Below are positions 1 to 64,000 of a stretch of 64,000 nt of DNA, one piece after another; the stretch's first letter is position 1; each line of letters begins with the position of its first letter. Made by a program: the position numbers and the translations under genes. The notes beneath the pieces were generated by a model. The model saw only the letters and a list, made by a program, of their open reading frames with translations. It searched no databases and had not been told where the DNA came from. Where the stretch lies: NCBI GenBank assembly GCA_003251535.1, contig QKFD01000103.1:1-64000 (forward strand), read 5' to 3'. This stretch comes from Chromatiales bacterium (GTDB taxonomy: Bacteria; Pseudomonadota; Gammaproteobacteria; Thiohalomonadales; Thiohalomonadaceae).

Positions 1-2628
1 CTGCGGCACCAGGATGGGGGAGAGGCCATCGGCCACGGCGCAGGCGAGCCGCTTCTTGGCCGCCAACAGGCGGGCCAGCGCGTCGGGTGCCACCCGGTAG
101 GCGGGGGAGGCGTAGGGGGCGGTGGCCAGCAGGTCCAGCCCCGCCAACCAGGCACGCGCCCACACCTCCATGTCGATCCCTTGGTAGTCCACCGTCTCGG
201 CGTCGCCCCAGCCGCCGGTGGCGGGGTCGAGGCTTTTGATCTCCACCCCCGCCTCCGCCTCCAGGGTGTTGGAGAGGGGGCGCAGGGCGAAGCTGAACGG
301 CTGCGCCCCGTCCACCCCCGGCAGCTGGGAGGTGGGGCTGATGTTCACCGCGGTGATGCCGTCGGGGGCGACAAACGAGACCGCCCAGACATCGGTGGGG
401 GCGGGGTCGCGCTCGGCCGAGAGCACCCGTCCGGTGGCGAGCTTGAGCCCCGGGATCGCCTGCTCGATGGCGGCGGCGAAGAGGCTCAAGGTGACCGCCC
501 CCTCCTCCTGCTCAGCCGGGGCGCTGGTGCGGGCGGCGGCCAGCGGGCTCATCTCCCGCACCACCGGCCCCGGATCGCTGTCGGGGCCGCGGAAGGCGGG
601 ATCGACCAGATTGGCATTGCGCGCCAGGGTGAGCCAGCTCCGCAGCGGGAAGATGACCTCCGGGAACTGCCAGCCACCGCTGCCGAAGGGGGCGGTGAGG
701 CGGGTCTCGGCCGGCGGTAACAGCAGCAGCGCCGCGCCGCTGAGGAAGGCGACGTTGGCGTTGCCCTGCACTAGATCGCCGAGGGTGATAGAGACCCCCT
801 GGGCGGCGAAGCGGCGCACCAGGGCGTTGAAGCTGTCGGCGGCGGCGGTGGTGAGGGTGGGGGTGTCGGCCAGCGGCGAGGGGCGCAGGCTCACCCCTGG
901 CAGGATCAGCCCGGGGGTGGCGGCGTTGGCGCTCAAGAGGGTGGTGGCGCTGAGGCCGTAGCGGGCCGCCAGCTGGGTCGGCGTCAGGCCGGCAGCGGCT
1001 GGCAGCTGGGCCGGCGGACAGAGCAGCAGGCCGTCCACCGCGAGGGCGGCGGGGTTCTCCTCCAGGGCGGCGGCAAACTGGGCGATGGTGACCGGCGGAT
1101 TGGCCCGCGCCATCACGGCGTCGAAGCTGTCGCCCGCTTGGGTTGCCAGGGTCTGGCCCGCCACCGTCAGGCTGCGACCGCCGGCGATGGTGCCGGGGAG
1201 GGCGCGGTTGGCCTCGGTCAGCGCCTCCTCCGGCACCGCCCCCGCGGGGAGGAAGAGGGCGGCGATGGCCCCCATGGTCTGGCCGCTGCGGATGCGGTAG
1301 GGGATGCGTAGGTCGGCGGGGTTGATCGGCCAGGCGGAGAGCCCCGGGATGGGCAGGCCACTGCTTCCATCCAGCGCCGCGGCCGCCGGCGCCAGGCCGG
1401 CGTTGTGGCGCAGTAGCTCGCCCGGCTCGATGCCGTAGGCGCGGGCGGTGGCGTCGAGCGGCGCCTCACCGAGGCCGGTGACGGCGCTGGCGCTGAGGAA
1501 GAGCGGCGTACCGGCGGCGAAGAGATCGACCGTGGCGGTGTTGAGGCCGGCCAGGGTGGTGGCAGCGACGCCGGTGCCGTTCTCCGCCAGGCTCCAGCCG
1601 CTGGCGATGAGCTGGCGGTCCACCACCAGCTCCACCTCGGCCCGGAACATCCCGGGGAGATCGGCGTTGGCGCCGGCCACCATCACCGCATCGAACGGCA
1701 CGCCGTTGTCGCGGAAGGTGGCGGCGATCTCATCGAGGCTGGCGTCGGCCCCCGCCTGACCGGCGGCCGGGACCTCCACCTCCACCCCCTGGGCGCTGAA
1801 GACAAAGCCAGGGGCGAGCAGCCCGTTGCGGCTACGGTTGGCCGTCACCAGGCTGGCCAGGGTCAGGTTGAGTTGCGTGGCGAGGGTGGCGATGGGCAGC
1901 CCCGCTATCGGCTGCGCCTGCTGCTGGGAGGGGACCACCAGCTCGCTGCCGGGGTTGAGGGGCAGGGCGGTGTTGTCGGCGTCGGCCAGCACCTTGGCCG
2001 GCTCCTCGCCCGTCGGCACCAGCGCCGCCACCGTGCCACCGGCGCGGAAGACGGCGAAGCTGGGGATCAGGAGGCCGGTGGCCGGCAGTACCAGCAGGCT
2101 GCTGAGGCTCCGCGCGCCGGCCGCCAGTCCCAGTGCCGACCAGTCGATCCCGTAGTGCTCCACCACCGCCGCCAGGTTGGCGGTGGTGGCGGGGTCGGCC
2201 AGATGGGCACCGAGTTGGGCGGCGCTGTTGCAGAAGGCGTAGCAGGCGGAGAGGTGACTGCGCAGGCCATCCAGCGCCACCGGCAGCCCCTCCGGGTCCC
2301 CGCCGGCCGGCTGCTGTAGCGAGGTGGCGAGGGTGGCGTGCATGTCGGGCTGCATCATCTGATACCAGATGGCACCGAAGCGGCTGGCGGTATCGCTGGC
2401 GGTGGCGCTGGCGGCGTCGCCCGGGGCGCTGCCATTGGCGATGAGTCCCGCCGCCTGCATCGCCACCGAGACCGCCAAGGTGGCGCCCGCTGTGCCACTC
2501 GGCGCCGGCTCCACCGCCCAGGCGGCGGTGGTGATGGGCCAAGAGCCGACCCCCAGCACTGGGTCGGTATAGCCGACCGGCATCTCGACGCGGCCGGCGG
2601 AGGAGTTGGAGATCACTGCGGCGTTCAT
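1..2628 (-). CDS. Large LysM-like repeat protein (3' end outside window)
   Basis: The frame is open from an ATG at 2628 to the left edge, giving at least 876 residues without a stop. The start overlaps the stop of the 2524-aa gene by one base (TGATG), so translation is probably coupled. The protein is rich in Ala, Leu and Pro. From about residue 240 it carries repeated LysM-like units, for example around residues 250, 396, 440-490 (IPYRIRSGQTMGAIAALF) and 557 (LAARYGLSATTLLSAN). LysM domains normally bind peptidoglycan or chitin, but these copies are degenerate, so binding is inferred. There is no signal peptide. It is the fifth gene of the operon starting at 18719. The true C-terminus and function are unknown. 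Confidence 0.85.
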   Translation of the reverse strand, partial: MNAAVISNSSAGRVEMPVGYTDPVLGVGSWPITTAAWAVEPAPSGTAGATLAVSVAMQAAGLIANGSAPGDAASATASDTASRFGAIWYQMMQPDMHATLATSLQQPAGGDPEGLPVALDGLRSHLSACYAFCNSAAQLGAHLADPATTANLAAVVEHYGIDWSALGLAAGARSLSSLLVLPATGLLIPSFAVFRAGGTVAALVPTGEEPAKVLADADNTALPLNPGSELVVPSQQQAQPIAGLPIATLATQLNLTLASLVTANRSRNGLLAPGFVFSAQGVEVEVPAAGQAGADASLDEIAATFRDNGVPFDAVMVAGANADLPGMFRAEVELVVDRQLIASGWSLAENGTGVAATTLAGLNTATVDLFAAGTPLFLSASAVTGLGEAPLDATARAYGIEPGELLRHNAGLAPAAAALDGSSGLPIPGLSAWPINPADLRIPYRIRSGQTMGAIAALFLPAGAVPEEALTEANRALPGTIAGGRSLTVAGQTLATQAGDSFDAVMARANPPVTIAQFAAALEENPAALAVDGLLLCPPAQLPAAAGLTPTQLAARYGLSATTLLSANAATPGLILPGVSLRPSPLADTPTLTTAAADSFNALVRRFAAQGVSITLGDLVQGNANVAFLSGAALLLLPPAETRLTAPFGSGGWQFPEVIFPLRSWLTLARNANLVDPAFRGPDSDPGPVVREMSPLAAARTSAPAEQEEGAVTLSLFAAAIEQAIPGLKLATGRVLSAERDPAPTDVWAVSFVAPDGITAVNISPTSQLPGVDGAQPFSFALRPLSNTLEAEAGVEIKSLDPATGGWGDAETVDYQGIDMEVWARAWLAGLDLLATAPYASPAYRVAPDALARLLAAKKRLACAVADGLSPILVPQ

Positions 2629-5600
2629 CAGGCGACTCCTTCAGTGCTGTTGGCGCCAGACGACGCGGGTGCGGTGCTGTTGCCGAAGATATCGTGGAAC
2701 CCGAGCACCACCGTGGCCACCGGCGGTGTGTCGCGGTCGGTGGCGGAGATCCCGGCGTAGGGGTCCTCCAGCTGGGGCGGCAGTCCCGGTACGTTGGGCA
2801 CCGAGGGCTGCTTGGCGAAGCGGTGGATGGGGATCACCTGGGAGATGGTCTGGTCGTTGTCGTCACTCGCCTGGGCGGCCAGCCGCGGTGCCATCCGCAG
2901 GGCATCGACCCCGGCCCCCGGGCTCTCCACCTGCGGGCCCACCGGCCGGCCGTCGTTACTGGCGTTGAACACCGCGCTCTCCTCCAGTTTGTAGCCGTTG
3001 AGGTTATAGAGCCGGCGGGCGCGCAGCTGTGGGTCGTCGCCGACATCGGGTGGGTTGGTGAAGCCAAAGCTGAAGCCGACGTTGCCCTGCGCCACGGTGG
3101 CGCGTCGCACCTGGTCGCGGTCGTCGGGGGTGGCCACAAACAGGGTGGTGGAGCTGGTATCGATGGGGTCCCCCACCAGCGCCGCGGTGTTGAAGCTGTG
3201 GAGCCGGCGCTGGGGGTTGGCCTGGGCCTGGCTGTCGAGCACCGCCACCAGGGTGAAGACGCCGTTGCCATCCTGGCCCCACATCGCCTCGTCGAAGCCG
3301 TTGCCGTCGCTATCCTCCAGCTCCAGCCAGTAGCCGCCACCGCCCACCACACTCGCCTCCCACAACAGGGTGAGGAAGCCGAGGGGGTCGGCCAGCGGCG
3401 CAAAGTAGGGGCCGGAGGGGGGCTGCTCCGCCACCGCCAGCATCCGCCCGGCGGCAAAGTTGCCGGAGCGGGTCTCGGTGGAGAGGTTGGTGCGCACCAG
3501 GTAGGTGGCGTTGCGGTTGAGGGGGGTGGAGGCGAGCCCGGCGCTCAGCCCGGCCGCCGGTGAGAGCTGGAAGCCGAAGTAGAGCTGGGCATGGTCGCTG
3601 GGGGTGCTCTCCAGGTAGCGCCACAGCTCTAGCAGCAGCTGGCGGCCGGCGGTGTCGGCCCCCACTACGCTGGCGGTGTGGGGACGGCCGGGGATGCGGT
3701 TGAGGCGGATATCCACCAGGCTGGCCCAGGTGAACTGCTCCACTGCCACCGCCTTGGCCTGTGCCTGCTGCGGATCGGTGCGGTAGAGCTGCCAGGGGTT
3801 GGCATCGGCGGCGGCGGCGATGGCGGCAAGGGAGGCGGTGAAGGGCCAGAACGATGGCATCCCCACCGCCGTCGCCCCGCCCAACACCGGCAGCGCAGGG
3901 CGGCTGGCGGTCTGCCAGATCACCTGTTGCGGCAGGCCGTGGCGTACCGGCACATCCTCCCACAGCTGGAGCGGGGCCGGGCTGCTGGGGATCACCGGGG
4001 TGAGGCTGGTGGCGGGGTAACCGGTGCGCAGCATATCCTCGGTGACGACGATCTGTAGGGTCTCGGCGGCGCCCACCTCCAGGATCATGCCCGGCTGGAT
4101 GCGGTCGGCCGCCACCGCCGGATTGCGGGCGGCGAGGTCGGCCCTCTGGGCCGCCGTCAGCGCGGTCAGGGTGACGCCGGTCGGCACGGTCTCGGTCTGC
4201 ACCAGGCTGATCCAGGGCACCGCGCTCCCCTCGCTCAGGGTGAGGGTGAGGCGCGGGCTACCGGCCGGCTGCTCCGGGTCGGGGGCGGGGCCGGTCATCT
4301 GTTGGCCGATCAGCTCGTAGAGTCCCACCGGGTTCTGGTCGGCCGCCGCGGCCGGCGGCGGTAGCCGCAGGCCGTAGAGCATGAAGCGGGAGACCTGGCC
4401 GGCGGCATCCCGTACCGGGGTGTCGTCGGTGAGGGCCGGCATCAGCTGGTCGAGGGTGATGGCGGCCAGGGTGGGGACCTGGAGCGGGTTGTCCGCCTCG
4501 GGCACGATGAGGCCCGCCACCTCGGCGCCGACCCGGCCGACGCTCTCCAGGCTGAGATCGTAGCCGGTGGCGAACTCGCGCAGGGTCTGCTGCTGGCCGG
4601 TGGTGAGGGTGCAGTCGCCCACCTCCACCGAGGCGAGCGGGGCGAGGAGCGCCACCCCCGCCACCACGCTACGGAACGCCGCCGACGGGGTGGCCGGCAG
4701 GGCGATGGGATCGACCACCAGCAGTAACCGGGTGGCGAGGTCCCGCAGCGACTCATCCGGCAGCAGGGCGCTGGCGCTGGCCGGCAGCTGGAGCGGCCCG
4801 CCGTTGTAGTTGGGGTTGAGGGGGGTGAGTTCGGCCAGCCAGGCGTCAAAGGCGGTGTCACTCCCCGGGTTCTGCCAGAGGGCGGTGGTAGCCGCCAACA
4901 GCGGCAGGGTGTCTCCCGCCAGCCGGGTCCAGGCGATGGGGGCGGCGAGGGAGTCGTAGGCGGAGGGGAGCTTGACCGTGGCCGGCAGGGTGCCATCGGC
5001 ACCGATGGTGTCGCCGGTGAGCTGGGTGATCGCCTCGGCATACCACTGCGCCTCGGGCACCGCCGCCAGCGCCGCGGTGCCGGCGTTGAGGCGGACATAG
5101 AAGAGCGCCGCCGCCTGGGCCAGGGTGAGCCCGTTGAGGGCCACGGAGGCGGCGGCCGGCAGCGCCAGCTTCGCCCCGGCGCGGGTGATGCTGGGGGTGT
5201 CGAGGGCGGCGGGGGTGGTGAGCCAGGCGTTGACCTCGGCCCCCAGCCGCTGGCAGAGGGCGGTGGGGCTCTCGCCTTCGAGGATCTGGGTCTCCAGCGC
5301 CGCGGCGTGGAGCGTCTGGTTGGCCGCCAGCAGGCGGTCGGGATTGGCGGCGGCGATCGCCTCTGGGGTCACCCCCAGCTCCACTTGCAGTAGGCTGCCG
5401 GGGGCGGCGTTGGCCAGCTCCAGCTCCAGGTTGGGGTTGAGTGCCAGCAGCTCAACGCTGTCGTAACCGAAGGTGGCCGCTACCTGCTCCACGGTGTCGC
5501 CCAGGTGTACCACGTAGGGGACGGTGACGGTGGGGAAGCTGGCGGCGATGGCGCTCAAGGTGGAGTTGCCATCGATGGTGACCGGGAAGCGCTCGAACAG

Positions 5601-8600
5601 CCCCTCAGCGGCCTGCACCATCGACTTGGTGATGAGCAGCATGTACTCGCGGAACACCACCGAGGCGAGCGATTCGCCATCGCTGATACCGCCGCCATCT
5701 TGGGCGTCCGTCCCCATCGGCTGGGGGGAGAGCTTGGCAAAGTAGGCGGCGATCTGGGCGGCGTAGCGGTTGTCTACCGGCTGATAGCTGGAGAAGTCGC
5801 GGGTCTGTTCCGGCGGTGGCAGATCGGCGCTCTGCCAGGCGAGCACCGGCGGTATCGGGAAGGAGACACCGCTCACCGTGGTCGGCGCATCGCCGACGGG
5901 TTGACCGGAGATGTGGAAATCGACGTTGTGGCCGAGGAAGGCGCTCAGATTGGTGTTGGAGAAGCCGTCGGCGAAGGTCTGTGGACACTGGAGCTGGGCC
6001 GCCAGCTCGGCCAGGTCGCCCGCGGTGAGCGTCGCACTGCGGGGATCGAGGCCGATGGCGGAGATGGCCCAGCGGAACAGCCCCTCGGCCAGCAGGGCGA
6101 AGGGGGTCTCGGCACTGCTGGTGGCGCGGGCGGTGGCGGCAAACAGCCCGCTGCGCTGGGTGGCAAGGTCCGCCGACTCCACCGGCGCTGGACCATCGAT
6201 GGCGAGGGTCAGCACCACCCGATAGGCGGGATCGCTGGCGGCCGCCACCCCACTCTGCGAGGGCCAGGTGACCGGCAGCTCGGCGACGGTGAAGGCGGGG
6301 ACGATGCGCACATCCAGCGACTCGATGCCGCCATTGGCAAACACCTTCACCGCCGGATCAAACTGGAGGTGGTAGACCCCCTCCTTGCACTCCTCCGGGG
6401 TCGCGGCGCTGAGCTTGAGCTGCTGCTGCAACGCCAGCGGGTGGAGGGCCGCCTGTTTGGCGCGGGCGGCGAGCCGGGCGCGGGCCAGACCGCGGGTGAT
6501 ATGGGCCATCTCCGTCGGGGCGCGGCAGCGGCCACCGCCGCTGCGGGAGGCGTTGGCCAGCGGCAGCGTCCCCTGGCCAGCGCGGCTGAGTGCCATGCCG
6601 CTCGGGTAGACGCCGGCCACATTGCGCCCCGTCTGATCGGCCGACAGCACCCAGGGGGTGGTGGAGGCGGAGCCGATGGTGAAGGAGGCGTCCAGGCTCA
6701 TGGAGAAGGAGAAGGAGATGCGGACGAAGACGATCTTGATGGAGGCGTGGACCTTCACCCCAACGCTCAGGCGGATCAGGGTGGGCTGGTAAGCGGCCAG
6801 GGTGAGGGTGGCGGCGGCGTAGGCCTCGATGCTCACATCCACCGAGATGACCTTGAAATCCACCTTACCGTAGACCTTGCCCACCAGTGCCGCGGTGCCC
6901 CGCGCCCAGTAGTACAGCGCCTTGGAGGTGCTGGCGTCGTCGGGGTGGAACCAGGCCAGCACCCCCTCGAAGATCACCTCCACTTGCAGGTACATCCCCG
7001 CCTTGAGCGGCCCCTTGTTGAACTCCCGACCCACCCCTACCGCCAGGCCGATCCCCAGCTCCAGCACCGGCGAGAAGGTGCCGTTGGTGATGGCCGGTAC
7101 GCGGGTGGAGGTGGCGCCGTTGAGCAGGCCGAAGTAGATGCCGCCCTTGCCGAGGAAGGGGCCATATTGCAGGCCGAAGCTGAGGCTGAAGTCGCGGTTG
7201 TAGGGGAAGCCGAGGTCGATCTTGAAGTTGCCGTTGGTGAAGATATCGACGGTGATGACACCGAGGGTGATCACCACCATGCCGAAGTCGAGCTGGCGGA
7301 ACATATCCGGGATCTGGAGCCGGGCGTGGAAGACGCCGATGTCGTCGGTCACCTTCTTGTACATCAGCTCGAAGCTGAAGCCGGCCAGCGCCCCCGCCTG
7401 CGGGCCGGCCAGGGCCACCAGCACGCCGTAGAGATTGGGGTCATTCATCACCACCTTGACGGTGGCGGTATCCATCAGGGTGATATCAAGGCCGATGAGC
7501 CACTGGCTGTTCTCGTCGAAGTGGAGCTTGTTGCCACTCGGCTGATCGAGGGGGTTGCGGTTGGCATCATCGGTGGGCTGCAACTGCGCCCGCATCAGCT
7601 TGATCACCTCGGCCAGGGAGTTGGGCCGGGTGAGACCATCCAAGGTGACGTGCTGGCCGAAGCCGAGGTAACGCAGGTTCACCAGCGAGCTACCGCCACC
7701 GGGCACCGCCGGCGGGGTGTCGTTGAGGGCGTCCCAGCCGAGCGGTTTCATATCTGGCCCGCGCCCATACTCGGTCCCGAGGAAGTTGCAGGCCAGCTCG
7801 ATATCCACCTGCGGCTGGCCGTTGCTGCGGGCGTAGCGCAGGCCGACGCTCTTCAGGGTGATGAAACCCAGCTTGAGGTTGATGGCGTAGTTGACGGTGA
7901 CCGACTGCTCGGTGGGGTCGAGCACCAGGGTGAAGCGGCCGAGGTTGATGTTGTTGAGGAAGGTCCACGGCTCAGGGAGACGGTAGTTGAGATTGGGATT
8001 GGCGAGGGCGGCCAGGCTGGTGATGAGATCGCCCAGCTTCACCCCCTCCATCAACACCGTCAGCACCTGGTGGCGCTGCGCCCCCTGGCCGGTCCATGAG
8101 GTGCGCGCCTCCAGGGCAAAGCGATCCAGCTGGAGGCGGAAGAGCCAGCTCTGCTCGCGGGAGACGAACGACAACCCCACGGTAATGACCATGTTGTTCA
8201 GCTCGAACGACCCCTTGACCGAGCCCTCATAGATCATCTGCGGCGGGGCAGTGGGGGCCGCCTGCTCCTGACGCAACAGGGTGTGCAGGCGGGGCCGGTG
8301 GCGGGCGAGGCTGTTCAGCAGCAGGGTGTCGCGGGCGGCGAGGAGGCCGCTGCCTTGGGCCTTGGGGCGGCGCTTGATCTCCGCCTCCGCCACCAGTCCC
8401 AACTTCAACCCCAGCACCTCCGGGTCCCAGCGCACCGCCACCGCAGCGGAGATGTCATAGGGGTTGCCGGCGCCGGTGGAGTAGCTGGCCCAGAGCCGGG
8501 TCAGCTCCAGGGAGGGCAGCCAGTCGGGGGCCTGTTGTCCGAGGAAGGCGTAGACAAATTCGGTGAGGTTGAGGGTGCCGTCGGCCAGGCCACCTTGGAA

Positions 8601-10202
8601 CTGCCAACTGCCGTCGCCAGGGTAGTAGGCGCCAGCGGAGAGGAGTGCCTTCTGCTCGCCGCCGACATAGACCCCCACTATGCCAGCGAGTCCACCCCAG
8701 ATGGTGGCGGGAGCGACGGTGATGTTGAAGGTGATGTTGTCGAGGGTGAAGGAGACATCACCGATGGGGATCTCCCAAGTGCCATGGGCGGTCAGGGTGG
8801 CGCCATAGGTCTTGGTGGGGAGTGAGGCGCTCATACTGATGCGATCCACTACCAGCGAGGCGTCCACATCCGGCTGGCTACCGGGGAAGAAGACCCCCAT
8901 CGCCGCCGCCAGATCCAGCTCAATGGCCCCCTCGGTGTTGGCCTGGATGGTGAGATCGGGGAGGCTAGCGCTGACGTTGAGGTAGACCGGGTTGCCGGAT
9001 TTGTCGGTCACCGCCTGATCCGGCGGCACCTCACCCGAGCCGGTCTTGGAGCCGAAGCGCATGGTACCGAAGAGACTGCCACTCCACTCGCTCTCTGTGC
9101 TGCCCCACATCATCAACCAGCTGCTCCCCACCTCTTCGATGCGTACAAATGGGATGGGGACATCCCAGGCAGAGGTGGAGACGATGGTCACGCCAGTGTA
9201 TGAGATGCCGTTCGGTACCGGCAGGGTGCCACCGCTATTCTCGATGCCGAAGCGCAGCTGCGACAGGCCAAAGGCGTCGAGGGCGGCGACACCGGGGGGG
9301 AAGCTGAAGGTGGAGGGGGGGGCGCCGGGGAAGAGTTGCAGTAGCGCCAAGATGCCGTTGGAGAGGGTGATAGGCGGCGTGATGTCGCCATTGATGTCCC
9401 ACACTAGGCCATCTTGTAGTAGTGGCACGGTGACCACTAGATCATGGGGTTCGCCGATCTGCACCGCGAGCGTGAGGCGCAGCAGAACGGCTGAGACGTA
9501 GCCCGGAGGATCATCAAAACTGTAGGTGTTGGGGTAGTCGGTCGTGAGGGCGAGACCCACCGCCTCAACCCCCATTTTCGGCCAGTCGGTGGAGGCGTTG
9601 CTGGCATCAGCAAGGAGATTTAGCTTTTGGGTTACCTCCGCCTCTGCACGGGGGTCGAAAGAGCCCTCCAGCAGCAGCTGGCTGGTACCTAATAGGGCGG
9701 TATAGGGGGCAAGCTCACTATCGGTGAGTAGCAGGATGCCAGTCAGTTGCGGCAGATCGCTCTCGGCCGTGCCGTCATCTACCGCTTTAGTGCTCACCAC
9801 TGCCTGTTGTGGACCGAGCGGCTTCAGTACCGAGGTGGTTAGCTCCAAGGTACCGGATACCTCAACAGATTTGCGTAGCGATTGGGGCAGATCGGGTATC
9901 AGTGTGGCGAAGGTGACGAAGCCGTGCTCACTGCGGGCGGTGAGGGTGAGATCCAGCACATCCTGGTTGTTGGCATCGACGCTACCCACCAGCAGGAGTG
10001 TCCAGCTGGTACCGTCGGCCCAGCTGGTCTTGCCAGAGAGGCGGGCGGTGTTAGCGGTACGTGTGGGGTCACCATCGGTGAGTGGCAGGGCGGTGACCCC
10101 TAGGGCAGCAACCAGCTTGCCCATGAGAGGGAGGATCTCAGCGCTGATGGTGCCGCGGGCCGCGGCGAGCACAAAGGCGTCATAGAGGGTAGTAACAGAC
10201 AT
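2628..10202 (-). CDS. Giant 2524-aa beta-rich protein with LysM-like modules
   Basis: An AGGAG ribosome-binding site lies 9 bases before the ATG. Roughly the first 1180 residues are beta-strand-rich, with long runs of alternating hydrophobic and polar residues (for example KVDFKVISVDVSIEAYAAAT near residue 1125), which suggests extended amphipathic sheets. From about residue 1560 (YVVHLGDTVEQVAATFGYDS) to beyond 1880 there are several LysM-like modules. The C-terminal third is again beta-rich and contains DSDGNG, a possible calcium-type loop. There is no signal peptide and no clear hydrophobic transmembrane helix. It may belong to one of the giant DUF families of unknown function (DUF6603-like came to mind from memory, unverified). 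It sits 21 bases after the metallo-beta-lactamase-fold gene in the same operon. Function is unknown; an envelope-binding or particle-forming structural role is a guess. Confidence 0.85.
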   Translation of the reverse strand: MSVTTLYDAFVLAAARGTISAEILPLMGKLVAALGVTALPLTDGDPTRTANTARLSGKTSWADGTSWTLLLVGSVDANNQDVLDLTLTARSEHGFVTFATLIPDLPQSLRKSVEVSGTLELTTSVLKPLGPQQAVVSTKAVDDGTAESDLPQLTGILLLTDSELAPYTALLGTSQLLLEGSFDPRAEAEVTQKLNLLADASNASTDWPKMGVEAVGLALTTDYPNTYSFDDPPGYVSAVLLRLTLAVQIGEPHDLVVTVPLLQDGLVWDINGDITPPITLSNGILALLQLFPGAPPSTFSFPPGVAALDAFGLSQLRFGIENSGGTLPVPNGISYTGVTIVSTSAWDVPIPFVRIEEVGSSWLMMWGSTESEWSGSLFGTMRFGSKTGSGEVPPDQAVTDKSGNPVYLNVSASLPDLTIQANTEGAIELDLAAAMGVFFPGSQPDVDASLVVDRISMSASLPTKTYGATLTAHGTWEIPIGDVSFTLDNITFNITVAPATIWGGLAGIVGVYVGGEQKALLSAGAYYPGDGSWQFQGGLADGTLNLTEFVYAFLGQQAPDWLPSLELTRLWASYSTGAGNPYDISAAVAVRWDPEVLGLKLGLVAEAEIKRRPKAQGSGLLAARDTLLLNSLARHRPRLHTLLRQEQAAPTAPPQMIYEGSVKGSFELNNMVITVGLSFVSREQSWLFRLQLDRFALEARTSWTGQGAQRHQVLTVLMEGVKLGDLITSLAALANPNLNYRLPEPWTFLNNINLGRFTLVLDPTEQSVTVNYAINLKLGFITLKSVGLRYARSNGQPQVDIELACNFLGTEYGRGPDMKPLGWDALNDTPPAVPGGGSSLVNLRYLGFGQHVTLDGLTRPNSLAEVIKLMRAQLQPTDDANRNPLDQPSGNKLHFDENSQWLIGLDITLMDTATVKVVMNDPNLYGVLVALAGPQAGALAGFSFELMYKKVTDDIGVFHARLQIPDMFRQLDFGMVVITLGVITVDIFTNGNFKIDLGFPYNRDFSLSFGLQYGPFLGKGGIYFGLLNGATSTRVPAITNGTFSPVLELGIGLAVGVGREFNKGPLKAGMYLQVEVIFEGVLAWFHPDDASTSKALYYWARGTAALVGKVYGKVDFKVISVDVSIEAYAAATLTLAAYQPTLIRLSVGVKVHASIKIVFVRISFSFSMSLDASFTIGSASTTPWVLSADQTGRNVAGVYPSGMALSRAGQGTLPLANASRSGGGRCRAPTEMAHITRGLARARLAARAKQAALHPLALQQQLKLSAATPEECKEGVYHLQFDPAVKVFANGGIESLDVRIVPAFTVAELPVTWPSQSGVAAASDPAYRVVLTLAIDGPAPVESADLATQRSGLFAATARATSSAETPFALLAEGLFRWAISAIGLDPRSATLTAGDLAELAAQLQCPQTFADGFSNTNLSAFLGHNVDFHISGQPVGDAPTTVSGVSFPIPPVLAWQSADLPPPEQTRDFSSYQPVDNRYAAQIAAYFAKLSPQPMGTDAQDGGGISDGESLASVVFREYMLLITKSMVQAAEGLFERFPVTIDGNSTLSAIAASFPTVTVPYVVHLGDTVEQVAATFGYDSVELLALNPNLELELANAAPGSLLQVELGVTPEAIAAANPDRLLAANQTLHAAALETQILEGESPTALCQRLGAEVNAWLTTPAALDTPSITRAGAKLALPAAASVALNGLTLAQAAALFYVRLNAGTAALAAVPEAQWYAEAITQLTGDTIGADGTLPATVKLPSAYDSLAAPIAWTRLAGDTLPLLAATTALWQNPGSDTAFDAWLAELTPLNPNYNGGPLQLPASASALLPDESLRDLATRLLLVVDPIALPATPSAAFRSVVAGVALLAPLASVEVGDCTLTTGQQQTLREFATGYDLSLESVGRVGAEVAGLIVPEADNPLQVPTLAAITLDQLMPALTDDTPVRDAAGQVSRFMLYGLRLPPPAAAADQNPVGLYELIGQQMTGPAPDPEQPAGSPRLTLTLSEGSAVPWISLVQTETVPTGVTLTALTAAQRADLAARNPAVAADRIQPGMILEVGAAETLQIVVTEDMLRTGYPATSLTPVIPSSPAPLQLWEDVPVRHGLPQQVIWQTASRPALPVLGGATAVGMPSFWPFTASLAAIAAAADANPWQLYRTDPQQAQAKAVAVEQFTWASLVDIRLNRIPGRPHTASVVGADTAGRQLLLELWRYLESTPSDHAQLYFGFQLSPAAGLSAGLASTPLNRNATYLVRTNLSTETRSGNFAAGRMLAVAEQPPSGPYFAPLADPLGFLTLLWEASVVGGGGYWLELEDSDGNGFDEAMWGQDGNGVFTLVAVLDSQAQANPQRRLHSFNTAALVGDPIDTSSTTLFVATPDDRDQVRRATVAQGNVGFSFGFTNPPDVGDDPQLRARRLYNLNGYKLEESAVFNASNDGRPVGPQVESPGAGVDALRMAPRLAAQASDDNDQTISQVIPIHRFAKQPSVPNVPGLPPQLEDPYAGISATDRDTPPVATVVLGFHDIFGNSTAPASSGANSTEGVA

Positions 10203-10223
10203 GACCGAGGGCTCCTGGCGGCA

Positions 10224-11579
10224 TCAGCTGGCGGTGGGGCGATTGGGGCGGTTTGCCATGACCCGGCGCGTTGGCTGGCGATAGGCAGCAGGCCGCCCTC
10301 CACCCGGAGGAGTGGACAACAGCTGGTGGCTGGGAGAGGGGATGACCGCCGCAGGGAATGAGGGATCAAACGGATTCACACTCGTTGTAGTGCCCTGCAT
10401 CTCCTCATCCGAATCATCTTCCTCTTGGATGGCCGTAGAGAGTACTGAGAATGATGTGCTGGGGACGCTAATCAGTCCCTTGCTGGGGCCATAGAAACCC
10501 GAGGCATCGGTGAAGAATCCCAGTTTGTTACGGGTAAAGTGGTAGTCCGCAACGGGCACCGGCGAGGTAAGACCCAATACAGTGGTGTAGATGTTTTTGG
10601 TCACGTTGTCGTAACGCACCCAGTCAGAATCATTAATGCTATACACCACTACCGAGTGCTTACCGAGGCCATTACTGCCGGCATATTTACCGAGCACTTT
10701 CAGAATGAGGAGATAGGGGTGTTTGAATGAGTTGGAGTAGCCGGCTGAGGCGATTACCGCATCTGGCCGGACCAGTTCAGTGAAGGCCTTCAGTTGCGTG
10801 AGATCACTGTCTACGCCGTCATTGCTGGGCGTCATGGTACTGAGCGAACCGTGGTGGGGGGCCGATATCACCTTGACCGGCTGGACAGGGCTTGTGGTCC
10901 ACTTGTTCAGCACATTGTTGGCCGCCTGAAGGGTCTCCCAAGTGGCGTCACCAGGTAGGATCATCCGCTCGTTGGCGTAGTCGATCACTATCACCGCTGA
11001 GGTGCCATTTTTCTTCATGGCTGAGGAGCTGCTCTTGGAGATGGCGGCATCGGCCATTAAGACGCGCAACGCCACATCACCCAGCGTACCGATCTGGCCA
11101 ATAGTGCCGTTGGCATCGGCATAGTTGCTAGTGCTATTGAAGAGATAGGTGCGTGGTGCCTTGTGGTTGACACCGTACTCCTCTAGGCGATCAATCGTCT
11201 TCTTGGCGCCCGCTCCCCAGTCGGCTCCACCGTAAACAATGCGGCCGACACGCATCGGAATCTCCAGCTCATCGACTGCATCCATCAGGCTATTGAGTAG
11301 GGACCAGTGATCCATATCCTGATGAGTGACGATCACATAGTCGAGGGTGGGGGTGAGCCCCGCCTCCTGCTGCTGTAGTAACGCCTCCACTACCTTGGTG
11401 ACTGCGGGGGCCGCTTGGCTGAGTTTAAGGTTAGTTTTTTTGAACATGGTTTCGGCGCCAAAATCGACTAAGGCGATGTGGTCCGCCACCACAGCATCTA
11501 GGGTCGGGAAGCTTTGCACCATGTGCGCCATGCCTTGATCGCACCAGAGTGCCGATAACGTGAGGCGTGCCGTGCTCAT
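10224..11579 (-). CDS. ComEC-type metallo-beta-lactamase-fold protein
   Basis: This is a 451-aa soluble protein with an AAGGAG site 8 bases before the ATG. Metal-ligand motifs are visible: THQDMDH (His86, Asp88, Asp90, His91), LPGDA (Asp211) and PHHGS (His242-His243). This set is typical of the hydrolase domain at the C-terminus of ComEC/Rec2 and of stand-alone relatives, where a nuclease or phosphodiesterase activity is known or proposed. No membrane channel is present. The C-terminal 150 residues are an extra region ending in an acidic stretch (EEDDSDEEM) and a basic Pro/Arg tail. It lies between giant proteins of unknown function, so it may be the operon's enzyme. The substrate cannot be told from sequence. 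Confidence 0.85.
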   Translation of the reverse strand: MSTARLTLSALWCDQGMAHMVQSFPTLDAVVADHIALVDFGAETMFKKTNLKLSQAAPAVTKVVEALLQQQEAGLTPTLDYVIVTHQDMDHWSLLNSLMDAVDELEIPMRVGRIVYGGADWGAGAKKTIDRLEEYGVNHKAPRTYLFNSTSNYADANGTIGQIGTLGDVALRVLMADAAISKSSSSAMKKNGTSAVIVIDYANERMILPGDATWETLQAANNVLNKWTTSPVQPVKVISAPHHGSLSTMTPSNDGVDSDLTQLKAFTELVRPDAVIASAGYSNSFKHPYLLILKVLGKYAGSNGLGKHSVVVYSINDSDWVRYDNVTKNIYTTVLGLTSPVPVADYHFTRNKLGFFTDASGFYGPSKGLISVPSTSFSVLSTAIQEEDDSDEEMQGTTTSVNPFDPSFPAAVIPSPSHQLLSTPPGGGRPAAYRQPTRRVMANRPNRPTAS

Positions 11580-11691
11580 GGGTGTGCTCCTTGCTGCCGA
11601 GTGGGGTGGGCGCCAAGCAGGCTAACGGTGGCGTCGTGGTGCAGGGTGATTGGGGGCATGACGGCACTCCGGAACGGTTGCGGGCGACACA

Positions 11692-14600
11692 TCAGTGCGG
11701 GTCCTGTTTCGGCGGGTCAAGGCGTGCTGGCCGTGCCGTGCGCACAAGGCGCCCAAGCTCATGGGCGGTAGCGCTAGACGGTCGCTGAGGGGTGACCGAC
11801 GAGAGGGTGGTGATGGGCGGTGACGAGGGCGGTTTTTGCTGCTCTTGCTGACCGTTATCGTAGGCGGCGTACCAGCCCAATTTGGTATTAGAGGATTGAT
11901 CAGGGTTGCCGAATACCGTGATGTCGTTGTGGCCTGGCGGAAAGGAGAGCCCTAGCACATGTAGGCCAAAGTCCCGCAGGCGCATCAGATATTGGCGTCT
12001 ACCTTGGGCATCGTTGTAAGTGGCGAACTGGATGGTGCGGAAGCCGATATCCAGAATCCCTTGGAGTGGGAGGCTCACCCCCAGCGCATTTTCAATGCCT
12101 GGTAGGGCAACGCCAAAGTAGATGGCAGGACTACCCTTGTCCCCACCCGCAGGGCTCCAGGCCGCCAAGAGGCGTATCGTGATCCCGACCGAGCCCGCTA
12201 AGGCACCCAGTGTCCCGAGGTCCACCTCATAGACCAAGCCATACCAGGGCTGGGTCAACTTGCCCTGCTGGATAGGCGCAGAGACCGAGACGAAACCGGC
12301 GTTGGTAGGCTCACGGCTTGAGGGCTCTCCGCCAGTCACCGCCGGATCGGGGGTAGTCATCAGGCCGGTGAGGCGTAGCGGGAAACGGGCAAATAGCGAG
12401 TTGGGCCGCGCTGGGCTGTTGGCGGTGTCGAGGGTGACGTTGGTATCCGCCACGCTGAAATGGACCACGCTCGGATCGGAGAGCGAGAAGCTCATGGTAA
12501 CGGCGTAGTTTGAGTAAGCGAGGCCGGCATCAGAGGTGGTCGTCGGCTCCTCATCCGCCGCTGTAAAGAGCGCCATTTCAGTGGTACTGGATTCGACCAG
12601 ATCACCCCAGCAGAAGGGATCGAAGTTATCGGGTTCAGCAAAGCTGAGGCGGCCAGAGAGCTGGAAGGCGGCCGTGAGATTGGTGTCGCCACTGGCCGGA
12701 TCGGCTGCCCGCAGTGTCACCATGCGCGCCTTGGATACCCCCACTGTGGAGAGCTGTCCCAGCTGAAGCTGGAAACTCCCTGCCTCCCGCAGGGCAAAGA
12801 CGTAGGTGTTGCGTTCACCGCCGCCGTCGTCGCGCTCCGATTGGTAGACGCCATCGAGGATGAGGTTGTTGCCATGGAGGCTGGGAAATAGACGGGTCTG
12901 GGCGCCAAACAGGCGGTTGACCATCAGCTGGATGACGCTGGCGAAGCTGCTCAGTTTGCCGTTCTCAAAGCCGACGGTGAGCTGCTGCACCCGGAAGGCG
13001 AAGGCGATATCGCTGGAGAAATATTGGTCCTCCGGGTTTTGGTAGTCGATGAGACCAAAACTGGAGGTGGTGTCGAACACCACTTGGTCGCCACCGGAGG
13101 TGAAGGCGGTGGCGGTGAGTCCCAGGTGGTGGGCGTAGAAGCTGGCGGGGTCGATCCCGGCGGCGAGGGGCTGGATCGGTTCCGGCAGCTCGTCCAGCGG
13201 CACCTCCACCGAGAGCGCCAACACCCCGATCCAGTAAGGGTCGTCCACCATCTGGAGGAAGTTCTCATAGGGACCGGCGGGGTTGCTCAGCTGCGCCTCG
13301 CGGGCGGCGCGGATGATGCTGTTGATCTCCCGCCGCACACCATCCACATCGCCATCGTCGGTGGCCGCCTCCGGCCAGCTCCAGGCGGCGGTGTCATCCA
13401 CCAGCTCGGCCAGGCTGCGGCCGCTGACAAACTTGAAGATGAGCCGGGCGTTCTTCGGTCCTTGCCTATCCGGGGCGGCCCAGTTGCGGGGGCTGAGGCG
13501 GAAGAGCCAGTCGCCGATGAGCGGTGTCAGCAGACCGGCGAAGCGCTGGAAGATGAGCTGCTGCTCGGCGTTGATGGCGTTGTTGGTGGCGGAGTGCAGC
13601 ATGGCGTTGAAGGTGGTCTCGGTGTGGTAGACCGGATAGCCGGCCTCCCGCACCGCCTTCTCTACCGCCGCCCAGATCTCCGGGGTGACCACCCCATTGG
13701 GCAGCCCCTTGATGAGGTTGAGGGAGCTGCTGGTGAGTTGATAGGCCACGGAACCGCTGGCCAGCACCGTATCGGCCGAGCCCAGCACCATGAACAGGCG
13801 GTTGCTGAGCAGGGCCTGGCGGAAGGCGCCCTCCACGGCGGTGAAGCGCAGGTCTGGCAGACCATCGCTGCTGTTGCCGTTGTTGCCGATGGCGAGCCAG
13901 GACCAGGGCAGCTCATCCCCGGCGTAGCCGATGGCCAGCCCCGGTGGTGAGACGGCCGGTACCACCGTGGGTTCTGCGGTCGCCGCCAGCGCCATGGCCT
14001 GGGATGGCTGCCACTGCTGGCTGGTGGCCAGGGCGATCTGCCGGCGTCGCTCCGGGGCGATGCCGCGCGCCTCCAGCTCCTTGGCCAGGGTGGCGGCCTC
14101 CGCCTCCAGTCCGGCGTAGCCCACCATCGGGAAGGCGGGGAGCGACTGCGGTGTGGTCAGCTCCACCGCGGCCATCTCCAGATAGTTGAGGAAGCCGGCG
14201 TTGCCGCCGGCGTAGAAAGGGGCGTTCTCCGGCTGGGCGTAGTAGCGCGGGTTGCCGCTGCTGGTGATCCAGCTCCAGGCGGTGGTGCCGAGCGCACTGA
14301 GGGAGGGTTGGCTGCTGCCATCGCCCCCCGCTGCGGTGGTTTCGGCGGTACTGATGGGTGGCACATAGGCGGCGTGGCCGGCGCGGAAGCTGAGGGTGGT
14401 GCCGCTGGTCGCCGCCAGGCCGATATATTCGAGCCCGGTGGTGCCGCATAGCAGCCGCTCCACGGGCGCCGCGGCCAGCTTGAGGGTGGTGGGCTGGGCG
14501 GTGACCAGGCCGCTGCCACTACTGCCGGCGGTGGCGAGTTGAAAGTCGCCATCCGGGGTCAGGTAGAAGAGGACAGGGGTCGCACTGCCCTCCTCGCCGC

Positions 14601-15513
14601 CGGTGGTCATGGGCTGCTGTGCCAACACAAAGCCGGGCGGGGTGTCGCTGGCCGTGGCCTGCGGGGTGAGCTGGACCCCATAACCGTGGGCGGTGACATA
14701 GCCGGTGGTGAATTGGGGTGGGGGGGTGGAGGCACTGCCGAAGGGGAGCAGGGCGAAGCGGGTGCGCACCGGATCGAGCGGGAAGAGGGGATCGAAGGCG
14801 CAGTAGAGGGTGATGGCGCTGCTCTGCCGCAGCGGGGTGACCCGTAGGGTGCGGATCCCACCGGGGGAGACGATATCGGGGGCAAAGTAGCGCAGGCTCA
14901 CCCCCATTTGGGCGAGGGTGTTGCTGCCGTCGGTATGGGGCAGCTCCAGGTCCCAGCGCAGGGCGCCGCAGCGGCTGGTGGCGTAGGTGACGGCGTAGCG
15001 GGCATCGATGGCACTGAAGCTGTTGTCGTCGGCGAACAGGGTGAGGCCACCGCCCTGGAAACTGAACTGCCACGGGCCGTCCGCGGCCGCCTGTCCCGGA
15101 CTGACCTGGGCGCCGCGCGCCACCATCACCACCACGCCGGAGGCGTTGAAGCTGTAGCCGTTGCTCACGCTGGTGGTGGTGCCGCTGCGGGCGAGGCCGA
15201 TGTTGCTGGCGCGCCAGTCGTAGGCATTCCCGGCGACGCCGGCCAGCCAGAGCAGGCGCGGGCCGCTCAGGGTCGGTTGGCGCTGCAACCAGAGGGTGAG
15301 ATCGGCGGCAAATGCGGCGTCGTCGGCGGGGGCGCTATCGAGCCAGAACCAGAGCCCGCCGGCATCGGTCCAGCCCTGGCTGAGGCTGGGGGTATCGCCC
15401 AGGTTGGCCCCAGCGGAGGCGCGGAAGCCGACCCGCCGCTCCCCCCCTTGCAGCCAGTAGAGATCGAGGTCGGCCGCCGCCCGCTGGAATATCGGCTCGG
15501 TCTGGTCGCTCAT
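11692..15513 (-). CDS. 1273-aa protein of unknown family
   Basis: The ATG overlaps the stop of the upstream gene by four bases (ATGA). The protein is mainly beta-type in composition, with many Gly/Ser/Thr-rich turns. A central segment (about residues 520-760) looks more helical and charged. The last 70 residues form a Pro/Ser/Arg-rich tail, similar in character to the tail of the metallo-beta-lactamase-fold protein that follows. There is no signal peptide, transmembrane segment or catalytic motif that I recognise. The 112-base gap to the next gene is the only real spacing in this operon. A structural role with the other giant proteins is inferred from position alone. Confidence 0.8.
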   Translation of the reverse strand: MSDQTEPIFQRAAADLDLYWLQGGERRVGFRASAGANLGDTPSLSQGWTDAGGLWFWLDSAPADDAAFAADLTLWLQRQPTLSGPRLLWLAGVAGNAYDWRASNIGLARSGTTTSVSNGYSFNASGVVVMVARGAQVSPGQAAADGPWQFSFQGGGLTLFADDNSFSAIDARYAVTYATSRCGALRWDLELPHTDGSNTLAQMGVSLRYFAPDIVSPGGIRTLRVTPLRQSSAITLYCAFDPLFPLDPVRTRFALLPFGSASTPPPQFTTGYVTAHGYGVQLTPQATASDTPPGFVLAQQPMTTGGEEGSATPVLFYLTPDGDFQLATAGSSGSGLVTAQPTTLKLAAAPVERLLCGTTGLEYIGLAATSGTTLSFRAGHAAYVPPISTAETTAAGGDGSSQPSLSALGTTAWSWITSSGNPRYYAQPENAPFYAGGNAGFLNYLEMAAVELTTPQSLPAFPMVGYAGLEAEAATLAKELEARGIAPERRRQIALATSQQWQPSQAMALAATAEPTVVPAVSPPGLAIGYAGDELPWSWLAIGNNGNSSDGLPDLRFTAVEGAFRQALLSNRLFMVLGSADTVLASGSVAYQLTSSSLNLIKGLPNGVVTPEIWAAVEKAVREAGYPVYHTETTFNAMLHSATNNAINAEQQLIFQRFAGLLTPLIGDWLFRLSPRNWAAPDRQGPKNARLIFKFVSGRSLAELVDDTAAWSWPEAATDDGDVDGVRREINSIIRAAREAQLSNPAGPYENFLQMVDDPYWIGVLALSVEVPLDELPEPIQPLAAGIDPASFYAHHLGLTATAFTSGGDQVVFDTTSSFGLIDYQNPEDQYFSSDIAFAFRVQQLTVGFENGKLSSFASVIQLMVNRLFGAQTRLFPSLHGNNLILDGVYQSERDDGGGERNTYVFALREAGSFQLQLGQLSTVGVSKARMVTLRAADPASGDTNLTAAFQLSGRLSFAEPDNFDPFCWGDLVESSTTEMALFTAADEEPTTTSDAGLAYSNYAVTMSFSLSDPSVVHFSVADTNVTLDTANSPARPNSLFARFPLRLTGLMTTPDPAVTGGEPSSREPTNAGFVSVSAPIQQGKLTQPWYGLVYEVDLGTLGALAGSVGITIRLLAAWSPAGGDKGSPAIYFGVALPGIENALGVSLPLQGILDIGFRTIQFATYNDAQGRRQYLMRLRDFGLHVLGLSFPPGHNDITVFGNPDQSSNTKLGWYAAYDNGQQEQQKPPSSPPITTLSSVTPQRPSSATAHELGRLVRTARPARLDPPKQDPH

Positions 15514-18500
15514 GTCCCGCTCCCCAAGGTGATGCGGTCACCACCCAGCAGCGGCAGGGTGGTGAGGCCGCTATTGGCGGCCGGCGCCCAATCGACCCGG
15601 AGTGGTGTCGTCGCGCTGGCGTTGTAGAGCGCCGGGCGCCCCGCCGGGGCGGGACCTATCCCGCGTCGCAGCTGGAGCCCACTGATGGGCAGGGCGGTGG
15701 CGGCCGGCTCCTGCGCCTGGGTCGCCAGCAGCTGACCCAAGGTGGTGCCGAGCGCCACCCACTGCTGGGTGCCATCCAGCGCCACGCTGATCTCCGCCAC
15801 CGCTGTCGCCCGGCCACGGAAGTAGATCACCCCAGCGTACTGGCTGGCGTCTTGGCCGGCCCGGGCGGCGTTGGTGGCCGCCTCCAGGGCGCTGAGTTTG
15901 TCGGCGGCGATGAGGATTGCCGTCAGCTCCGGGATGGGAGAGCCAGGCTGGTTGGCGGCCGGGAAGGTCTGGGGATAGATCAGCCGCAGGTAGGGCCGGC
16001 TCATGGTGCTGGTGCTGCTATCGATGAGCCCCCCCGCGCCGCCCTGTTTGCGGCCGGAGACCAGGGGCTGCGGTACCGTGGTGCCGCCCTGTCCGGTCAG
16101 CAGGCCGACAAAGGCGTCCAGGGTGGGGAAGCTGGCGCCTCCGCTGGCGCCCCGGCCGATGGGGTAGCGACTGACGGCGCTGGTGACGTAACCATTGAGG
16201 TAGAGCTGGTCGGCGGTGCCCGCCGGCAGGCTGACATAGCCCTCGTACTCCACCCGCAGCGCCATCCCCGGCAGCAGATCGACATAGCCCGACGCCGGAT
16301 CGAAGCGGTAGCTGTAGAACAGGGTCTCGGCGAAGGTCTGCGGCATGGCGCGGGCGATGGCGGCCTGCACCGTGCGGATCCCCTCCGGGGTGGCAGTCGC
16401 CTTCTCCAGCGCGCTGAGGAAGTCGTTGTAGGCGGTGAGTAGATCGGTGCGCAGGGCGGTGTCGGAGAAGCTCCAGGGCAGCGCATCGGCCTGGCCGGCG
16501 ATGGTGAGCTGCCAGCTGTAGGGGGCGCTGGCGGCGGCGAGGCTGAAGGGGGCCACCGCCGGCAGGGTAGCGGGCGGGGTGAGGAAGATCTGCGGCAGGC
16601 CGATGACCAGTTCATGGGCCGCCATGTTGGGCTGGGTGGCGGGGATGAGGGTCAGCACGTTCTGCCCCGCCGCCTGCGGGTAGAGGCCCGCCTGGAACAC
16701 CTCCGCGATGGCCGCCGGGCCGGTGACGCCGGGGCCGACGGCCTGCACCGACAGGCTGTAGCTCTTATTGGCGGCAAACGGCAGGGCGACGCTGCTGGCA
16801 GGGGCGGCGACCAGCCAGGGGGTACTGCTCTCGTGGCCCGCCTCCAGCAGTACCAGCCGATAGCCCGTGGCCCCCACGACCGCCGCCCAGTGGGCGCTGA
16901 GGGTGGCGCCGTCATAGGCCACGCTGAGGGTGGCGGGGGCGGCGGCGAGGAGCGGTACCTGCTCGGTCCAGGGGCCACGCAGCCCCACTGCCCCGTCTGC
17001 GGCATTGGCGGAGACGCGGAAGCTGAAGCCGCCGGCGTCGGTCAGTATCCCGGCGGGGACGAGGTAGCTGGGATCCGGGGTGGTGGCGCTGTGCAGAAGC
17101 GCCTCGCCCGACCAGATCTCCAGGTTGTAGCCGCTCGCCTTTGCCCCGCGGCCCTCGTAGGGGGTCCAGCTGAGGGTGCAGTTACCCCCGGCCGCGGGGT
17201 AGCTGGCCTGGAGGCCGCTCGCCACCCCGGTCAGGGCGGTGACCGCCGCCGACTCCGGCCCAGTGCAGTTGGCGCCCACCGCTGCGACACTGAAGCTCGC
17301 CCCGTTGTCGGTGATCGCCAGTACCGCCAACGTGCCGCTGAACAGCTCTTGGGCCACCACCGCCCCCTCGACCATGGCGGTCACCAGGTAGCCGATGACC
17401 CCGTTGTCGGGCACTGCCGCCCAGCTGATCCGGGCCAGGCCATCCACCACCTTGACCCACTTCAGTTGGGGGGTGGTGGTAATGATGGGGTAGGCGGTGC
17501 CGCTGGGGGCGGCGCTGCCGGGATCGTTGCCGATGCCGCCGGCCCACTGGCTGAGGCTCATGCCTTGGGCGCTCGCTGCGTAGGCGACATAGCTCCCACC
17601 GATGGTGGCGTTGGCGATGGTGGTGGTCTGGCTATAGCCGTTGCCCAGGGTGCCGGTGGTGGCGGGCAGACCCGGGCCATTCAGGGCGATCACGCTGCCA
17701 GTGGGCTGGGCTACCCCCGGGGCGGGCTCGATGGTGGTGGTGACCAACACCTGGCTGCCATCCACCCGGACCGACGCCTGCAACCCGCTGGGTGGGGCGA
17801 GGAGTAGCGGTACCCCACTGCTCTCGGGGCCCAGCGCCTGCCCGGCGGTGGCGGCGGAGAGGGCGGCGGTGACCTCGAACACCAGACCGAGGTTGAAGTA
17901 GCCGGTCACGCTGGCCGTGGTGGTACCGAGCTTGTCGCTCCAGATGACCTGGACCGGGGCCGAGAGGGCGACCACCTCCCCCCCTTGCCGCACCGCCGCT
18001 ACGACGTTGGCGCTCTGCGGCGTTGTGGCGCCCAGCTCCAGCTCCAGCCGTAGTTGGGTCAGGGCGGCGGCAGGCCCCGTCGAGCCGATCACCCGTGCCT
18101 GGCGGATGAGGGGGCGGGCGGTGTAGACCGTCGCCGCTGCACTCTGCGGTCCGCTAGAGAGGGGGGCGTGGGGGGTGACCAGCACCGACCAAGGGCCAGC
18201 CACATCCCGAATGCCGGCCGCCACCTCAAACTCGATACCGTTGCCCACCGTTGCCAGCGCAGTCTGGTTGCCTGCCGCGGTCTGTAGCAGCACCGCAAAC
18301 CCCTGCGGCACCACGCTCAGCGGTTTCCAGGAGAGGGTGAGACGCTGGCCGTCATAGGCGGTGGTGATACCGCTGACCGGCACGAATAGCAGCAGCGCCT
18401 TGGCGCTGACGATGCCCACGGCGCGGTCCAGCGAGAGCTGGACGTAGTAAGGCTGATCCCCGCTCAGGATGGCCGATGCCTGCCAGCTGCCGCCGTTCTT

Positions 18501-18719
18501 GCCGATCTGGCTGGTACCGGCCACCGCCTTGCCCTGGGCATCGGTCACGTTGATGACCACGCTGAGGCTCGTGCTTTCGGAGGTCCAGGTGAGGGCAAAG
18601 GCGGGTTTATCGCCCGCCTGGGTGCAGGTGACCGAGTGGAGGACAGGGGCGATGGGTGAGGTCGTTGTGCTAGTCATGGCGGCGGTATCCAATGCGGGCG
18701 ATAGGGGGTGGCTATCCAT
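15510..18719 (-). CDS. 1069-aa protein with fibronectin-III-like repeats
   Basis: This is the first gene of the giant-protein operon. The ATG at 18719 has a GGAG site 6 bases upstream; a second ATG lies 14 codons further in. Repeating units of about 90-100 residues of Fn3/immunoglobulin type fill the first 700 residues. They recur as short strands around a Trp or Tyr (LTLSWKPL, ARISWAAVPDNGVIGYLV, CTLSWTPYEGRGAKASGYNL, LSAHWAAVVGATGYRLVLLE). The C-terminal 350 residues are of unknown type. Fn3 repeats commonly act as spacers or adhesion modules in extracellular or phage-tail proteins. No signal peptide is seen, so the route outside, if any, is unclear. Confidence 0.82.
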   Translation of the reverse strand: MDSHPLSPALDTAAMTSTTTSPIAPVLHSVTCTQAGDKPAFALTWTSESTSLSVVINVTDAQGKAVAGTSQIGKNGGSWQASAILSGDQPYYVQLSLDRAVGIVSAKALLLFVPVSGITTAYDGQRLTLSWKPLSVVPQGFAVLLQTAAGNQTALATVGNGIEFEVAAGIRDVAGPWSVLVTPHAPLSSGPQSAAATVYTARPLIRQARVIGSTGPAAALTQLRLELELGATTPQSANVVAAVRQGGEVVALSAPVQVIWSDKLGTTTASVTGYFNLGLVFEVTAALSAATAGQALGPESSGVPLLLAPPSGLQASVRVDGSQVLVTTTIEPAPGVAQPTGSVIALNGPGLPATTGTLGNGYSQTTTIANATIGGSYVAYAASAQGMSLSQWAGGIGNDPGSAAPSGTAYPIITTTPQLKWVKVVDGLARISWAAVPDNGVIGYLVTAMVEGAVVAQELFSGTLAVLAITDNGASFSVAAVGANCTGPESAAVTALTGVASGLQASYPAAGGNCTLSWTPYEGRGAKASGYNLEIWSGEALLHSATTPDPSYLVPAGILTDAGGFSFRVSANAADGAVGLRGPWTEQVPLLAAAPATLSVAYDGATLSAHWAAVVGATGYRLVLLEAGHESSTPWLVAAPASSVALPFAANKSYSLSVQAVGPGVTGPAAIAEVFQAGLYPQAAGQNVLTLIPATQPNMAAHELVIGLPQIFLTPPATLPAVAPFSLAAASAPYSWQLTIAGQADALPWSFSDTALRTDLLTAYNDFLSALEKATATPEGIRTVQAAIARAMPQTFAETLFYSYRFDPASGYVDLLPGMALRVEYEGYVSLPAGTADQLYLNGYVTSAVSRYPIGRGASGGASFPTLDAFVGLLTGQGGTTVPQPLVSGRKQGGAGGLIDSSTSTMSRPYLRLIYPQTFPAANQPGSPIPELTAILIAADKLSALEAATNAARAGQDASQYAGVIYFRGRATAVAEISVALDGTQQWVALGTTLGQLLATQAQEPAATALPISGLQLRRGIGPAPAGRPALYNASATTPLRVDWAPAANSGLTTLPLLGGDRITLGSGT

Positions 18720-18802
18720 GGTGCTCTCCGAGGTCGGTGCGCAGCTGGGGCTGGCGGCGGATGGTCGGTGAACACCTCTCCAGCGGATATAGGTGGGGAA
18801 TG

Positions 18803-18831
18803 TATATCGAGCTGGCTACAGCGCGGGTCAA
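18803..18831 (-). promoter_or_regulatory. Candidate sigma-70 promoter of the giant-protein operon
   Basis: Read on the minus strand, TTGACC (18826-18831) is followed after 17 bases by GATATA (18803-18808). Shifting the -10 element to TATACA gives a 19-base spacer. It lies about 85 bases before the first start codon of the operon. This is pattern matching only. Confidence 0.4.
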
Positions 18832-19528
18832 TGGGGGCGATGCGGATAGGGCGACACCGGCCGGAGTGGGGCTCCGCGGTGTGGGTCTGGGGTGGGTGGT
18901 GGGGCCGCGGGGCGGCGCGCTGTGGGGAGGGCGGGGATCCCGGCCACGCCTGGCGCTGCGGACTATTCCCGTTGACCTCATCAACCGAGCGCTCCTATGA
19001 AGCGCTCGCCCATGGGGATGGCGTCTCTGCTCTTCATCGTCCCGCTCCTTAATCCCGGTGGCACCCAACGGGCGAGAGAGGTCCGCACACGCCGGGCGCA
19101 GCATTCTAATTATTTCGGCGGCACGCTAACACGTGGTCAAATGATGGGCAAACGGAAAAAATGGGGTCATATCAATGCGCCTATATATTCCATTACTTGC
19201 GGCGCCTCGGCAGATCCTGCTTTTGCACTGCCATCCTGGCGGGGTGGACCCACAGGGCTATTTTAGAATATAGCGATGTGCCGGCCTGTTCTCCGGTGGT
19301 TTCATGCGGCGTGCAGATTTCATCTACTGTCGGGTCCTGGCGGGTGGCGGGGTCCCCTTAGGGCTGCAATATTGCTGGGATTTTCCTAGGTTAAAGTGAC
19401 CGCCGGGTAGCGGCGGTGGCAGAGGCCGATCACGGCGGGGCGGGTCAGTGTGCGCTATGAGCAGGCGGAGAGCGGGCCGTTAGTCGGGGGCGCTAGGGAA
19501 GACGGCACCGCGGCGGAGTGGACAATTT

Positions 19529-19545
19529 ATTTACTTTTTTCTTGC
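19529..19545 (+). repeat. 17-bp AT-rich motif, copy 1
   Basis: The sequence ATTTACTTTTTTCTTGC is identical to the reverse complement of 34676-34692. This copy lies in the long gap upstream of the giant-protein operon; the other precedes the subtilase operon. A looser version (ATTTACTTTGTTTTTGGC) is at 34724-34741. An exact 17-base AT-rich match is unexpected by chance in DNA this GC-rich, although a T-run lowers its complexity. Confidence 0.6.
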
Positions 19546-19643
19546 GGCCCGATGGTGGCCCTCGGGGCGGGGGGATTGCACAGGCGCGCCGCGGGGATTT
19601 TTAGATCGACCCGCATCGATGGCCTCCTTGCCCGTGCTGAATA

Positions 19644-21695
19644 TTATTGGCCCAGCATCCCCTTGAGATTGGCCAGGTGGGCGCGGCCTCGCTCCTGACG
19701 CTCCTCTTTGGGTAGCTCGTGGCCCACCCCTTCCCAGCGTAGGTCCTCTCTTGGCAGCTCCTCTAGGAAGCGGCTCGGGCGGCAGACCACCCGCTCGCCG
19801 CCGCGGCGGCGGCGCTGGGCGAGGCTGAGGGTGAGGGTGCGCTGGGCGCGGGTGACCCCGACATAGGCGAGGCGCCGCTCCTCTTCGATGGTCCCCTCTT
19901 CGATCGAGGTGCGGTGGGGGAGCAGCTCCTCCTCCATCCCCACTAGATAGACATGGGGAAACTCCAAACCTTTGGCCGCATGGAGGGTCATCAGGCGAAT
20001 CGCGTCCTGGTCCTGCTGTTCGTTTTGGCGGTCGAGGATATCCATGAGCGAGATCTTGTTGACCAGGGCCGCCAGATCGCTCTCCGGGGCTTCGTCGTTT
20101 TGCGCCATGCGGGCGAGCCAGGTGATCAGCTCCTCCACATTCTCCAACCGCCGCTCCGCCTGGCGGGCGTCGTTGCTGATGTCATCCAGGTGGCTGGCGT
20201 AGTCGATCTCTTTGACCAGATCGCGCACCGCGGCGATGGGGTCGCCGCGGCGGGCGCGGTCGCCGATCTCCACCAGCCAGTGGGCGAAGCGGCGTAACCG
20301 CTCCAGGGGGCGATCACTCAGGTGCTGTCCCAAGCCTAGTTCAAAGCTGGCGGCAAACAGGCTGATCCCGCGGCCAGAGGCGTAGCCTGCCAGCTTCTCC
20401 ACGGAGCTGGGGCCGATCTCCCGCTTGGGGGTGTTGACCACCCGCAGGAAGGCGGCGTCATCATCAGGATTGACCAGCACCCGCAGATAGGCCATCACAT
20501 CCTTCACCTCGGCGTTGGCGAAGAAGGAGTTGCCGCCGGAGAGTTGATAGGGGATGCGCTGTTCGCGCAGCGCCTTCTCGAAGATGCGGGACTGGTGGTT
20601 GCCGCGGTAGAGGATGGCGTAGTCGCGGAACTCGGTGCGCTCGCGGAAGCGGTGGTGGATGAGGTGGCCAACGACCTTCTCCGCCTCGTGGTCCTCGTCG
20701 CGGCAGTTCAACACGGTGATGGGATCACCAAAGCCGAGGGCGCTCCAGAGCCGTTTGTCGAAGACGTGGGGGTTCTGGGCGATGAGGGTGTTGGCGGCCT
20801 TGAGGATGCAGCCGGTGGAGCGGTAGTTCTGCTCCAGTTTGATCACCTTGAGCCTGGGAAAGTCCTGCTGTAACTGGCCCAGGTTCTCCGGTCGGGCGCC
20901 CCGCCAGGCGTAGATGGACTGGTCATCATCCCCCACCACCGTCAGCGCCCCGCGTACCCCCACCAGCAGTTGCACCAGGCGGTATTGGGTGGCGTTGGTG
21001 TCCTGATACTCATCCACCAAGAGGTAGCGGACGCGGTTCTGCCAGGTGGAGAGCACCTCGGCGTGCTGCTCAAACAGCAGCACTGGCAGCATGATGAGGT
21101 CATCGAAATCGACGGCGTTATACGCCTTGAGGTGGCGCTGATACTCGGCGTAGAGCGCGCTGGCGGCGATGTCGGCGGTCTCCCCCGCGGCCAGCGCGGC
21201 GGCCATCGCCTCATCGGGCAGGACAAAGCTATTTTTCCAGTGGGAGATGCGCCACTGCGCCTGCTCGGCAAAGCCGCTGTCGTGGCCGTCGCGGCGCAGG
21301 ATCTCGCGCAGTAGGGCGGCACAATCCTGGGCGTCGAAGATGGAGAAGTTGGCCTTGTAGGCGAGCCGCTGGTGTTCACGGCGGACGATCTCAAGCCCCA
21401 GGGTGTGAAAGGTGGAGACCTTGAGCCCGCGGCTCTGCCTCCCCTCCAGCAGTTTGCCGGTCCGCTCTTTCATCTCCCGCGCCGCCTTGTTGGTGAAGGT
21501 GACGGCGGCGATCTGGTGGGGTTGGATACCGCACTGTCGCACCAGATAGGCGATCTTCTGCGTGATCACCCGCGTCTTACCCGAGCCGGCGCCGGCCAGG
21601 ACCAGCAGCGGGCCATCGATGTAGCGCACGGCAGCACTCTGGGCGGGGTTGAGATCGGCCACGGGAGCGAAGGGGGGCTGCAAACGGGGCGCCAT
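19644..21695 (-). CDS. rep: ATP-dependent DNA helicase Rep (UvrD/Rep family)
   Basis: This superfamily 1A 3'-5' helicase helps replication forks restart and pass protein blocks. The 683-aa length is close to Escherichia coli Rep (673). Helicase motifs are clear: the Walker A loop AGAGSGKTR near residue 40, VTFTNKAAREM (Ia), VDEYQDTN (II), GDDDQSIYAWRGA (III), and C-terminal motifs including TLHAAKGLEFPHV (V) and YVGVTRAQ (VI). I chose the ATG at 21695; a TTG four codons upstream is also possible. The gene is convergent with nothing close by and divergent from a small membrane-protein gene. It appears intact. Confidence 0.95.
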   Translation of the reverse strand: MAPRLQPPFAPVADLNPAQSAAVRYIDGPLLVLAGAGSGKTRVITQKIAYLVRQCGIQPHQIAAVTFTNKAAREMKERTGKLLEGRQSRGLKVSTFHTLGLEIVRREHQRLAYKANFSIFDAQDCAALLREILRRDGHDSGFAEQAQWRISHWKNSFVLPDEAMAAALAAGETADIAASALYAEYQRHLKAYNAVDFDDLIMLPVLLFEQHAEVLSTWQNRVRYLLVDEYQDTNATQYRLVQLLVGVRGALTVVGDDDQSIYAWRGARPENLGQLQQDFPRLKVIKLEQNYRSTGCILKAANTLIAQNPHVFDKRLWSALGFGDPITVLNCRDEDHEAEKVVGHLIHHRFRERTEFRDYAILYRGNHQSRIFEKALREQRIPYQLSGGNSFFANAEVKDVMAYLRVLVNPDDDAAFLRVVNTPKREIGPSSVEKLAGYASGRGISLFAASFELGLGQHLSDRPLERLRRFAHWLVEIGDRARRGDPIAAVRDLVKEIDYASHLDDISNDARQAERRLENVEELITWLARMAQNDEAPESDLAALVNKISLMDILDRQNEQQDQDAIRLMTLHAAKGLEFPHVYLVGMEEELLPHRTSIEEGTIEEERRLAYVGVTRAQRTLTLSLAQRRRRGGERVVCRPSRFLEELPREDLRWEGVGHELPKEERQERGRAHLANLKGMLGQ

Positions 21696-21902
21696 TGTAC
21701 CACCCAAGGGGTTGTCCCCGGCGGTCCGCTTCCGCCATGCTAGTGCCCCAACATCGTGCTGAGGGCGGCCCTAGCGGGCGACGGTGACGCGGCGGCGGCC
21801 CTCACATCAGGCATATCTGAGGCTATCGGAAATACTCTCTAGCGGTTGCTGAGGCCCCGGTGGTGGCAGGGGCGCAGCGGCGGAAGATGCGGGGAACTCT
21901 GA

Positions 21903-22082
21903 GTGGACGAGGATCTGGATCGCGCCCGCGAGCGCTGGCGTAAGAAGAACCTGTTTCGTGCCGAGCGGCGCCCCCGGCGAGGGGCGCGCTGGTGGTTTAG
22001 TCGCTTGTTTCTGCTGCTATTGGTCGGCGCCCTGGGGGTCTGGTTAGGGGCGCGTGGGGTGCTGCATTGGCCTCCGTGGTAA
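21903..22082 (+). CDS. Small single-span membrane protein (59 aa, hypothetical)
   Basis: A GTG directly after an in-frame TGA opens a 59-residue frame with a GGGGA sequence about 10 bases upstream. The protein has an acidic start (VDEDLDRARERW), a strongly basic stretch, one hydrophobic helix (LFLLLLVGALGVWLG) and a short WPPW end. The positive-inside rule puts the N-terminus in the cytoplasm. It is divergent from rep. No family is recognised. The gene is supported only by its composition, which looks like a real protein rather than a shadow frame. Confidence 0.45.
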   Translation: MDEDLDRARERWRKKNLFRAERRPRRGARWWFSRLFLLLLVGALGVWLGARGVLHWPPW

Positions 22083-22311
22083 GCCGGCCCACTGCCCACC
22101 TCCTCTCTCCAGTACCGCCCATCTAGCCGGGCCGTAGCGGGCGATGGCTACTAATGACTCCGGCCTCCTCCACTGGTAGGGGGCAGCGGGTTGAGCCCCA
22201 CGATGTAGCGCCTGGGGGTTTAGCTCGCGCGGTTGAACGTGTTTTTTTTGGGGGCTGGGATCCACCATCCCAGCAGACAACACGGGTGAACCTACAAGAG
22301 TGACTAACACC

Positions 22312-23286
22312 ATGAAAAATAACCTCTCAACAATCCCACTGCCCTCTCTCTTCGGCTACGGTCTGGCGGCGCTCCTGGCCGCTGCGAGTCCGCCCGCCGC
22401 TGCCGCGATCCAGACGCTGAGTAGCACTGACTTTACCGGCTTTGCCACGGGGATCAGTGTCGCGGGTCAAGGGGGGTGGGGGATCGGTATGACCACTCCC
22501 AATATCGTGGTCGATGAGACAGTGGTGGCCGAGGCGGGAGGCAATGTGGTGTTCCGCTTATCAAACGCCGTGACCAGCGGCGATATCAACGACATCCCTT
22601 TTGCCCCGCGGCCCGCGGGGATCCCTAACTTCCCCGGGGATACGATCAGCAACCCCGTCCTGGGGTCGCCGGAGCTATTTGCCGGAGAGGCCAGCACCAC
22701 CGCCAGCCATCGGCGGTTCTACGCCAGCTTCCAGTTCAAATCGGCAACGGGTGCCGCGCAGCCGGGCCTGTTCATCTCGGTCAGTGCCGATAACGGCGCT
22801 GGTGGTCGGATGAGTTATGTCGGGCTGGAGGACACCGGCGCCGGCATCGATCTCATCACCTATGACATCGATGCCGCGGGGGACTTTGGCGGCGCGCAGA
22901 CCATCGCCAGCGGGCTGAGCTATAGCGATTGGCACGAGGTGGCCTTCGAGATCCTGTTCCAGGAGGGTCCCTCAAATGATGTGGTCACCTTCTATCTCGA
23001 CGGCTCTCCCATCCATACCGGCACCACCTGGGAGGCCTATTTTGCGGCAACGCAGGCCTCATCCTATCCCCTGGGGGTGCCGGTGCAGACCCTGCTGTTC
23101 AATGTCGGTGGTTCCGCTGTCCCGGCGAATAGCGGCAACGGCTACTACTTCGACAATGTGTTGATCCAAGTAGGTGAGGCGCCGACCACCATCCCAACCC
23201 TCTCCCAGTGGGCGCAACTGCTGCTCGGTCTAGGGGTGCTGGCCGTTGGCGGTTGGCGCTATCGGGCATCTGGCGAGGCGGTTTAA
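22312..23286 (+). CDS. IPTL-CTERM sorting-domain surface protein
   Basis: This is a 324-aa exported protein. The N-terminus has a signal peptide (MKNNLSTIPLPSLFGYGLAA, cleavage likely after PPAAAA). The body is a beta-sandwich-like domain with an extracellular composition. The end carries the tripartite IPTL-CTERM sorting signal: IPTLSQWA, a hydrophobic helix (LLLGLGVLAVGGW) and a basic RYRA cluster. Such proteins are thought to be processed by an exosortase-type enzyme (the XrtH group is linked to IPTLxxWG-CTERM), which is not in this window. A GTG at 22300 is an alternative start. The biological role of the body is unknown. Confidence 0.85.
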   Translation: MKNNLSTIPLPSLFGYGLAALLAAASPPAAAAIQTLSSTDFTGFATGISVAGQGGWGIGMTTPNIVVDETVVAEAGGNVVFRLSNAVTSGDINDIPFAPRPAGIPNFPGDTISNPVLGSPELFAGEASTTASHRRFYASFQFKSATGAAQPGLFISVSADNGAGGRMSYVGLEDTGAGIDLITYDIDAAGDFGGAQTIASGLSYSDWHEVAFEILFQEGPSNDVVTFYLDGSPIHTGTTWEAYFAATQASSYPLGVPVQTLLFNVGGSAVPANSGNGYYFDNVLIQVGEAPTTIPTLSQWAQLLLGLGVLAVGGWRYRASGEAV

Positions 23287-23311
23287 CCACTGGGTCGGCC
23301 TCGATCGGCGA

Positions 23312-23338
23312 CGGGGTGCTGGCGGCGCCAGCACCCCG
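23312..23338. terminator. Hairpin between convergent genes
   Basis: CGGGGTGCTGG and CCAGCACCCCG pair over 11 bp around a 5-base loop. It lies between the IPTL-CTERM gene and the end of the 828-aa gene, which converge. There is no clear T-run on either side, so it may act as a stabilising or weak bidirectional terminator. Confidence 0.55.
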
Positions 23339-23349
23339 CCTGATTGGGA

Positions 23350-25836
23350 TCACCAGCGGGCGCGGCCGCCGCGGATATCGTAGTGGACAAAGGTGCTGTA
23401 GATCCCGAGCCCCCCTTGGCGCATCCTGCCGGCGCTAATCAGCCGTTCAATGGCGTCGTAGACCTCGCGCGGGGTGTGCTCCTTCACCTTGATGTCGGCC
23501 GCGGTGGCACACAGGTGTTGGCTGCGTGGCACCCCGCCCACGGCACTGTTGTGGGCGGGACTGCGGTAGCCGGAGATGACGGTGATGGGCTGGCCCAACT
23601 CCCCGCGCAACACCTCCAACTCGTGCATGAGGGCCTGCACATTACCGCGTAATTGACGCGGTACCTCGACCCCATCGCGGGAGTTGAACTCCGCCATGCT
23701 GAAGTGGGTGGAGGCGCAGCTCTCCGCCGGATTGACGGGACAGTGGGCCGCGAGGGTGACCTCCATCCCTTCGGTGTAGGGGATATCCTCCCGCTCGCCT
23801 ACTTCACTCTCCTCCGCCACCTCCCCCAGGCCTCGATACCAGTCGTGGTAACCCAGGGATTGGGCAATGGTGTTGCGCACCTGCTCCGATAGCAGGGCAA
23901 AACCGGCATCAAACTGTTCGTCGGTGATGCACTCTTCACCATTCTCCATGCGGGCGATCCCCTGGGCCAGCAGACGCAGGGTGGTGCGATCGATGGTCAA
24001 CTCGGTGTCGGCATCGACCGTGAGGCCCCCTTGCTTGAGGCGGTCCACCATGAAGGTGATGTAGTTGTTGGTGTGGTTGCCGTCGCTGGCCGGGGCGTAG
24101 GCGCTGATGATCTTGCTGAGGGTGTTGCGATCACCGCGCAGGTAGTTGCGCAGCAGCAGGATGAGGGCGCGGACGCCGTACTCGTAGCTGCTGAACTGCT
24201 CAAACTCGCCATCGGTATTGGTCGCTACCTTCCCCTCCCACGCCTGGTTGGAGATGCGCAGATTGCCAGGGTTGTTGTTGCGGATCCCGCGTGGCTGCTG
24301 AAAGGCGCGGGTATAGAGCGACTGACTACTGGCCGGGGCGCTGCCCTCGAACATCTGCGCCTCGGTATCGCGGCGGCGGACCAACCCCGGTAGCGTCTTG
24401 CCGCCGGCCTTGACCCACTTGCGCAGCTCCACCGGGACGGCGGCGTAGTCGCCGTCGTTGAGTTTGCGCAGCAGGGTCGAGGAGGCGAAGGCGCCGGTGC
24501 CGATGTTGTAGACGAAGCTCACCAGGGCGTCGTACTGGTGGGGTTGCAGCTCGACGGTCACCGAGTCGTTGACGGCGCGCTGGAAGTTATTGACCCGCTC
24601 CAGCAGTAGCTCCGTGGCGCGGGCCTCGGTGACGCCGCTGCTATAGGGGCCCTCGGAGGCGGCGCCGTTGCAGTTACCGCGGTGGACCAAGGTGCCGTAG
24701 CCGATGGTGCAGTGGCCCGCCGGGTCGTTATAGAGGTTGGCGCGAAAGCCCTCGAACGACTTGATGAGGTCGATCCCCGCCTGGGAGATGGTGTGGGTCA
24801 TCACCCGGGGCGGACCGGAGAGGCCGCGCGCCGCCGGTACGATGGTGTAGGCGCTGCCAAAGGAGCTACCAAAGGCGATGCTGTCGGATTGGATGGTGAG
24901 GGCACTATCGCCGGCGATCTCCGGGGCGCTGTCGAGCACAAAGCCGCGGTGTTCGAGATCCGCCAGCGACTCGGCCAACTTCCCGGCGATCCCGAGGGGG
25001 TCACGGGTCAGGGTGTTGGCGGCGTTGCGGATGATGCTGTTCATCGCCTCGATGGTGCCGCGATAGGCCTGGATCACCGCGTCGTTGAAGGAGCGGCCCG
25101 CCTTCCAGTGGCTGAAAAAGAAGAAGGTGGTGGGCTCGGGTAGATAGTTGTTGCGTTTGGAGCCGGCGCTCACCGCCGCGCCGATATCGCGCCAGGCGCT
25201 GTTCAGGGTAGAGGCGTGGCAGTTCATCATGTAGACGCTGCGCAGCCGCAGCGGTCGGCCGCCATTGCTGGCCTTGATGGAGCGGATCTGGGCGCCGTTG
25301 ATATGGCTGCCGCCGGCGAGGGCGATGCTATCGGGACCCCCATGGGTGAGGACGAGGAGATCAATGATGCGCTGCTGTTGGGTCAGTCGGACCAGGGTGT
25401 CGCGCAGCTCGCTGAAGAGGGCGCTACCGTTGCGCAGTATCACCACATCGCCATAGTGCTCCGGTTTGGCGCCGGTGTAGCGGTTGAGCGCCAGCTCCGC
25501 CTCCTCTAGCAGTGAGTCGGTGGCGCTGCGCAGCCCCTGGCGGATCCCCCGCACCAGCTCATCTTTGATCGACTGCGGGATGAGAGAGGCGCCGGGGAGG
25601 GCGGAGAGCAGCCGCTCCACCAGCTCCGGGATGCCGAGATCGACGCCCCCATTTTCGATCAGCACCACCAGTGCCCGCTGGGCGGCGGAGAGGGGGTGGG
25701 ACCAGTAGCTGGCGCTGCGGCTGGTGGTGGCGGTGGCGGTGGCGGTCAAGCTCAGCGCGCTGGTACGGCCACCGTTGCGGCCCCGCAGCCGATCCAGTTC
25801 ACTCATCTGGCGATTGATGGCGATGAAACGGTTCAT
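23350..25836 (-). CDS. Caspase-like / lysozyme / M15 peptidase chimera (828 aa)
   Basis: Four segments can be read. Residues 125-265 look like a clan-CD (caspase-like) peptidase, with His165 in LVLTHGG and Cys206 in YMMNCHA. Residues 348-498 are a T4-type (GH24) lysozyme with Glu362, Asp371 and Thr377 at the spacing of the T4 triad. Residues 515-660 (RGIRNNNPGNLR onward) resemble the P5-like or muramidase-type domain often found in phage lysis or virion proteins. Residues 700-828 form an M15A D,D-peptidase, with His774, Asp781 and His818 (SQHLCATAAD, FVHYD). There is no signal peptide. It is the last gene of the subtilase operon. Likely activity is peptidoglycan cleavage of both glycan and peptide bonds. 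The caspase-like domain may process partner proteins. The combination is unusual. Confidence 0.85.
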   Translation of the reverse strand: MNRFIAINRQMSELDRLRGRNGGRTSALSLTATATATTSRSASYWSHPLSAAQRALVVLIENGGVDLGIPELVERLLSALPGASLIPQSIKDELVRGIRQGLRSATDSLLEEAELALNRYTGAKPEHYGDVVILRNGSALFSELRDTLVRLTQQQRIIDLLVLTHGGPDSIALAGGSHINGAQIRSIKASNGGRPLRLRSVYMMNCHASTLNSAWRDIGAAVSAGSKRNNYLPEPTTFFFFSHWKAGRSFNDAVIQAYRGTIEAMNSIIRNAANTLTRDPLGIAGKLAESLADLEHRGFVLDSAPEIAGDSALTIQSDSIAFGSSFGSAYTIVPAARGLSGPPRVMTHTISQAGIDLIKSFEGFRANLYNDPAGHCTIGYGTLVHRGNCNGAASEGPYSSGVTEARATELLLERVNNFQRAVNDSVTVELQPHQYDALVSFVYNIGTGAFASSTLLRKLNDGDYAAVPVELRKWVKAGGKTLPGLVRRRDTEAQMFEGSAPASSQSLYTRAFQQPRGIRNNNPGNLRISNQAWEGKVATNTDGEFEQFSSYEYGVRALILLLRNYLRGDRNTLSKIISAYAPASDGNHTNNYITFMVDRLKQGGLTVDADTELTIDRTTLRLLAQGIARMENGEECITDEQFDAGFALLSEQVRNTIAQSLGYHDWYRGLGEVAEESEVGEREDIPYTEGMEVTLAAHCPVNPAESCASTHFSMAEFNSRDGVEVPRQLRGNVQALMHELEVLRGELGQPITVISGYRSPAHNSAVGGVPRSQHLCATAADIKVKEHTPREVYDAIERLISAGRMRQGGLGIYSTFVHYDIRGGRARW

Positions 25837-25972
25837 GGTTGCTCCTTGTCGCAGTGTGCGACCGCAATCTGGGACCCCTCCTGCGAATGCCCGTGAGGCG
25901 CTGGTGGCGCAGGGGCCGCGGACCTCCTCGCCTCAGACGGACCGCTCGCCCGCGGTGGACGGCGTGGGGGGG

Positions 25973-26809
25973 TCACGCCGGCCCCTCCTCCTGGGCCTGC
26001 CGATCAAACTGGTCGAAGCGCTGCTGTAGCTCCAGCGCCCCTAGGTCGTAGGCGGTGGCGTAGCGCATGTTCTGGGCAATGCGATCGAATATCTCGTGTT
26101 CGTTGCTGCCCTCCGCTGGCGCCGGCGGCGCCGGGGCCGGGAGGGCGGGCTGCGGCACGGCGGCGGCCGGTGGCGGTGTGGCTGGCGCCGGGGGAGGCGC
26201 CGGACCGGTCGGCGCCGCGCCACCGAGGATCGATTGGATGTCGGCCAGCAGGTCGTCGTCGCGGATCAGCCCTTGCAGCTGGCGGGCGGTGAAGTCACCG
26301 CTACTCGCGGTGCGCGCCGGGGCGGATGCCTGGCCATCGCCCCCCTCCGCTTGAGGCACCTCTGGCACTGGCGCTGGCGGTGGGCAAGAGGCGGTGGGTT
26401 GGGGTGGGGTCTGCGCCGCGGTGGGGGCGGGCCGTCCAGGTGTCACGGGCCGCTGCTGGGCAGGGGGCGGCGGGCTGCCCACGGCCGCTGTGGGTGACCA
26501 GGAGAGGGGGGCGCTGGCCGGGGGTTGGGCCAGCCGCTCGGGATCGCTAACGGCGACCTCATACTCCACCAGCGCCCCGGTGCCGAGGTCATACTCCGGG
26601 GTGGCGGCGGCGGGCTGCTGGTGTACCGCGATCGGGGTGCCATCATCGAACGGGTGGCTGATGAGGGTGACGGTGCGCTTGGGCGCGCCCATGCCGCGGG
26701 CGGCGAGGATGGCGCGCTGCGGTGCCGGCGCCCACGGCTTGGGCCACTGGGCACTGTGGGCGGAGCGGCGCAGTAGTTGTCGATATTGATGCAGTGGATC
26801 CGCTTTCAT
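25973..26809 (-). CDS. Proline-rich adaptor-like protein (278 aa)
   Basis: The ATG at 26809 overlaps the preceding stop (ATGA), which decides the start over an upstream in-frame ATG. A short folded N-terminus (residues 1-95) is followed by about 150 residues of Pro/Ala linker, interrupted by a short helical piece (DFTARQLQGLIRDDDLLADI). The protein ends in a conserved-looking helix (EHEIFDRIAQNMRYATAYDL, then ELQQRFDQFDRQ). This layout of a flexible linker carrying short helical motifs is typical of a scaffold or recruiting protein. No family is recognised. It is followed after 136 bases by the chimeric hydrolase. Confidence 0.8.
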   Translation of the reverse strand: MKADPLHQYRQLLRRSAHSAQWPKPWAPAPQRAILAARGMGAPKRTVTLISHPFDDGTPIAVHQQPAAATPEYDLGTGALVEYEVAVSDPERLAQPPASAPLSWSPTAAVGSPPPPAQQRPVTPGRPAPTAAQTPPQPTASCPPPAPVPEVPQAEGGDGQASAPARTASSGDFTARQLQGLIRDDDLLADIQSILGGAAPTGPAPPPAPATPPPAAAVPQPALPAPAPPAPAEGSNEHEIFDRIAQNMRYATAYDLGALELQQRFDQFDRQAQEEGPA

Positions 26810-27561
26810 GGCGAGGACTCCCCGCTGCCGGGGTGGCGCATCTGGACCCGGGCGATGCAATAGGGGTCCAGGGTGAGGATCAGGTCGTTGGAGAGGTGCA
26901 GCGGTGTACCGGGGGCGGGGTGGATGGTGAGGCGGTTGGGGCCATACTCCACCACCTCGCCAAGGTGGTTGTTGACCAAGGCCACCGGCTCGTAGCCGGC
27001 ACTGGCCAGGTTGTGGCCCTCCACCAGGATCACCGGTTGCCCGGCGCTGCGGCTGAGGGAGAGCTTGGTCACCTGGGGCGGGGTGCGACTGCGCCGCGCC
27101 TTGCGAATGAGGTTGGCGAGATTTTTGTAATCGAGGCCGGTGTTGCCGGTGGCCTGTTTCAGATCGATGCCGCGCTGTTCAATCTGCTCTAGATCGCCCA
27201 CCGAGGTGACACCGAGGCGACGCAGCTCCTTTTTGGTGCCCGGATCCACATCCACGGTGTCGAGTTTGAGATCGCTCTCTTGGGCCGGTGCCTTACTGGT
27301 GGCGCGGACCTGTTGGTCGGTGATGGAGGCGAGCTGCAAGGAGATCTTGGAGGCGCCACTCTCACCCGGTTGGGCGGTCTTGAAGCGCACATCGTCACCA
27401 TCGAAGGTGGGGAAGATTTGCAGCTCCAGCGCCATATCCTTCACCGTGTAGGTGAGCGGTTTGTTGATCGATTTGATCGCCAAGGTCTCGCGGGTCTTAT
27501 CCAGCTCGACCACCAGCGAGTCAACGAACGACTCCAAGCTCCAGGCGCTGTTCTCCGTCAC
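26806..27561 (-). CDS. Helix-hairpin-helix / IPT-like domain protein (251 aa)
   Basis: I chose the GTG at 27561, which has an AGAGGGGG site upstream and follows directly on the previous gene; the longer frame would overlap that gene and has a low-complexity Pro/Arg leader. Residues 1-90 form a small beta domain starting with a helix (SLESFVDSLVVELDKTRETL), similar in feel to trypco2-type domains. Residues 104-157 look like a helix-hairpin-helix unit (VDPGTKKELRRLGVTSVGDL). Residues 163-240 look like an IPT/TIG immunoglobulin-type fold (VILVEGHNLASAGYEPVALV). Function is unknown; it may be a binding or assembly protein. It ends in an ATGA overlap with the proline-rich gene. Confidence 0.78.
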   Translation of the reverse strand: MTENSAWSLESFVDSLVVELDKTRETLAIKSINKPLTYTVKDMALELQIFPTFDGDDVRFKTAQPGESGASKISLQLASITDQQVRATSKAPAQESDLKLDTVDVDPGTKKELRRLGVTSVGDLEQIEQRGIDLKQATGNTGLDYKNLANLIRKARRSRTPPQVTKLSLSRSAGQPVILVEGHNLASAGYEPVALVNNHLGEVVEYGPNRLTIHPAPGTPLHLSNDLILTLDPYCIARVQMRHPGSGESSP

Positions 27562-27577
27562 GGCGTCGCCCCCTCTG

Positions 27578-27943
27578 TTACCACCCCGCCTGTTGGGCGG
27601 GGGGCGGCTGGGGATCGGTGGCCTCTGGCCCGGCGGCCACCTCCTCGGTGGGCGCCGGCGCTGGGGCGGGTCCATCTGCCACGGCGGTAAAACGCAGTCG
27701 ATGCAGGACCGGCTCCACCGTCACATCCACTGCATAGATGGGCGGGGCTACCCCCAGCGCCAGGGAGCCGTCGGCCTGGACCTGCACCGACAACTCAATG
27801 GGGGTCTCCACCGCCAGCTCCTCCACCCACATGCTGACCCCCGCCTCCTCATCACTGAGGCGACCGATCACATCGGTGTAGGCGAGCAGGTTCTCGCGCA
27901 GAAAGGCGAAGGCGGGATCGGGAGGGGTATGGGACTGGCTCAT
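27578..27943 (-). CDS. Small acidic protein with Pro/Ala tail (121 aa, hypothetical)
   Basis: The start overlaps the stop of the 58-aa gene (ATGA). Residues 1-90 are a compact mixed domain (FLRENLLAYTDVIGRLSDEE, then beta strands with VDVTVEPVLHRLRF). The last 30 residues are Pro/Ala/Glu-rich and probably disordered. It lies in the middle of the operon and is tightly coupled on both sides, which supports it as a real gene. No family or activity is recognised. Confidence 0.75.
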   Translation of the reverse strand: MSQSHTPPDPAFAFLRENLLAYTDVIGRLSDEEAGVSMWVEELAVETPIELSVQVQADGSLALGVAPPIYAVDVTVEPVLHRLRFTAVADGPAPAPAPTEEVAAGPEATDPQPPPAQQAGW

Positions 27944-28116
27944 GACGCCCCCTCCTTGCGGGGGACCGCTGTTAACAGCACCGGCAGCAGCGCCACCTTC
28001 TCATCGGTGACCCGTTGGTAACCGGGAAAGTCGGGCGGCTCTGTTCCGTCGTTGGCGGAGGGTTCCGACTCATCCCACTCGTCGGAGAAGGCGCTGCCCA
28101 GATCGTATTCGGCCAT
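27940..28116 (-). CDS. Small acidic protein (58 aa, hypothetical)
   Basis: The frame runs from the ATG at 28116 to a TGA that overlaps the next ATG. The protein is short and acidic at the start (MAEYDLGSAFSDEWDESEPS), with a more hydrophobic C-terminal half (KVALLPVLLTAVP). It starts 10 bases after the 694-aa gene. Tight coupling on both sides is the evidence for expression. It could be a linker peptide or chaperone-like partner; nothing in the sequence settles this. Confidence 0.65.
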   Translation of the reverse strand: MAEYDLGSAFSDEWDESEPSANDGTEPPDFPGYQRVTDEKVALLPVLLTAVPRKEGAS

Positions 28117-28126
28117 GGTGAGTCCC

Positions 28127-30211
28127 CTAGTCCGATTTCAGTGCAACAAAGTGGAGTGACGACGGCAGGGGGAACGGCACGCGCCGCTCGCGGGTACTGA
28201 GCACCTGGCCGTTGGGGTCCACCTCCGTCACATCACCTAGCCGGATCTCCGCCAGGGTCACCTCTGGGTAGACCCAGATCACCCCCACCTGGGAGCGCTT
28301 GCCGCTGAAGCGGAGGTGGGTGGTGGCTTGGAGATCCAGCAGGGGGCGTAGCTCGCTGCTCTTGAGCGCCGCCAGTAGGCCCGCCTCTAGCGGCGGTTGG
28401 TCAAACAGCAGTGGCAGCAGTTTGGCCAGCTCCTCCAGGCTCAGCTCCATCCCACTCTTGAGGCGACCGTGGAGCTTGTGGGTGCGGTCGTCCGGCTCCT
28501 GCGCTGCGAGCGCCAGGCGGCTATCGACCCGGCCGTTGCTGGGCTGTTCAAAGGTGGCACGCAGGTAGTAGCGGCAGAGCAGATCCAGTTCCCAGCGCAC
28601 CGCTCTACTGCCGGGGGCCACCCCCCCTTCGTACAACTTGTGCCAGAAGGCGCGGTAGCGTTGGGGGTCATTGAGCGGGCGTTCACGCCCCCCCGCTCTA
28701 TCGACCGCCATCAGCAGGGTATGGTCGGCGAGGTAGATGGGGTGATCGACCTGCACCCCTCGGCTCCCGCCGCGCACCGGCCAGCGCAGGACGGCACTGG
28801 CGTTGAGATCGCGGTGGCGCGGCAGCGCCCGCAGCTGGTCGGCCGAGAGGGTGATCTTGAGCGGGGCGCCGGGCTGGAGTTGGCTGAGTCGCTCGCTATG
28901 GCGCAGTAGGGTCTGTTGGCTCTCCAGGTCGATCAGCGCTAGCTCCAGGATGGCCCGCGGCAGGGGTGGCAGGTTGGCTTGGGCGTGGCGATCAAGCAGC
29001 TGCCAGACCAGGGTGATGCCGCTATCGGGCTGATAGACCCACTTCGATTTACCCCCCAATGGCAGGGCTGGGGCCGCCACAAAGGTAAGGCCGAAACGCT
29101 CCGATGGGGCGGGCCGCGGCGGGCCAGCGGCTAGGCTGAAGCCCTGGGCGGTGGTCGGCGGTGCGGTGGTGGTCGGCAGGGTGGCCAACAGCTCCCGCAA
29201 GAGGGCGCTGCGGTTGGCCTCTGCCAGCAGGTTGGCGACAAACTGCTGCTGGTTCTGCTGCTGCTGGAGCCGGTTGTCGAGCCGCGACTGCAACAGGGTG
29301 GTGAAGAACTGGAGCGGTCGGTCAGTCAGGATCTGCAACAGCTGCGGTGCCTGCTGGAGCAGGGGACCCAGCAGTGATGCCAGCAGCGGACCACTGAGCA
29401 GCGCGCCGGTCATGGCGTGGCCATATTCGAGCCGCGGGCCGGTGGCGCCGCGGTAGCGGTTGGGCTGGCGTGACTGCGCTTGGGCCGGTGCCGGTGCCGC
29501 TGGCGCTGGGGTGGCGTTGGCCCCTTGCAAGCGCCCGAGGTGGGCCAGGAGTTCCAACAGTGGCGCCAGGTCGTTCGTGCCGCTGGCCGCCGGGGTGCCT
29601 GACGGCGGCGGCGGTGCGCCGATGCCACCCAGGAGCCCCGGGAGTTGGGCGAGCAGGGTGGGGGCGGCGGCGCGCAGCAGCGAGACCAGTTGGTCGAGGA
29701 ACAGCGGCCGACTGAGCTGCGACTCTTGGAAAGAGAACGCCAGCCGCCGGGCAGGTAGGAGTGGCGTGGTCATGCCCATTGCCTCCGCTGCGGGTACCGC
29801 CAGGCGCGAGAAGGGGTCCTCCAGCGCCAGCAGCCCGGGTTCGCGCAGCACCGCCCCTCCGCTGATCCCAGCCGGCATGGTGATGACGGGGGAGTAGGCG
29901 GGGCCGCTGCGCCGCTGGTCTCGATAGCTGGTGAGTTGGATGTGGTGCGCCTCCCGGCTGAAGAGGCGGGCGGGGACCCGTAGCGCAAAACGCCCGGAGA
30001 GGGGCGATAGGTTGTCCCGCGGGCGTGGCTGGAGGCCGGAGCGGTGGACCACATTGGCGAGCCGTGCCAACCCCCAGGGGGGGCCCTGTGGTTGGGGATC
30101 CGGGGTGCCGATTTCGTATTCGTAGAACCCATTGCTGCCGAGGTCCGCGACAAACTGGTGATCTCCCGCCGGCGGTAGGTCGCTGCTTACCGCCAGGTAG
30201 GCCAGGGCCAT
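28127..30211 (-). CDS. 694-aa protein of unknown family
   Basis: The N-terminal 160 residues are beta-type and end in GISGGAVLREPGLLALEDPF. The middle (about 170-370) has amphipathic, Leu-rich helices (LASLLGPLLQQAPQLLQILT) and a Gln-rich patch (NRLQQQQNQQQFVANLL), separated by Pro/Ala linkers. The C-terminal 300 residues form mixed domains. The hydrophobic helices are too Gln/Pro-broken to be clear membrane spans. It is the fourth gene of the subtilase operon, 24 bases after the 345-aa gene. It could be a structural subunit; no homologous family is recognised. Confidence 0.8.
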   Translation of the reverse strand: MALAYLAVSSDLPPAGDHQFVADLGSNGFYEYEIGTPDPQPQGPPWGLARLANVVHRSGLQPRPRDNLSPLSGRFALRVPARLFSREAHHIQLTSYRDQRRSGPAYSPVITMPAGISGGAVLREPGLLALEDPFSRLAVPAAEAMGMTTPLLPARRLAFSFQESQLSRPLFLDQLVSLLRAAAPTLLAQLPGLLGGIGAPPPPSGTPAASGTNDLAPLLELLAHLGRLQGANATPAPAAPAPAQAQSRQPNRYRGATGPRLEYGHAMTGALLSGPLLASLLGPLLQQAPQLLQILTDRPLQFFTTLLQSRLDNRLQQQQNQQQFVANLLAEANRSALLRELLATLPTTTAPPTTAQGFSLAAGPPRPAPSERFGLTFVAAPALPLGGKSKWVYQPDSGITLVWQLLDRHAQANLPPLPRAILELALIDLESQQTLLRHSERLSQLQPGAPLKITLSADQLRALPRHRDLNASAVLRWPVRGGSRGVQVDHPIYLADHTLLMAVDRAGGRERPLNDPQRYRAFWHKLYEGGVAPGSRAVRWELDLLCRYYLRATFEQPSNGRVDSRLALAAQEPDDRTHKLHGRLKSGMELSLEELAKLLPLLFDQPPLEAGLLAALKSSELRPLLDLQATTHLRFSGKRSQVGVIWVYPEVTLAEIRLGDVTEVDPNGQVLSTRERRVPFPLPSSLHFVALKSD

Positions 30212-30235
30212 GGTGGTTGCGCTCTGGGCGGTACG

Positions 30236-31273
30236 TTAGCGGGCGCCTGGGGTGGGGGCCGCCGGCTGGCCGGGGGCCCCTCCCTGTCCTGCCGGTTGCA
30301 GCGCCGCAACGCCGCCGTCGCCATACATGTTGGCGAAGTTGTCCAGCTTGAAATAGTCGGTTTTGAACTTGATGTTGACCCGGCCCATCAACTTGGCGAA
30401 CAGCTCATCCTTCGCCTCTTTGTTGGAGGTGTTGATCTGGATGTTGGTGTTGCTGATGCTGGCCGAGCCGCTCGGGCCGCCGAATATGCCGCCGAGGGGC
30501 GGGTCATAGCTGAAGTTGGCGTTGACGGTGTTGATGTTCTGGCCCTGATGGGCGCGGGTACTGGTGCGGTTGGCGGTGATGCGGAACTCCACCGCCGCCT
30601 CCACCTCACCTTTCTCCACCACCAGGCGGGTCACCCCCATCAGCAGCACCTCGCGCAGGGCGGCGCGGTGCTCCTTGGCCATGGCGATCTTCGCATCCAT
30701 GATGCGCGCCTTGACCTCGTTGTCCTCCATATCCACCTTTTCGCCTTCGGGGTTGGTCAGCGCCATCTTCTGGCTGCCATCCGCCTGCTGCTCCAGGGTG
30801 ACATTGAACTGATTGCCCCGGGTCTCGGCGAGATAGGCGAAGGTGTCGTCATCCTTTACCTTCTTGACGAAATCGGCCGTGCTCTTGGTGGCCTCGCGCA
30901 TCAGGCGGATGAAGTCGTCGGTCTGCGCCTTCATCACCTTCAGGTTGGCGTTGAATACCGCCTTCAACAGGTCAGCGACAAACTTCGGGAAATCGACGGA
31001 ATCGACCAGTTCGTTGAAGGCCTCGGTACTGCCATCGAAGCCGGGGTCATACCCGCCGAAGCCCATCCCGCTGCCCGGCCCCTTCTTGGCCATGGCGGAG
31101 GCGAGGCCGTGCTGCTGCGATAGCCGGTCGAGATGTTCATTGACCACATGCCGGTAGATGTCGCTCTGTTCTGCCATCGGCATGGCGCGGAAGGCGTTGC
31201 TACCAGCGAGTTGGCTGCGGGCCAGCTGGCGCGCCTGGTCGGTGAGTTGGGCAAGCAGTTCGGTATCCGACAT
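30236..31273 (-). CDS. 345-aa helical protein of unknown family
   Basis: The first 230 residues are mainly charged helices (for example IMDAKIAMAKEHRAALREVL), followed by a beta-rich part (residues 225-310) with Asn/Ser/Thr-rich strands (INTVNANFSYDPPLGGIFGG). The tail is Gly/Pro-rich. Lack of cysteine, the helix-plus-strand layout and the low-complexity tail would suit a structural or assembly protein. There is no signal peptide. It lies between the 611-aa and 694-aa genes with short gaps, so co-expression is very likely. Confidence 0.8.
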   Translation of the reverse strand: MSDTELLAQLTDQARQLARSQLAGSNAFRAMPMAEQSDIYRHVVNEHLDRLSQQHGLASAMAKKGPGSGMGFGGYDPGFDGSTEAFNELVDSVDFPKFVADLLKAVFNANLKVMKAQTDDFIRLMREATKSTADFVKKVKDDDTFAYLAETRGNQFNVTLEQQADGSQKMALTNPEGEKVDMEDNEVKARIMDAKIAMAKEHRAALREVLLMGVTRLVVEKGEVEAAVEFRITANRTSTRAHQGQNINTVNANFSYDPPLGGIFGGPSGSASISNTNIQINTSNKEAKDELFAKLMGRVNIKFKTDYFKLDNFANMYGDGGVAALQPAGQGGAPGQPAAPTPGAR

Positions 31274-31334
31274 GGGGGCTCTCTCTTACTGCGGCGCAAG
31301 ACTCGCCACCGCGGCGCGGCGGCATCAACTCCTG

Positions 31335-33170
31335 TTAGAAATTCCAATCCTCTGAACCACCGCCTGAGCCGCTGGGCAGCCCCCCCACCGGCATCCCCGG
31401 GGGCATCGGCAACTGCGGCAGGCCGTGGCCGTAACCACCCTCGTCCACCACCTCACCGCCGGCCTCGGGCTGATCACCCAACTGGCTCTCGGCGACGATG
31501 TAGGCATCGACGGTGGAGATGAAGTTGCCGAAGGCGGTGGCATCCTCCACCAGGGCCGGGGTCGCCTGGGCGATGGTGGAGAGGATCTTGTGGCCGTAGA
31601 TCCCTTTGTTGCGTAGCGGGTTGAGATCGCTGGTGCCGCGCACGGTTTCGATGACGCGCCAGAAGGAGGGGCTACCGCGGCGCGAGAGCTGGGCTTTGAT
31701 GTCGTTGCTGTCCAGCAGCCGGCGGACCACAAAATCCATCTCGCGGTAGATGCGCGGTGCGGTCACCTTGGCCATGCCGGCGCAGAAGCTGGAGAGGTTG
31801 TACTGGAGGTCTTCGATCGCCTGGTAGACCTTCTGCGGTGAGATGGCGAGGCCGATGCCGGCGTTCTCCTCCACCTTGGCGATGTAGCGGGCGGTCTCGG
31901 TCATCAGTACCGCCCAGAGCCGTGGAAAATCGCTGTTGACCGCCATGCCGTCGGTGACCGGCGCCTGACCCACGCCAAACACCTGTCGATAGAACATCTG
32001 CCGCTCCGCCGGTGGGATGCGCCGGTAGGTGCGGCCGCTCCGGAGGTCTTCAAACCGCTCATCCAGGGCGTAGAGCGAGAGATCCTCCGCCACCTGCTGC
32101 TGGCGGATGGAGAGCTGGTACTGCGTGGAGGTCTGGCCGATGATGCGCTCGATCACCTCAAAGATGCCGATCTGATCACCCCACACCATGGTGTAGAAGA
32201 GCATGGCCGCCGCCTCGACGCTGCTGCGGTCGAACTCCAGGGAGGTGCTGTTCTCGTCGTAGTAGTCAACGGAGTAGTCCTCCACCGTCAACTCGCCATC
32301 GGGGTCGCTGCTGCGACTCGGTTGGGCGTTGTTGAGCTGGGTGAGGGCGATGGAGACGTAGTAGGCCGCGTTGTCGGCGGTGATGGGGATCTTGGACTGC
32401 TTCAGGTAGGCGAGCAGCGGTGGGATGTCGGCATCGGGGATCTCCCCCAACTCCTTCTCCGCGGCCTCCAGGATGGCGAGCTTGTCGGCGTCGTAGACAT
32501 ATTCGCGGAATAGCGCGTTGACTCGGGCGGCGAAGGCGTTCTGCTCCATCGATACCACGCTCTGGCGCAGCCGGGCGACGATCTGATCATCCACCGAGCT
32601 GTTCGGTAGATCGATGCGCCGCTCCTTCTTCCAATCCCACACCGACTTGGCGACCACAAAGTCGTAGATCCGCTTCCAAGAGCCGCGGCTGGCGGTGATG
32701 AAACTGAAGATCCCCTCCGGGGTATCCAGTTCGTCGAGGACGATGGCCAGGGTGATGAGGTAGTCAACGATGTTGGGGTAGGCGAGGATCTGACGGAGGT
32801 TGTAGTCCAGGCCGTTACTGTTGCTGCGCAGCAGCTGTTTGACGTTGAAATAGTGCTTGGTGTACCCCTTGCGGTCGGCATATTCCGCCAAGGTGAGGCG
32901 ACTCTCCGAGCCTTGATCCAGCACCCGCAGCAGGGTGCGCACGGTGGCCAGGTGGCTATAGATGGGTAGCTTGAGGGCGGCCACCAGCTCCGCCTCGGGC
33001 GCGGCGCTCTCGCCGGTTGGCCAGTCGAAGCCGCGCTCCAGCCGCGCCTCTAGTAGATCGAGTGCCGCAGCGGGGTAGGGGTGGAGGGCCGCAGACGCCC
33101 CCTCTTTCAATAGCGCCGGACGGATGAAGCGTAGTCCCATGGGCTCAGCAGAGAGAGAGACGGTGCTCAT
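31335..33170 (-). CDS. 611-aa helical protein of unknown family
   Basis: The ATG at 33170 has an AAGAGAA site 8 bases upstream; the longer frame overlaps the protease gene and was not chosen. The protein is predominantly helical and acidic, with no recognised catalytic motif. Segments such as LRQILAYPNIVDYLITLAIV and AAMLFYTMVWGDQIGIFEVI are hydrophobic but look like buried helices rather than membrane spans. The end is Gly/Pro-rich. It is the second gene of the operon, 28 bases after the subtilase. It could be a substrate or partner of the protease; this is inference from position. Confidence 0.8.
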   Translation of the reverse strand: MSTVSLSAEPMGLRFIRPALLKEGASAALHPYPAAALDLLEARLERGFDWPTGESAAPEAELVAALKLPIYSHLATVRTLLRVLDQGSESRLTLAEYADRKGYTKHYFNVKQLLRSNSNGLDYNLRQILAYPNIVDYLITLAIVLDELDTPEGIFSFITASRGSWKRIYDFVVAKSVWDWKKERRIDLPNSSVDDQIVARLRQSVVSMEQNAFAARVNALFREYVYDADKLAILEAAEKELGEIPDADIPPLLAYLKQSKIPITADNAAYYVSIALTQLNNAQPSRSSDPDGELTVEDYSVDYYDENSTSLEFDRSSVEAAAMLFYTMVWGDQIGIFEVIERIIGQTSTQYQLSIRQQQVAEDLSLYALDERFEDLRSGRTYRRIPPAERQMFYRQVFGVGQAPVTDGMAVNSDFPRLWAVLMTETARYIAKVEENAGIGLAISPQKVYQAIEDLQYNLSSFCAGMAKVTAPRIYREMDFVVRRLLDSNDIKAQLSRRGSPSFWRVIETVRGTSDLNPLRNKGIYGHKILSTIAQATPALVEDATAFGNFISTVDAYIVAESQLGDQPEAGGEVVDEGGYGHGLPQLPMPPGMPVGGLPSGSGGGSEDWNF

Positions 33171-33198
33171 AGCGTTGTTCTCTTGTGCGTTCGAGGTA

Positions 33199-34518
33199 TC
33201 AAGCTGCGCGCCGTTGCCCGAGCAGGTAGTCGAGCATTCGGCTGGCATCCAGTAGATTGAGTTGACCATAACCTCCGCGGGCGGTGCGCAGTCGCTGATC
33301 CAGTTTGTCGGAGGTGTGCAGCAAAATGGTTTTGATCTGGGCGTCGCTGAGGCGTGCGCCGCGGGCGAGGGCCTGGCTCTTCAACAGCGCAACGGCGCCG
33401 GTGACAAATGGCGAGGCCTGCGAGGTGCCCGAGGCCATCGCGTAGCCGCCGTGGGCGTAGGCGCTGAAGATGTCGGTGCCGGGGGCCACCAGCCAGACCG
33501 GTGCGCCGTAGGAGGAGAAGTCGGCTACCTCCCCTTGGGCGTTGGCGGCACCGACGGCGATGACGCCGGGGAGGGCGCCCGGATAGTATTTTTCACCGCT
33601 GCCGTCGTTGCCGCTGGCGGCCACCACCGTCACCCCGCGGGCCAGGGCGTAGGCGATCACCTCCTGGTGGGGGAGGCCGCCAGCGGTGTGGCGTACCCCC
33701 AGGCTCATGTTGATCACATCCGCCCCCTGATCCACCGCCCATTTGATGCCCACGTTGATGTTGTCCACCAGACCGGCCCCGACGACTCGATCCCCGGAGC
33801 GCATGGTGGCGAGCACCCGCACGGCCATCAGTGAACACTCCGGCACCACCCCCTCCGGCATCTGGCGACCGGCGGCGGCGATGATGCCGGAGACGTGGGT
33901 ACCGTGACCCACCTCATCCTCCGGCACCTCGTCGTAGCCCTCCTTGTCGCCGATGAATTGGGCGCTATCGAGTGCCCCCAGTTGAACGAAGTCGGCCCGG
34001 TGGGTGATGCGTGCCGCCACCTCCGGGTGATCGAGATCAACCCCGGTATCGAGTACGGCCACTTTGATGCGTGGATCGCCCCCGCCAAACAGCCGCCGCG
34101 CCTGCCGCAGGCCAATCAGCTCACGCGAGCGGTCGCTGCTGAGTTGCACCGCCTGCGCCTCGGGCAGCTCCGGCAACGGGCTCTGCGCCAGGCCGATGGC
34201 GCGGACATACTCCACCTCGGGGAGCTGCTGGATCGCCTCGATGAGCGGCGGCGGGAGGGCGACCTCCCGCTGGAGGATGAGGCGATAGATGCGGTTGAGG
34301 CCGGTGCTGATCTCCAGCGGCGACCAGCCGCCTGATTGAGCGGGGTGGTGTTCCAGGGTGACCCAGATGCGCACGCCCGCGCGGGCCAGGGCGCGGTCTA
34401 CCGCTGGGGTGAAGGACTCTAGGGTGTGGCTTTTGTCGGCGATGAAACGGCCCCAAAATGGGATCGGCACGCGCCGCGCCAGGGGTTGGTGGGTCTTGAT
34501 GATGAGATGGGGCTTCAC
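33199..34518 (-). CDS. Subtilisin-like serine protease (S8 family)
   Basis: I chose the GTG at 34518 because a strong AAGGAG lies 10 bases upstream; the frame also extends further upstream without support. The 439-aa protein has an N-terminal region of about 150 residues (possible propeptide or binding domain) and a full S8 catalytic domain. The triad is Asp157 (VAVLDTGVD), His205 (GHGTHVSG) and Ser366 (ASGTSQASPF), with oxyanion Asn304 (ASGND). There is no signal peptide, so it is predicted to act in the cytoplasm or leave by a non-Sec route. It is the first gene of its operon. Maturation of the operon's other proteins is a plausible role, unproven. Confidence 0.92.
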   Translation of the reverse strand: MKPHLIIKTHQPLARRVPIPFWGRFIADKSHTLESFTPAVDRALARAGVRIWVTLEHHPAQSGGWSPLEISTGLNRIYRLILQREVALPPPLIEAIQQLPEVEYVRAIGLAQSPLPELPEAQAVQLSSDRSRELIGLRQARRLFGGGDPRIKVAVLDTGVDLDHPEVAARITHRADFVQLGALDSAQFIGDKEGYDEVPEDEVGHGTHVSGIIAAAGRQMPEGVVPECSLMAVRVLATMRSGDRVVGAGLVDNINVGIKWAVDQGADVINMSLGVRHTAGGLPHQEVIAYALARGVTVVAASGNDGSGEKYYPGALPGVIAVGAANAQGEVADFSSYGAPVWLVAPGTDIFSAYAHGGYAMASGTSQASPFVTGAVALLKSQALARGARLSDAQIKTILLHTSDKLDQRLRTARGGYGQLNLLDASRMLDYLLGQRRAA

Positions 34519-34675
34519 GCTACATGCGCTCCTTGAAGCCAATCTTTCCATGCGCCGACGTGGCTCACGCCGGGCCCTGAAATCCCGGGTGCCCTCTCCC
34601 CTTCGCGGCCCACAGGGGGGACGGGCCTCAATGGTAAAAAGCGTAGACAGGGGCTCAGGAAAGTACAAGAAACGG

Positions 34676-34692
34676 GCAAGAAAAAAGTAAAT
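34676..34692 (-). repeat. 17-bp AT-rich motif, copy 2
   Basis: On the minus strand this reads ATTTACTTTTTTCTTGC, identical to 19529-19545. It lies about 160 bases before the subtilase start and points toward it. It also forms one arm of the inverted repeat at 34684-34732. Confidence 0.6.
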
Positions 34693-34732
34693 TAGAAACT
34701 ATTAATAACCTTTTGCAGGGGCTATTTACTTT
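34684..34732. repeat. Inverted repeat in the divergent subtilase/budA control region
   Basis: AAAGTAAAT (34684-34692) and ATTTACTTT (34724-34732) are perfect 9-bp inverted arms 31 bases apart. The stretch between is AT-rich. It sits in the 308-base gap between the subtilase operon and the acetolactate decarboxylase gene, which diverge. A regulator binding both arms could serve both genes. I see no other feature in this gap. Confidence 0.5.
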
Positions 34733-34826
34733 GTTTTTGGCAGGGGTGAGGCCCGGTGGGGCAGTCGGTGCGCGCGCCGCCTGGCACAATAGGGCCTCCC
34801 GTTTCCTGGATCTCTGGAGGTCTGTG

Positions 34827-35594
34827 ATGTCCCGTTTGGCCTGCTGGCTGTTTGCCGGTCTGCTCTCTCTCGGTTGCGCCCACGCAGAAGAGGCGGCGCT
34901 CTACCAATATGCCACCATCAACGCCCTGCTCAGCGGGCTCTATGACGGCCAGTTGACGGTGGGGGAACTGCGGCGCCATGGCGATCTGGGGTTGGGGACC
35001 TTCAATGGACTCGATGGCGAGATGGTGGTGGTGGATGGCACGGTGTGGCAGGCGCGCAGTGATGGCGCGTTGATCGAGGTGAGCGCGGCGCAGCGCACCC
35101 CCTTTGCGGTGGTGGCCCCGTTTGCCGCGGATCGCCGCCTACCGGTGGCGGCGGGGCTATCGCTGACGGAGCTACAACAGTGGTTGGATGGGCAGTTGGG
35201 GAATCCCAATGCCTACTTCGCCTTCCGCCTTGATGGCGCCTTCCAGGCGATGACGGTGCGCAGCGTCCCGGCCCAGCAGCCGCCCTATCCCCCCCTCGCC
35301 GAGGCGGTCAAGGGGCAGGCGGTGTTTGAGTTGGGGGCGGTGACGGGATCTCTGGTGGGGTTTTATACCCCGCCCTATATGGCCGGCCTCAATGTGCCGG
35401 GTTACCACTTCCACTTTGTGGACGCCGCCCGTCAGCGGGGTGGCCATGTGTTGGCGCTCACCACCGCGGAGGCCACCTTACAGCTGGATGAGTTGAGCCA
35501 CTTTGCACTGGAGATCCCCCACGACGCCGCCTTTGCCGCCATGGATCTCAGTGGTAGTCGCAAGGCGGAGCTGCATCGGGTGGAGCGGCAGTGA
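34827..35594 (+). CDS. budA: Alpha-acetolactate decarboxylase, exported form
   Basis: The enzyme converts acetolactate to acetoin (EC 4.1.1.5). The ATG has CTGGAGG upstream. The family's metal site is visible as YHFHFVD followed by a later GGH, and the AFRLDG and YPPLAEAVKGQ motifs match the family. The N-terminus is a signal peptide (MSRLACWLFAGLLSLGCAHA, cleavage after AHA), so the 255-aa protein is probably periplasmic. Well-known BudA/AlsD enzymes are usually described as cytoplasmic. No acetolactate synthase gene is adjacent. Its last 47 bases overlap the end of the convergent histidine kinase gene. Confidence 0.9.
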   Translation: MSRLACWLFAGLLSLGCAHAEEAALYQYATINALLSGLYDGQLTVGELRRHGDLGLGTFNGLDGEMVVVDGTVWQARSDGALIEVSAAQRTPFAVVAPFAADRRLPVAAGLSLTELQQWLDGQLGNPNAYFAFRLDGAFQAMTVRSVPAQQPPYPPLAEAVKGQAVFELGAVTGSLVGFYTPPYMAGLNVPGYHFHFVDAARQRGGHVLALTTAEATLQLDELSHFALEIPHDAAFAAMDLSGSRKAELHRVERQ

Positions 35595-37683
35595 ACGGTG
35601 GGGTGGGCGGCCCAGCCGGGGTTGCCGCGAGGCCGGGTAGGTGGACATAGAAGGTGGCCCCCGCGCCCGGCTGCGCCTCCGCCCAGAGCGCCCCCTCGTG
35701 GCGCTGGACAATGCGCATGACGGTGGCCAGGCCGATGCCGTTGCCCTCGAACTCCTGTTCACAGTGGAGGCGTTGGAAGGGGGTGAATAGTTTGGTGGCG
35801 TAGTGCATATCAAAGCCGACGCCGTTATCGCGGATAAAGAGCGCCCCGCCCTGCTCACAGGGGGCCAGGCCCACCTCGATGCGGGCCGGTTGGCTCGGGC
35901 GGGTGAACTTCCAGGCGTTGGCGAGCAGGTTCTCCATCACCGCCTGGAGGAGGCCGCGATCCCCCTCTACCACCAGGCCCCCGAGGATCTGTGACTCCAC
36001 GGTGCGCACCGGGTCGTTGAGCGCCAGCTCTGCCAGGGTCTGGTGGGCGAGGGCGCTCAGGTCCACCCGGCTACGGCTGAGCCGGCCCCGGCCGAGGCGC
36101 GAGAGTTTGAGCAGGTCCTCGATCAGTTGGCGCATCCGATGGGCGTTGCGCCGCACGCGATCGAGATAGTTGCGCCCGGTCTCGTCGAGCTGTTCGCGGT
36201 AGCCGCGCAGGAGCAGATCGCTGAAGCCATCGATGGCCCGCAGGGGCGCCCGCAGGTCATGGGAGACGGAGTAGCTGAAGCTCTCCAACTCCCGATTGGT
36301 CGCCTCCAGCTGCCGGGTGCGCTGGCGCACCCGCTCCTCCAGCTCGGTATTCAGCTCGGTCAAGGCCCGCTCCGCCTGCTGGCGCTGCTGTTCGGCGGCG
36401 TGGACATCGAGGGCGAAGGAGACGTCATCGGCCAACTCCATCAGCAGGGCGATGATGTCGGCCTGGAAGTAGTGGGGGGTGGCGGCGTAGAACATCAGGG
36501 CGCCGATGGGGTGACCGGCGATACGGATCGGCACCGCCGCCGAGGAGCGGTAGCCGCGTTCGAGGGCCGCGGCCCGCCAGGGGGCCATCAGTGGGTCGCG
36601 GGCGATGTCACTACTGGAGAAGTAGCGATTCTCGCGGATGGCCGCGGCCGTGGGGCCGTTGAAGTGGAACACCCCGATCTCTTGGAGGGTCGCCAGGTAG
36701 CCCGCCTCATGGCCATGGTGGGCCACCGGCACCACGTCGCCCCTTGTGGGTTCAAAAATTCCCACCCAGGAGAAGAGGAACTCCCCCTCCTCTACGGCGA
36801 TGTGGCAGATCTCCGTATAGAGCGCCTGGGGCGAGCGCAACCGGACGATGGCGCTATTGGTGCGGCTGAGGACGGTATAGAGCCGGTTGAGGCGGGCCAG
36901 GCGCAGCTGGGCGTCACGCAGCTCGCTCACATCCATGAAGGCGCTGGTGACGGTGCTCACGGTGCCGTCTTGATCCCGCTCTGGAAAGGCGCTCAACAGG
37001 CCCCAACGCTCGTTGCCATCACTGGTGCGCACCCCTAGCAGGGTGTCGGTGATGGGCCAGCCATGGCGCAGGACCTGCTGCACGGGGTGGTCGGCACGGG
37101 CCAGTGGAGTGCCATTCATGTCCAGCAGCTGCCAGTCGCTGCCCCAGGTCGGCGGCTCGCCGTGGGGCGGCCCCTTTGGGTGGGCAGGAACCAGGGGGGC
37201 CGGGAAGAGTTCGCGGGTGGCGCGGTTGCTGTAGATCAGGCTGCCATCTGGGGCGTGGATGGCGATGGCGATGGGCAGACGGTCCAGCAGATCGCCAAAG
37301 GGAGGGAGCAGATGGGTGCCGGCCAACACCTGGCGCAGGCTGGTCTCGTCCAACCAGCCGCAGGGTTGGTCCGTGTTATCGGTGAGGAGCAGCCGCCGCT
37401 GGCCGAGTTGGGGGAGCACCTGGGCGACGGTGGTATGGGCGGAGAGCCGGGGGGAGGGCGGGAGGGCCAGGCTGGCGATGGCGGTGGTGGGGCCATGCCC
37501 CTGCGCCAGAGCGGCCGTCAGCTCCCGCGCCGTGAGCAGGAGGGTGGCGGTGCCGCGCTCATCGACCACCAGCAGCGCCTCCTCCCCACCGAGGAGCGCT
37601 GCGGCGGCGGCCAGGTTGGCCGAGCTGGGCAGGCTGCGCGGCAGGGGGCGCATGAAGGTGCCGAGCGGTTGCATCCGGGGCAT
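35548..37683 (-). CDS. CBS-PAS-GAF sensor histidine kinase
   Basis: The ATG at 37683 has GAGGGAG 6 bases upstream. Domain order in the 711-aa protein is a CBS-like pair (about 10-125), a PAS domain (about 130-255, LPIAIAIHAPDGSLIYSNRA), a GAF domain (about 275-415), a coiled coil, HisKA with His475 in SYSVSHDLRAP, and HATPase_c with N box (ENLLANAWKF) and G boxes (DNGVGF, GNGIGLA). The kinase core resembles the bacteriophytochrome-type group. No transmembrane segment is present, so it senses a cytoplasmic signal; the CBS-like pair suggests an adenine nucleotide. No response regulator is next to it. The Pro-rich C-terminal tail overlaps budA. Confidence 0.88.
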   Translation of the reverse strand: MPRMQPLGTFMRPLPRSLPSSANLAAAAALLGGEEALLVVDERGTATLLLTARELTAALAQGHGPTTAIASLALPPSPRLSAHTTVAQVLPQLGQRRLLLTDNTDQPCGWLDETSLRQVLAGTHLLPPFGDLLDRLPIAIAIHAPDGSLIYSNRATRELFPAPLVPAHPKGPPHGEPPTWGSDWQLLDMNGTPLARADHPVQQVLRHGWPITDTLLGVRTSDGNERWGLLSAFPERDQDGTVSTVTSAFMDVSELRDAQLRLARLNRLYTVLSRTNSAIVRLRSPQALYTEICHIAVEEGEFLFSWVGIFEPTRGDVVPVAHHGHEAGYLATLQEIGVFHFNGPTAAAIRENRYFSSSDIARDPLMAPWRAAALERGYRSSAAVPIRIAGHPIGALMFYAATPHYFQADIIALLMELADDVSFALDVHAAEQQRQQAERALTELNTELEERVRQRTRQLEATNRELESFSYSVSHDLRAPLRAIDGFSDLLLRGYREQLDETGRNYLDRVRRNAHRMRQLIEDLLKLSRLGRGRLSRSRVDLSALAHQTLAELALNDPVRTVESQILGGLVVEGDRGLLQAVMENLLANAWKFTRPSQPARIEVGLAPCEQGGALFIRDNGVGFDMHYATKLFTPFQRLHCEQEFEGNGIGLATVMRIVQRHEGALWAEAQPGAGATFYVHLPGLAATPAGPPTPPFTAAPPDAAPPCDYH

Positions 37684-37788
37684 CGGAACTCCCTCTCGAA
37701 AACCGGGACGGTGGACGATAGTAGCAGCCCATTCACCCCTGTGGGGCGCCCCGTGCCAATTTCTCGCCACCCCTCGGCGAGGCGCCCC

Positions 37789-40700
37789 TCAGCTGCGCCG
37801 TAGATCCAGCGTATAGGGGTACTCGCCGCTCGGCTCCTCCTGCGGTGGCGCCATCGGCCCCGGGGGGGAGGCGTGGGGGTAGAAGCGATCCAGCGGTGCG
37901 GTCCAGGCCGGCGGGGTGATGGCCCCTTGGGTGTGGCCCCAGTTCTGGTAGCGGGCGTGGCGGCGGGACTCCGCCTCGTAGGCGTTGACCGGGAAGTGCT
38001 CGTAGTTGCGGCCACCCGGGTGCATTACGTGGTAGGTGCAGCCGCCGATGCTGCGGCCATTCCAGGTGTCGATGAGATCAAACACCAGGGGCGAGTGGAC
38101 CCCGATGGTGGGGTGGAGCGCCGAGGGGGGCTGCCAGGCGCGATAACGCACCCCGGCTACATACTCGCCATGGCAGGCGGTGGCGCGTAGCGGCACCCGC
38201 CGGCCGTTGCAGACCAATACATAGCGGTTGTCGGTGAGGCCGCTCAGCTTGATCTGTAGCCGCTCCACGGAGGAGTCAACGAAGCGGGCGGTGCCCTGAC
38301 TGGTGCTCTCCTCGCCCAACACCAGCCACGGCTCGATGGCGGCCCGCAGCTCTAGGGTCAGCTCCCCCAACTGGAGGGTGCCGTAGCGCGGGAAGCGGAA
38401 CTCCAGGAACGGCTCAAACCACTCCGCTTGGAACGGATAGCCGGCGGCATTCAGCTCGCCAACCACCTCCTGGAGATCGCTCCAGAGGTAGTGGGGCAGC
38501 ATCCAGCGGTCGTGCAGGGCGGTGCCCCAGCGCACCAGTGGTTTGCGGTAGGGGTTCTCCCAGAAGCGGGCCACCAGGGCGCGCATCAGCAGCATCTGCG
38601 CCAGGCTCATGCGGGCGTGGGGCGGCATCTCAAAGGCGCGGAACTCCACCAGTCCCTGCCGCCCGGCGGGGGAGTCGGGGGAGTAGAGCTTGTCGATGCA
38701 GAACTCGGAGCGGTGGGTGTTGCCGGTGAGGTCCGCTAGTAGATTGCGGAACAGCCGGTCCACCAACCAGGGTTGGGGCACCTCCCCCGGTGGCAGCTGG
38801 CGGAAGGCGATCTCCAGCTCATAGAGCGCCTCGGCCCGCCCCTCGTCCACCCGTGGTGCCTGGCTGGTGGGGCCGACGAAGAGGCCGGAGAAGAGGTAGG
38901 AGAGGGCGGGGTGGTGCTGCCAATAGGTGACCAGGCTGGCCAGTAGATCGGGACGGCGCAGGAACGGGCTGTCGGCGGGGGTGGGACCGCCAAGGGTGAC
39001 GTGGTTGCCACCGCCGGTGCCGGTGTGGCGGCCGTCGAGCATGAATTTTTCGGTGCCGAGGCGGGCGAGGCGCGCCTCTTCGTAGAGGGTGACGGTGGTC
39101 GCCTCCAGCTCCTGCCACCGGCTGGCGGGGTGGACGTTGACCTCGATCACCCCCGGATCGGGGGTCACCAACAGCTTGATGAGGCGGCCGTCGTTGGGTG
39201 GGGCGTAGCCCTCCACGGCCACCGGCAGGGCGAGGCGGGCGGCACTCCACTCGATGGCGGCAATCAGCTCTAGGGCGTGTTCCAGGCGGTAGAGCGGCGG
39301 CAGGAAGATGTGCAGGCAGCCACCCCGTACCTCCATGCAGAGGGCGGTGCGGGGTACCTCTGCCGGGTCGCGGCGGCGGTCGGCGAGTGGCTGCTGCTGT
39401 ACCCCTGGATGCCCCTCTTGCCACTGCTCCAGGTGGGAGTAGCGGGCCGCCACTTCGCCATGGAAGTCGGCCAGCGGCAGGTGGGGGGCGAAGGGGTCCT
39501 GCTCCGTCTCCTGCTCCAGGAGGTCTTCCGCCATCCAGGGGAGGGCGTCGAGGGGGAGGCGCAGCCCTAGCGGGGAGTCACCTGGCAGCAGGTAGAGCCG
39601 CTCGCGGCGGAACTGCCAGCGGCGGCTATACCAGCGTTGGGTGCCCCAGTCCCAGGCGAGGGGGAGCACAAAGCCCACCGGGGTATCGAGGCCGCGGGAG
39701 AGTTTGGCGGCGAGGCTGCGCCGCTCCAGCGGGTCGTTGAGGGCGGCGCCGGTGGGGTCCAATCCCTCCGGTAGTTGCGCCTCTTGGAGCAGGTGGTAGA
39801 GGGCATCTTCGTAGGCGGGCTGCGGGGCACTCCCCTCCAGGCCGAGGTGGCGGGCCAGGGTAGTGGCGAAGCGCTCGGCGTCGGCCAGGGCGTGGCCGTA
39901 GTCGCGGTGGGCCTCTGCCAGCCACTGCTCATCACGCCATACCGGCACCCCATCCTTGCGCCAAAAGAGTCCCAGCGCCCAGCGGGGTAGCGGCTCGCCG
40001 GGGTACCACTTGCCTTGGGCGGTGTGGATCAGCGCCCCGGAGGCGAGCCGACCCTTCAGACGGCGGAGCAGATCCTCGGCCCGATCACGCTTGTGCTTGC
40101 CGATGGCGGCGGTGGTCCACTCGGCGGCGTTCATATCATCCACCGAGACGAAGGTGGGTTCGCCCCCTTGGGTGAGGCGCACGTCCATCTGCTGCAAGCG
40201 CTCATCCACCCGCTGGCCGAGCGCCTGGATGTGCTGCCACTGCTCCTCGCTATAGGGCTTGGTGACCCGCGGATCTTCACGGAAGCGGGTCACCTCGTTG
40301 CTGTAGTCGAAGGTGACCTCACAGCGGTCGGTGAAGCCGTCGATGGGGGCGGCACTGGAGGGGTGGGGGGTACAGGCGAGGGGGATGTGACCCTCACCGG
40401 CAAACAGACCCGAGGTGGGATCGAGACCGATCCAGCCGGCCCCGGGGACGTAGACCTCGGCCCAGGCGTGGAGATCGGTGAAGTCGTGGCTGGGGCCGGA
40501 GGGGCCGTCTAGGGACTTCTCATCGGGGGCCAGCTGCACCAGATAGCCAGAGACGAAGCGGGCCGCCAGCCCCAGGTGGCGCAGGATCTGTACCAGCAGC
40601 CAACCGCTATCGCGGCAGGAGCCGAGCGCCCTCTGGAGGGTCTCCTCGCAGCTCTGTACCCCCGGCTCTAGCCGGATGGTGTAGCCGATGGCCCGTTGCA

Positions 40701-41154
40701 GGTTGTGGTTTAGCTCCACCAGAAAATCGACGATGGCCACCGGCCTACGCACGATACCTGCGAGGTAGTCGGCCAGTAACGGGCCGGCCGGCTCTGCCTC
40801 CAGGTAGGGGGCCAGCTCCTTCTTGAGGGCTGGGGTGTAGTCGAACGGCCAGCGCTCCGCCTGCTCCTCAACGAAGAAGTCGAAGGGGTTGATCACCGTC
40901 ATGTCGGCGATCACCTCCACCGCCACTGACAGCTCGCGGGTCCGCTCCGGGAAGACCAGGCGCGCCAGGTAGTTGCCGAAGGGGTCCTGCTGCCAATTGA
41001 TGAAGTGCTTCTCCGGCGTCACCTTGAGGCTATAGGAGACGATGGGTGTGCGGCTGTGGACCGCCGGCCGCAGGCGGATGGTGTGGGGGCTTAGGGTGAC
41101 TGGCCGATCGAAGTGATAGCGGGTGGTGTGGCGGATGGCGACGTGGATCGACAT
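37789..41154 (-). CDS. Transglutaminase-like / DUF2126 protein of the Anbu cluster
   Basis: This is a 1121-aa fusion. Residues 1-300 form a bacterial transglutaminase-like (papain-fold) module with an N-terminal beta domain. The catalytic triad is visible as Cys180 (GSCRDSGW), His229 (LHAWAEVY) and Asp245 (GLDPTSG). The remaining 800 residues match DUF2126, a large domain with [12 protein letters not shown] and [12 protein letters not shown] motifs that is found in this same context in many bacteria. Comparative genomics links these proteins to Anbu, CP-ATP-grasp and alpha-E proteins in a proposed peptide-ligation and processing pathway. It is cotranscribed with Anbu, 137 bases downstream of it. 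Confidence 0.9.
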
Positions 41155-41291
41155 GGATCTCGGGCCCGACGTTGGTGGAGGGGTGGTGAAGCAAAAGCAA
41201 GTTCTGCGCCGAGGTCACTGCGTGTGCGCCCTGGGGAGGTGGGGACGGCGGGGCACGCTGGCCGTCCATGGCCGCAGGCTGGGGGGCTACG

Positions 41292-42041
41292 CTACTCGCA
41301 ACCAGCGCCCGGGGTGATCTCCCACGGGAAGGGGGGCAGATTCTCCAGCGCCAGCATCAGCCCCTCATTCCACTTCTCGGCTAGTTCACGGCCGAACGGG
41401 TTATCCTCGGCATAGAGGCAGCGGCGCCCCTCCTGGAGGCTGTCCTGCTCATAGATGAGCAGCTCTACCGGCGGCCCCACGGTGACATTACTGCGGATGG
41501 TGGAGTTCATGGAGACCAGGCAGCAGCGGGCGGCCCGCTCCAGGTCGAGATCGCGCTTGATGACCCGGTCGAGGATCGGCTTACCGTACTTCATCTCGCC
41601 GATCTGGAGAAACGGATGCTCGCTCGATTCGTGGATATAGTTGCCCTGGGGGTAGACCATGAAGATCCCCGGCGGCTCATCGGCGATCTGGCCGCCAAAG
41701 ATGAAGGTGGCCTCGAAGTTGGTGTTGGCGGTATCCCGCTCCGACTGTTGGCGCTGTACCTGGGTGCTGATAATCCCCACATAGTCGGCCGCCTCTTGCA
41801 TGGTCCGCGCCGATTGCAGATTGGGGACCAGGCCATTGGGGATATCGCTGCTGAGCTTCTTCACCACCGCCTGGGTGGTGGCCAGGTTGCCGGCCGACAA
41901 CAGCACGAAGAACCGCTCCCCCGGCCATGAGAAGGTGTGCATCTTCGAATAGGTGCTCACGTTGTCGATCCCGGCGTTGGTCCGGGAGTCGGAACAGAAC
42001 ACTAATCCTGCGTTGACATGGATGGCGACGCAGTAGGTCAT
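41292..42041 (-). CDS. Anbu proteasome-type peptidase
   Basis: Anbu is an ancestral relative of the 20S proteasome beta subunit and HslV, known to assemble as open helical rings. The N-terminus MTYCVAIHVNAGLVFCSDSR is typical: after Met removal Thr2 would be the nucleophile, and the SDSRTNAG loop carries Asp18 and Arg20. The 249-aa length fits. It is divergent from the CP-ATP-grasp gene across about 170 bases, and upstream of the transglutaminase-like gene on the same strand. The conserved neighbourhood suggests cleavage of a peptide made or modified by the partner enzymes. No physiological substrate is known to me. Confidence 0.92.
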   Translation of the reverse strand: MTYCVAIHVNAGLVFCSDSRTNAGIDNVSTYSKMHTFSWPGERFFVLLSAGNLATTQAVVKKLSSDIPNGLVPNLQSARTMQEAADYVGIISTQVQRQQSERDTANTNFEATFIFGGQIADEPPGIFMVYPQGNYIHESSEHPFLQIGEMKYGKPILDRVIKRDLDLERAARCCLVSMNSTIRSNVTVGPPVELLIYEQDSLQEGRRCLYAEDNPFGRELAEKWNEGLMLALENLPPFPWEITPGAGCE

Positions 42042-42092
42042 GGCGGGCCTTCGGGCGGTGAAAGGGCTTGGATTTTAACCTGGAATCTGCGC

Positions 42093-42121
42093 TTGAACAG
42101 TCCAGATTGTACGGTTATGTA
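42093..42121 (+). promoter_or_regulatory. Candidate promoter for the CP-ATP-grasp operon
   Basis: TTGAAC (42093-42098), a 17-base spacer and TATGTA (42116-42121) form a reasonable sigma-70 promoter about 88 bases before the ATG, in the divergent Anbu/ATP-grasp gap. Confidence 0.45.
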
Positions 42122-42208
42122 GGTGACGCCCTGGGTGGGGGATGGCGTCAATGGCCTAGCTCTTGCTTCGGTTTTTCCTCCAAGGCCCGTGAAAATAAGG
42201 TCAGAAAC

Positions 42209-43660
42209 ATGCGCATTGAACTGCATAACTACGACCACCAGACCGCCTATGATGAGCTGATTGGCGTTGATCGCAACCCGCGTCCGGCGGCACGGGCGCT
42301 ATTTGAGCACCTTTGGGGGCTCGATATCGCCGAGTTGGATGCGCGGCGCGCAGCGGTGGAGGCGGCCATCATGACGATGGGCATCACCTTTACCGTCTAC
42401 AGCGATGCCGGCAACATCGACCGCGCTTGGCCGTTCGATATTGTCCCGCGGGTGATGTCGCGGCGCGAGTGGGACCGTATTGACGCTGGCCTCAAGCAGC
42501 GCCTGACGGCCCTCAACCTCTTTATCAACGACCTCTACAACGACCAGAAGATCGTCCGTGATGGGGTCTTTCCGGCCGAGGTGCTGGCCGGCTCCCACAA
42601 TTTCCGCCCCCAGTGTCAGGGGATCACGCCCCGTTTTGAGGTTTGGGCCCATGTCTGTGGCACCGATTTGGTGCGTGATCGGGATGGGACGCTCTATGTG
42701 TTGGAGGATAACCTGCGGGTGCCGTCGGGGGTCTCCTACATGCTGGAGAACCGCCAGCTGATGAAGCGGCTGTTCCCGGAGCTTTTCCAGGCCACCCCCA
42801 TCCTCCCGGTGGATGACTACCCCACCCGGCTCTACGACACCCTGGCGGCGCTCTCGCCGCGCCCCCTGGAGCGGCCGGTGATCGCGGTGCTCACCCCTGG
42901 TATCTTCAACTCCGCCTACTTCGAGCACAGCTATCTCGCCCAGCAGATGGGGGCCGATCTGGTGGAGGGGAGCGACCTGGTGGTGGCGGAGGATGACTGT
43001 GTCTACATGAAGACCATCTCGGGCCTACAGCGGGTGGATGTCATCTATCGGCGCATCGATGACGACTTCCTCGATCCCGAGGTGTTCCGGTCCGACTCGG
43101 TGCTCGGGGTGCCAGGGCTGATGCGCGCCTGGCGCGCCGGCAAGGTCGGCATCGCCAATGCCCCTGGGGCGGGGGTGGCGGACGATAAGGTGGTCTACGC
43201 CTTTGTGCCGAAGATCATCCGCTACTACCTCGATCAGGAGCCCATCATCCCCAACGTCCCGAGCTATCTGTGCATGTTCGATGACGAGCGCGACTATGTG
43301 CTGTCCCACCTGGATGAGCTGGTGGTGAAACCGGCCAATGAGTCGGGCGGCTATGGGATGCTCATCGGCCCCTACGCCAGCGCGGAGGAGCGGGCGCGGT
43401 TTGCCGAGCTTATCCGCGCCAATCCGCGCAACTACATGGCCCAGCCCACCCTCTCCATCTCCACCGCCCCCACCCTGGTGGACCATCGGCTGGAGCCACG
43501 CCACCTCGATCTGCGGCCATTTGTGCTCCAGTCAGACCAGCTCTATGCCACCACCGGCGGCCTGACCCGGGTGGCCATGCGGGCGGGATCGCTGGTGGTC
43601 AACTCCTCCCAGGGGGGCGGGAGTAAAGACACCTGGATCGTCGATGAGGAGGTGATGTGA
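42209..43660 (+). CDS. Circularly permuted ATP-grasp protein (CP_ATPgrasp, DUF404/407 type)
   Basis: The 483-aa protein starts at the ATG at 42209, with TAAGG just upstream; the longer frame reaches back across the promoter. Its sequence is typical of the family: FNDYD-like LFINDLYNDQKIVRDGVFP, then VLEDNLRVPSGVSYMLENR, and VVKPANESGGYGMLIGP. ATP-grasp enzymes join a carboxylate to an amine using ATP. This permuted group is proposed to make or extend peptides with alpha-E and transglutaminase-like partners. The alpha-E gene starts inside its stop codon (TGATG), so the two are coupled. Confidence 0.92.
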   Translation: MRIELHNYDHQTAYDELIGVDRNPRPAARALFEHLWGLDIAELDARRAAVEAAIMTMGITFTVYSDAGNIDRAWPFDIVPRVMSRREWDRIDAGLKQRLTALNLFINDLYNDQKIVRDGVFPAEVLAGSHNFRPQCQGITPRFEVWAHVCGTDLVRDRDGTLYVLEDNLRVPSGVSYMLENRQLMKRLFPELFQATPILPVDDYPTRLYDTLAALSPRPLERPVIAVLTPGIFNSAYFEHSYLAQQMGADLVEGSDLVVAEDDCVYMKTISGLQRVDVIYRRIDDDFLDPEVFRSDSVLGVPGLMRAWRAGKVGIANAPGAGVADDKVVYAFVPKIIRYYLDQEPIIPNVPSYLCMFDDERDYVLSHLDELVVKPANESGGYGMLIGPYASAEERARFAELIRANPRNYMAQPTLSISTAPTLVDHRLEPRHLDLRPFVLQSDQLYATTGGLTRVAMRAGSLVVNSSQGGGSKDTWIVDEEVM

Positions 43661-44613
43661 TGCTCTCGCGCGTCGCCGAAAATCTCTACTGGATGACCCG
43701 CTATCTGGAGCGGGCCGAGAACACCGCCAGGCTCATCAACAGCACCACCCAGGTGCTCCTGGATCTCCCCCGTGGCGCCTCCTTCGGTTGGGATGTGCTG
43801 CTCAAGGTGGCGGGGCTCGATACCCCCTTCAGTGAGCACTATCCCCAGGCGGATGAGGAGAGTGTGGTGCGGTTTCTGATCCGTGATGAGGATAATCCCA
43901 GCTCCCTCCTCTCCAGCATCCGCTACGCCCGCGAGAACAGCCGCACCTTCCGCGAGGTGCTGCCGATGGAGATCTGGGAGCGCATCAACGGCCTCTACCT
44001 CTACATCCGCGACAACGCCATCCACGCCACCCAGAGCCGCAGTCTGCGTTACCAGGTGCTCAATGGGGTGATTGAGCGGCGGCAGTCGATCATCGGCCTG
44101 CTGTTGGGCTCCATGAGCCAGGATGTGGCCTACCAGTTCCTCAAGCTGGGGCGCAATCTGGAGCGGGCCGATATGACCACCCGCATCATCGACGCCAACT
44201 CCGCCGTGTGCCTGCCGGAGGAGGCGGCGTTGGCGGTGACCGCCCGTGAACGGCTCTGGATGGGGACCTTGAACGCCCTCTCGGCGTATCAGATGTACCG
44301 GCGCCACATCGGGGTCCACGTGCGGACCCGGGATGTGGTCCACTACCTGCTCAAGGACCCGCTCTTCCCCCGTACCGTGCACCACTGCCTCACCGAGATA
44401 GAGGGGTGTCTGCTACGGTTGCCGAGTGCCACCAGCGCCCTGGATGCGGTACGCGAGGCGCGTTCACGGCTCACCGCCCTGCCGCTGGAGGTGTTGGAGG
44501 AGGTGGAGCTGGCAGAGGCGCTGGATGCGATCCAGGCCGATCTGGGGGCCATCCACAACGCCGTGGCGCAGCACTATTTCTATCTCCACCAACAGACCCA
44601 GACCGCCTCTTAG
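43660..44613 (+). CDS. Alpha-E domain protein (DUF403)
   Basis: The 317-aa all-helical protein begins MLSRVAENLYWMTRYLERAE, the signature of the alpha-E family. ATG at 43660 follows GAGGAGG at 7 bases and overlaps the previous stop by one base; a GTG one codon upstream is possible. Other family motifs are the DNPSSLLSSIRYARENSRTF stretch and FLKLGRNLERADMTTRIID. Alpha-E proteins nearly always accompany CP-ATP-grasp proteins and are thought to form their complex. The activity is not known. Confidence 0.92.
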   Translation: MLSRVAENLYWMTRYLERAENTARLINSTTQVLLDLPRGASFGWDVLLKVAGLDTPFSEHYPQADEESVVRFLIRDEDNPSSLLSSIRYARENSRTFREVLPMEIWERINGLYLYIRDNAIHATQSRSLRYQVLNGVIERRQSIIGLLLGSMSQDVAYQFLKLGRNLERADMTTRIIDANSAVCLPEEAALAVTARERLWMGTLNALSAYQMYRRHIGVHVRTRDVVHYLLKDPLFPRTVHHCLTEIEGCLLRLPSATSALDAVREARSRLTALPLEVLEEVELAEALDAIQADLGAIHNAVAQHYFYLHQQTQTAS

Positions 44614-44617
44614 CGCC

Positions 44618-45229
44618 GTGGTCGCCGCTCAAGCCGAGGCGGGCGTGGCGCTAAGGCAGCTGCTGACCGAGCGGATCTGGCCCGCTGAATCCCCTCCGCC
44701 AGCAGCGCTGGAGCGAGTGCTAGCGCTGTTTGTCCCCCGCTCCCTGGCCAAGGGTGAGGTGGTGGTGGCGGAGGGGAGCGTCTGGGGGCGGGCGCTATTT
44801 ATCGAGCAAGGGCTGTTACGGCTGGCCTACACCGCCGATGATGGCCGCGCCTACAACAAGGCGTTCTTTGCCGAGGGGGAGCTGGCCTGGCCGATGGCAC
44901 CAAAGGCGCGCAGCGAGCCGAGCCTGTTTACCATCGTCGCGCTAGAGCCGAGTCGGCTCCGGGTGGCCCCCTTTGCAGAGTTTCAGCGCCAGTTGCAGGC
45001 GCTGGGGCGGTGGGAGCGGTTCGCCCTGCCCTACGTCGAACGCCTGGCGGAGGAGAAGTTTCTGCGGGAGTATGAGCTGTTGCTGAACGACGCCGAGGCC
45101 CGTTTGCAGGCCGCCTGTACCCAACTCGGCCCCATCCTCCACCGCATCCCCGACTATCACCTCGCCTCCTACGTCGGCATCAATCCCGTGACCCTCTCCC
45201 GTATCCGGCGCCGTCTGCGGCGGGGTTGA
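44618..45229 (+). CDS. Crp/Fnr-family transcriptional regulator
   Basis: I chose the GTG 4 bases after the alpha-E stop, giving 203 aa; there is no strong ribosome-binding site, and an internal GTG (VALRQLL) is an alternative. Residues 35-130 form a cyclic-nucleotide-type beta barrel (LAKGEVVVAEGSVWGRALFI). A dimer helix follows, and the end is a helix-turn-helix (YHLASYVGINPVTLSRIRRR). No Fnr iron-sulfur cysteines are seen. The residues that bind cAMP in Crp are not evident, so the ligand is open. Its place at the end of the ATP-grasp/alpha-E operon suggests it could regulate the Anbu cluster. Confidence 0.82.
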   Translation: MVAAQAEAGVALRQLLTERIWPAESPPPAALERVLALFVPRSLAKGEVVVAEGSVWGRALFIEQGLLRLAYTADDGRAYNKAFFAEGELAWPMAPKARSEPSLFTIVALEPSRLRVAPFAEFQRQLQALGRWERFALPYVERLAEEKFLREYELLLNDAEARLQAACTQLGPILHRIPDYHLASYVGINPVTLSRIRRRLRRG

Positions 45230-45295
45230 TGGGGCTTGCCCTCCGCCCAGCGAGGGGGGAGAGTGAGGGGCCCTGCAACTCTGGAGATCGGGGGA

Positions 45296-45556
45296 GTGGA
45301 ACGGCGTAACCTCGCCATCTTGCTGATCAGCGCCCTCCTGCTAGTCGGGGTGCTGCTGCTGTGCCCTGGTAGTACTGAGGTGACTGCGCGCCACTGGCTG
45401 CATGGGATTGAACACAAGGCGTGGCCAGGGCCGGTCATCGTCTGGGGGGTGGGGAGCTGGCTAGTGGTGGTGGGTGAGCAGCGGGGGGATGCCAACCTCT
45501 ATCTTGGCTATCTGCTACTGCTGTTGGCCTTGGTGGGGGGCGTGCGGCTGTGTTGA
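45296..45556 (+). CDS. Small membrane protein (86 aa, hypothetical)
   Basis: A GTG start at 45296 follows GGGGGA; a longer TTG-initiated frame from 45236 has a low-quality leader. Three hydrophobic segments are seen (LAILLISALLLVGVLLLC, VIVWGVGSWLVVVG, LYLGYLLLLLALVGG), so it is an inner-membrane protein. No family is recognised. The next gene also encodes a small membrane protein, and the two may work together. Confidence 0.6.
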   Translation: MERRNLAILLISALLLVGVLLLCPGSTEVTARHWLHGIEHKAWPGPVIVWGVGSWLVVVGEQRGDANLYLGYLLLLLALVGGVRLC

Positions 45557-45632
45557 GCGCATGGTGTGCCCTCCCAGGTTCTGGGCGATCCCCATCCGCG
45601 ACCCTTAACGACCCTCTGTTTGGGAGATTTGT

Positions 45633-45983
45633 ATGGAGAGCGCTACCTCCTTTGTGCAGGGCCTCAAGTTGGCCGTCGTGGCGGCGAGCGGCCTCTCCAA
45701 AGATGCGTTACACATCTACGCGGGCCTGGCCGTGCAGCTGCTAATCGCCACCTCCACCCGCTATCGCCTCACCTCCATACTCCCATGGTGCGTGGTGTTG
45801 GCACTGGCTGGGCTGGGTGAGCTGGTGGATCGGCACGATGATCTCACCTCTCTGGGTCACTGGCGCTGGCAGGCCAGTCTGCACGATATCGTCAATACCC
45901 TGTTCTGGCCCACGCTGCTGCTGGTACTGGCGCGCTTTGGTCTGTTGGGGTGTGGCGGGAGTGGTCCTTCCACACGGGGATAA
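45633..45983 (+). CDS. Small membrane protein (116 aa, hypothetical)
   Basis: The ATG follows GGGAG. Hydrophobic helices at about residues 28-40, 50-64 and 90-106 (LFWPTLLLVLARFGLLG) mark an inner-membrane protein. The layout, with a conserved-looking ELVDRHDD between helices, recalls small VanZ-like or DUF-type membrane proteins, but I cannot place it. It lies 76 bases after the 86-aa membrane protein gene. Confidence 0.65.
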   Translation: MESATSFVQGLKLAVVAASGLSKDALHIYAGLAVQLLIATSTRYRLTSILPWCVVLALAGLGELVDRHDDLTSLGHWRWQASLHDIVNTLFWPTLLLVLARFGLLGCGGSGPSTRG

Positions 45984-46069
45984 TGGAATAGGGGGCCGGG
46001 TCTCGCGCCATTGGGCGCGGCGATGGGGATGGGGCAAATGGCGACTGGATTGGTGTCTAGGGAGAGCCG

Positions 46070-46540
46070 ATGCAGGTAGGCAAACTGATGTTACCGTCGG
46101 AGTTGGTGTGGCTGATCGAGAGCGGCTGGTGGCCAACGCAGGCCAACGCCAAGTACCAAAATGGGGCGGGATTAGTCGCTCCTGAGCAGGTGCAGCGGGT
46201 GTCTCGGGAGGATCGACGCATCTATTTTCTCCCACCCCCCTTTCAGCGCGTTGCTGAGGCGATGGATCGCCATCCCTCCTTTTGGCTCTCTCCAGCGGTA
46301 GCGCTTCGGCAGATAGATCCCTACAGGGCGATCGATATCGGTGACTTCGGTATAGGCTCTGACTCACCTATCCTGCTGGACTTCCGCCAGGACATGGCCC
46401 AGCCGGCGGTGCTCTATCTCCACTATGACGCCCACCGGACGACACGCTGGTTAAAATGTGCCGACTCTTTTCTTGAGTTCATGCAGCGCCTCCAGCTGCC
46501 ACTTCCACTGTCGCTACCTGAAGCAATTTGTCAGGGGTGA
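46070..46540 (+). CDS. SUKH-like (SMI1/KNR4) domain protein
   Basis: The 156-aa protein has the short SUKH-type pattern: an N-terminal helix LPSELVWLIESGWW, a central PFQRVAEAM helix, then IGDFGIGSDSPILLDFRQD and AVLYLHY strands. SUKH proteins often serve as immunity proteins against contact-dependent or polymorphic toxins. No toxin gene is next to it here, so it could be an orphan immunity gene or a regulatory relative. Confidence 0.6.
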   Translation: MQVGKLMLPSELVWLIESGWWPTQANAKYQNGAGLVAPEQVQRVSREDRRIYFLPPPFQRVAEAMDRHPSFWLSPAVALRQIDPYRAIDIGDFGIGSDSPILLDFRQDMAQPAVLYLHYDAHRTTRWLKCADSFLEFMQRLQLPLPLSLPEAICQG

Positions 46541-46614
46541 ACATTGGTTCTATGCCGATGGGGAGTGGCGTGACCAGCAACCAGCCTGAGCTGTTGGATG
46601 GGCATGACCATGCC

Positions 46615-46632
46615 GTGGGACCGATGTCCCAC
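46615..46632. terminator. Short hairpin between convergent genes
   Basis: GTGGGA and TCCCAC pair around a 6-base loop in the gap between the SUKH-like gene and the convergent 157-aa exported protein gene. There is no T-run, so termination is tentative. Confidence 0.3.
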
Positions 46633-46680
46633 CCGCGTCTCGATGGGCGCCAGCCATCGTGGGATGACCGCCCTCCCAAA

Positions 46681-47154
46681 CTACTTGCGTTGGGCCAGGG
46701 TAGAGATAACGCGAGCGGGGGCCTCTGGTAGGTTGACCACAATGGCCGATTTCACCACTTCCGTATGTTGGGGGTGGCCAGTCGGCGCCTGCACCGCTTC
46801 GGCAAAGGCGGGGCTCAGGGTGATGATGGTGTCGTTACCGTAATAGGCGGCGCTGATCTCGCCGCCGACCGTCACCGCCCGCAACAGGTAGGGAGTTTTC
46901 CCCTTTTCCGCCTTGAAGCAGGGGCCGGCAAGCAGCTGTGCCCCCCTGTCGTTGAGCCGTTTGACGCTGGCCGCATGGAGCAGCTGGAGGGCCAAACGGG
47001 CAGCGGAGTGGCGGATCTCGCATGGCTCGGAGTCTATTGCTCGGATCTGGCTTGCGTTATAGCCAGCCGGTAGCGGTTGGAGCCACTCATTGTCAACGGC
47101 GAGTGCCTGACTGCTCCATAGCCACAATAGGGGTAGGACCCATAGGGGGTTCAT
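46681..47154 (-). CDS. Exported protein of unknown function (157 aa)
   Basis: The ATG at 47154 has AAGGAG 6 bases upstream. A signal peptide (MNPLWVLPLLWLWSSQALA) is followed by a 138-residue mature domain with two cysteines (EPCEIRH and AGPCFKAEKG) that could form a disulfide. No family is recognised. It lies downstream of the exported isochorismatase-fold gene on the same strand, 130 bases away. Confidence 0.7.
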   Translation of the reverse strand: MNPLWVLPLLWLWSSQALAVDNEWLQPLPAGYNASQIRAIDSEPCEIRHSAARLALQLLHAASVKRLNDRGAQLLAGPCFKAEKGKTPYLLRAVTVGGEISAAYYGNDTIITLSPAFAEAVQAPTGHPQHTEVVKSAIVVNLPEAPARVISTLAQRK

Positions 47155-47284
47155 CGTGACTCCTTGATGGCCGTTGAGAGCGGGCTTTGCTGATAGTGCC
47201 ATGGGGTTTAACCTCCCATATCCGCCCTCCTCGATAGCGGCTGGTGCCCCCCTGGAGGGGGGCATCCGAGGAGGGCAGGGTGTC

Positions 47285-47938
47285 TCAGTCTGGGATCTGC
47301 GCCACCTGCGTCACCACCGTGGCGAAGCGGTCGGCCAAGCCCGCCAACGTGGCGCTCTGTAGTGTCGCTGCTGTCACCTCCCCGCCGCTGCCGTCGGGCA
47401 GGGGGCGGGTGGCGGTGGCGCTGGCCACCACCGTGGTGGAGTAGCCAAAATTGAGGGCGCTGTGGACCGTGGCGCTGACACACATATGGGTCATGAAGCC
47501 GATGACAATGAGCTGCTTACGGCCGCTGGCACGCAGGATCTCGGCCAGCTGGGTGCCGGCGAAGGCGTCGGGCAGCTGCTTCTCCACCACGGGTTCACCC
47601 GCTTGCGGTTTGAGGGGGGCAAGGATGGCATAGTAGGGGCCGGCCGGATCAAAGAGACCGCCGCTAATGCCGCGATGGACCACATGCACAATGGGCGTTT
47701 TGGCCGCCCTTGCCCGGGCCAGCAGTTGGGCGCCAGCGGCAACGGCCGGCTCAATCCCCGGTAGCGCTAAGGCGCCAGTGCGGTACTCCTCTTGGGCATC
47801 TATCACCACCACCACCGCCTCTGACAAAGAGGCCGTGGGGGACGCTACCCCCGCCAGTTGAAACAGCGTAGCGGGCGGCTGGGCCGCTTGGGTGCTGGCC
47901 AGCAGACCCATCAGCAAGACAAACAGTAGGGCTCTCAT
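47285..47938 (-). CDS. Exported isochorismatase-family cysteine hydrolase
   Basis: The 217-aa protein has a signal peptide (MRALLFVLLMGLLASTQA) and a complete isochorismatase fold. The catalytic triad is Asp (VVVVIDAQEEY), Lys (VEKQLPDAF) and Cys (FMTHMCVSAT), with the usual cis-peptide region before the Cys. Such enzymes hydrolyse amides such as nicotinamide or isochorismate-like ethers. Export to the periplasm is uncommon for the family. GGAG lies 8 bases before the ATG. It is divergent from a GlxA-type regulator, which often controls a neighbouring isochorismatase-family gene. Confidence 0.88.
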   Translation of the reverse strand: MRALLFVLLMGLLASTQAAQPPATLFQLAGVASPTASLSEAVVVVIDAQEEYRTGALALPGIEPAVAAGAQLLARARAAKTPIVHVVHRGISGGLFDPAGPYYAILAPLKPQAGEPVVEKQLPDAFAGTQLAEILRASGRKQLIVIGFMTHMCVSATVHSALNFGYSTTVVASATATRPLPDGSGGEVTAATLQSATLAGLADRFATVVTQVAQIPD

Positions 47939-48031
47939 GGTCGGACTCCGTTAGCAAGGAGGCGCCATGATGGGGTTTGGGACGGGCGGCGCTGTAGTGG
48001 CAGAATCGCCAATTCCCATGCGAGATCTGCC

Positions 48032-48994
48032 ATGCCCGCCATCGCCCTCATCGTGGAGTCCGGCGCGACCCCCTCCAGTGTGACCGCGACCCTGGACCTG
48101 TTTCGTATCGCCGCCCGCATCGCCCCCGACCAGGCCATGACCGTGGAACTCCTCTCCGCGAGTGGCGGGCCGCTCACCTTGACCGAAGGGCTCAGCATTA
48201 CAACCCGCTGCCTACCCCCATCGCTGGCCGGCTATGGGGCGGTGATCCTGCCGGGCTTTTTTGCTGAGGCACTGCCGGATCTCATCACCCAGTTGGAGAC
48301 GGTCTGGCAGCCAACGCTGGCGCGGCTGGCGGAGCTGGGGGAGGGGGATCTGGTGGCGGCCAGCTGCTATGGGACCTTTGTCTTGGCGCAGAGTGGCCTG
48401 TTGGATGGTCGGCGCGCCACCACCACCTGGTGGTTGGAGGGGGCGTTTGCCGAGCGCTATCCGCAGGTGCAGCTAGATGCAGCGCAGGCGTTGGTGGATG
48501 CCGGTCCGGTGATCACCGCGGGGGCGATGACCGCCCATACCGATCTCTCGCTGCATGTGCTGCGCCGACTGGTGGGCCATGCCGTGGCGCGCCAGGTGGC
48601 GGCGGTGATGTTGGTGGACGAGTCCAAGGTGTCACAGCGGCCCTTTGTGGCGTTGCAGCGCCACTTTGCCGATCCGCTGATCAATGAGGCCGTCGCCTGG
48701 TTGGAGGCCCACCTTGCCGCCCCCCTCGCCACCGATCGTCTGGCAGCGACACTCCACGTCAGCTACCGCACCTTGCACCGGCGCTTTGTGGCCACCACCG
48801 GCAAGGCACCTCTGGCCTACCTCCAGGCGCTGCGGATAGAGCGGGCCAAACTCCTGTTGGAGAGTAGCCGCCAGGGGGTTGAGCAGATCGCCGCGGCGGT
48901 GGGTTACGAGGATGCCAGCTCCTTTCGGCGCCTATTTGCGCGCTTGACGAGCCTGAGTCCAGCACGCTATCGGCAGCAGTTTCGGCGCGGTTGA
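48032..48994 (+). CDS. GlxA-type transcriptional regulator (DJ-1/PfpI-AraC)
   Basis: The N-terminal 190 residues form a DJ-1/PfpI-like amidotransferase fold, with the Cys in AASCYGTFVLAQ at the nucleophile-elbow position. The C-terminal 100 residues are an AraC double helix-turn-helix (LAATLHVSYRTLHRRF and IAAAVGYEDASSFRRLFARL). The total is 320 aa, normal for the family. It is divergent from the exported isochorismatase-fold gene across 93 bases and probably controls it. The ligand is unknown. Confidence 0.88.
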   Translation: MPAIALIVESGATPSSVTATLDLFRIAARIAPDQAMTVELLSASGGPLTLTEGLSITTRCLPPSLAGYGAVILPGFFAEALPDLITQLETVWQPTLARLAELGEGDLVAASCYGTFVLAQSGLLDGRRATTTWWLEGAFAERYPQVQLDAAQALVDAGPVITAGAMTAHTDLSLHVLRRLVGHAVARQVAAVMLVDESKVSQRPFVALQRHFADPLINEAVAWLEAHLAAPLATDRLAATLHVSYRTLHRRFVATTGKAPLAYLQALRIERAKLLLESSRQGVEQIAAAVGYEDASSFRRLFARLTSLSPARYRQQFRRG

Positions 48995-49115
48995 GGAGGG
49001 CCAAGAGTGACAACTGGGCCGTCGATAGAACACCCGTTCACCACTCGTCTTGTCGCACGTAACCGCCGAGTTGGAGGGGTGGGCAGCTAGAGGGGATGCC
49101 GGGCTTAGGCGGGTA

Positions 49116-49601
49116 TTAAAACTCGAACGGTACCGGCCAGAGTGCTTGCCCAGCGGCGCTGAAGCCGCCCCACAACGCCTGCAACGGCTGTTTGGCCACT
49201 GGGTGTTGGAGTTGGGGGGCGATCTCCGCCAGCGGCCTTAAGACAAAGGCGTTGCGGAGGATCTCCTCCCGCGGGAGTTGCACAGGCTGGTCGGTCACCA
49301 GGTCATCGTAGAGCAGGATGTCGATGTCCAGGGTGCGGGCGGCAAACCGCTCGGTGCCGCGCACCCGCCCGTGGGCGGCCTCGATCTGGCGCAGCCGATG
49401 GGCGATCTCCTGTAGTGGCAGCTCACTATCGAAGCCGGCCGCCAGGTTGTAGAAGTTCTCGCCCGCAAATCCCACCGCCTCGCTCTCATAGACCGTGGAG
49501 AGGGTGAGGGGGCTAAACTGCGCTGCCAGAGCTTCCACCCCGGCACGGATGTAGTGCTCGCGCTCGATATTGCTGCCGATGCCGACGTAGATGCGTGCCA
49601 T
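49116..49601 (-). CDS. folK: 2-amino-4-hydroxy-6-hydroxymethyldihydropteridine pyrophosphokinase
   Basis: HPPK transfers pyrophosphate from ATP to hydroxymethyldihydropterin in folate synthesis (EC 2.7.6.3). The 161-aa protein begins ARIYVGIGSNIE, and has STVYESEAVGF, NFYNLAAGFDSELP and the magnesium-binding RTLDIDILLYDD motif. It lies 8 bases downstream of folB on the same strand, making a small folate operon. Confidence 0.94.
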   Translation of the reverse strand: MARIYVGIGSNIEREHYIRAGVEALAAQFSPLTLSTVYESEAVGFAGENFYNLAAGFDSELPLQEIAHRLRQIEAAHGRVRGTERFAARTLDIDILLYDDLVTDQPVQLPREEILRNAFVLRPLAEIAPQLQHPVAKQPLQALWGGFSAAGQALWPVPFEF

Positions 49602-49609
49602 CGTCTGCT

Positions 49610-49972
49610 CTAGCTACCCGGTCGGGTGCCGCGCTCGATCACCACACCTACATCGCCGGCGTAGCGGACTGCCCCCCGTTTGTTGACCCGCACCCGCACC
49701 CAGGGGACGCCGAACTCTTCGCGGATGATGCTGGCCACATGCTCGGCGAGGGTCTCTACCAGCTGGAACTGGCTCTCGCCGACAAAGGTGATGAGCCGTT
49801 TGGCCACCGATTTATAGTCGAGGGTGTCGATGATGTCGTCACTGGCCGCGGCTCGGGCGATATCCACCGCCATCTCCAGATCGAGGCTGACGGTCTGTTT
49901 GACCCGGCGCTCCCAATCGAAGATGCCGATGACGGTTTCGATCTTGAGGTCGTTTAGATAGATGGTATCCAT
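49610..49972 (-). CDS. folB: Dihydroneopterin aldolase
   Basis: FolB cleaves dihydroneopterin to hydroxymethyldihydropterin and glycolaldehyde (EC 4.1.2.25), the step before FolK. The 120-aa sequence starts MDTIYLNDLKIETVIGIFDW and contains the family's conserved WERR and the FQLVETLAEHVA helix. No Shine-Dalgarno sequence precedes the ATG, and a good promoter lies only about 10 bases upstream, so the mRNA may be almost leaderless. Confidence 0.94.
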   Translation of the reverse strand: MDTIYLNDLKIETVIGIFDWERRVKQTVSLDLEMAVDIARAAASDDIIDTLDYKSVAKRLITFVGESQFQLVETLAEHVASIIREEFGVPWVRVRVNKRGAVRYAGDVGVVIERGTRPGS

Positions 49973-49981
49973 GGGAAGCGC

Positions 49982-50010
49982 ACTATAGCGTTTCGCCCGT
50001 CGGTCACCAA
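49982..50010 (-). promoter_or_regulatory. folB-folK promoter, possibly leaderless
   Basis: On the minus strand TTGGTG (50005-50010), a 17-base spacer and TATAGT (49982-49987) match sigma-70 elements. Transcription would start about 3 bases before the folB ATG at 49972. Confidence 0.5.
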
Positions 50011-50154
50011 GCCTGCGTATAATTCGCCGATCTCAGGTCGCAATGGACCCACCTTGGTATTGGCTCGGGGTCCATGCGCGGATTCAGCGGCCGTGAATCG
50101 GATGCGCCCTGCGCCCCTTGGTGGCGTCGGGCCACTCCCCGGCCTTCAGGATAG

Positions 50155-50790
50155 ATGCCCGTCATGACGCCCCTTGATCTCACCCTCATCATCGTCGCCT
50201 ATCTGATGGGCTCGGTCTCCACCGCCATCATCGTCTGCCGGCTGCTCCAGCTGCCTGATCCGCGCACCCAAGGCTCCGGTAATCCCGGCGCCACCAATGT
50301 CTTGCGCATCGGTGGCAAGCGGGCGGCGGCAGCTACCTTGGCCGGCGATCTGCTCAAAGGACTCATCCCTGTCCTGCTGGCCCGCCTAGTGACGGCGGAT
50401 GGGATGGTACTGGCGGCGGTCGCCTTGGCCGCCTTCCTTGGCCATCTCTACCCCATCTTCTTCAGTTTCAAGGGGGGCAAAGGGGTGGCGACAGCGCTGG
50501 GTGTCCTGTTAGGACTCTCCTGGTGGGTGGCGGTGGCCGCCCTAGCCACTTGGCTGCTAATGGCCAAGGTGTTCCGTATCTCCTCCCTCTCGGCCCTGGT
50601 GGCGGCGGCCTTGGCGCCGCTCTATGTCTGGCTGCTGGATCCCCAGCCGCCACTACTGGCGATGGCGGTGGCCATGAGCCTCCTGCTCATCTGGCGGCAC
50701 CGCAGCAATATCCAGAAGTTATTGAGTGGCAGCGAGGGGAAGATCAGCGGCAACCGCTCGGAGGAAACCCCAAGCGAAGAGGGGGATTGA
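50155..50790 (+). CDS. plsY: Acyl-phosphate glycerol-3-phosphate acyltransferase
   Basis: PlsY is an integral membrane enzyme that acylates glycerol-3-phosphate from acyl-phosphate, the first step of phospholipid synthesis. The conserved loops are present: GSGNPGATNVLRIGGKR and HLYPIFFSFKGGKGVATALG, among five to six hydrophobic helices. The 211-aa length is normal. The hydrophilic tail is a little longer than usual. The gene is divergent from folB and converges with tsaD, an arrangement common in Gammaproteobacteria. A TATAAT at 50018-50023 may be its -10 element, although no good -35 is seen. Confidence 0.94.
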   Translation: MPVMTPLDLTLIIVAYLMGSVSTAIIVCRLLQLPDPRTQGSGNPGATNVLRIGGKRAAAATLAGDLLKGLIPVLLARLVTADGMVLAAVALAAFLGHLYPIFFSFKGGKGVATALGVLLGLSWWVAVAALATWLLMAKVFRISSLSALVAAALAPLYVWLLDPQPPLLAMAVAMSLLLIWRHRSNIQKLLSGSEGKISGNRSEETPSEEGD

Positions 50791-50807
50791 CGGGGCGAGC
50801 TGATGCC

Positions 50808-51815
50808 TCACAGTGGCACCAGCTCCTCCAGCGGCCAGCGGGGACGAGGGGTGCTGCCGGCGGCATCCCGCTGGCCGGCGCCGAGCCGCAGGTGACCCAG
50901 GTAGGCGATCATGGCGCCGTTGTCAGTGCAGAACTCCGGTCGCGGGTAGAACACCTCGGCCTCCATCTCCGCCAGCGCCTCCGCCAGCCGGCTCCTTAGA
51001 CGTTGATTGGCACTCACTCCACCGGCCATCACTAGGCGGCGGTGGCCACTCGCCTGTAGGGCGCGGCGGCACTTGATCACCATGGTCTCCACCACCGCCT
51101 CCTCAAAGGCGCGGGCGATGTCGGCCTGGGCCGCCAGCCCCTCCTGTTGCAGGGTCGTCAGGGCAAAGGTCTTGAGGCCGGAGAAGCTGAAGTCGAGCCC
51201 TGGGCGATCGGTCATGGGGCGGGGAAAGCGGAAGCGCTGCGGGTCGCCGCTGAGGGCCAGGTGGGAGAGGGCGGGTCCACCGGGATAGCCGAGGCCGAGG
51301 AGCTTGGCGGTCTTGTCGAACGCCTCACCAGCGGCATCATCCAGCGACTCCCCCAGGAGCCGGTAGCAACCCACCCCGGTGACCTCCACCAGCTGGGTGT
51401 GGCCGCCAGAGACCAGCAGCGCCACAAAGGGGAAGGCCGGTGCCCGCTCCTCCAGTAGCGGAGCCAGCAGATGGGCCTCCATGTGGTGGACCCCCAGCGC
51501 CGGGATGCCTCGCGCCCAGGCGAAGCCGCGGGCAACGGTGGCCCCTACCAGTAGCGCGCCAATCAAGCCGGGGCCGGCGGTGTAGGCAACACCATCAACG
51601 GCCGCGGTGTTCAGTCCAGCCTGTTGCAGGAGGGCCTCCAGCAGCGGCACCAACTTGCGCACATGGTCACGGGAGGCCAGCTCCGGCACTACCCCGCCAT
51701 ATTCGGCGTGGAGGGCTACTTGGGAGTGGACCAGGTGGGCCAGCAGGCCGCGCTCGGAGCAGTAGAGGGCGACGCCGGTTTCATCACAGGAGGTTTCGAT
51801 GCCTAGGGTGATCAT
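50808..51815 (-). CDS. tsaD: tRNA N6-adenosine threonylcarbamoyltransferase TsaD
   Basis: TsaD transfers the threonylcarbamoyl group to A37 of tRNAs reading ANN codons, with TsaB and TsaE. The 335-aa protein has the start [15 protein letters not shown], the metal-binding HMEAHLLAP (two His four apart), [11 protein letters not shown], and SGLKTFALT. The C-terminal [13 protein letters not shown] and [13 protein letters not shown] motifs complete the family signature. It is intact and convergent with plsY, 17 bases apart. Confidence 0.96.
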
Positions 51816-51881
51816 GGCCGTGGGGGGATCGGGCGAGGGGGCATTATTGTGGGTGGTGGGGAAATGTCATACAACTTGTCT

Positions 51882-51910
51882 TTGCAATCTGTGCCATCGA
51901 TCGCTATCAT
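51882..51910 (+). promoter_or_regulatory. Promoter of the rpsU (macromolecular synthesis) operon
   Basis: TTGCAA (51882-51887), a 17-base spacer and TATCAT (51905-51910) lie 46 bases before the rpsU ATG and are preceded by an AT-rich patch. This is a good sigma-70 match in the expected place. Confidence 0.6.
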
Positions 51911-51955
51911 TCGCCGTTTCTCCATCCCCCTAATTCAAGAGGAAGTCATCTTCAT

Positions 51956-52171
51956 ATGCCGTCTGTTCGCGTGAGAGAGAACGAGCCGTTCGACGTAGCG
52001 CTTCGCCGCTTTAAGCGCAGCTGCGAGAAGGCAGGGGTCCTGTCCGAGGTGCGTCGCCGCCAGCATTATGAGAAGCCGACCGCCGTTCGCAAGCGTAAGC
52101 TGGCTGCCGCAGTGAAGCGCCAGCAGAAGAAGCGGATGCGCGACACCTCGCGCCTGCGTCGTCTGTACTGA
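51956..52171 (+). CDS. rpsU: 30S ribosomal protein S21
   Basis: The 71-aa highly basic protein ([20 protein letters not shown]) is S21, part of the small-subunit platform near the 16S rRNA 3' end. An AGAGGAAG site precedes the ATG. It is the first gene of the rpsU-yqeY-dnaG-rpoD order, classically used to co-ordinate translation, replication priming and transcription. The next gene starts 31 bases later. Confidence 0.97.
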
Positions 52172-52202
52172 TTACCGAACGCTCACGCGATCGACCCCAT
52201 CC

Positions 52203-52661
52203 ATGTCTACGGAAACCTCGCTCAAGCAGCGCATCGATGCCGACGTGAAGGAGGCGATGCGCGCTAAAGAGAAAGAGCGCCTCGCTACTCTGCGCCTCAT
52301 TACCGCGGCTATCAAGCAGCGGGAGGTAGATGCGCGCATCACCCTCGACGACAGCCAGGTGTTGGCGGTGCTGGAGAAGATGTTGAAGCAGCGCCGCGAC
52401 TCTGTGGAGCAGTTCGCCAAGGGTGGACGGGATGATCTGGTTGCCAAAGAGCAGGCAGAGATCGCCGTGATTGAGGCCTATCTGCCCGCCCAGCTGGCCG
52501 ATGAGGAGCTTGATAGCCTTATCACTGAGGCCATTGCCGCGGTGGCTGCCAGCAGTCCAGCAGACATGGGTAAGGTGGTAGCCGCCGTCAAGCCCAAGGT
52601 GCAGGGACGGGCCGATATGGGCGTGGTGAGCGGTAAGATTAAGGCGCGCCTCTCCAACTGA
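52203..52661 (+). CDS. GatB/YqeY domain-containing protein
   Basis: The 152-aa protein matches the YqeY family, which shares the tail domain of the GatB amidotransferase subunit and is thought to bind tRNA. Typical motifs are MRAKEKERLATLRLITAAIK, YLPAQLADEEL and the C-terminal MGKVVAAVKPKVQGRADM. The gene between rpsU and dnaG is common in many proteobacteria. Its exact role is unknown. Confidence 0.92.
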   Translation: MSTETSLKQRIDADVKEAMRAKEKERLATLRLITAAIKQREVDARITLDDSQVLAVLEKMLKQRRDSVEQFAKGGRDDLVAKEQAEIAVIEAYLPAQLADEELDSLITEAIAAVAASSPADMGKVVAAVKPKVQGRADMGVVSGKIKARLSN

Positions 52662-52690
52662 ACAGGTCCCCGTTACGGGTCTCTGTTCAG
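52658..52690 (+). terminator. Long hairpin after yqeY
   Basis: CTGAACAG and CTGTTCAG form an 8-bp outer stem, with an inner CCCG/CGGG stem around TTA. The 5' arm overlaps the yqeY stop codon. It may attenuate transcription or be an mRNA-processing site between yqeY and dnaG. Confidence 0.5.
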
Positions 52691-52730
52691 GGCCGCTCAT
52701 GGCCAGTGGGGTGTGCTATTGATGTCTCGG

Positions 52731-52757
52731 CTCCGCCGATCCCCAGGATCGGCGGAG
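52731..52757 (+). terminator. Hairpin upstream of dnaG
   Basis: CTCCGCCGATC pairs perfectly with GATCGGCGGAG (11 bp, 5-base loop), followed by a moderately T-rich stretch. A terminator between rpsU and dnaG is known in enterobacteria and keeps DnaG low relative to S21; this one probably does the same. Confidence 0.65.
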
Positions 52758-52798
52758 TGTTGTCGTTCTCTTCCGTATCCTCTGACTGAAGGTGGGCT

Positions 52799-54571
52799 AT
52801 GGCCCGCATCCCGCAGGCGTTCATCGACGAACTGCTCTCACGTCTCGATATCGTCGAGGTGGTGGATGCGCGGGTGCCGCTTAAGAAGGCGGGGCGCGAC
52901 TACACCGCTCGCTGCCCGTTTCACGAAGAGAAGAGCCCCTCGTTTACCGTTAGTCCGCAGAAGCAGTTCTACCACTGCTTTGGCTGCGGCGCCCATGGTA
53001 CTGCCATCAGTTTCGTCATGGAGTATGACCGCCTCGACTTCATCGAAGCGGTCGAGCTGTTGGCTGGCCAGCAGGGGCTGAAGGTCCCCCGCGAAGGGGG
53101 TTCCGAGGAGGTGCGCTCCCGCAGCCCACTATTTGATCTAATGGGGCGGGCCGCGGAGAGTTACCGGCGCAGTCTGAAACAGCACCCCGCCGCACCGCGG
53201 GCGGTTGCCTATCTTAAAGGGCGTGGCCTCTCTGGCGAGGTGGTCTCCCTCTATGGCATTGGCTACGCCCCACCGGGTTGGGACCACCTCCTCTCCACCC
53301 TAGGGGGAAGCCCAGAGAGTAACGCCTTACTGCTGGAGTGCGGACTCACCATCGAGGCGGAGGAGGGGCGTCGCTACGACCGCTTCCGTGACCGGGTGAT
53401 GTTCCCCATCCGCGATAGTCAGGGGCGGGTGATCGGTTTTGGGGGACGGGTGTTGGGCGATGAGAAGCCCAAATACCTCAACTCCCCCGAGACGCCGCTG
53501 TTCCACAAGGGGCGTGAACTCTATGGCCTCTACGAGGCCAAGCAGGCCACTAAGGTGTTATCCCGCCTGCTGGTGGTGGAGGGCTATATGGATGTGGTCG
53601 CCCTCGCCCAGTTTGGGATCCGCTACGCCGTGGCTACCCTCGGTACGGCGGTGACGCCGGAGCATGTGGAGAAGCTATTTCGCACCACCGATGAGCTAGT
53701 CTTCTGCTTTGATGGTGACCGGGCTGGCCGCGATGCCGCCTGGCGCGGCCTGGAGAGTGCCTTGCCGTTGATGCGGGAGGGGCGCCAGCTGCGGTTCCTG
53801 TTTCTACCGGAGGGAGAGGACCCCGATAGCCTCGTGCGCCAAGCGGGGGCGGAGCAGTTTGAGCAGTTGGTGCAGCAGGCGGGATCCCTCTCCGACTACC
53901 TGTTTGACCAGCTCTCTCAACAGACCGATCTCGCCACCTTGGATGGTCGGGCCCGCCTGGTGGAGCTGGCGCGCCCTTACCTGTCCAAACTGCCGCTCGG
54001 TGCCCTACGCTTACTCATGGAGCAGCGCCTCGCAGAGTTGACCGGCCTAGCGGGCCAGGCGCTCACCCGGCTGCTTGACCGGCCGGCCCCCAACCCCGGG
54101 CGGCCCACGCTCGGGGGGCCCGCTCGCTCTGCGGAGCAGCGCCGGCGAGGGCCCAGTAACCCCTCGCCGCTACGCAAAGCGGTGGCGCTCCTACTCCAGG
54201 AGCCGGCCCTGGCGCAGGAGGTGGAAGTTCCGCCGGCCTTGGCCCAGCTGGAGCTACCGGGTGGACGGGTGCTACTGGGGATCTTCGAGGCGTTGGCAGA
54301 GAACCCGCAGCTCTCCACCGCGGCGCTGTTGGAACGCTGGCGCGGCGCCCCTGAGGAGCCTCACCTCTACGCCTTGGTGGAGCAGGATCGGCTACTGGAG
54401 GCGGGGCGGGACGATCTGGTAGAGGAGCTACGCGGGGCACTGAAGTGGATCGAGGAGCAGTACCGCCAAAAGCGCATTGCCGAGCTTCAGGCGCGCTTCA
54501 GGGAGCTGACCAAAGAGGAGAAGATCGAGTTTCAACAACTGCTTGCGGTGAAAAGCGGAAGGCCGAGTTAG
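52799..54571 (+). CDS. dnaG: DNA primase
   Basis: DnaG makes RNA primers for replication. The 590-aa protein has the N-terminal zinc-binding domain (CPFHEEKSPSF and FYHCFGCGAHG: Cys, His, Cys, Cys), the RNA polymerase core domain with YGIGYAP, the TOPRIM catalytic segment (LLVVEGYMDVVAL and FCFDGDRAGRDAA), and a C-terminal helicase-binding domain after a Pro/Arg-rich linker near residues 425-460. It is intact and begins 41 bases after a hairpin. Confidence 0.96.
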   Translation: MARIPQAFIDELLSRLDIVEVVDARVPLKKAGRDYTARCPFHEEKSPSFTVSPQKQFYHCFGCGAHGTAISFVMEYDRLDFIEAVELLAGQQGLKVPREGGSEEVRSRSPLFDLMGRAAESYRRSLKQHPAAPRAVAYLKGRGLSGEVVSLYGIGYAPPGWDHLLSTLGGSPESNALLLECGLTIEAEEGRRYDRFRDRVMFPIRDSQGRVIGFGGRVLGDEKPKYLNSPETPLFHKGRELYGLYEAKQATKVLSRLLVVEGYMDVVALAQFGIRYAVATLGTAVTPEHVEKLFRTTDELVFCFDGDRAGRDAAWRGLESALPLMREGRQLRFLFLPEGEDPDSLVRQAGAEQFEQLVQQAGSLSDYLFDQLSQQTDLATLDGRARLVELARPYLSKLPLGALRLLMEQRLAELTGLAGQALTRLLDRPAPNPGRPTLGGPARSAEQRRRGPSNPSPLRKAVALLLQEPALAQEVEVPPALAQLELPGGRVLLGIFEALAENPQLSTAALLERWRGAPEEPHLYALVEQDRLLEAGRDDLVEELRGALKWIEEQYRQKRIAELQARFRELTKEEKIEFQQLLAVKSGRPS

Positions 54572-54711
54572 CTTTGCTGAAAAAGTGGTTCATTTTTTTA
54601 TTCTATTGATGTCGCGTCTTCCGAACCCTTGACTATAGTGTATGATGACTGGTTCTCGCGGCCCCACCCGCCAGAACCCCCACCCAACGACAACGCTTGA
54701 GTGACGCCGAG

Positions 54712-56574
<1,863 letters not shown>

Positions 56575-56594
56575 TCCGGCATAATAGCCCGCTG

Positions 56595-56621
56595 CGCCGG
56601 CCGCGAATCCCGCGGCCGGCG
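56595..56621 (+). terminator. Terminator hairpin after rpoD
   Basis: CGCCGGCCGCG pairs perfectly with CGCGGCCGGCG (11 bp, 5-base loop) 20 bases after the rpoD stop, followed by a weak T-containing stretch. It precedes the tRNA gene. Confidence 0.7.
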
Positions 56622-56636
56622 TCTCTAGTTTCCCCA

Positions 56637-56713
<77 letters not shown>

Positions 56714-56736
56714 TTCAAATCAGTACGTTATGCCAT

Positions 56737-56757
56737 ACCGCCAGAAGGCGGTTTTTT
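56737..56757 (+). terminator. Rho-independent terminator after tRNA-Ile2
   Basis: ACCGCC and GGCGGT pair around AGAA and are followed directly by a run of six T. It is a strong intrinsic terminator for the tRNA transcript. Confidence 0.85.
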
Positions 56758-57255
56758 CCGGTGCTACCATAGTGCTACTGCCGGATCGAAAAATTCCCCC
56801 TTGGCGCTGGATGGATTGCCATCACTGCCGCCAAGGGGGCATCTGCCGAGGCATCATACCCTCCTGATATGTGGCCCCTCCTGGCCTGTCGTGTTCCCAC
56901 GGCATCCCGTATTGACCCACTACATCCCGCGTGGAAACGGGGCCTTTGCCATTCCCCACGGGTCCAAACCCCCAGGGCGGGCACGACTCGGCGGGTGGGG
57001 CCAGTGGCAGGAAATGACACGACTCGTTACAAGATAACTACACGCGCCAATTGCATCCAACGAGATGCCCGTCCCCCCTCCTTCATTGCTTCAAATCCAC
57101 CGCCGCTTCTTCACCACTACCACTGTTCACGATGTAAGCGACCAGGGCACTATGGGAATCGTCCTATCAGCTTCGAAGGGTGGGCCTGAAGCAGGGTACC
57201 AAGCGAAAGAACGAAGGCGGGCATGCCACCCTCAAAGTGGTATGAGATGATGAGG
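56758..57255. other. Noncoding stretch between tRNA-Ile2 and the restriction-modification genes
   Basis: No gene is supported in these 498 bases. The base composition becomes less GC-rich toward its right end. It is the likely left border of an accessory insert next to the tRNA. I looked for a second copy of the tRNA 3' end as an att site near the right side of the insert and did not see one. Confidence 0.5.
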
Positions 57256-57278
57256 AGCCGCCCACGAAGCGGCTTTTT
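57256..57278 (+). terminator. Rho-independent terminator upstream of the restriction gene
   Basis: AGCCGC and GCGGCT pair around a 7-base loop, followed by TTTT. It ends transcription arriving from the left, so the restriction gene must have its own promoter between 57279 and 57339. It also argues against the longer restriction-gene start at 57223. Confidence 0.75.
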
Positions 57279-57339
57279 ACTATGCAACTCTGATTGCCCA
57301 CTGCATGGTGTTCAGATCAAGAGTGAGAAAGGATCGTCT

Positions 57340-58131
57340 GTGGCGACTGAGAAAGAGTTGTTGAAGAAGTTTTTAGACCCGCTGAAGGTTTGCAAGCGGT
57401 ACAAGCCGAAGTTTGGACAAGGAAACAAAGAAGAAGGCGTTTCCCTTCCGCAGTTCCTTGATCTGTACGGTGCTGATCCGTTCTATGCGTGGTGCGGACT
57501 GAACTCCGAACTGATGTATGCAGCCCACAAGGCCGCGGGTGGGATGACTTCTGTATATCGGCAGATCGGCAAGGGGTGCGAGAACCTCTTTCGTGAAGTC
57601 ATCATCGATGCCACGGGCTACACGGATAGAAACAGCGCTGCATGGTCCTACAAGACCAAAACGAGCGCCGGGAAGGACAAGACGCTCTCACTCGATGGAC
57701 GCCTCCAATTCGAGGACATCATGGATGCTGCGGTGAAGGCACGAGTGACCGAGTGGGTAGCCGAATACCGCGGAATTCTCGGTGCGGAGATGCCCGCCCA
57801 CGGCGCGGTGTTTGAGGTGAGGCAGGGATACAAGAGCAAGGACAGCAAGCGGCAGAACGGTGACATCGACAATATCGCCGTAGCTTGGGCACAAGGCTAC
57901 ATGCCTGTGTTTGCGATCTTCTCCGGTCAGATTGACGGTGACTTGGTCCTTCGCTATCGAAACAGCCGGGGCGGGATTTTGGTCGGTCGCACGGACGGCG
58001 GATCGACCGTCTCCCTGTTCGGCTTCTGCAAGGATGTATTGGGCTTCGACCTTGCTGACTTCTTCAAGCGCAACTCGCCCGCGATCCAGAAAGAAGTCCA
58101 CGAAACGCTGGAAGCCTTGCTGAATGCTTGA
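57340..58131 (+). CDS. Putative type II restriction endonuclease
   Basis: The GTG at 57340 follows AAGGA by 6 bases and lies after the terminator, so I prefer it over an upstream frame start. The protein is 263 aa. It is rich in charged residues, with a Lys/Arg-dense segment (VRQGYKSKDSKRQNGDIDN) near residues 160-180. This segment and the preceding acidic residues may form the active site, but no standard PD-(D/E)xK pattern is obvious. Identification rests on its 8-base overlap with a DNA methyltransferase gene, size and charge. The recognition site is unknown. Base composition differs from the core genome, which suggests transfer. Confidence 0.7.
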   Translation: MATEKELLKKFLDPLKVCKRYKPKFGQGNKEEGVSLPQFLDLYGADPFYAWCGLNSELMYAAHKAAGGMTSVYRQIGKGCENLFREVIIDATGYTDRNSAAWSYKTKTSAGKDKTLSLDGRLQFEDIMDAAVKARVTEWVAEYRGILGAEMPAHGAVFEVRQGYKSKDSKRQNGDIDNIAVAWAQGYMPVFAIFSGQIDGDLVLRYRNSRGGILVGRTDGGSTVSLFGFCKDVLGFDLADFFKRNSPAIQKEVHETLEALLNA

Positions 58132-59356
58132 AGTCACTCGCCACTCCGTAAAGCGACGCTCAGACCTCACGTTCAAGTACAACAAGTCGCTTGGACGCCA
58201 CGGCTGGCTCCGGCTCACACCGGCCTACTCTGTGAAGTTGGTGAAGGAAGTTATCGCCAGGTTCCCCGCTGATGTTGCCGTGCTCGATCCGTTCTCCGGG
58301 ACCGCGACCACGACACTTACGGCGGCGGAGCACGGCAACTCTGCGCTTTCGTTCGACATTAACCCGTTCTTGATTTGGCTTGGCAACGTGAAGTGCCGGT
58401 CGTACTCGGCTGAGCACTTGGCCTTCGTGCAAGACGGTGCTCAACGGGCTATCGGGCAGGTCCCCGCCTTGATGAGGAAAGACAACTGGACCCCGCCACT
58501 GTTCAACATTGAGCGGTGGTGGTCAGCCGGTACGCTCCAGGTTCTAGCGGCGCTTCGGACAGGGCTTGTCGAGGTATTTGGAGAGCCCGCGGAGGACCGA
58601 GCGGACGGCCTGGCGTGGGTGACCTTCTGTCGGCTGGTAATTGAGACATCCGCAGCCGCCTTCAATCATGTGTCCATGTCTTTTTCGTCGGAGACGACAC
58701 ACCACGAAGTCGAGCATGTGACAGATCTGTATCTAACTATACTAGATGCCGTGCTTGCATCTAGCAGTGGTCAGCTACGGGGGCGTGGGGAGGTCGTTGA
58801 GCTGGACGCTCGCGCTATCCCGGAAATGGGGCAGCGCTTTGGCCTTGTTGTCACCTCGCCTCCCTATCCGAACCGGATCAGCTATATCAGAGAGCTTCGC
58901 CCGTACATGTACTGGATGAAGTTTCTTGAAGAGGCCCGAGAAGCGGGTGAGATGGATTGGAAGGCAATAGGCGGCACGTGGGGTATCGCTACAAGTCGTC
59001 TGAATGAGTGGGGGCCGAATGGCAAGGCGCTCCCGGAAATTCTCACTGATACGGTAGGACGCATCGCGGAGAGCGACGGCAAGAATGCCCAGCTCATGGC
59101 AACCTACGTGCTCAAGTATTTCTACGACATGCACCTGCACTTGTCATCGCTGCCGAACGTACTGGAGCCGGGCGCGGAGCTTCATTACATCGTCGGCAAT
59201 TCCAGCTTCTTCGGGAATATGGTCGATACCCCGGCGATTCTGACTGCCTCCATGCAGATGCTCGGATACGAGAATACTGTCTCAACGATCATACGCAAGC
59301 GTAACTGCAACAAGGCGCTTTTCGAGTATGACGTTTCCGCGCGCTGGCCGGGATGA
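58124..59356 (+). CDS. DNA methyltransferase of a type II restriction-modification pair
   Basis: The 410-aa enzyme has a SAM-binding motif I (DPFSGTATT, residues 55-63), an acidic loop (SFDINP) and catalytic motif IV TSPPYPNR (about residues 245-252). SPPY is typical of N4-cytosine and some N6-adenine methylases. A long region between motifs I and IV would be the target-recognition domain, as in alpha-type enzymes. It overlaps the putative restriction gene by 8 bases, so the two are translationally coupled with the nuclease first. Confidence 0.88.
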   Translation: MLEVTRHSVKRRSDLTFKYNKSLGRHGWLRLTPAYSVKLVKEVIARFPADVAVLDPFSGTATTTLTAAEHGNSALSFDINPFLIWLGNVKCRSYSAEHLAFVQDGAQRAIGQVPALMRKDNWTPPLFNIERWWSAGTLQVLAALRTGLVEVFGEPAEDRADGLAWVTFCRLVIETSAAAFNHVSMSFSSETTHHEVEHVTDLYLTILDAVLASSSGQLRGRGEVVELDARAIPEMGQRFGLVVTSPPYPNRISYIRELRPYMYWMKFLEEAREAGEMDWKAIGGTWGIATSRLNEWGPNGKALPEILTDTVGRIAESDGKNAQLMATYVLKYFYDMHLHLSSLPNVLEPGAELHYIVGNSSFFGNMVDTPAILTASMQMLGYENTVSTIIRKRNCNKALFEYDVSARWPG

Positions 59357-59441
59357 TTGCATTGGGGGAGGTCGTAAAAATTCTGCCCAATTCCGTGACC
59401 ACGCGGCCTTGGCGGGGGCGAAAAGGCGATTCCTCGACGTT

Positions 59442-59712
59442 TCAAGTGGATTTGAGTATCGAGGCGGTGGGGCCGGCGATGAGATAGATCATGGTCATGA
59501 AGGTCTCCGTATTCCAGTAATCACGGGCCCTGGTGCGGGCTGCCTGGAAGAGGCCATTCAAGCCTTCCAGGCGGGCGTTGTAGGTTGAGATCCACGGCGG
59601 ACGACCCGCTCGGCGTGACGATGCAAGGTATCCAAGGCGTCTCGCATGGGTTTGAGCAGTTCACTGTCGCTCAGCAGCTTGCGCGCAAAGCTGAGAATAT
59701 CGTCGGGTTCTA
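59442..59712 (-). pseudogene. ISL3-type transposase remnant (C-terminal, frameshifted)
   Basis: Minus-strand frames encode LSFARKLLSDSELLKPM and DALDTLHRHAERVVRR, then in a second frame ISTYNARLEGLNGLFQAART and TETFMTMIYLIAGP, ending at a TGA at 59442-59444. The second part matches the C-terminal end of ISL3-family transposases. A frameshift near 59590 and the missing N-terminal two thirds mark it as decayed. Confidence 0.7.
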
Positions 59713-59815
59713 CAACTGCGTGCGCCTGCATTCGACCCTTGGTGACTTGGCCCCCAGCGCCTACGAGCACCTGCGGGCTGCTGAACAACCTATCGGCGTG
59801 TCCGAAATTGCTTGA
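59700..59815 (+). pseudogene. IS3-family transposase remnant (C-terminal fragment)
   Basis: The frame encodes FYNCVRLHSTLGDLAPSAYE and ends at TGA 59813-59815. The pattern of FYN, two or three residues, RxHSTLG then P is the end of the rve integrase domain of IS3-type OrfB. Only the last 40 residues remain, abutting the ISL3 remnant in the opposite direction. Confidence 0.7.
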
Positions 59816-59900
59816 CCACTACACCTCCGGCCACATCTCACCCGCGCGGAAACTAAGTTGCTACGCTGAATGCCAACGGCAGCGACTCCCTACGGATACC

Positions 59901-62900
59901 CTATTTCCCCTCCTCCGCGCTCTCCGAGCCAAACAGCCGCTTAACGTCCTCCAAGATGACGTAGAGGCTCGGTACCAACACTAGGGTGATGGCCGTAGCG
60001 AAGAGGATGCCGTAGCCGAGGGAGATGGCCATGGGGATCATGAAGCGGGCTTGGCGCGAGGTCTCGAAGATCATCGGCGCGAGTCCACCGAAGGTGGTGA
60101 GGGTGGTGAGCATGATGGGGCGGAAGCGGCGCACTCCGGCGGCGAGGACGGCATCAAAGGCGCTCATCCCTTCGTTGCGGCGGGCGTTGGCGTAGTCGAT
60201 CATCACCAGGGCGTCGTTTACCACCACGCCTCCCAGGGCGATGATCCCCATGACGCTGATCATACTGAGGTTGTAGCCCATCAACAGGTGGCCGAGGATC
60301 GCCCCCACCACCCCGAACGGGATGGCCGACATGACGATGGCCGGCTGGATATAGCTGCGAAATGGCACTGCCAGCAGGGCAAAGATCACCACCAGCGAGA
60401 GGCTGACGCTGACAAAGAAGCTCTCCACCGCCTCGCGCATACTCGCCTGACGCCCTTCAAAGCTGTAGGTCAGCCCGGGGTGATCCTGCTTGAGTTGTGG
60501 TAGTACCTCATCGGTGAGGGCCGCCAGTACTCGGGAGGTCTGGTCGATGGGTTCGACATTGGCGGTGACGGTAACGGTCCGTCGCCCTTCGCGGCGGGAG
60601 ATGGAGGTGAAGGCGCGCCCGCTATCGAACTCGGCGATCTGGGCGAGGGGGACGTAGCCGCCGTCGGGGGTGCGGATCAGCATCTCTTCCAGGCCGTGGA
60701 GGGTGTGCCGCTCCGCCTCCGGTAGGCGGGCGATCACCTTCACCTCGTCGGCACCCCGCAGTTGGCGCAGCGCCTCGGCGCCGTAGAAGGCGTGGCGGAT
60801 CTGGTTGCCCACCTCAGCGGCGGTGAGCCCTAGGCTGGTTGCCTCGGTGGTCAGGCGGAAGTCGATCTGGCGCTTGCCGGGGGTGTAGCCATCATCCACA
60901 TCTTTGACGTTACTAAACTGCGCTAGTCGCTCCGCCAGCTCGCTACTGGCGCGATCGAGCATGGCGACATCGGCGTGGCGTAGCTCCACGGTGATGGCGG
61001 CACCACTGCCGGGGCCGCCGCGGTCCGATTCAAACTTGATGGACTCCACGCCGGGGATGTTCCCCGCCTCTTGCCGCCATAGGCGGGTCATCTCGGCGGT
61101 GGTGATGGGGCGCATCCCGGGGGGGCGCAGGTAGGCGCGGATGGAGATGCGATCTTCGCTGATCTGGGCCAATACCCCGCTGCTGAGCTGGTCACCGCCG
61201 TGGCTGGCGATCACCCGTTCTGCCGCGGCCAACAGGGCGTCACGCACCGCCAATACGTGGCTCTCTGGGCTCCCCACGGGTACCGTGGCGCTGGCCTCTG
61301 CCCGGTCTGACTCGACTTTGGGCATCAAGATAAATCCCATCCGGCCGCTCACCGGGATCGCCACGACTATGGTCAGGATGGCGACAGCACTGGCGGCAGT
61401 GAGGTAGCGGTGGCGGACTGCGGCGGACAGAAAGGGGTGGTAGTAACGCTCTACAAAGGCGGAGAAGCCGTAGGAGAAGCGCTGTTGGAACTGGTGCAGC
61501 CCCTCACCCCAGCGGGTGGTGCGCTGGTCGCGCAGGTGACCGAGGTGGGCGGGTAGGATAAATAACGCCTCTATCCAAGAGATGGTGAACACCGTCCCCA
61601 CCACTAGCGGAATGGTGGCCCAGATCTGGCCGAAGGTGCCGGGGATGAACAGCATCGGCATGAAGGCCACCAGGTTGGTGAGGATGGCGAAGCCGATGGG
61701 GATGGCGATGTCCTGTGCCCCGCGGATGGCGGCCTCAAGAAAGGGCATCCCGCGCTGGCGATATTCGTAGATGTTCTCGCCGGCAATGATGGCGTCGTCC
61801 ACCACGATACCGAGGGCGACGATGAAGGCGAACAGGGAGATCATGTTGATGGAGACCCCCATGCTCGGCAGGAACAGTAGGGCTCCGAGGAAGGAGGTGG
61901 GGATCCCCACCGTCACCCAGAAGGCGAGCTTGAACTCAAGGAATAGGCTGAGCAGTACGAGCACCAGCAGCAGGCCGAAGAAGCCGTTCTTGAGCAGCAG
62001 GGTGAGGCGATCACGATAGACCTCGGAGTCATCCTCCTGGATGGTCACCTGCACCTGGGGCGGGAGGGTGGTGGCCAGGGTTGGCAGTGCCGCCCGTACC
62101 GCGCCGGAGATGCCGATGGGGGTCTGGCCTGGCTCGCGGTAGACACTCACCCCAATGGCCGGTTGGCCGTTGAAGGTGTTGATATTGCGGCTATCGGCAA
62201 ACCCCTCGGTCACCTGGGCGATATCTCCAAGGTGGAGCAGCACCCCGCCAGCGCCGTAGACAAGCGGTAACTGGGCAAACTCATCCGCCCACTGGCGCCG
62301 CTCCTTGACCCGCAGCAGGATCTCGCCGCCGCGGGTCTCTACCTTACCGCCGGCCCGATCCAGCGAACGGGCGCGTACCCGCTCAGCTACCTCTCCCAGG
62401 GTGAGGCCGTAGGCACGTAGATCCGCCTCGGCGATCTCGATATGGACCTCTAGATCTCGGGTCCCCTCCAGCTCTACTTGGGTGATGCCGGGCTGGTCCA
62501 AGAGTCCATCTCGCACCCGCTGGGCGGCGCGGTACAGCGACAGCTCATCCACTGGGCCGTAGACCTGGATGTCCATGACATCTCGCCGGTGGGAGGAGAG
62601 GGTCACCTCTGGCCGCTCGGCCTCTTCAGGGAGGGTGGTGATGCGGGCCACGGCCTGCTGCACCTCTTGCCACACCGCCTGTCGGTCGGCATCGGTCTGT
62701 AGCTCCACCTGCACCGTGGCGCTCCCTTCACTGGCGGTGGATTGCACCTCATCGACCCCATCCAGGGTGCGCACCGCCTCTTCTACCGCTAATACCACCC
62801 CCTGCTCCACCTCCTCTGGGGTGGCGCCGGGGTAGGAGACGGTGACGGTGACTCTGTCCAGCTCGAAGTCTGGGAACACCTCCTGCTGGATGCGGGTGGT

Positions 62901-62996
62901 CATGAAGAGCCCCCCCAAGAGGAGGGCAAGCATCAATAGGTTGGGGGTGACCCGATTGTCTGCCATCCAGGCGATGGCGCCGCGCCGCCGCCTCAT
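59901..62996 (-). CDS. RND-family efflux permease
   Basis: A 1031-aa inner-membrane transporter of the AcrB/hydrophobe-amphiphile type. It begins with a cytoplasmic start and TM1 (TPNLLMLALLLGGLFMTTRI), and has the periplasmic porter halves, a TM4 proton-relay pair (VALGIVVDDAIIAGENIYEY) and the second TM block ending VLVPSLYVILEDV. Proton flow powers substrate export. It starts inside the end of its adaptor gene (ATGA overlap). No outer-membrane channel gene is seen in the window. Substrate is unknown. Confidence 0.93.
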   Translation of the reverse strand: MRRRRGAIAWMADNRVTPNLLMLALLLGGLFMTTRIQQEVFPDFELDRVTVTVSYPGATPEEVEQGVVLAVEEAVRTLDGVDEVQSTASEGSATVQVELQTDADRQAVWQEVQQAVARITTLPEEAERPEVTLSSHRRDVMDIQVYGPVDELSLYRAAQRVRDGLLDQPGITQVELEGTRDLEVHIEIAEADLRAYGLTLGEVAERVRARSLDRAGGKVETRGGEILLRVKERRQWADEFAQLPLVYGAGGVLLHLGDIAQVTEGFADSRNINTFNGQPAIGVSVYREPGQTPIGISGAVRAALPTLATTLPPQVQVTIQEDDSEVYRDRLTLLLKNGFFGLLLVLVLLSLFLEFKLAFWVTVGIPTSFLGALLFLPSMGVSINMISLFAFIVALGIVVDDAIIAGENIYEYRQRGMPFLEAAIRGAQDIAIPIGFAILTNLVAFMPMLFIPGTFGQIWATIPLVVGTVFTISWIEALFILPAHLGHLRDQRTTRWGEGLHQFQQRFSYGFSAFVERYYHPFLSAAVRHRYLTAASAVAILTIVVAIPVSGRMGFILMPKVESDRAEASATVPVGSPESHVLAVRDALLAAAERVIASHGGDQLSSGVLAQISEDRISIRAYLRPPGMRPITTAEMTRLWRQEAGNIPGVESIKFESDRGGPGSGAAITVELRHADVAMLDRASSELAERLAQFSNVKDVDDGYTPGKRQIDFRLTTEATSLGLTAAEVGNQIRHAFYGAEALRQLRGADEVKVIARLPEAERHTLHGLEEMLIRTPDGGYVPLAQIAEFDSGRAFTSISRREGRRTVTVTANVEPIDQTSRVLAALTDEVLPQLKQDHPGLTYSFEGRQASMREAVESFFVSVSLSLVVIFALLAVPFRSYIQPAIVMSAIPFGVVGAILGHLLMGYNLSMISVMGIIALGGVVVNDALVMIDYANARRNEGMSAFDAVLAAGVRRFRPIMLTTLTTFGGLAPMIFETSRQARFMIPMAISLGYGILFATAITLVLVPSLYVILEDVKRLFGSESAEEGK

Positions 62997-64000
62997 GGCC
63001 GCACCTCACCCTGGCGGGGCGCTGCCTCCGGCTCATCTTTGGTGCGCAGCGGCATTCCGACCGCGGCGATGGCGATGTCACTGGTGACGATCCGCTCGCC
63101 CGCGGTGATGGGTAGGCGGACATAGACCTGCTCTGGGCCGCGGTGGAGCAGTTCGGCCTGGCGAATCGCCAGCTGGTGGTCGGTGGTCATCACCCAGACG
63201 GTATCGCCGTCCCGTAGCCAGCTGCGCTCCAAGGCCAGGGCATCGGCCACCGGTCGCCCCTCAATCTCGGCCCGTAGGAAGGCCCCAAGCAGTAGTGGCG
63301 GTTGGTCTGGATGGTGGAGCGCCAGTGGATCCTCCACGGCCACCAGGAGACGCGCCATGCGCCCCTTCTCGTCCAGATCCCCTTTGAGCTGGACCACCTG
63401 GCCCTCCCGGTAGCGCTCTGTGCCCCACACCTGCTCCTGGAATAGATGGACCTTGGCACCGGGCAGCTCCAGTTTGGCGAGGGCCGCCACCGGCACGGCC
63501 AGCTCTACCCAGAAGCGATCCGTACCGGCCAGGGTGGCGACCACCGTGGAGCTGGCGACCCGGCTGCCGATATCGATCCCCTTCTCCAGCACCACCGCAT
63601 TAAAGGGGGCGTTGATGCGGGTGCGTTGGAGATCCAACTCCGCCTTGGCGAGGGCCGCCTCTGCTGAGGAGACGCTGGCGCGGGCGCTCTCCAGTTGCGG
63701 TTCGCGGAGGATGAGGCGTTTTTGCGCCGGGGTGACGCTGCCGGAGAAGAGTTTGAACTCCTGCTCGGCCACCGCACCTTGACCCAACTCCTGGGCCAAC
63801 TCCGCCTTGGCACGGGTCAGGTCGGCCTGGCGTTGGCGCAGGGCCAACTCAAAATCGGCGGGATCGATGGTGAGCAGTGGCTCTCCTGCCGCCACTTGGG
63901 CCCCTGGCTCTAGGCCGCTACCGAGGGAGAGCACCTCGCCTGTCACCTGAGAGGTGAGGTCGATGCGCTGCGCAGCGGTGGCCACTCCCCACGCCTCGAC
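62993..64000 (-). CDS. RND/HlyD-type periplasmic adaptor (5' end outside window)
   Basis: The frame stays open to the right edge, so the start at 63985 is not the true start and the signal peptide lies beyond the window. At least 335 residues are visible. The lipoyl-like half (IDLTSQVTGEVLSLG), a coiled-coil hairpin (RQADLTRAKAELAQEL and LESARASVSSAEAALAKAEL), the returning lipoyl half (RINAPFNAVVLEKGIDIG) and beta-barrel are in the usual order. Adaptor and permease form a drug-efflux type complex. Confidence 0.9.
   Translation of the reverse strand, partial: VEAWGVATAAQRIDLTSQVTGEVLSLGSGLEPGAQVAAGEPLLTIDPADFELALRQRQADLTRAKAELAQELGQGAVAEQEFKLFSGSVTPAQKRLILREPQLESARASVSSAEAALAKAELDLQRTRINAPFNAVVLEKGIDIGSRVASSTVVATLAGTDRFWVELAVPVAALAKLELPGAKVHLFQEQVWGTERYREGQVVQLKGDLDEKGRMARLLVAVEDPLALHHPDQPPLLLGAFLRAEIEGRPVADALALERSWLRDGDTVWVMTTDHQLAIRQAELLHRGPEQVYVRLPITAGERIVTSDIAIAAVGMPLRTKDEPEAAPRQGEVRP

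What the first reader, a model, noticed from the sequence alone, without database searches (positions are those of the whole stretch)
23350..34518. Undescribed operon of a subtilase, a caspase-like/lysozyme chimera and unknown structural proteins
Nine genes lie on one strand with ATGA overlaps or short gaps. They include an intact S8 protease at the front, a peptidoglycan-degrading chimera at the back, and seven proteins I cannot place. None has a Sec signal even though the last one attacks the cell wall. This pattern is seen in phage- or particle-like systems and lysis-released toxins. No sheath, tube, capsid, portal or AAA+ gene is present, so it is not a standard contractile injection system or prophage. 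A self-processing particle or programmed lysis device is my guess.
Basis: partly seen in the sequence, partly recalled or inferred. Interest (0 to 1): 0.88.

Follow-up and report, generated by a model that had tools for sequence, protein, structure and literature searches.

The report
Mobile cassette of tagged wall-cutting enzymes
A set of nine neighbouring bacterial genes, kept in the same order in at least 13 unrelated bacteria from several phyla, seems to build a previously undescribed protein assembly that gathers cell-wall-cutting and toxin-like enzymes by a shared short tag and controls them with proteases.

Summary
In detail: nine minus-strand genes (23350-34518) run from a subtilase with intact catalytic motifs to an 828-aa protein with a caspase-like dyad, GH24 lysozyme, a transglycosylase-like stretch and M15 peptidase. 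The unknown core proteins match nothing reliable in Pfam, PHROGs, NCBIfam or the PDB by sequence. It is rare (about 1 in 100-400 genomes sampled). What varies is the cargo behind the core: lysozyme, M15/VanY, amidase, C92 and C70 peptidases, EndoU. Otherwise unrelated cargo proteins share an N-terminal tag (consensus NRLLALEQSL, up to three copies per protein), and adaptors share a second motif (HxIFD...FDLG...FD). A tag model trained on cyanobacterial loci ranks cargo of other phyla first (p = 1e-7). Best explanation: a cytoplasmic, Sec-independent assembly that docks wall-cutting enzymes and releases them under protease control, after lysis or membrane perforation. Docking and conservation are supported by sequence; assembly, perforation and target are inferred. 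A Trypco2-like adaptor makes suicidal lysis the main rival.

The parts
33199..34518 (-). Subtilase (S8), 439 aa, GTG start inferred from alignment; no signal peptide evident; N-terminal ~130-aa family-specific region
   Evidence: Pfam Peptidase_S8 1.7e-49; D/H/S motifs; 52% identical to the Tolypothrix plasmid S8; first core gene in every complete cassette
31335..33170 (-). '644' family core protein (611 aa from the ATG at 33170); acidic DDWNF-type C-terminus; no known family
   Evidence: syntenic in 13 loci
30236..31273 (-). '345' family core protein; helices then a predicted amphipathic beta-hairpin with a conserved hydrophobic tip (GLLGxIFGG); no known family
   Evidence: four paralogues in a Burkholderia pyrrocinia plasmid cassette
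30368..30607 (-). Predicted beta-hairpin and tip of the 345 protein (residues 223-302)
   Evidence: AlphaFold2 strands 223-238 and 287-302, low confidence; beta hydrophobic moment 0.59-0.61 versus 0.20-0.24 shuffled
28127..30211 (-). '694' family core protein: N-terminal beta domain, central hydrophobic helices, C-terminal beta-sandwich domains
   Evidence: AlphaFold2 model, mean pLDDT 68, C-terminal part mostly above 85; Ig-like/transglutaminase-type beta-sandwich matches, Z up to 9.0 over about 115 residues
27940..28116 (-). Small ninth gene, 58 aa; conserved C-terminal motif (GxxVxFDxxVxxxPVxL-like), found elsewhere as a tail of other cassette proteins
27578..27943 (-). '121' family core protein
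26806..27561 (-). '289' family core protein (251 aa from GTG): Trypco2-like N-terminus, C-terminal TIG-like domain
   Evidence: distant homologue L035 has TIG 8.2e-11 and Trypco2 0.0019
25973..26809 (-). Adaptor, mostly low-complexity; carries the HEIFDRIAQNMRYATAYDLGALELQQRFDQFD motif
25985..26098 (-). FD-box motif of the adaptor
   Evidence: motif listed in adaptors of other loci and visible in the L005 adaptor
23350..25836 (-). Cargo protein, 828 aa: docking tag, caspase-like domain, GH24 lysozyme, transglycosylase-like stretch, M15 peptidase
25786..25836 (-). N-terminal docking tag MNRFIAINRQMSELDRL (degenerate form of NRLLALEQSL)
24847..25689 (-). Caspase-like (clan CD-like) domain, His165/Cys206
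   Evidence: invariant in four homologues; no profile match
24361..24762 (-). Phage-type GH24 lysozyme domain, catalytic E/D/T intact
   Evidence: Pfam PF00959 2.1e-43; PDB lysozymes 1e-31; E-x8-D-x5-T
23887..24297 (-). Phage endolysin/transglycosylase-like stretch
   Evidence: phrog_873 5.7e-36; PDB 9vvp Gp29 3.7e-14, 7q47 endolysin
23377..23679 (-). M15 peptidase domain
   Evidence: Pfam PF08291 4.9e-19

Best explanation
The nine genes are one copy of a rare, horizontally spread cassette. Shown by sequence: a constant core (subtilase plus six unknown families, counting the small 58-aa motif) followed by an FD-box adaptor and variable cargo, most of it peptidoglycan-cleaving enzymes, several joined to cysteine-protease-like domains. 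Supported by sequence statistics: cargo carries a short N-terminal tag (NRLLALEQSL type, one to three copies) that acts as a docking signal to the core. Inferred: the core proteins assemble in the cytoplasm without Sec export; the 694 protein (beta-sandwich domains plus hydrophobic helices) and the 345 protein (beta-hairpin with hydrophobic tip) are scaffold and membrane-active parts; the subtilase and the caspase-like or papain-like domains cut cargo free. On lysis or membrane perforation the enzymes reach peptidoglycan, probably of other cells.
For: Same core order in 13 loci of four phyla and truncated copies in two more loci. The 345-family tree joins the window with Bacteroidota, Roseobacteraceae and Acidobacteriota at 100/99 support, against taxonomy. 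Cargo varies while the core is constant: GH24+M15 (window, L004, L005), M15_4/VanY (L004, L005), Amidase_2 (L010, Burkholderia), Extensin-like_C (L010, L011), C70 (L008, L010-L012, Burkholderia), C92 (L014, Burkholderia), EndoU (L034). Tag: a regex hits only cassette adaptors and cargo in 259,000 residues of ORFs; a PSSM from cyanobacterial instances ranks cargo of other phyla 1st-3rd and 7th-8th of 854 ORFs, p=1.3e-7; a degenerate DNA form matches 7 places in 12 genomes or records, 6 in the cassettes, 0 for the reversed control. FD-box in adaptors of most complete loci. Amphipathic hairpin and tip.
Against: No experiment. The 345 model is poor (mean pLDDT 55, hairpin under 50) and the fold matches of the 694 model are generic beta-sandwiches. 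The window's own tag is degenerate (23rd of 854) and some cargo scores low (L013 382 aa, L014). The regex was written after seeing the motif; only the PSSM test is held out. No immunity gene was identified and no target is known. The Tolypothrix plasmid copy lacks adaptor and cargo next to an IS701 transposase. A Trypco2-like domain points to intracellular conflict systems instead.
Confidence: 0.45

Rival explanations
1. Intracellular suicide or anti-phage system: the complex senses infection or stress, the subtilase starts a proteolytic cascade through the Trypco2-like adaptor, and tagged hydrolases lyse the producing cell from within, with the 345/694 proteins acting like a holin.
For: Weak Trypco2 similarity, a family described in trypsin-centred conflict systems; a further system of the same study recruits lysozyme and papain-like wall peptidases through EAD1 (PMC7159879); proteases without evident signal peptides; no immunity gene seen next to the cargo; patchy distribution.
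Against: No STAND, MoxR or other NTPase recognised in the cassette; no PADLOC match for the core apart from one weak non-specific hit and general subtilase models; flanks in the window are ordinary genes.
Confidence: 0.33
2. Cargo and accessory module of a contractile injection system (eCIS) encoded elsewhere in the genome.
For: The window's genome has two sheath-family ORFs on another contig; polymorphic-toxin work lists subtilisin and caspase domains with PVC systems (PMC3482391).
Against: 7 of 13 cassette genomes or records give no sheath hit; the core profiles match no eCIS protein in the PDB by sequence; eCIS signals have no conserved sequence motif (PMC11297309), unlike this tag.
Confidence: 0.05
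3. RiPP or cyanobactin-like pathway with a PatA-type subtilase and the 58-aa gene as precursor.
For: S8 resembles PatA/PatG and mycosin models below their cut-offs; the ninth gene is small.
Against: The small motif is fused to large proteins elsewhere, so it is a domain and not a precursor; no tailoring enzymes recognised in the window's cassette.
Confidence: 0.03
4. Remnant prophage lysis and tail genes.
For: Lysozyme and transglycosylase-like stretches resemble phage endolysins.
Against: No homologue of the core proteins tested in phages or viral contigs; no capsid, portal or terminase; core conserved as a unit across phyla.
Confidence: 0.03

Closest known systems
Ternary and peptidase-centred conflict systems with Trypco1/Trypco2 adaptors (PMC7159879)
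   Same: Trypco2-like domain, subtilisin and caspase-type peptidases, recruited lysozyme and papain-like wall peptidases as effectors, patchy distribution
   Different: No NTPase, trypsin or EAD1 recognised here; unknown core families in fixed order; a short linear tag instead of EAD domains
Extracellular contractile injection systems (PVC/Afp) with N-terminal cargo signals
   Same: Constant delivery genes followed by variable toxin genes; N-terminal loading region
   Different: No tail tube, baseplate or AAA+ gene recognised in the cassette and no sheath hit in 7 of 13 genomes or records; loading signals there lack a conserved motif (PMC11297309)
Bacterial microcompartment encapsulation peptides
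   Same: Short, probably helical tag joined by a disordered linker to otherwise unrelated cargo (compare PMC12339742)
   Different: No BMC shell family match in the core; cargo is lytic, not metabolic
Polymorphic toxin systems (PMC3482391)
   Same: Interchangeable toxin domains, caspase-like and papain-like processing peptidases, EndoU
   Different: No Rhs, HINT, T6SS or T7SS features noted; no immunity gene identified; dedicated multi-gene core
Type VII mycosin and PatA subtilases
   Same: Catalytic S8 domain (E 1e-49 and 8e-33)
   Different: Scores below the curated cut-offs; different neighbourhood

Membership tests
Subtilase (Peptidase S8) | S8 domain with Asp/His/Ser catalytic motifs | tested here: met
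Extracellular contractile injection system | Contractile sheath gene in the genome | tested here: not met
   7 of 13 cassette genomes or records without a PF04984 hit; the window's own genome does have one on another contig
Extracellular contractile injection system | Sequence homology of core proteins to known eCIS/phage-tail proteins | tested here: not met
   PDB profile searches without significant match; PHROGs without significant match to the unknown core proteins. Fold-level relatedness was not excluded
Trypco conflict systems | Trypco2 domain | tested here: inconclusive
   below gathering score: 0.0019 in L035, best 0.069 among close homologues
Trypco conflict systems | MoxR/STAND NTPase or trypsin partner in the operon | tested here: not met
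   No Pfam, NCBIfam or PADLOC match of this kind in the window cassette
Polymorphic toxin | Variable toxin domains on a constant tag region | tested here: met
Polymorphic toxin | Cognate immunity gene next to the toxin | tested here: inconclusive
   A few post-cargo genes scanned; regulator, epimerase or unknown, no immunity family recognised
DUF2589 | Profile similarity of the 345 family | tested here: inconclusive
   hhalign probability about 0.1%, but the DUF2589 set built in the script was tiny and only partly made of DUF2589 proteins
Caspase-like (clan CD) peptidase | His-Gly and Cys dyad in a caspase fold | tested here: inconclusive
   Dyad invariant in four homologues; no sequence match, fold not predicted
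Bacterial microcompartment or encapsulin | Shell protein | tested here: not met
   No shell family among Pfam hits of the core

The most novel reading that the evidence does not exclude
A new class of bacterial protein particle or organelle-like assembly, unrelated to phage tails, capsids or microcompartments, that packages lytic enzymes through a short helical tag and delivers them across membranes through pores made by its own beta-hairpin subunits, spreading as a cassette between phyla.
Probability: 0.3. Interest if true: 0.93.

Novelty: categorically new. Interest (0 to 1): 0.82.

Why it matters
If right, bacteria have one more way to handle and deploy wall-cutting enzymes without Sec or a contractile syringe, with a loading tag of about ten residues that could be tested directly with reporter fusions. 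It also gives several protein families without annotation a shared context across at least four phyla.

Tried and rejected
Prophage, eCIS accessory and RiPP readings (see rivals). DUF2589 as a relative of the 345 family: recalled from memory; an hhalign test gave no support, but with a very small and impure comparison set. Structure of the 345 protein: low confidence, fold search uninformative. Foldseek hits of the 694 model to transglutaminase, complement and Vps26 taken as generic beta-sandwich matches; viral matches are long low-TM alignments. Plasmid search with a synthetic FD-box consensus gave nothing. Empty-site comparison not achieved: the flanking gene tested is missing or poorly conserved in the family. 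Literature searches for a description of the cassette found none in the open library; subscription papers and preprints were not searched.
Full report
Observation. Nine minus-strand genes lie between 23350 and 34518. Mapping starts by alignment gives S8 (439 aa, GTG at 34518), 611, 345, 694, 58, 121, 251, 278 and 828 aa. ATGA overlaps join the 251- and 278-aa genes (26806-26809) and the 58- and 121-aa genes (27940-27943). Only the first and last have confident Pfam domains: Peptidase_S8; Phage_lysozyme and Peptidase_M15_3. PHROGs and PDB add a transglycosylase-like stretch between lysozyme and M15 in the last protein. Catalytic motifs of S8 and the lysozyme E/D/T triad are intact. The N-termini show no evident signal peptide and no 19-residue stretch exceeds a mean Kyte-Doolittle hydropathy of 1.6.

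Conservation. tblastn found the same genes on a Tolypothrix plasmid in the same order. A genome scan with a two-sequence alignment gave twelve more loci: Chitinophagales, Fulvivirga, Thetidibacter, Skermanella, Defluviimonas, Aurantiacibacter, two unassigned Proteobacteria, Desulfobacterales, Desulfobulbaceae, Thermoanaerobaculia and Elainella. ORF annotation shows the order S8-644-345-694-121-289 in every complete locus; with the cyanobacterial genome G645, Tolypothrix and the window this makes 13 complete cassettes and two truncated by contig ends. Some loci insert a coiled-coil or peptidoglycan-binding-annotated protein after S8, or split the 644 protein. Diverged cassettes occur in the cyanobacterial genome G722 (L035) and on a Burkholderia pyrrocinia plasmid with four 345 and two 644 paralogues. 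The 345-family tree puts the window with Bacteroidota, Roseobacteraceae and Acidobacteriota at 100/99 support, against taxonomy. Sampling finds the cassette in 1 of 398 genomes of the window's phylum, 2 of 339 cyanobacterial genomes plus one distant match, 1 of 289 of the Thetidibacter class, and 1 of 296 Bacteroidota plus one distant match; these counts include the genome that seeded each sample. None of 55 relatives has the 644 protein.

The ninth gene. A 58-aa frame at 27940-28116 ends in a short motif that recurs as small genes in L004, L005 and L007, as the C-terminus of the 436-, 1178- and 366-aa cyanobacterial proteins, and as the C-terminus of the 694-type protein in L006 and L010-L012. 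It is therefore read as a conserved building block.

Cargo. Behind the core lie an adaptor and one to three variable proteins. Domains found include GH24 lysozyme with M15 (window, L004, L005), M15_4/VanY (L004, L005), Amidase_2 (L010, Burkholderia), Extensin-like_C (L010, L011), PG_binding_1 (L012), C70 papain-like peptidase (L008, L010-L012, Burkholderia), C92 (L014, Burkholderia) and EndoU (L034). The caspase-like domain of the window protein is shared with L004, L005 and L007, with invariant His and Cys, but no profile recognises it. Domains for L005 beyond the lysozyme/M15 homology rest on similarity to the window protein and its sequence.

Docking tag. The N-termini of these proteins share a motif, clearest in cyanobacteria (NRLLALEQSL, up to three copies per protein). 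A regex hits only cassette adaptors and cargo in 259,000 residues of ORFs; it was written after inspection. As a held-out test, a PSSM built only from cyanobacterial instances was applied to 854 ORFs of the other loci: ranks 1-3, 7 and 8 are cargo, Mann-Whitney p=1.3e-7; the window's own tag ranks 23rd. The cargo proteins are not all independent of each other (L010-L012 are close relatives), so the p-value is optimistic. A degenerate DNA pattern hit 7 places in 12 genomes or records, six of them in the two cyanobacterial cassettes, with none for the reversed control. Adaptors share a second motif (the L005 copy is visible).

Core proteins. None of the unknown ones has a confident match in Pfam, PHROGs, NCBIfam or PDB. 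The 289 family has TIG (8.2e-11) and weak Trypco2 (0.0019) in its distant L035 homologue. The 694 model has a confident C-terminal beta-sandwich part and uncertain hydrophobic helices. The 345 model is poor, but two predicted strands have high beta moments (0.59 and 0.61 against 0.24 and 0.20 shuffled) around a conserved GLLGxIFGG-like tip, which suggests but does not show membrane insertion.

Mechanism. The data support a constant machine with interchangeable tagged cargo, mostly wall hydrolases, and protease control. Shown: conservation, transfer, cargo variation. Supported statistically: the tag. Inferred: assembly, membrane action, release by proteolysis, and direction (other cells or self). 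Delivery is put at 0.45 and suicide or defence at 0.33, because Trypco2 and the lack of recognised immunity genes fit the latter.

Comparison. Contractile systems fail on sheath presence and on sequence homology. Conflict systems with Trypco (PMC7159879) are the nearest relatives by parts. Encapsulation peptides (PMC12339742) and eCIS signals (PMC11297309) are the nearest analogues of the tag. No description of the cassette was found in the open literature library; subscription journals and preprints were not searchable, so 'categorically new' is a statement about what could be searched here.

Noticed in passing
window 2628-18719 (-): Second same-strand block: 2524-aa, 451-aa (metallo-beta-lactamase fold, weak ComEC/6A-MBL/Avs1a similarity), 1273-aa and 1069-aa proteins; the three large ones have no family above cut-off. 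Not related to the cassette proteins by phmmer.
   Followed up: partly
G000:C27:36556-39592: The window's genome carries two contractile-sheath-family ORFs on another contig, so it may encode an injection system.
   Followed up: no
L035 12920-14266, L039 7611-9359, L040 8528-10375: Cyanobacterial cassettes have neighbouring proteins with a hydrophobic stretch and S-layer-homology-like repeats; two of them and some core-associated proteins share a short NWxxLxxLF motif: a possible envelope anchor.
   Followed up: partly
L003 21732-23042: In the Tolypothrix plasmid an IS701 transposase sits directly behind the 289-family gene; adaptor and cargo are missing.
   Followed up: no
L035 5727-7325: Diverged 289-family protein fused to TIG and to a solute-binding-protein family 5 domain.
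   Followed up: no
L036 5265-6906: Two tandem distant 345-family paralogues in a Bacteroidota genome without the rest of the cassette nearby.
   Followed up: no
L004 18157-18978: Third tagged-looking protein behind the cassette (MYTNRFISNAFSIQRK) with HLGVD and HVHV motifs suggesting an M23-like peptidase; Pfam gives no match.
   Followed up: partly
L010 14186-16582: Adaptor with Amidase_2 plus an N-terminal stretch with an HIACHGD...WGCYCG pattern, possibly another caspase-like domain.
   Followed up: no
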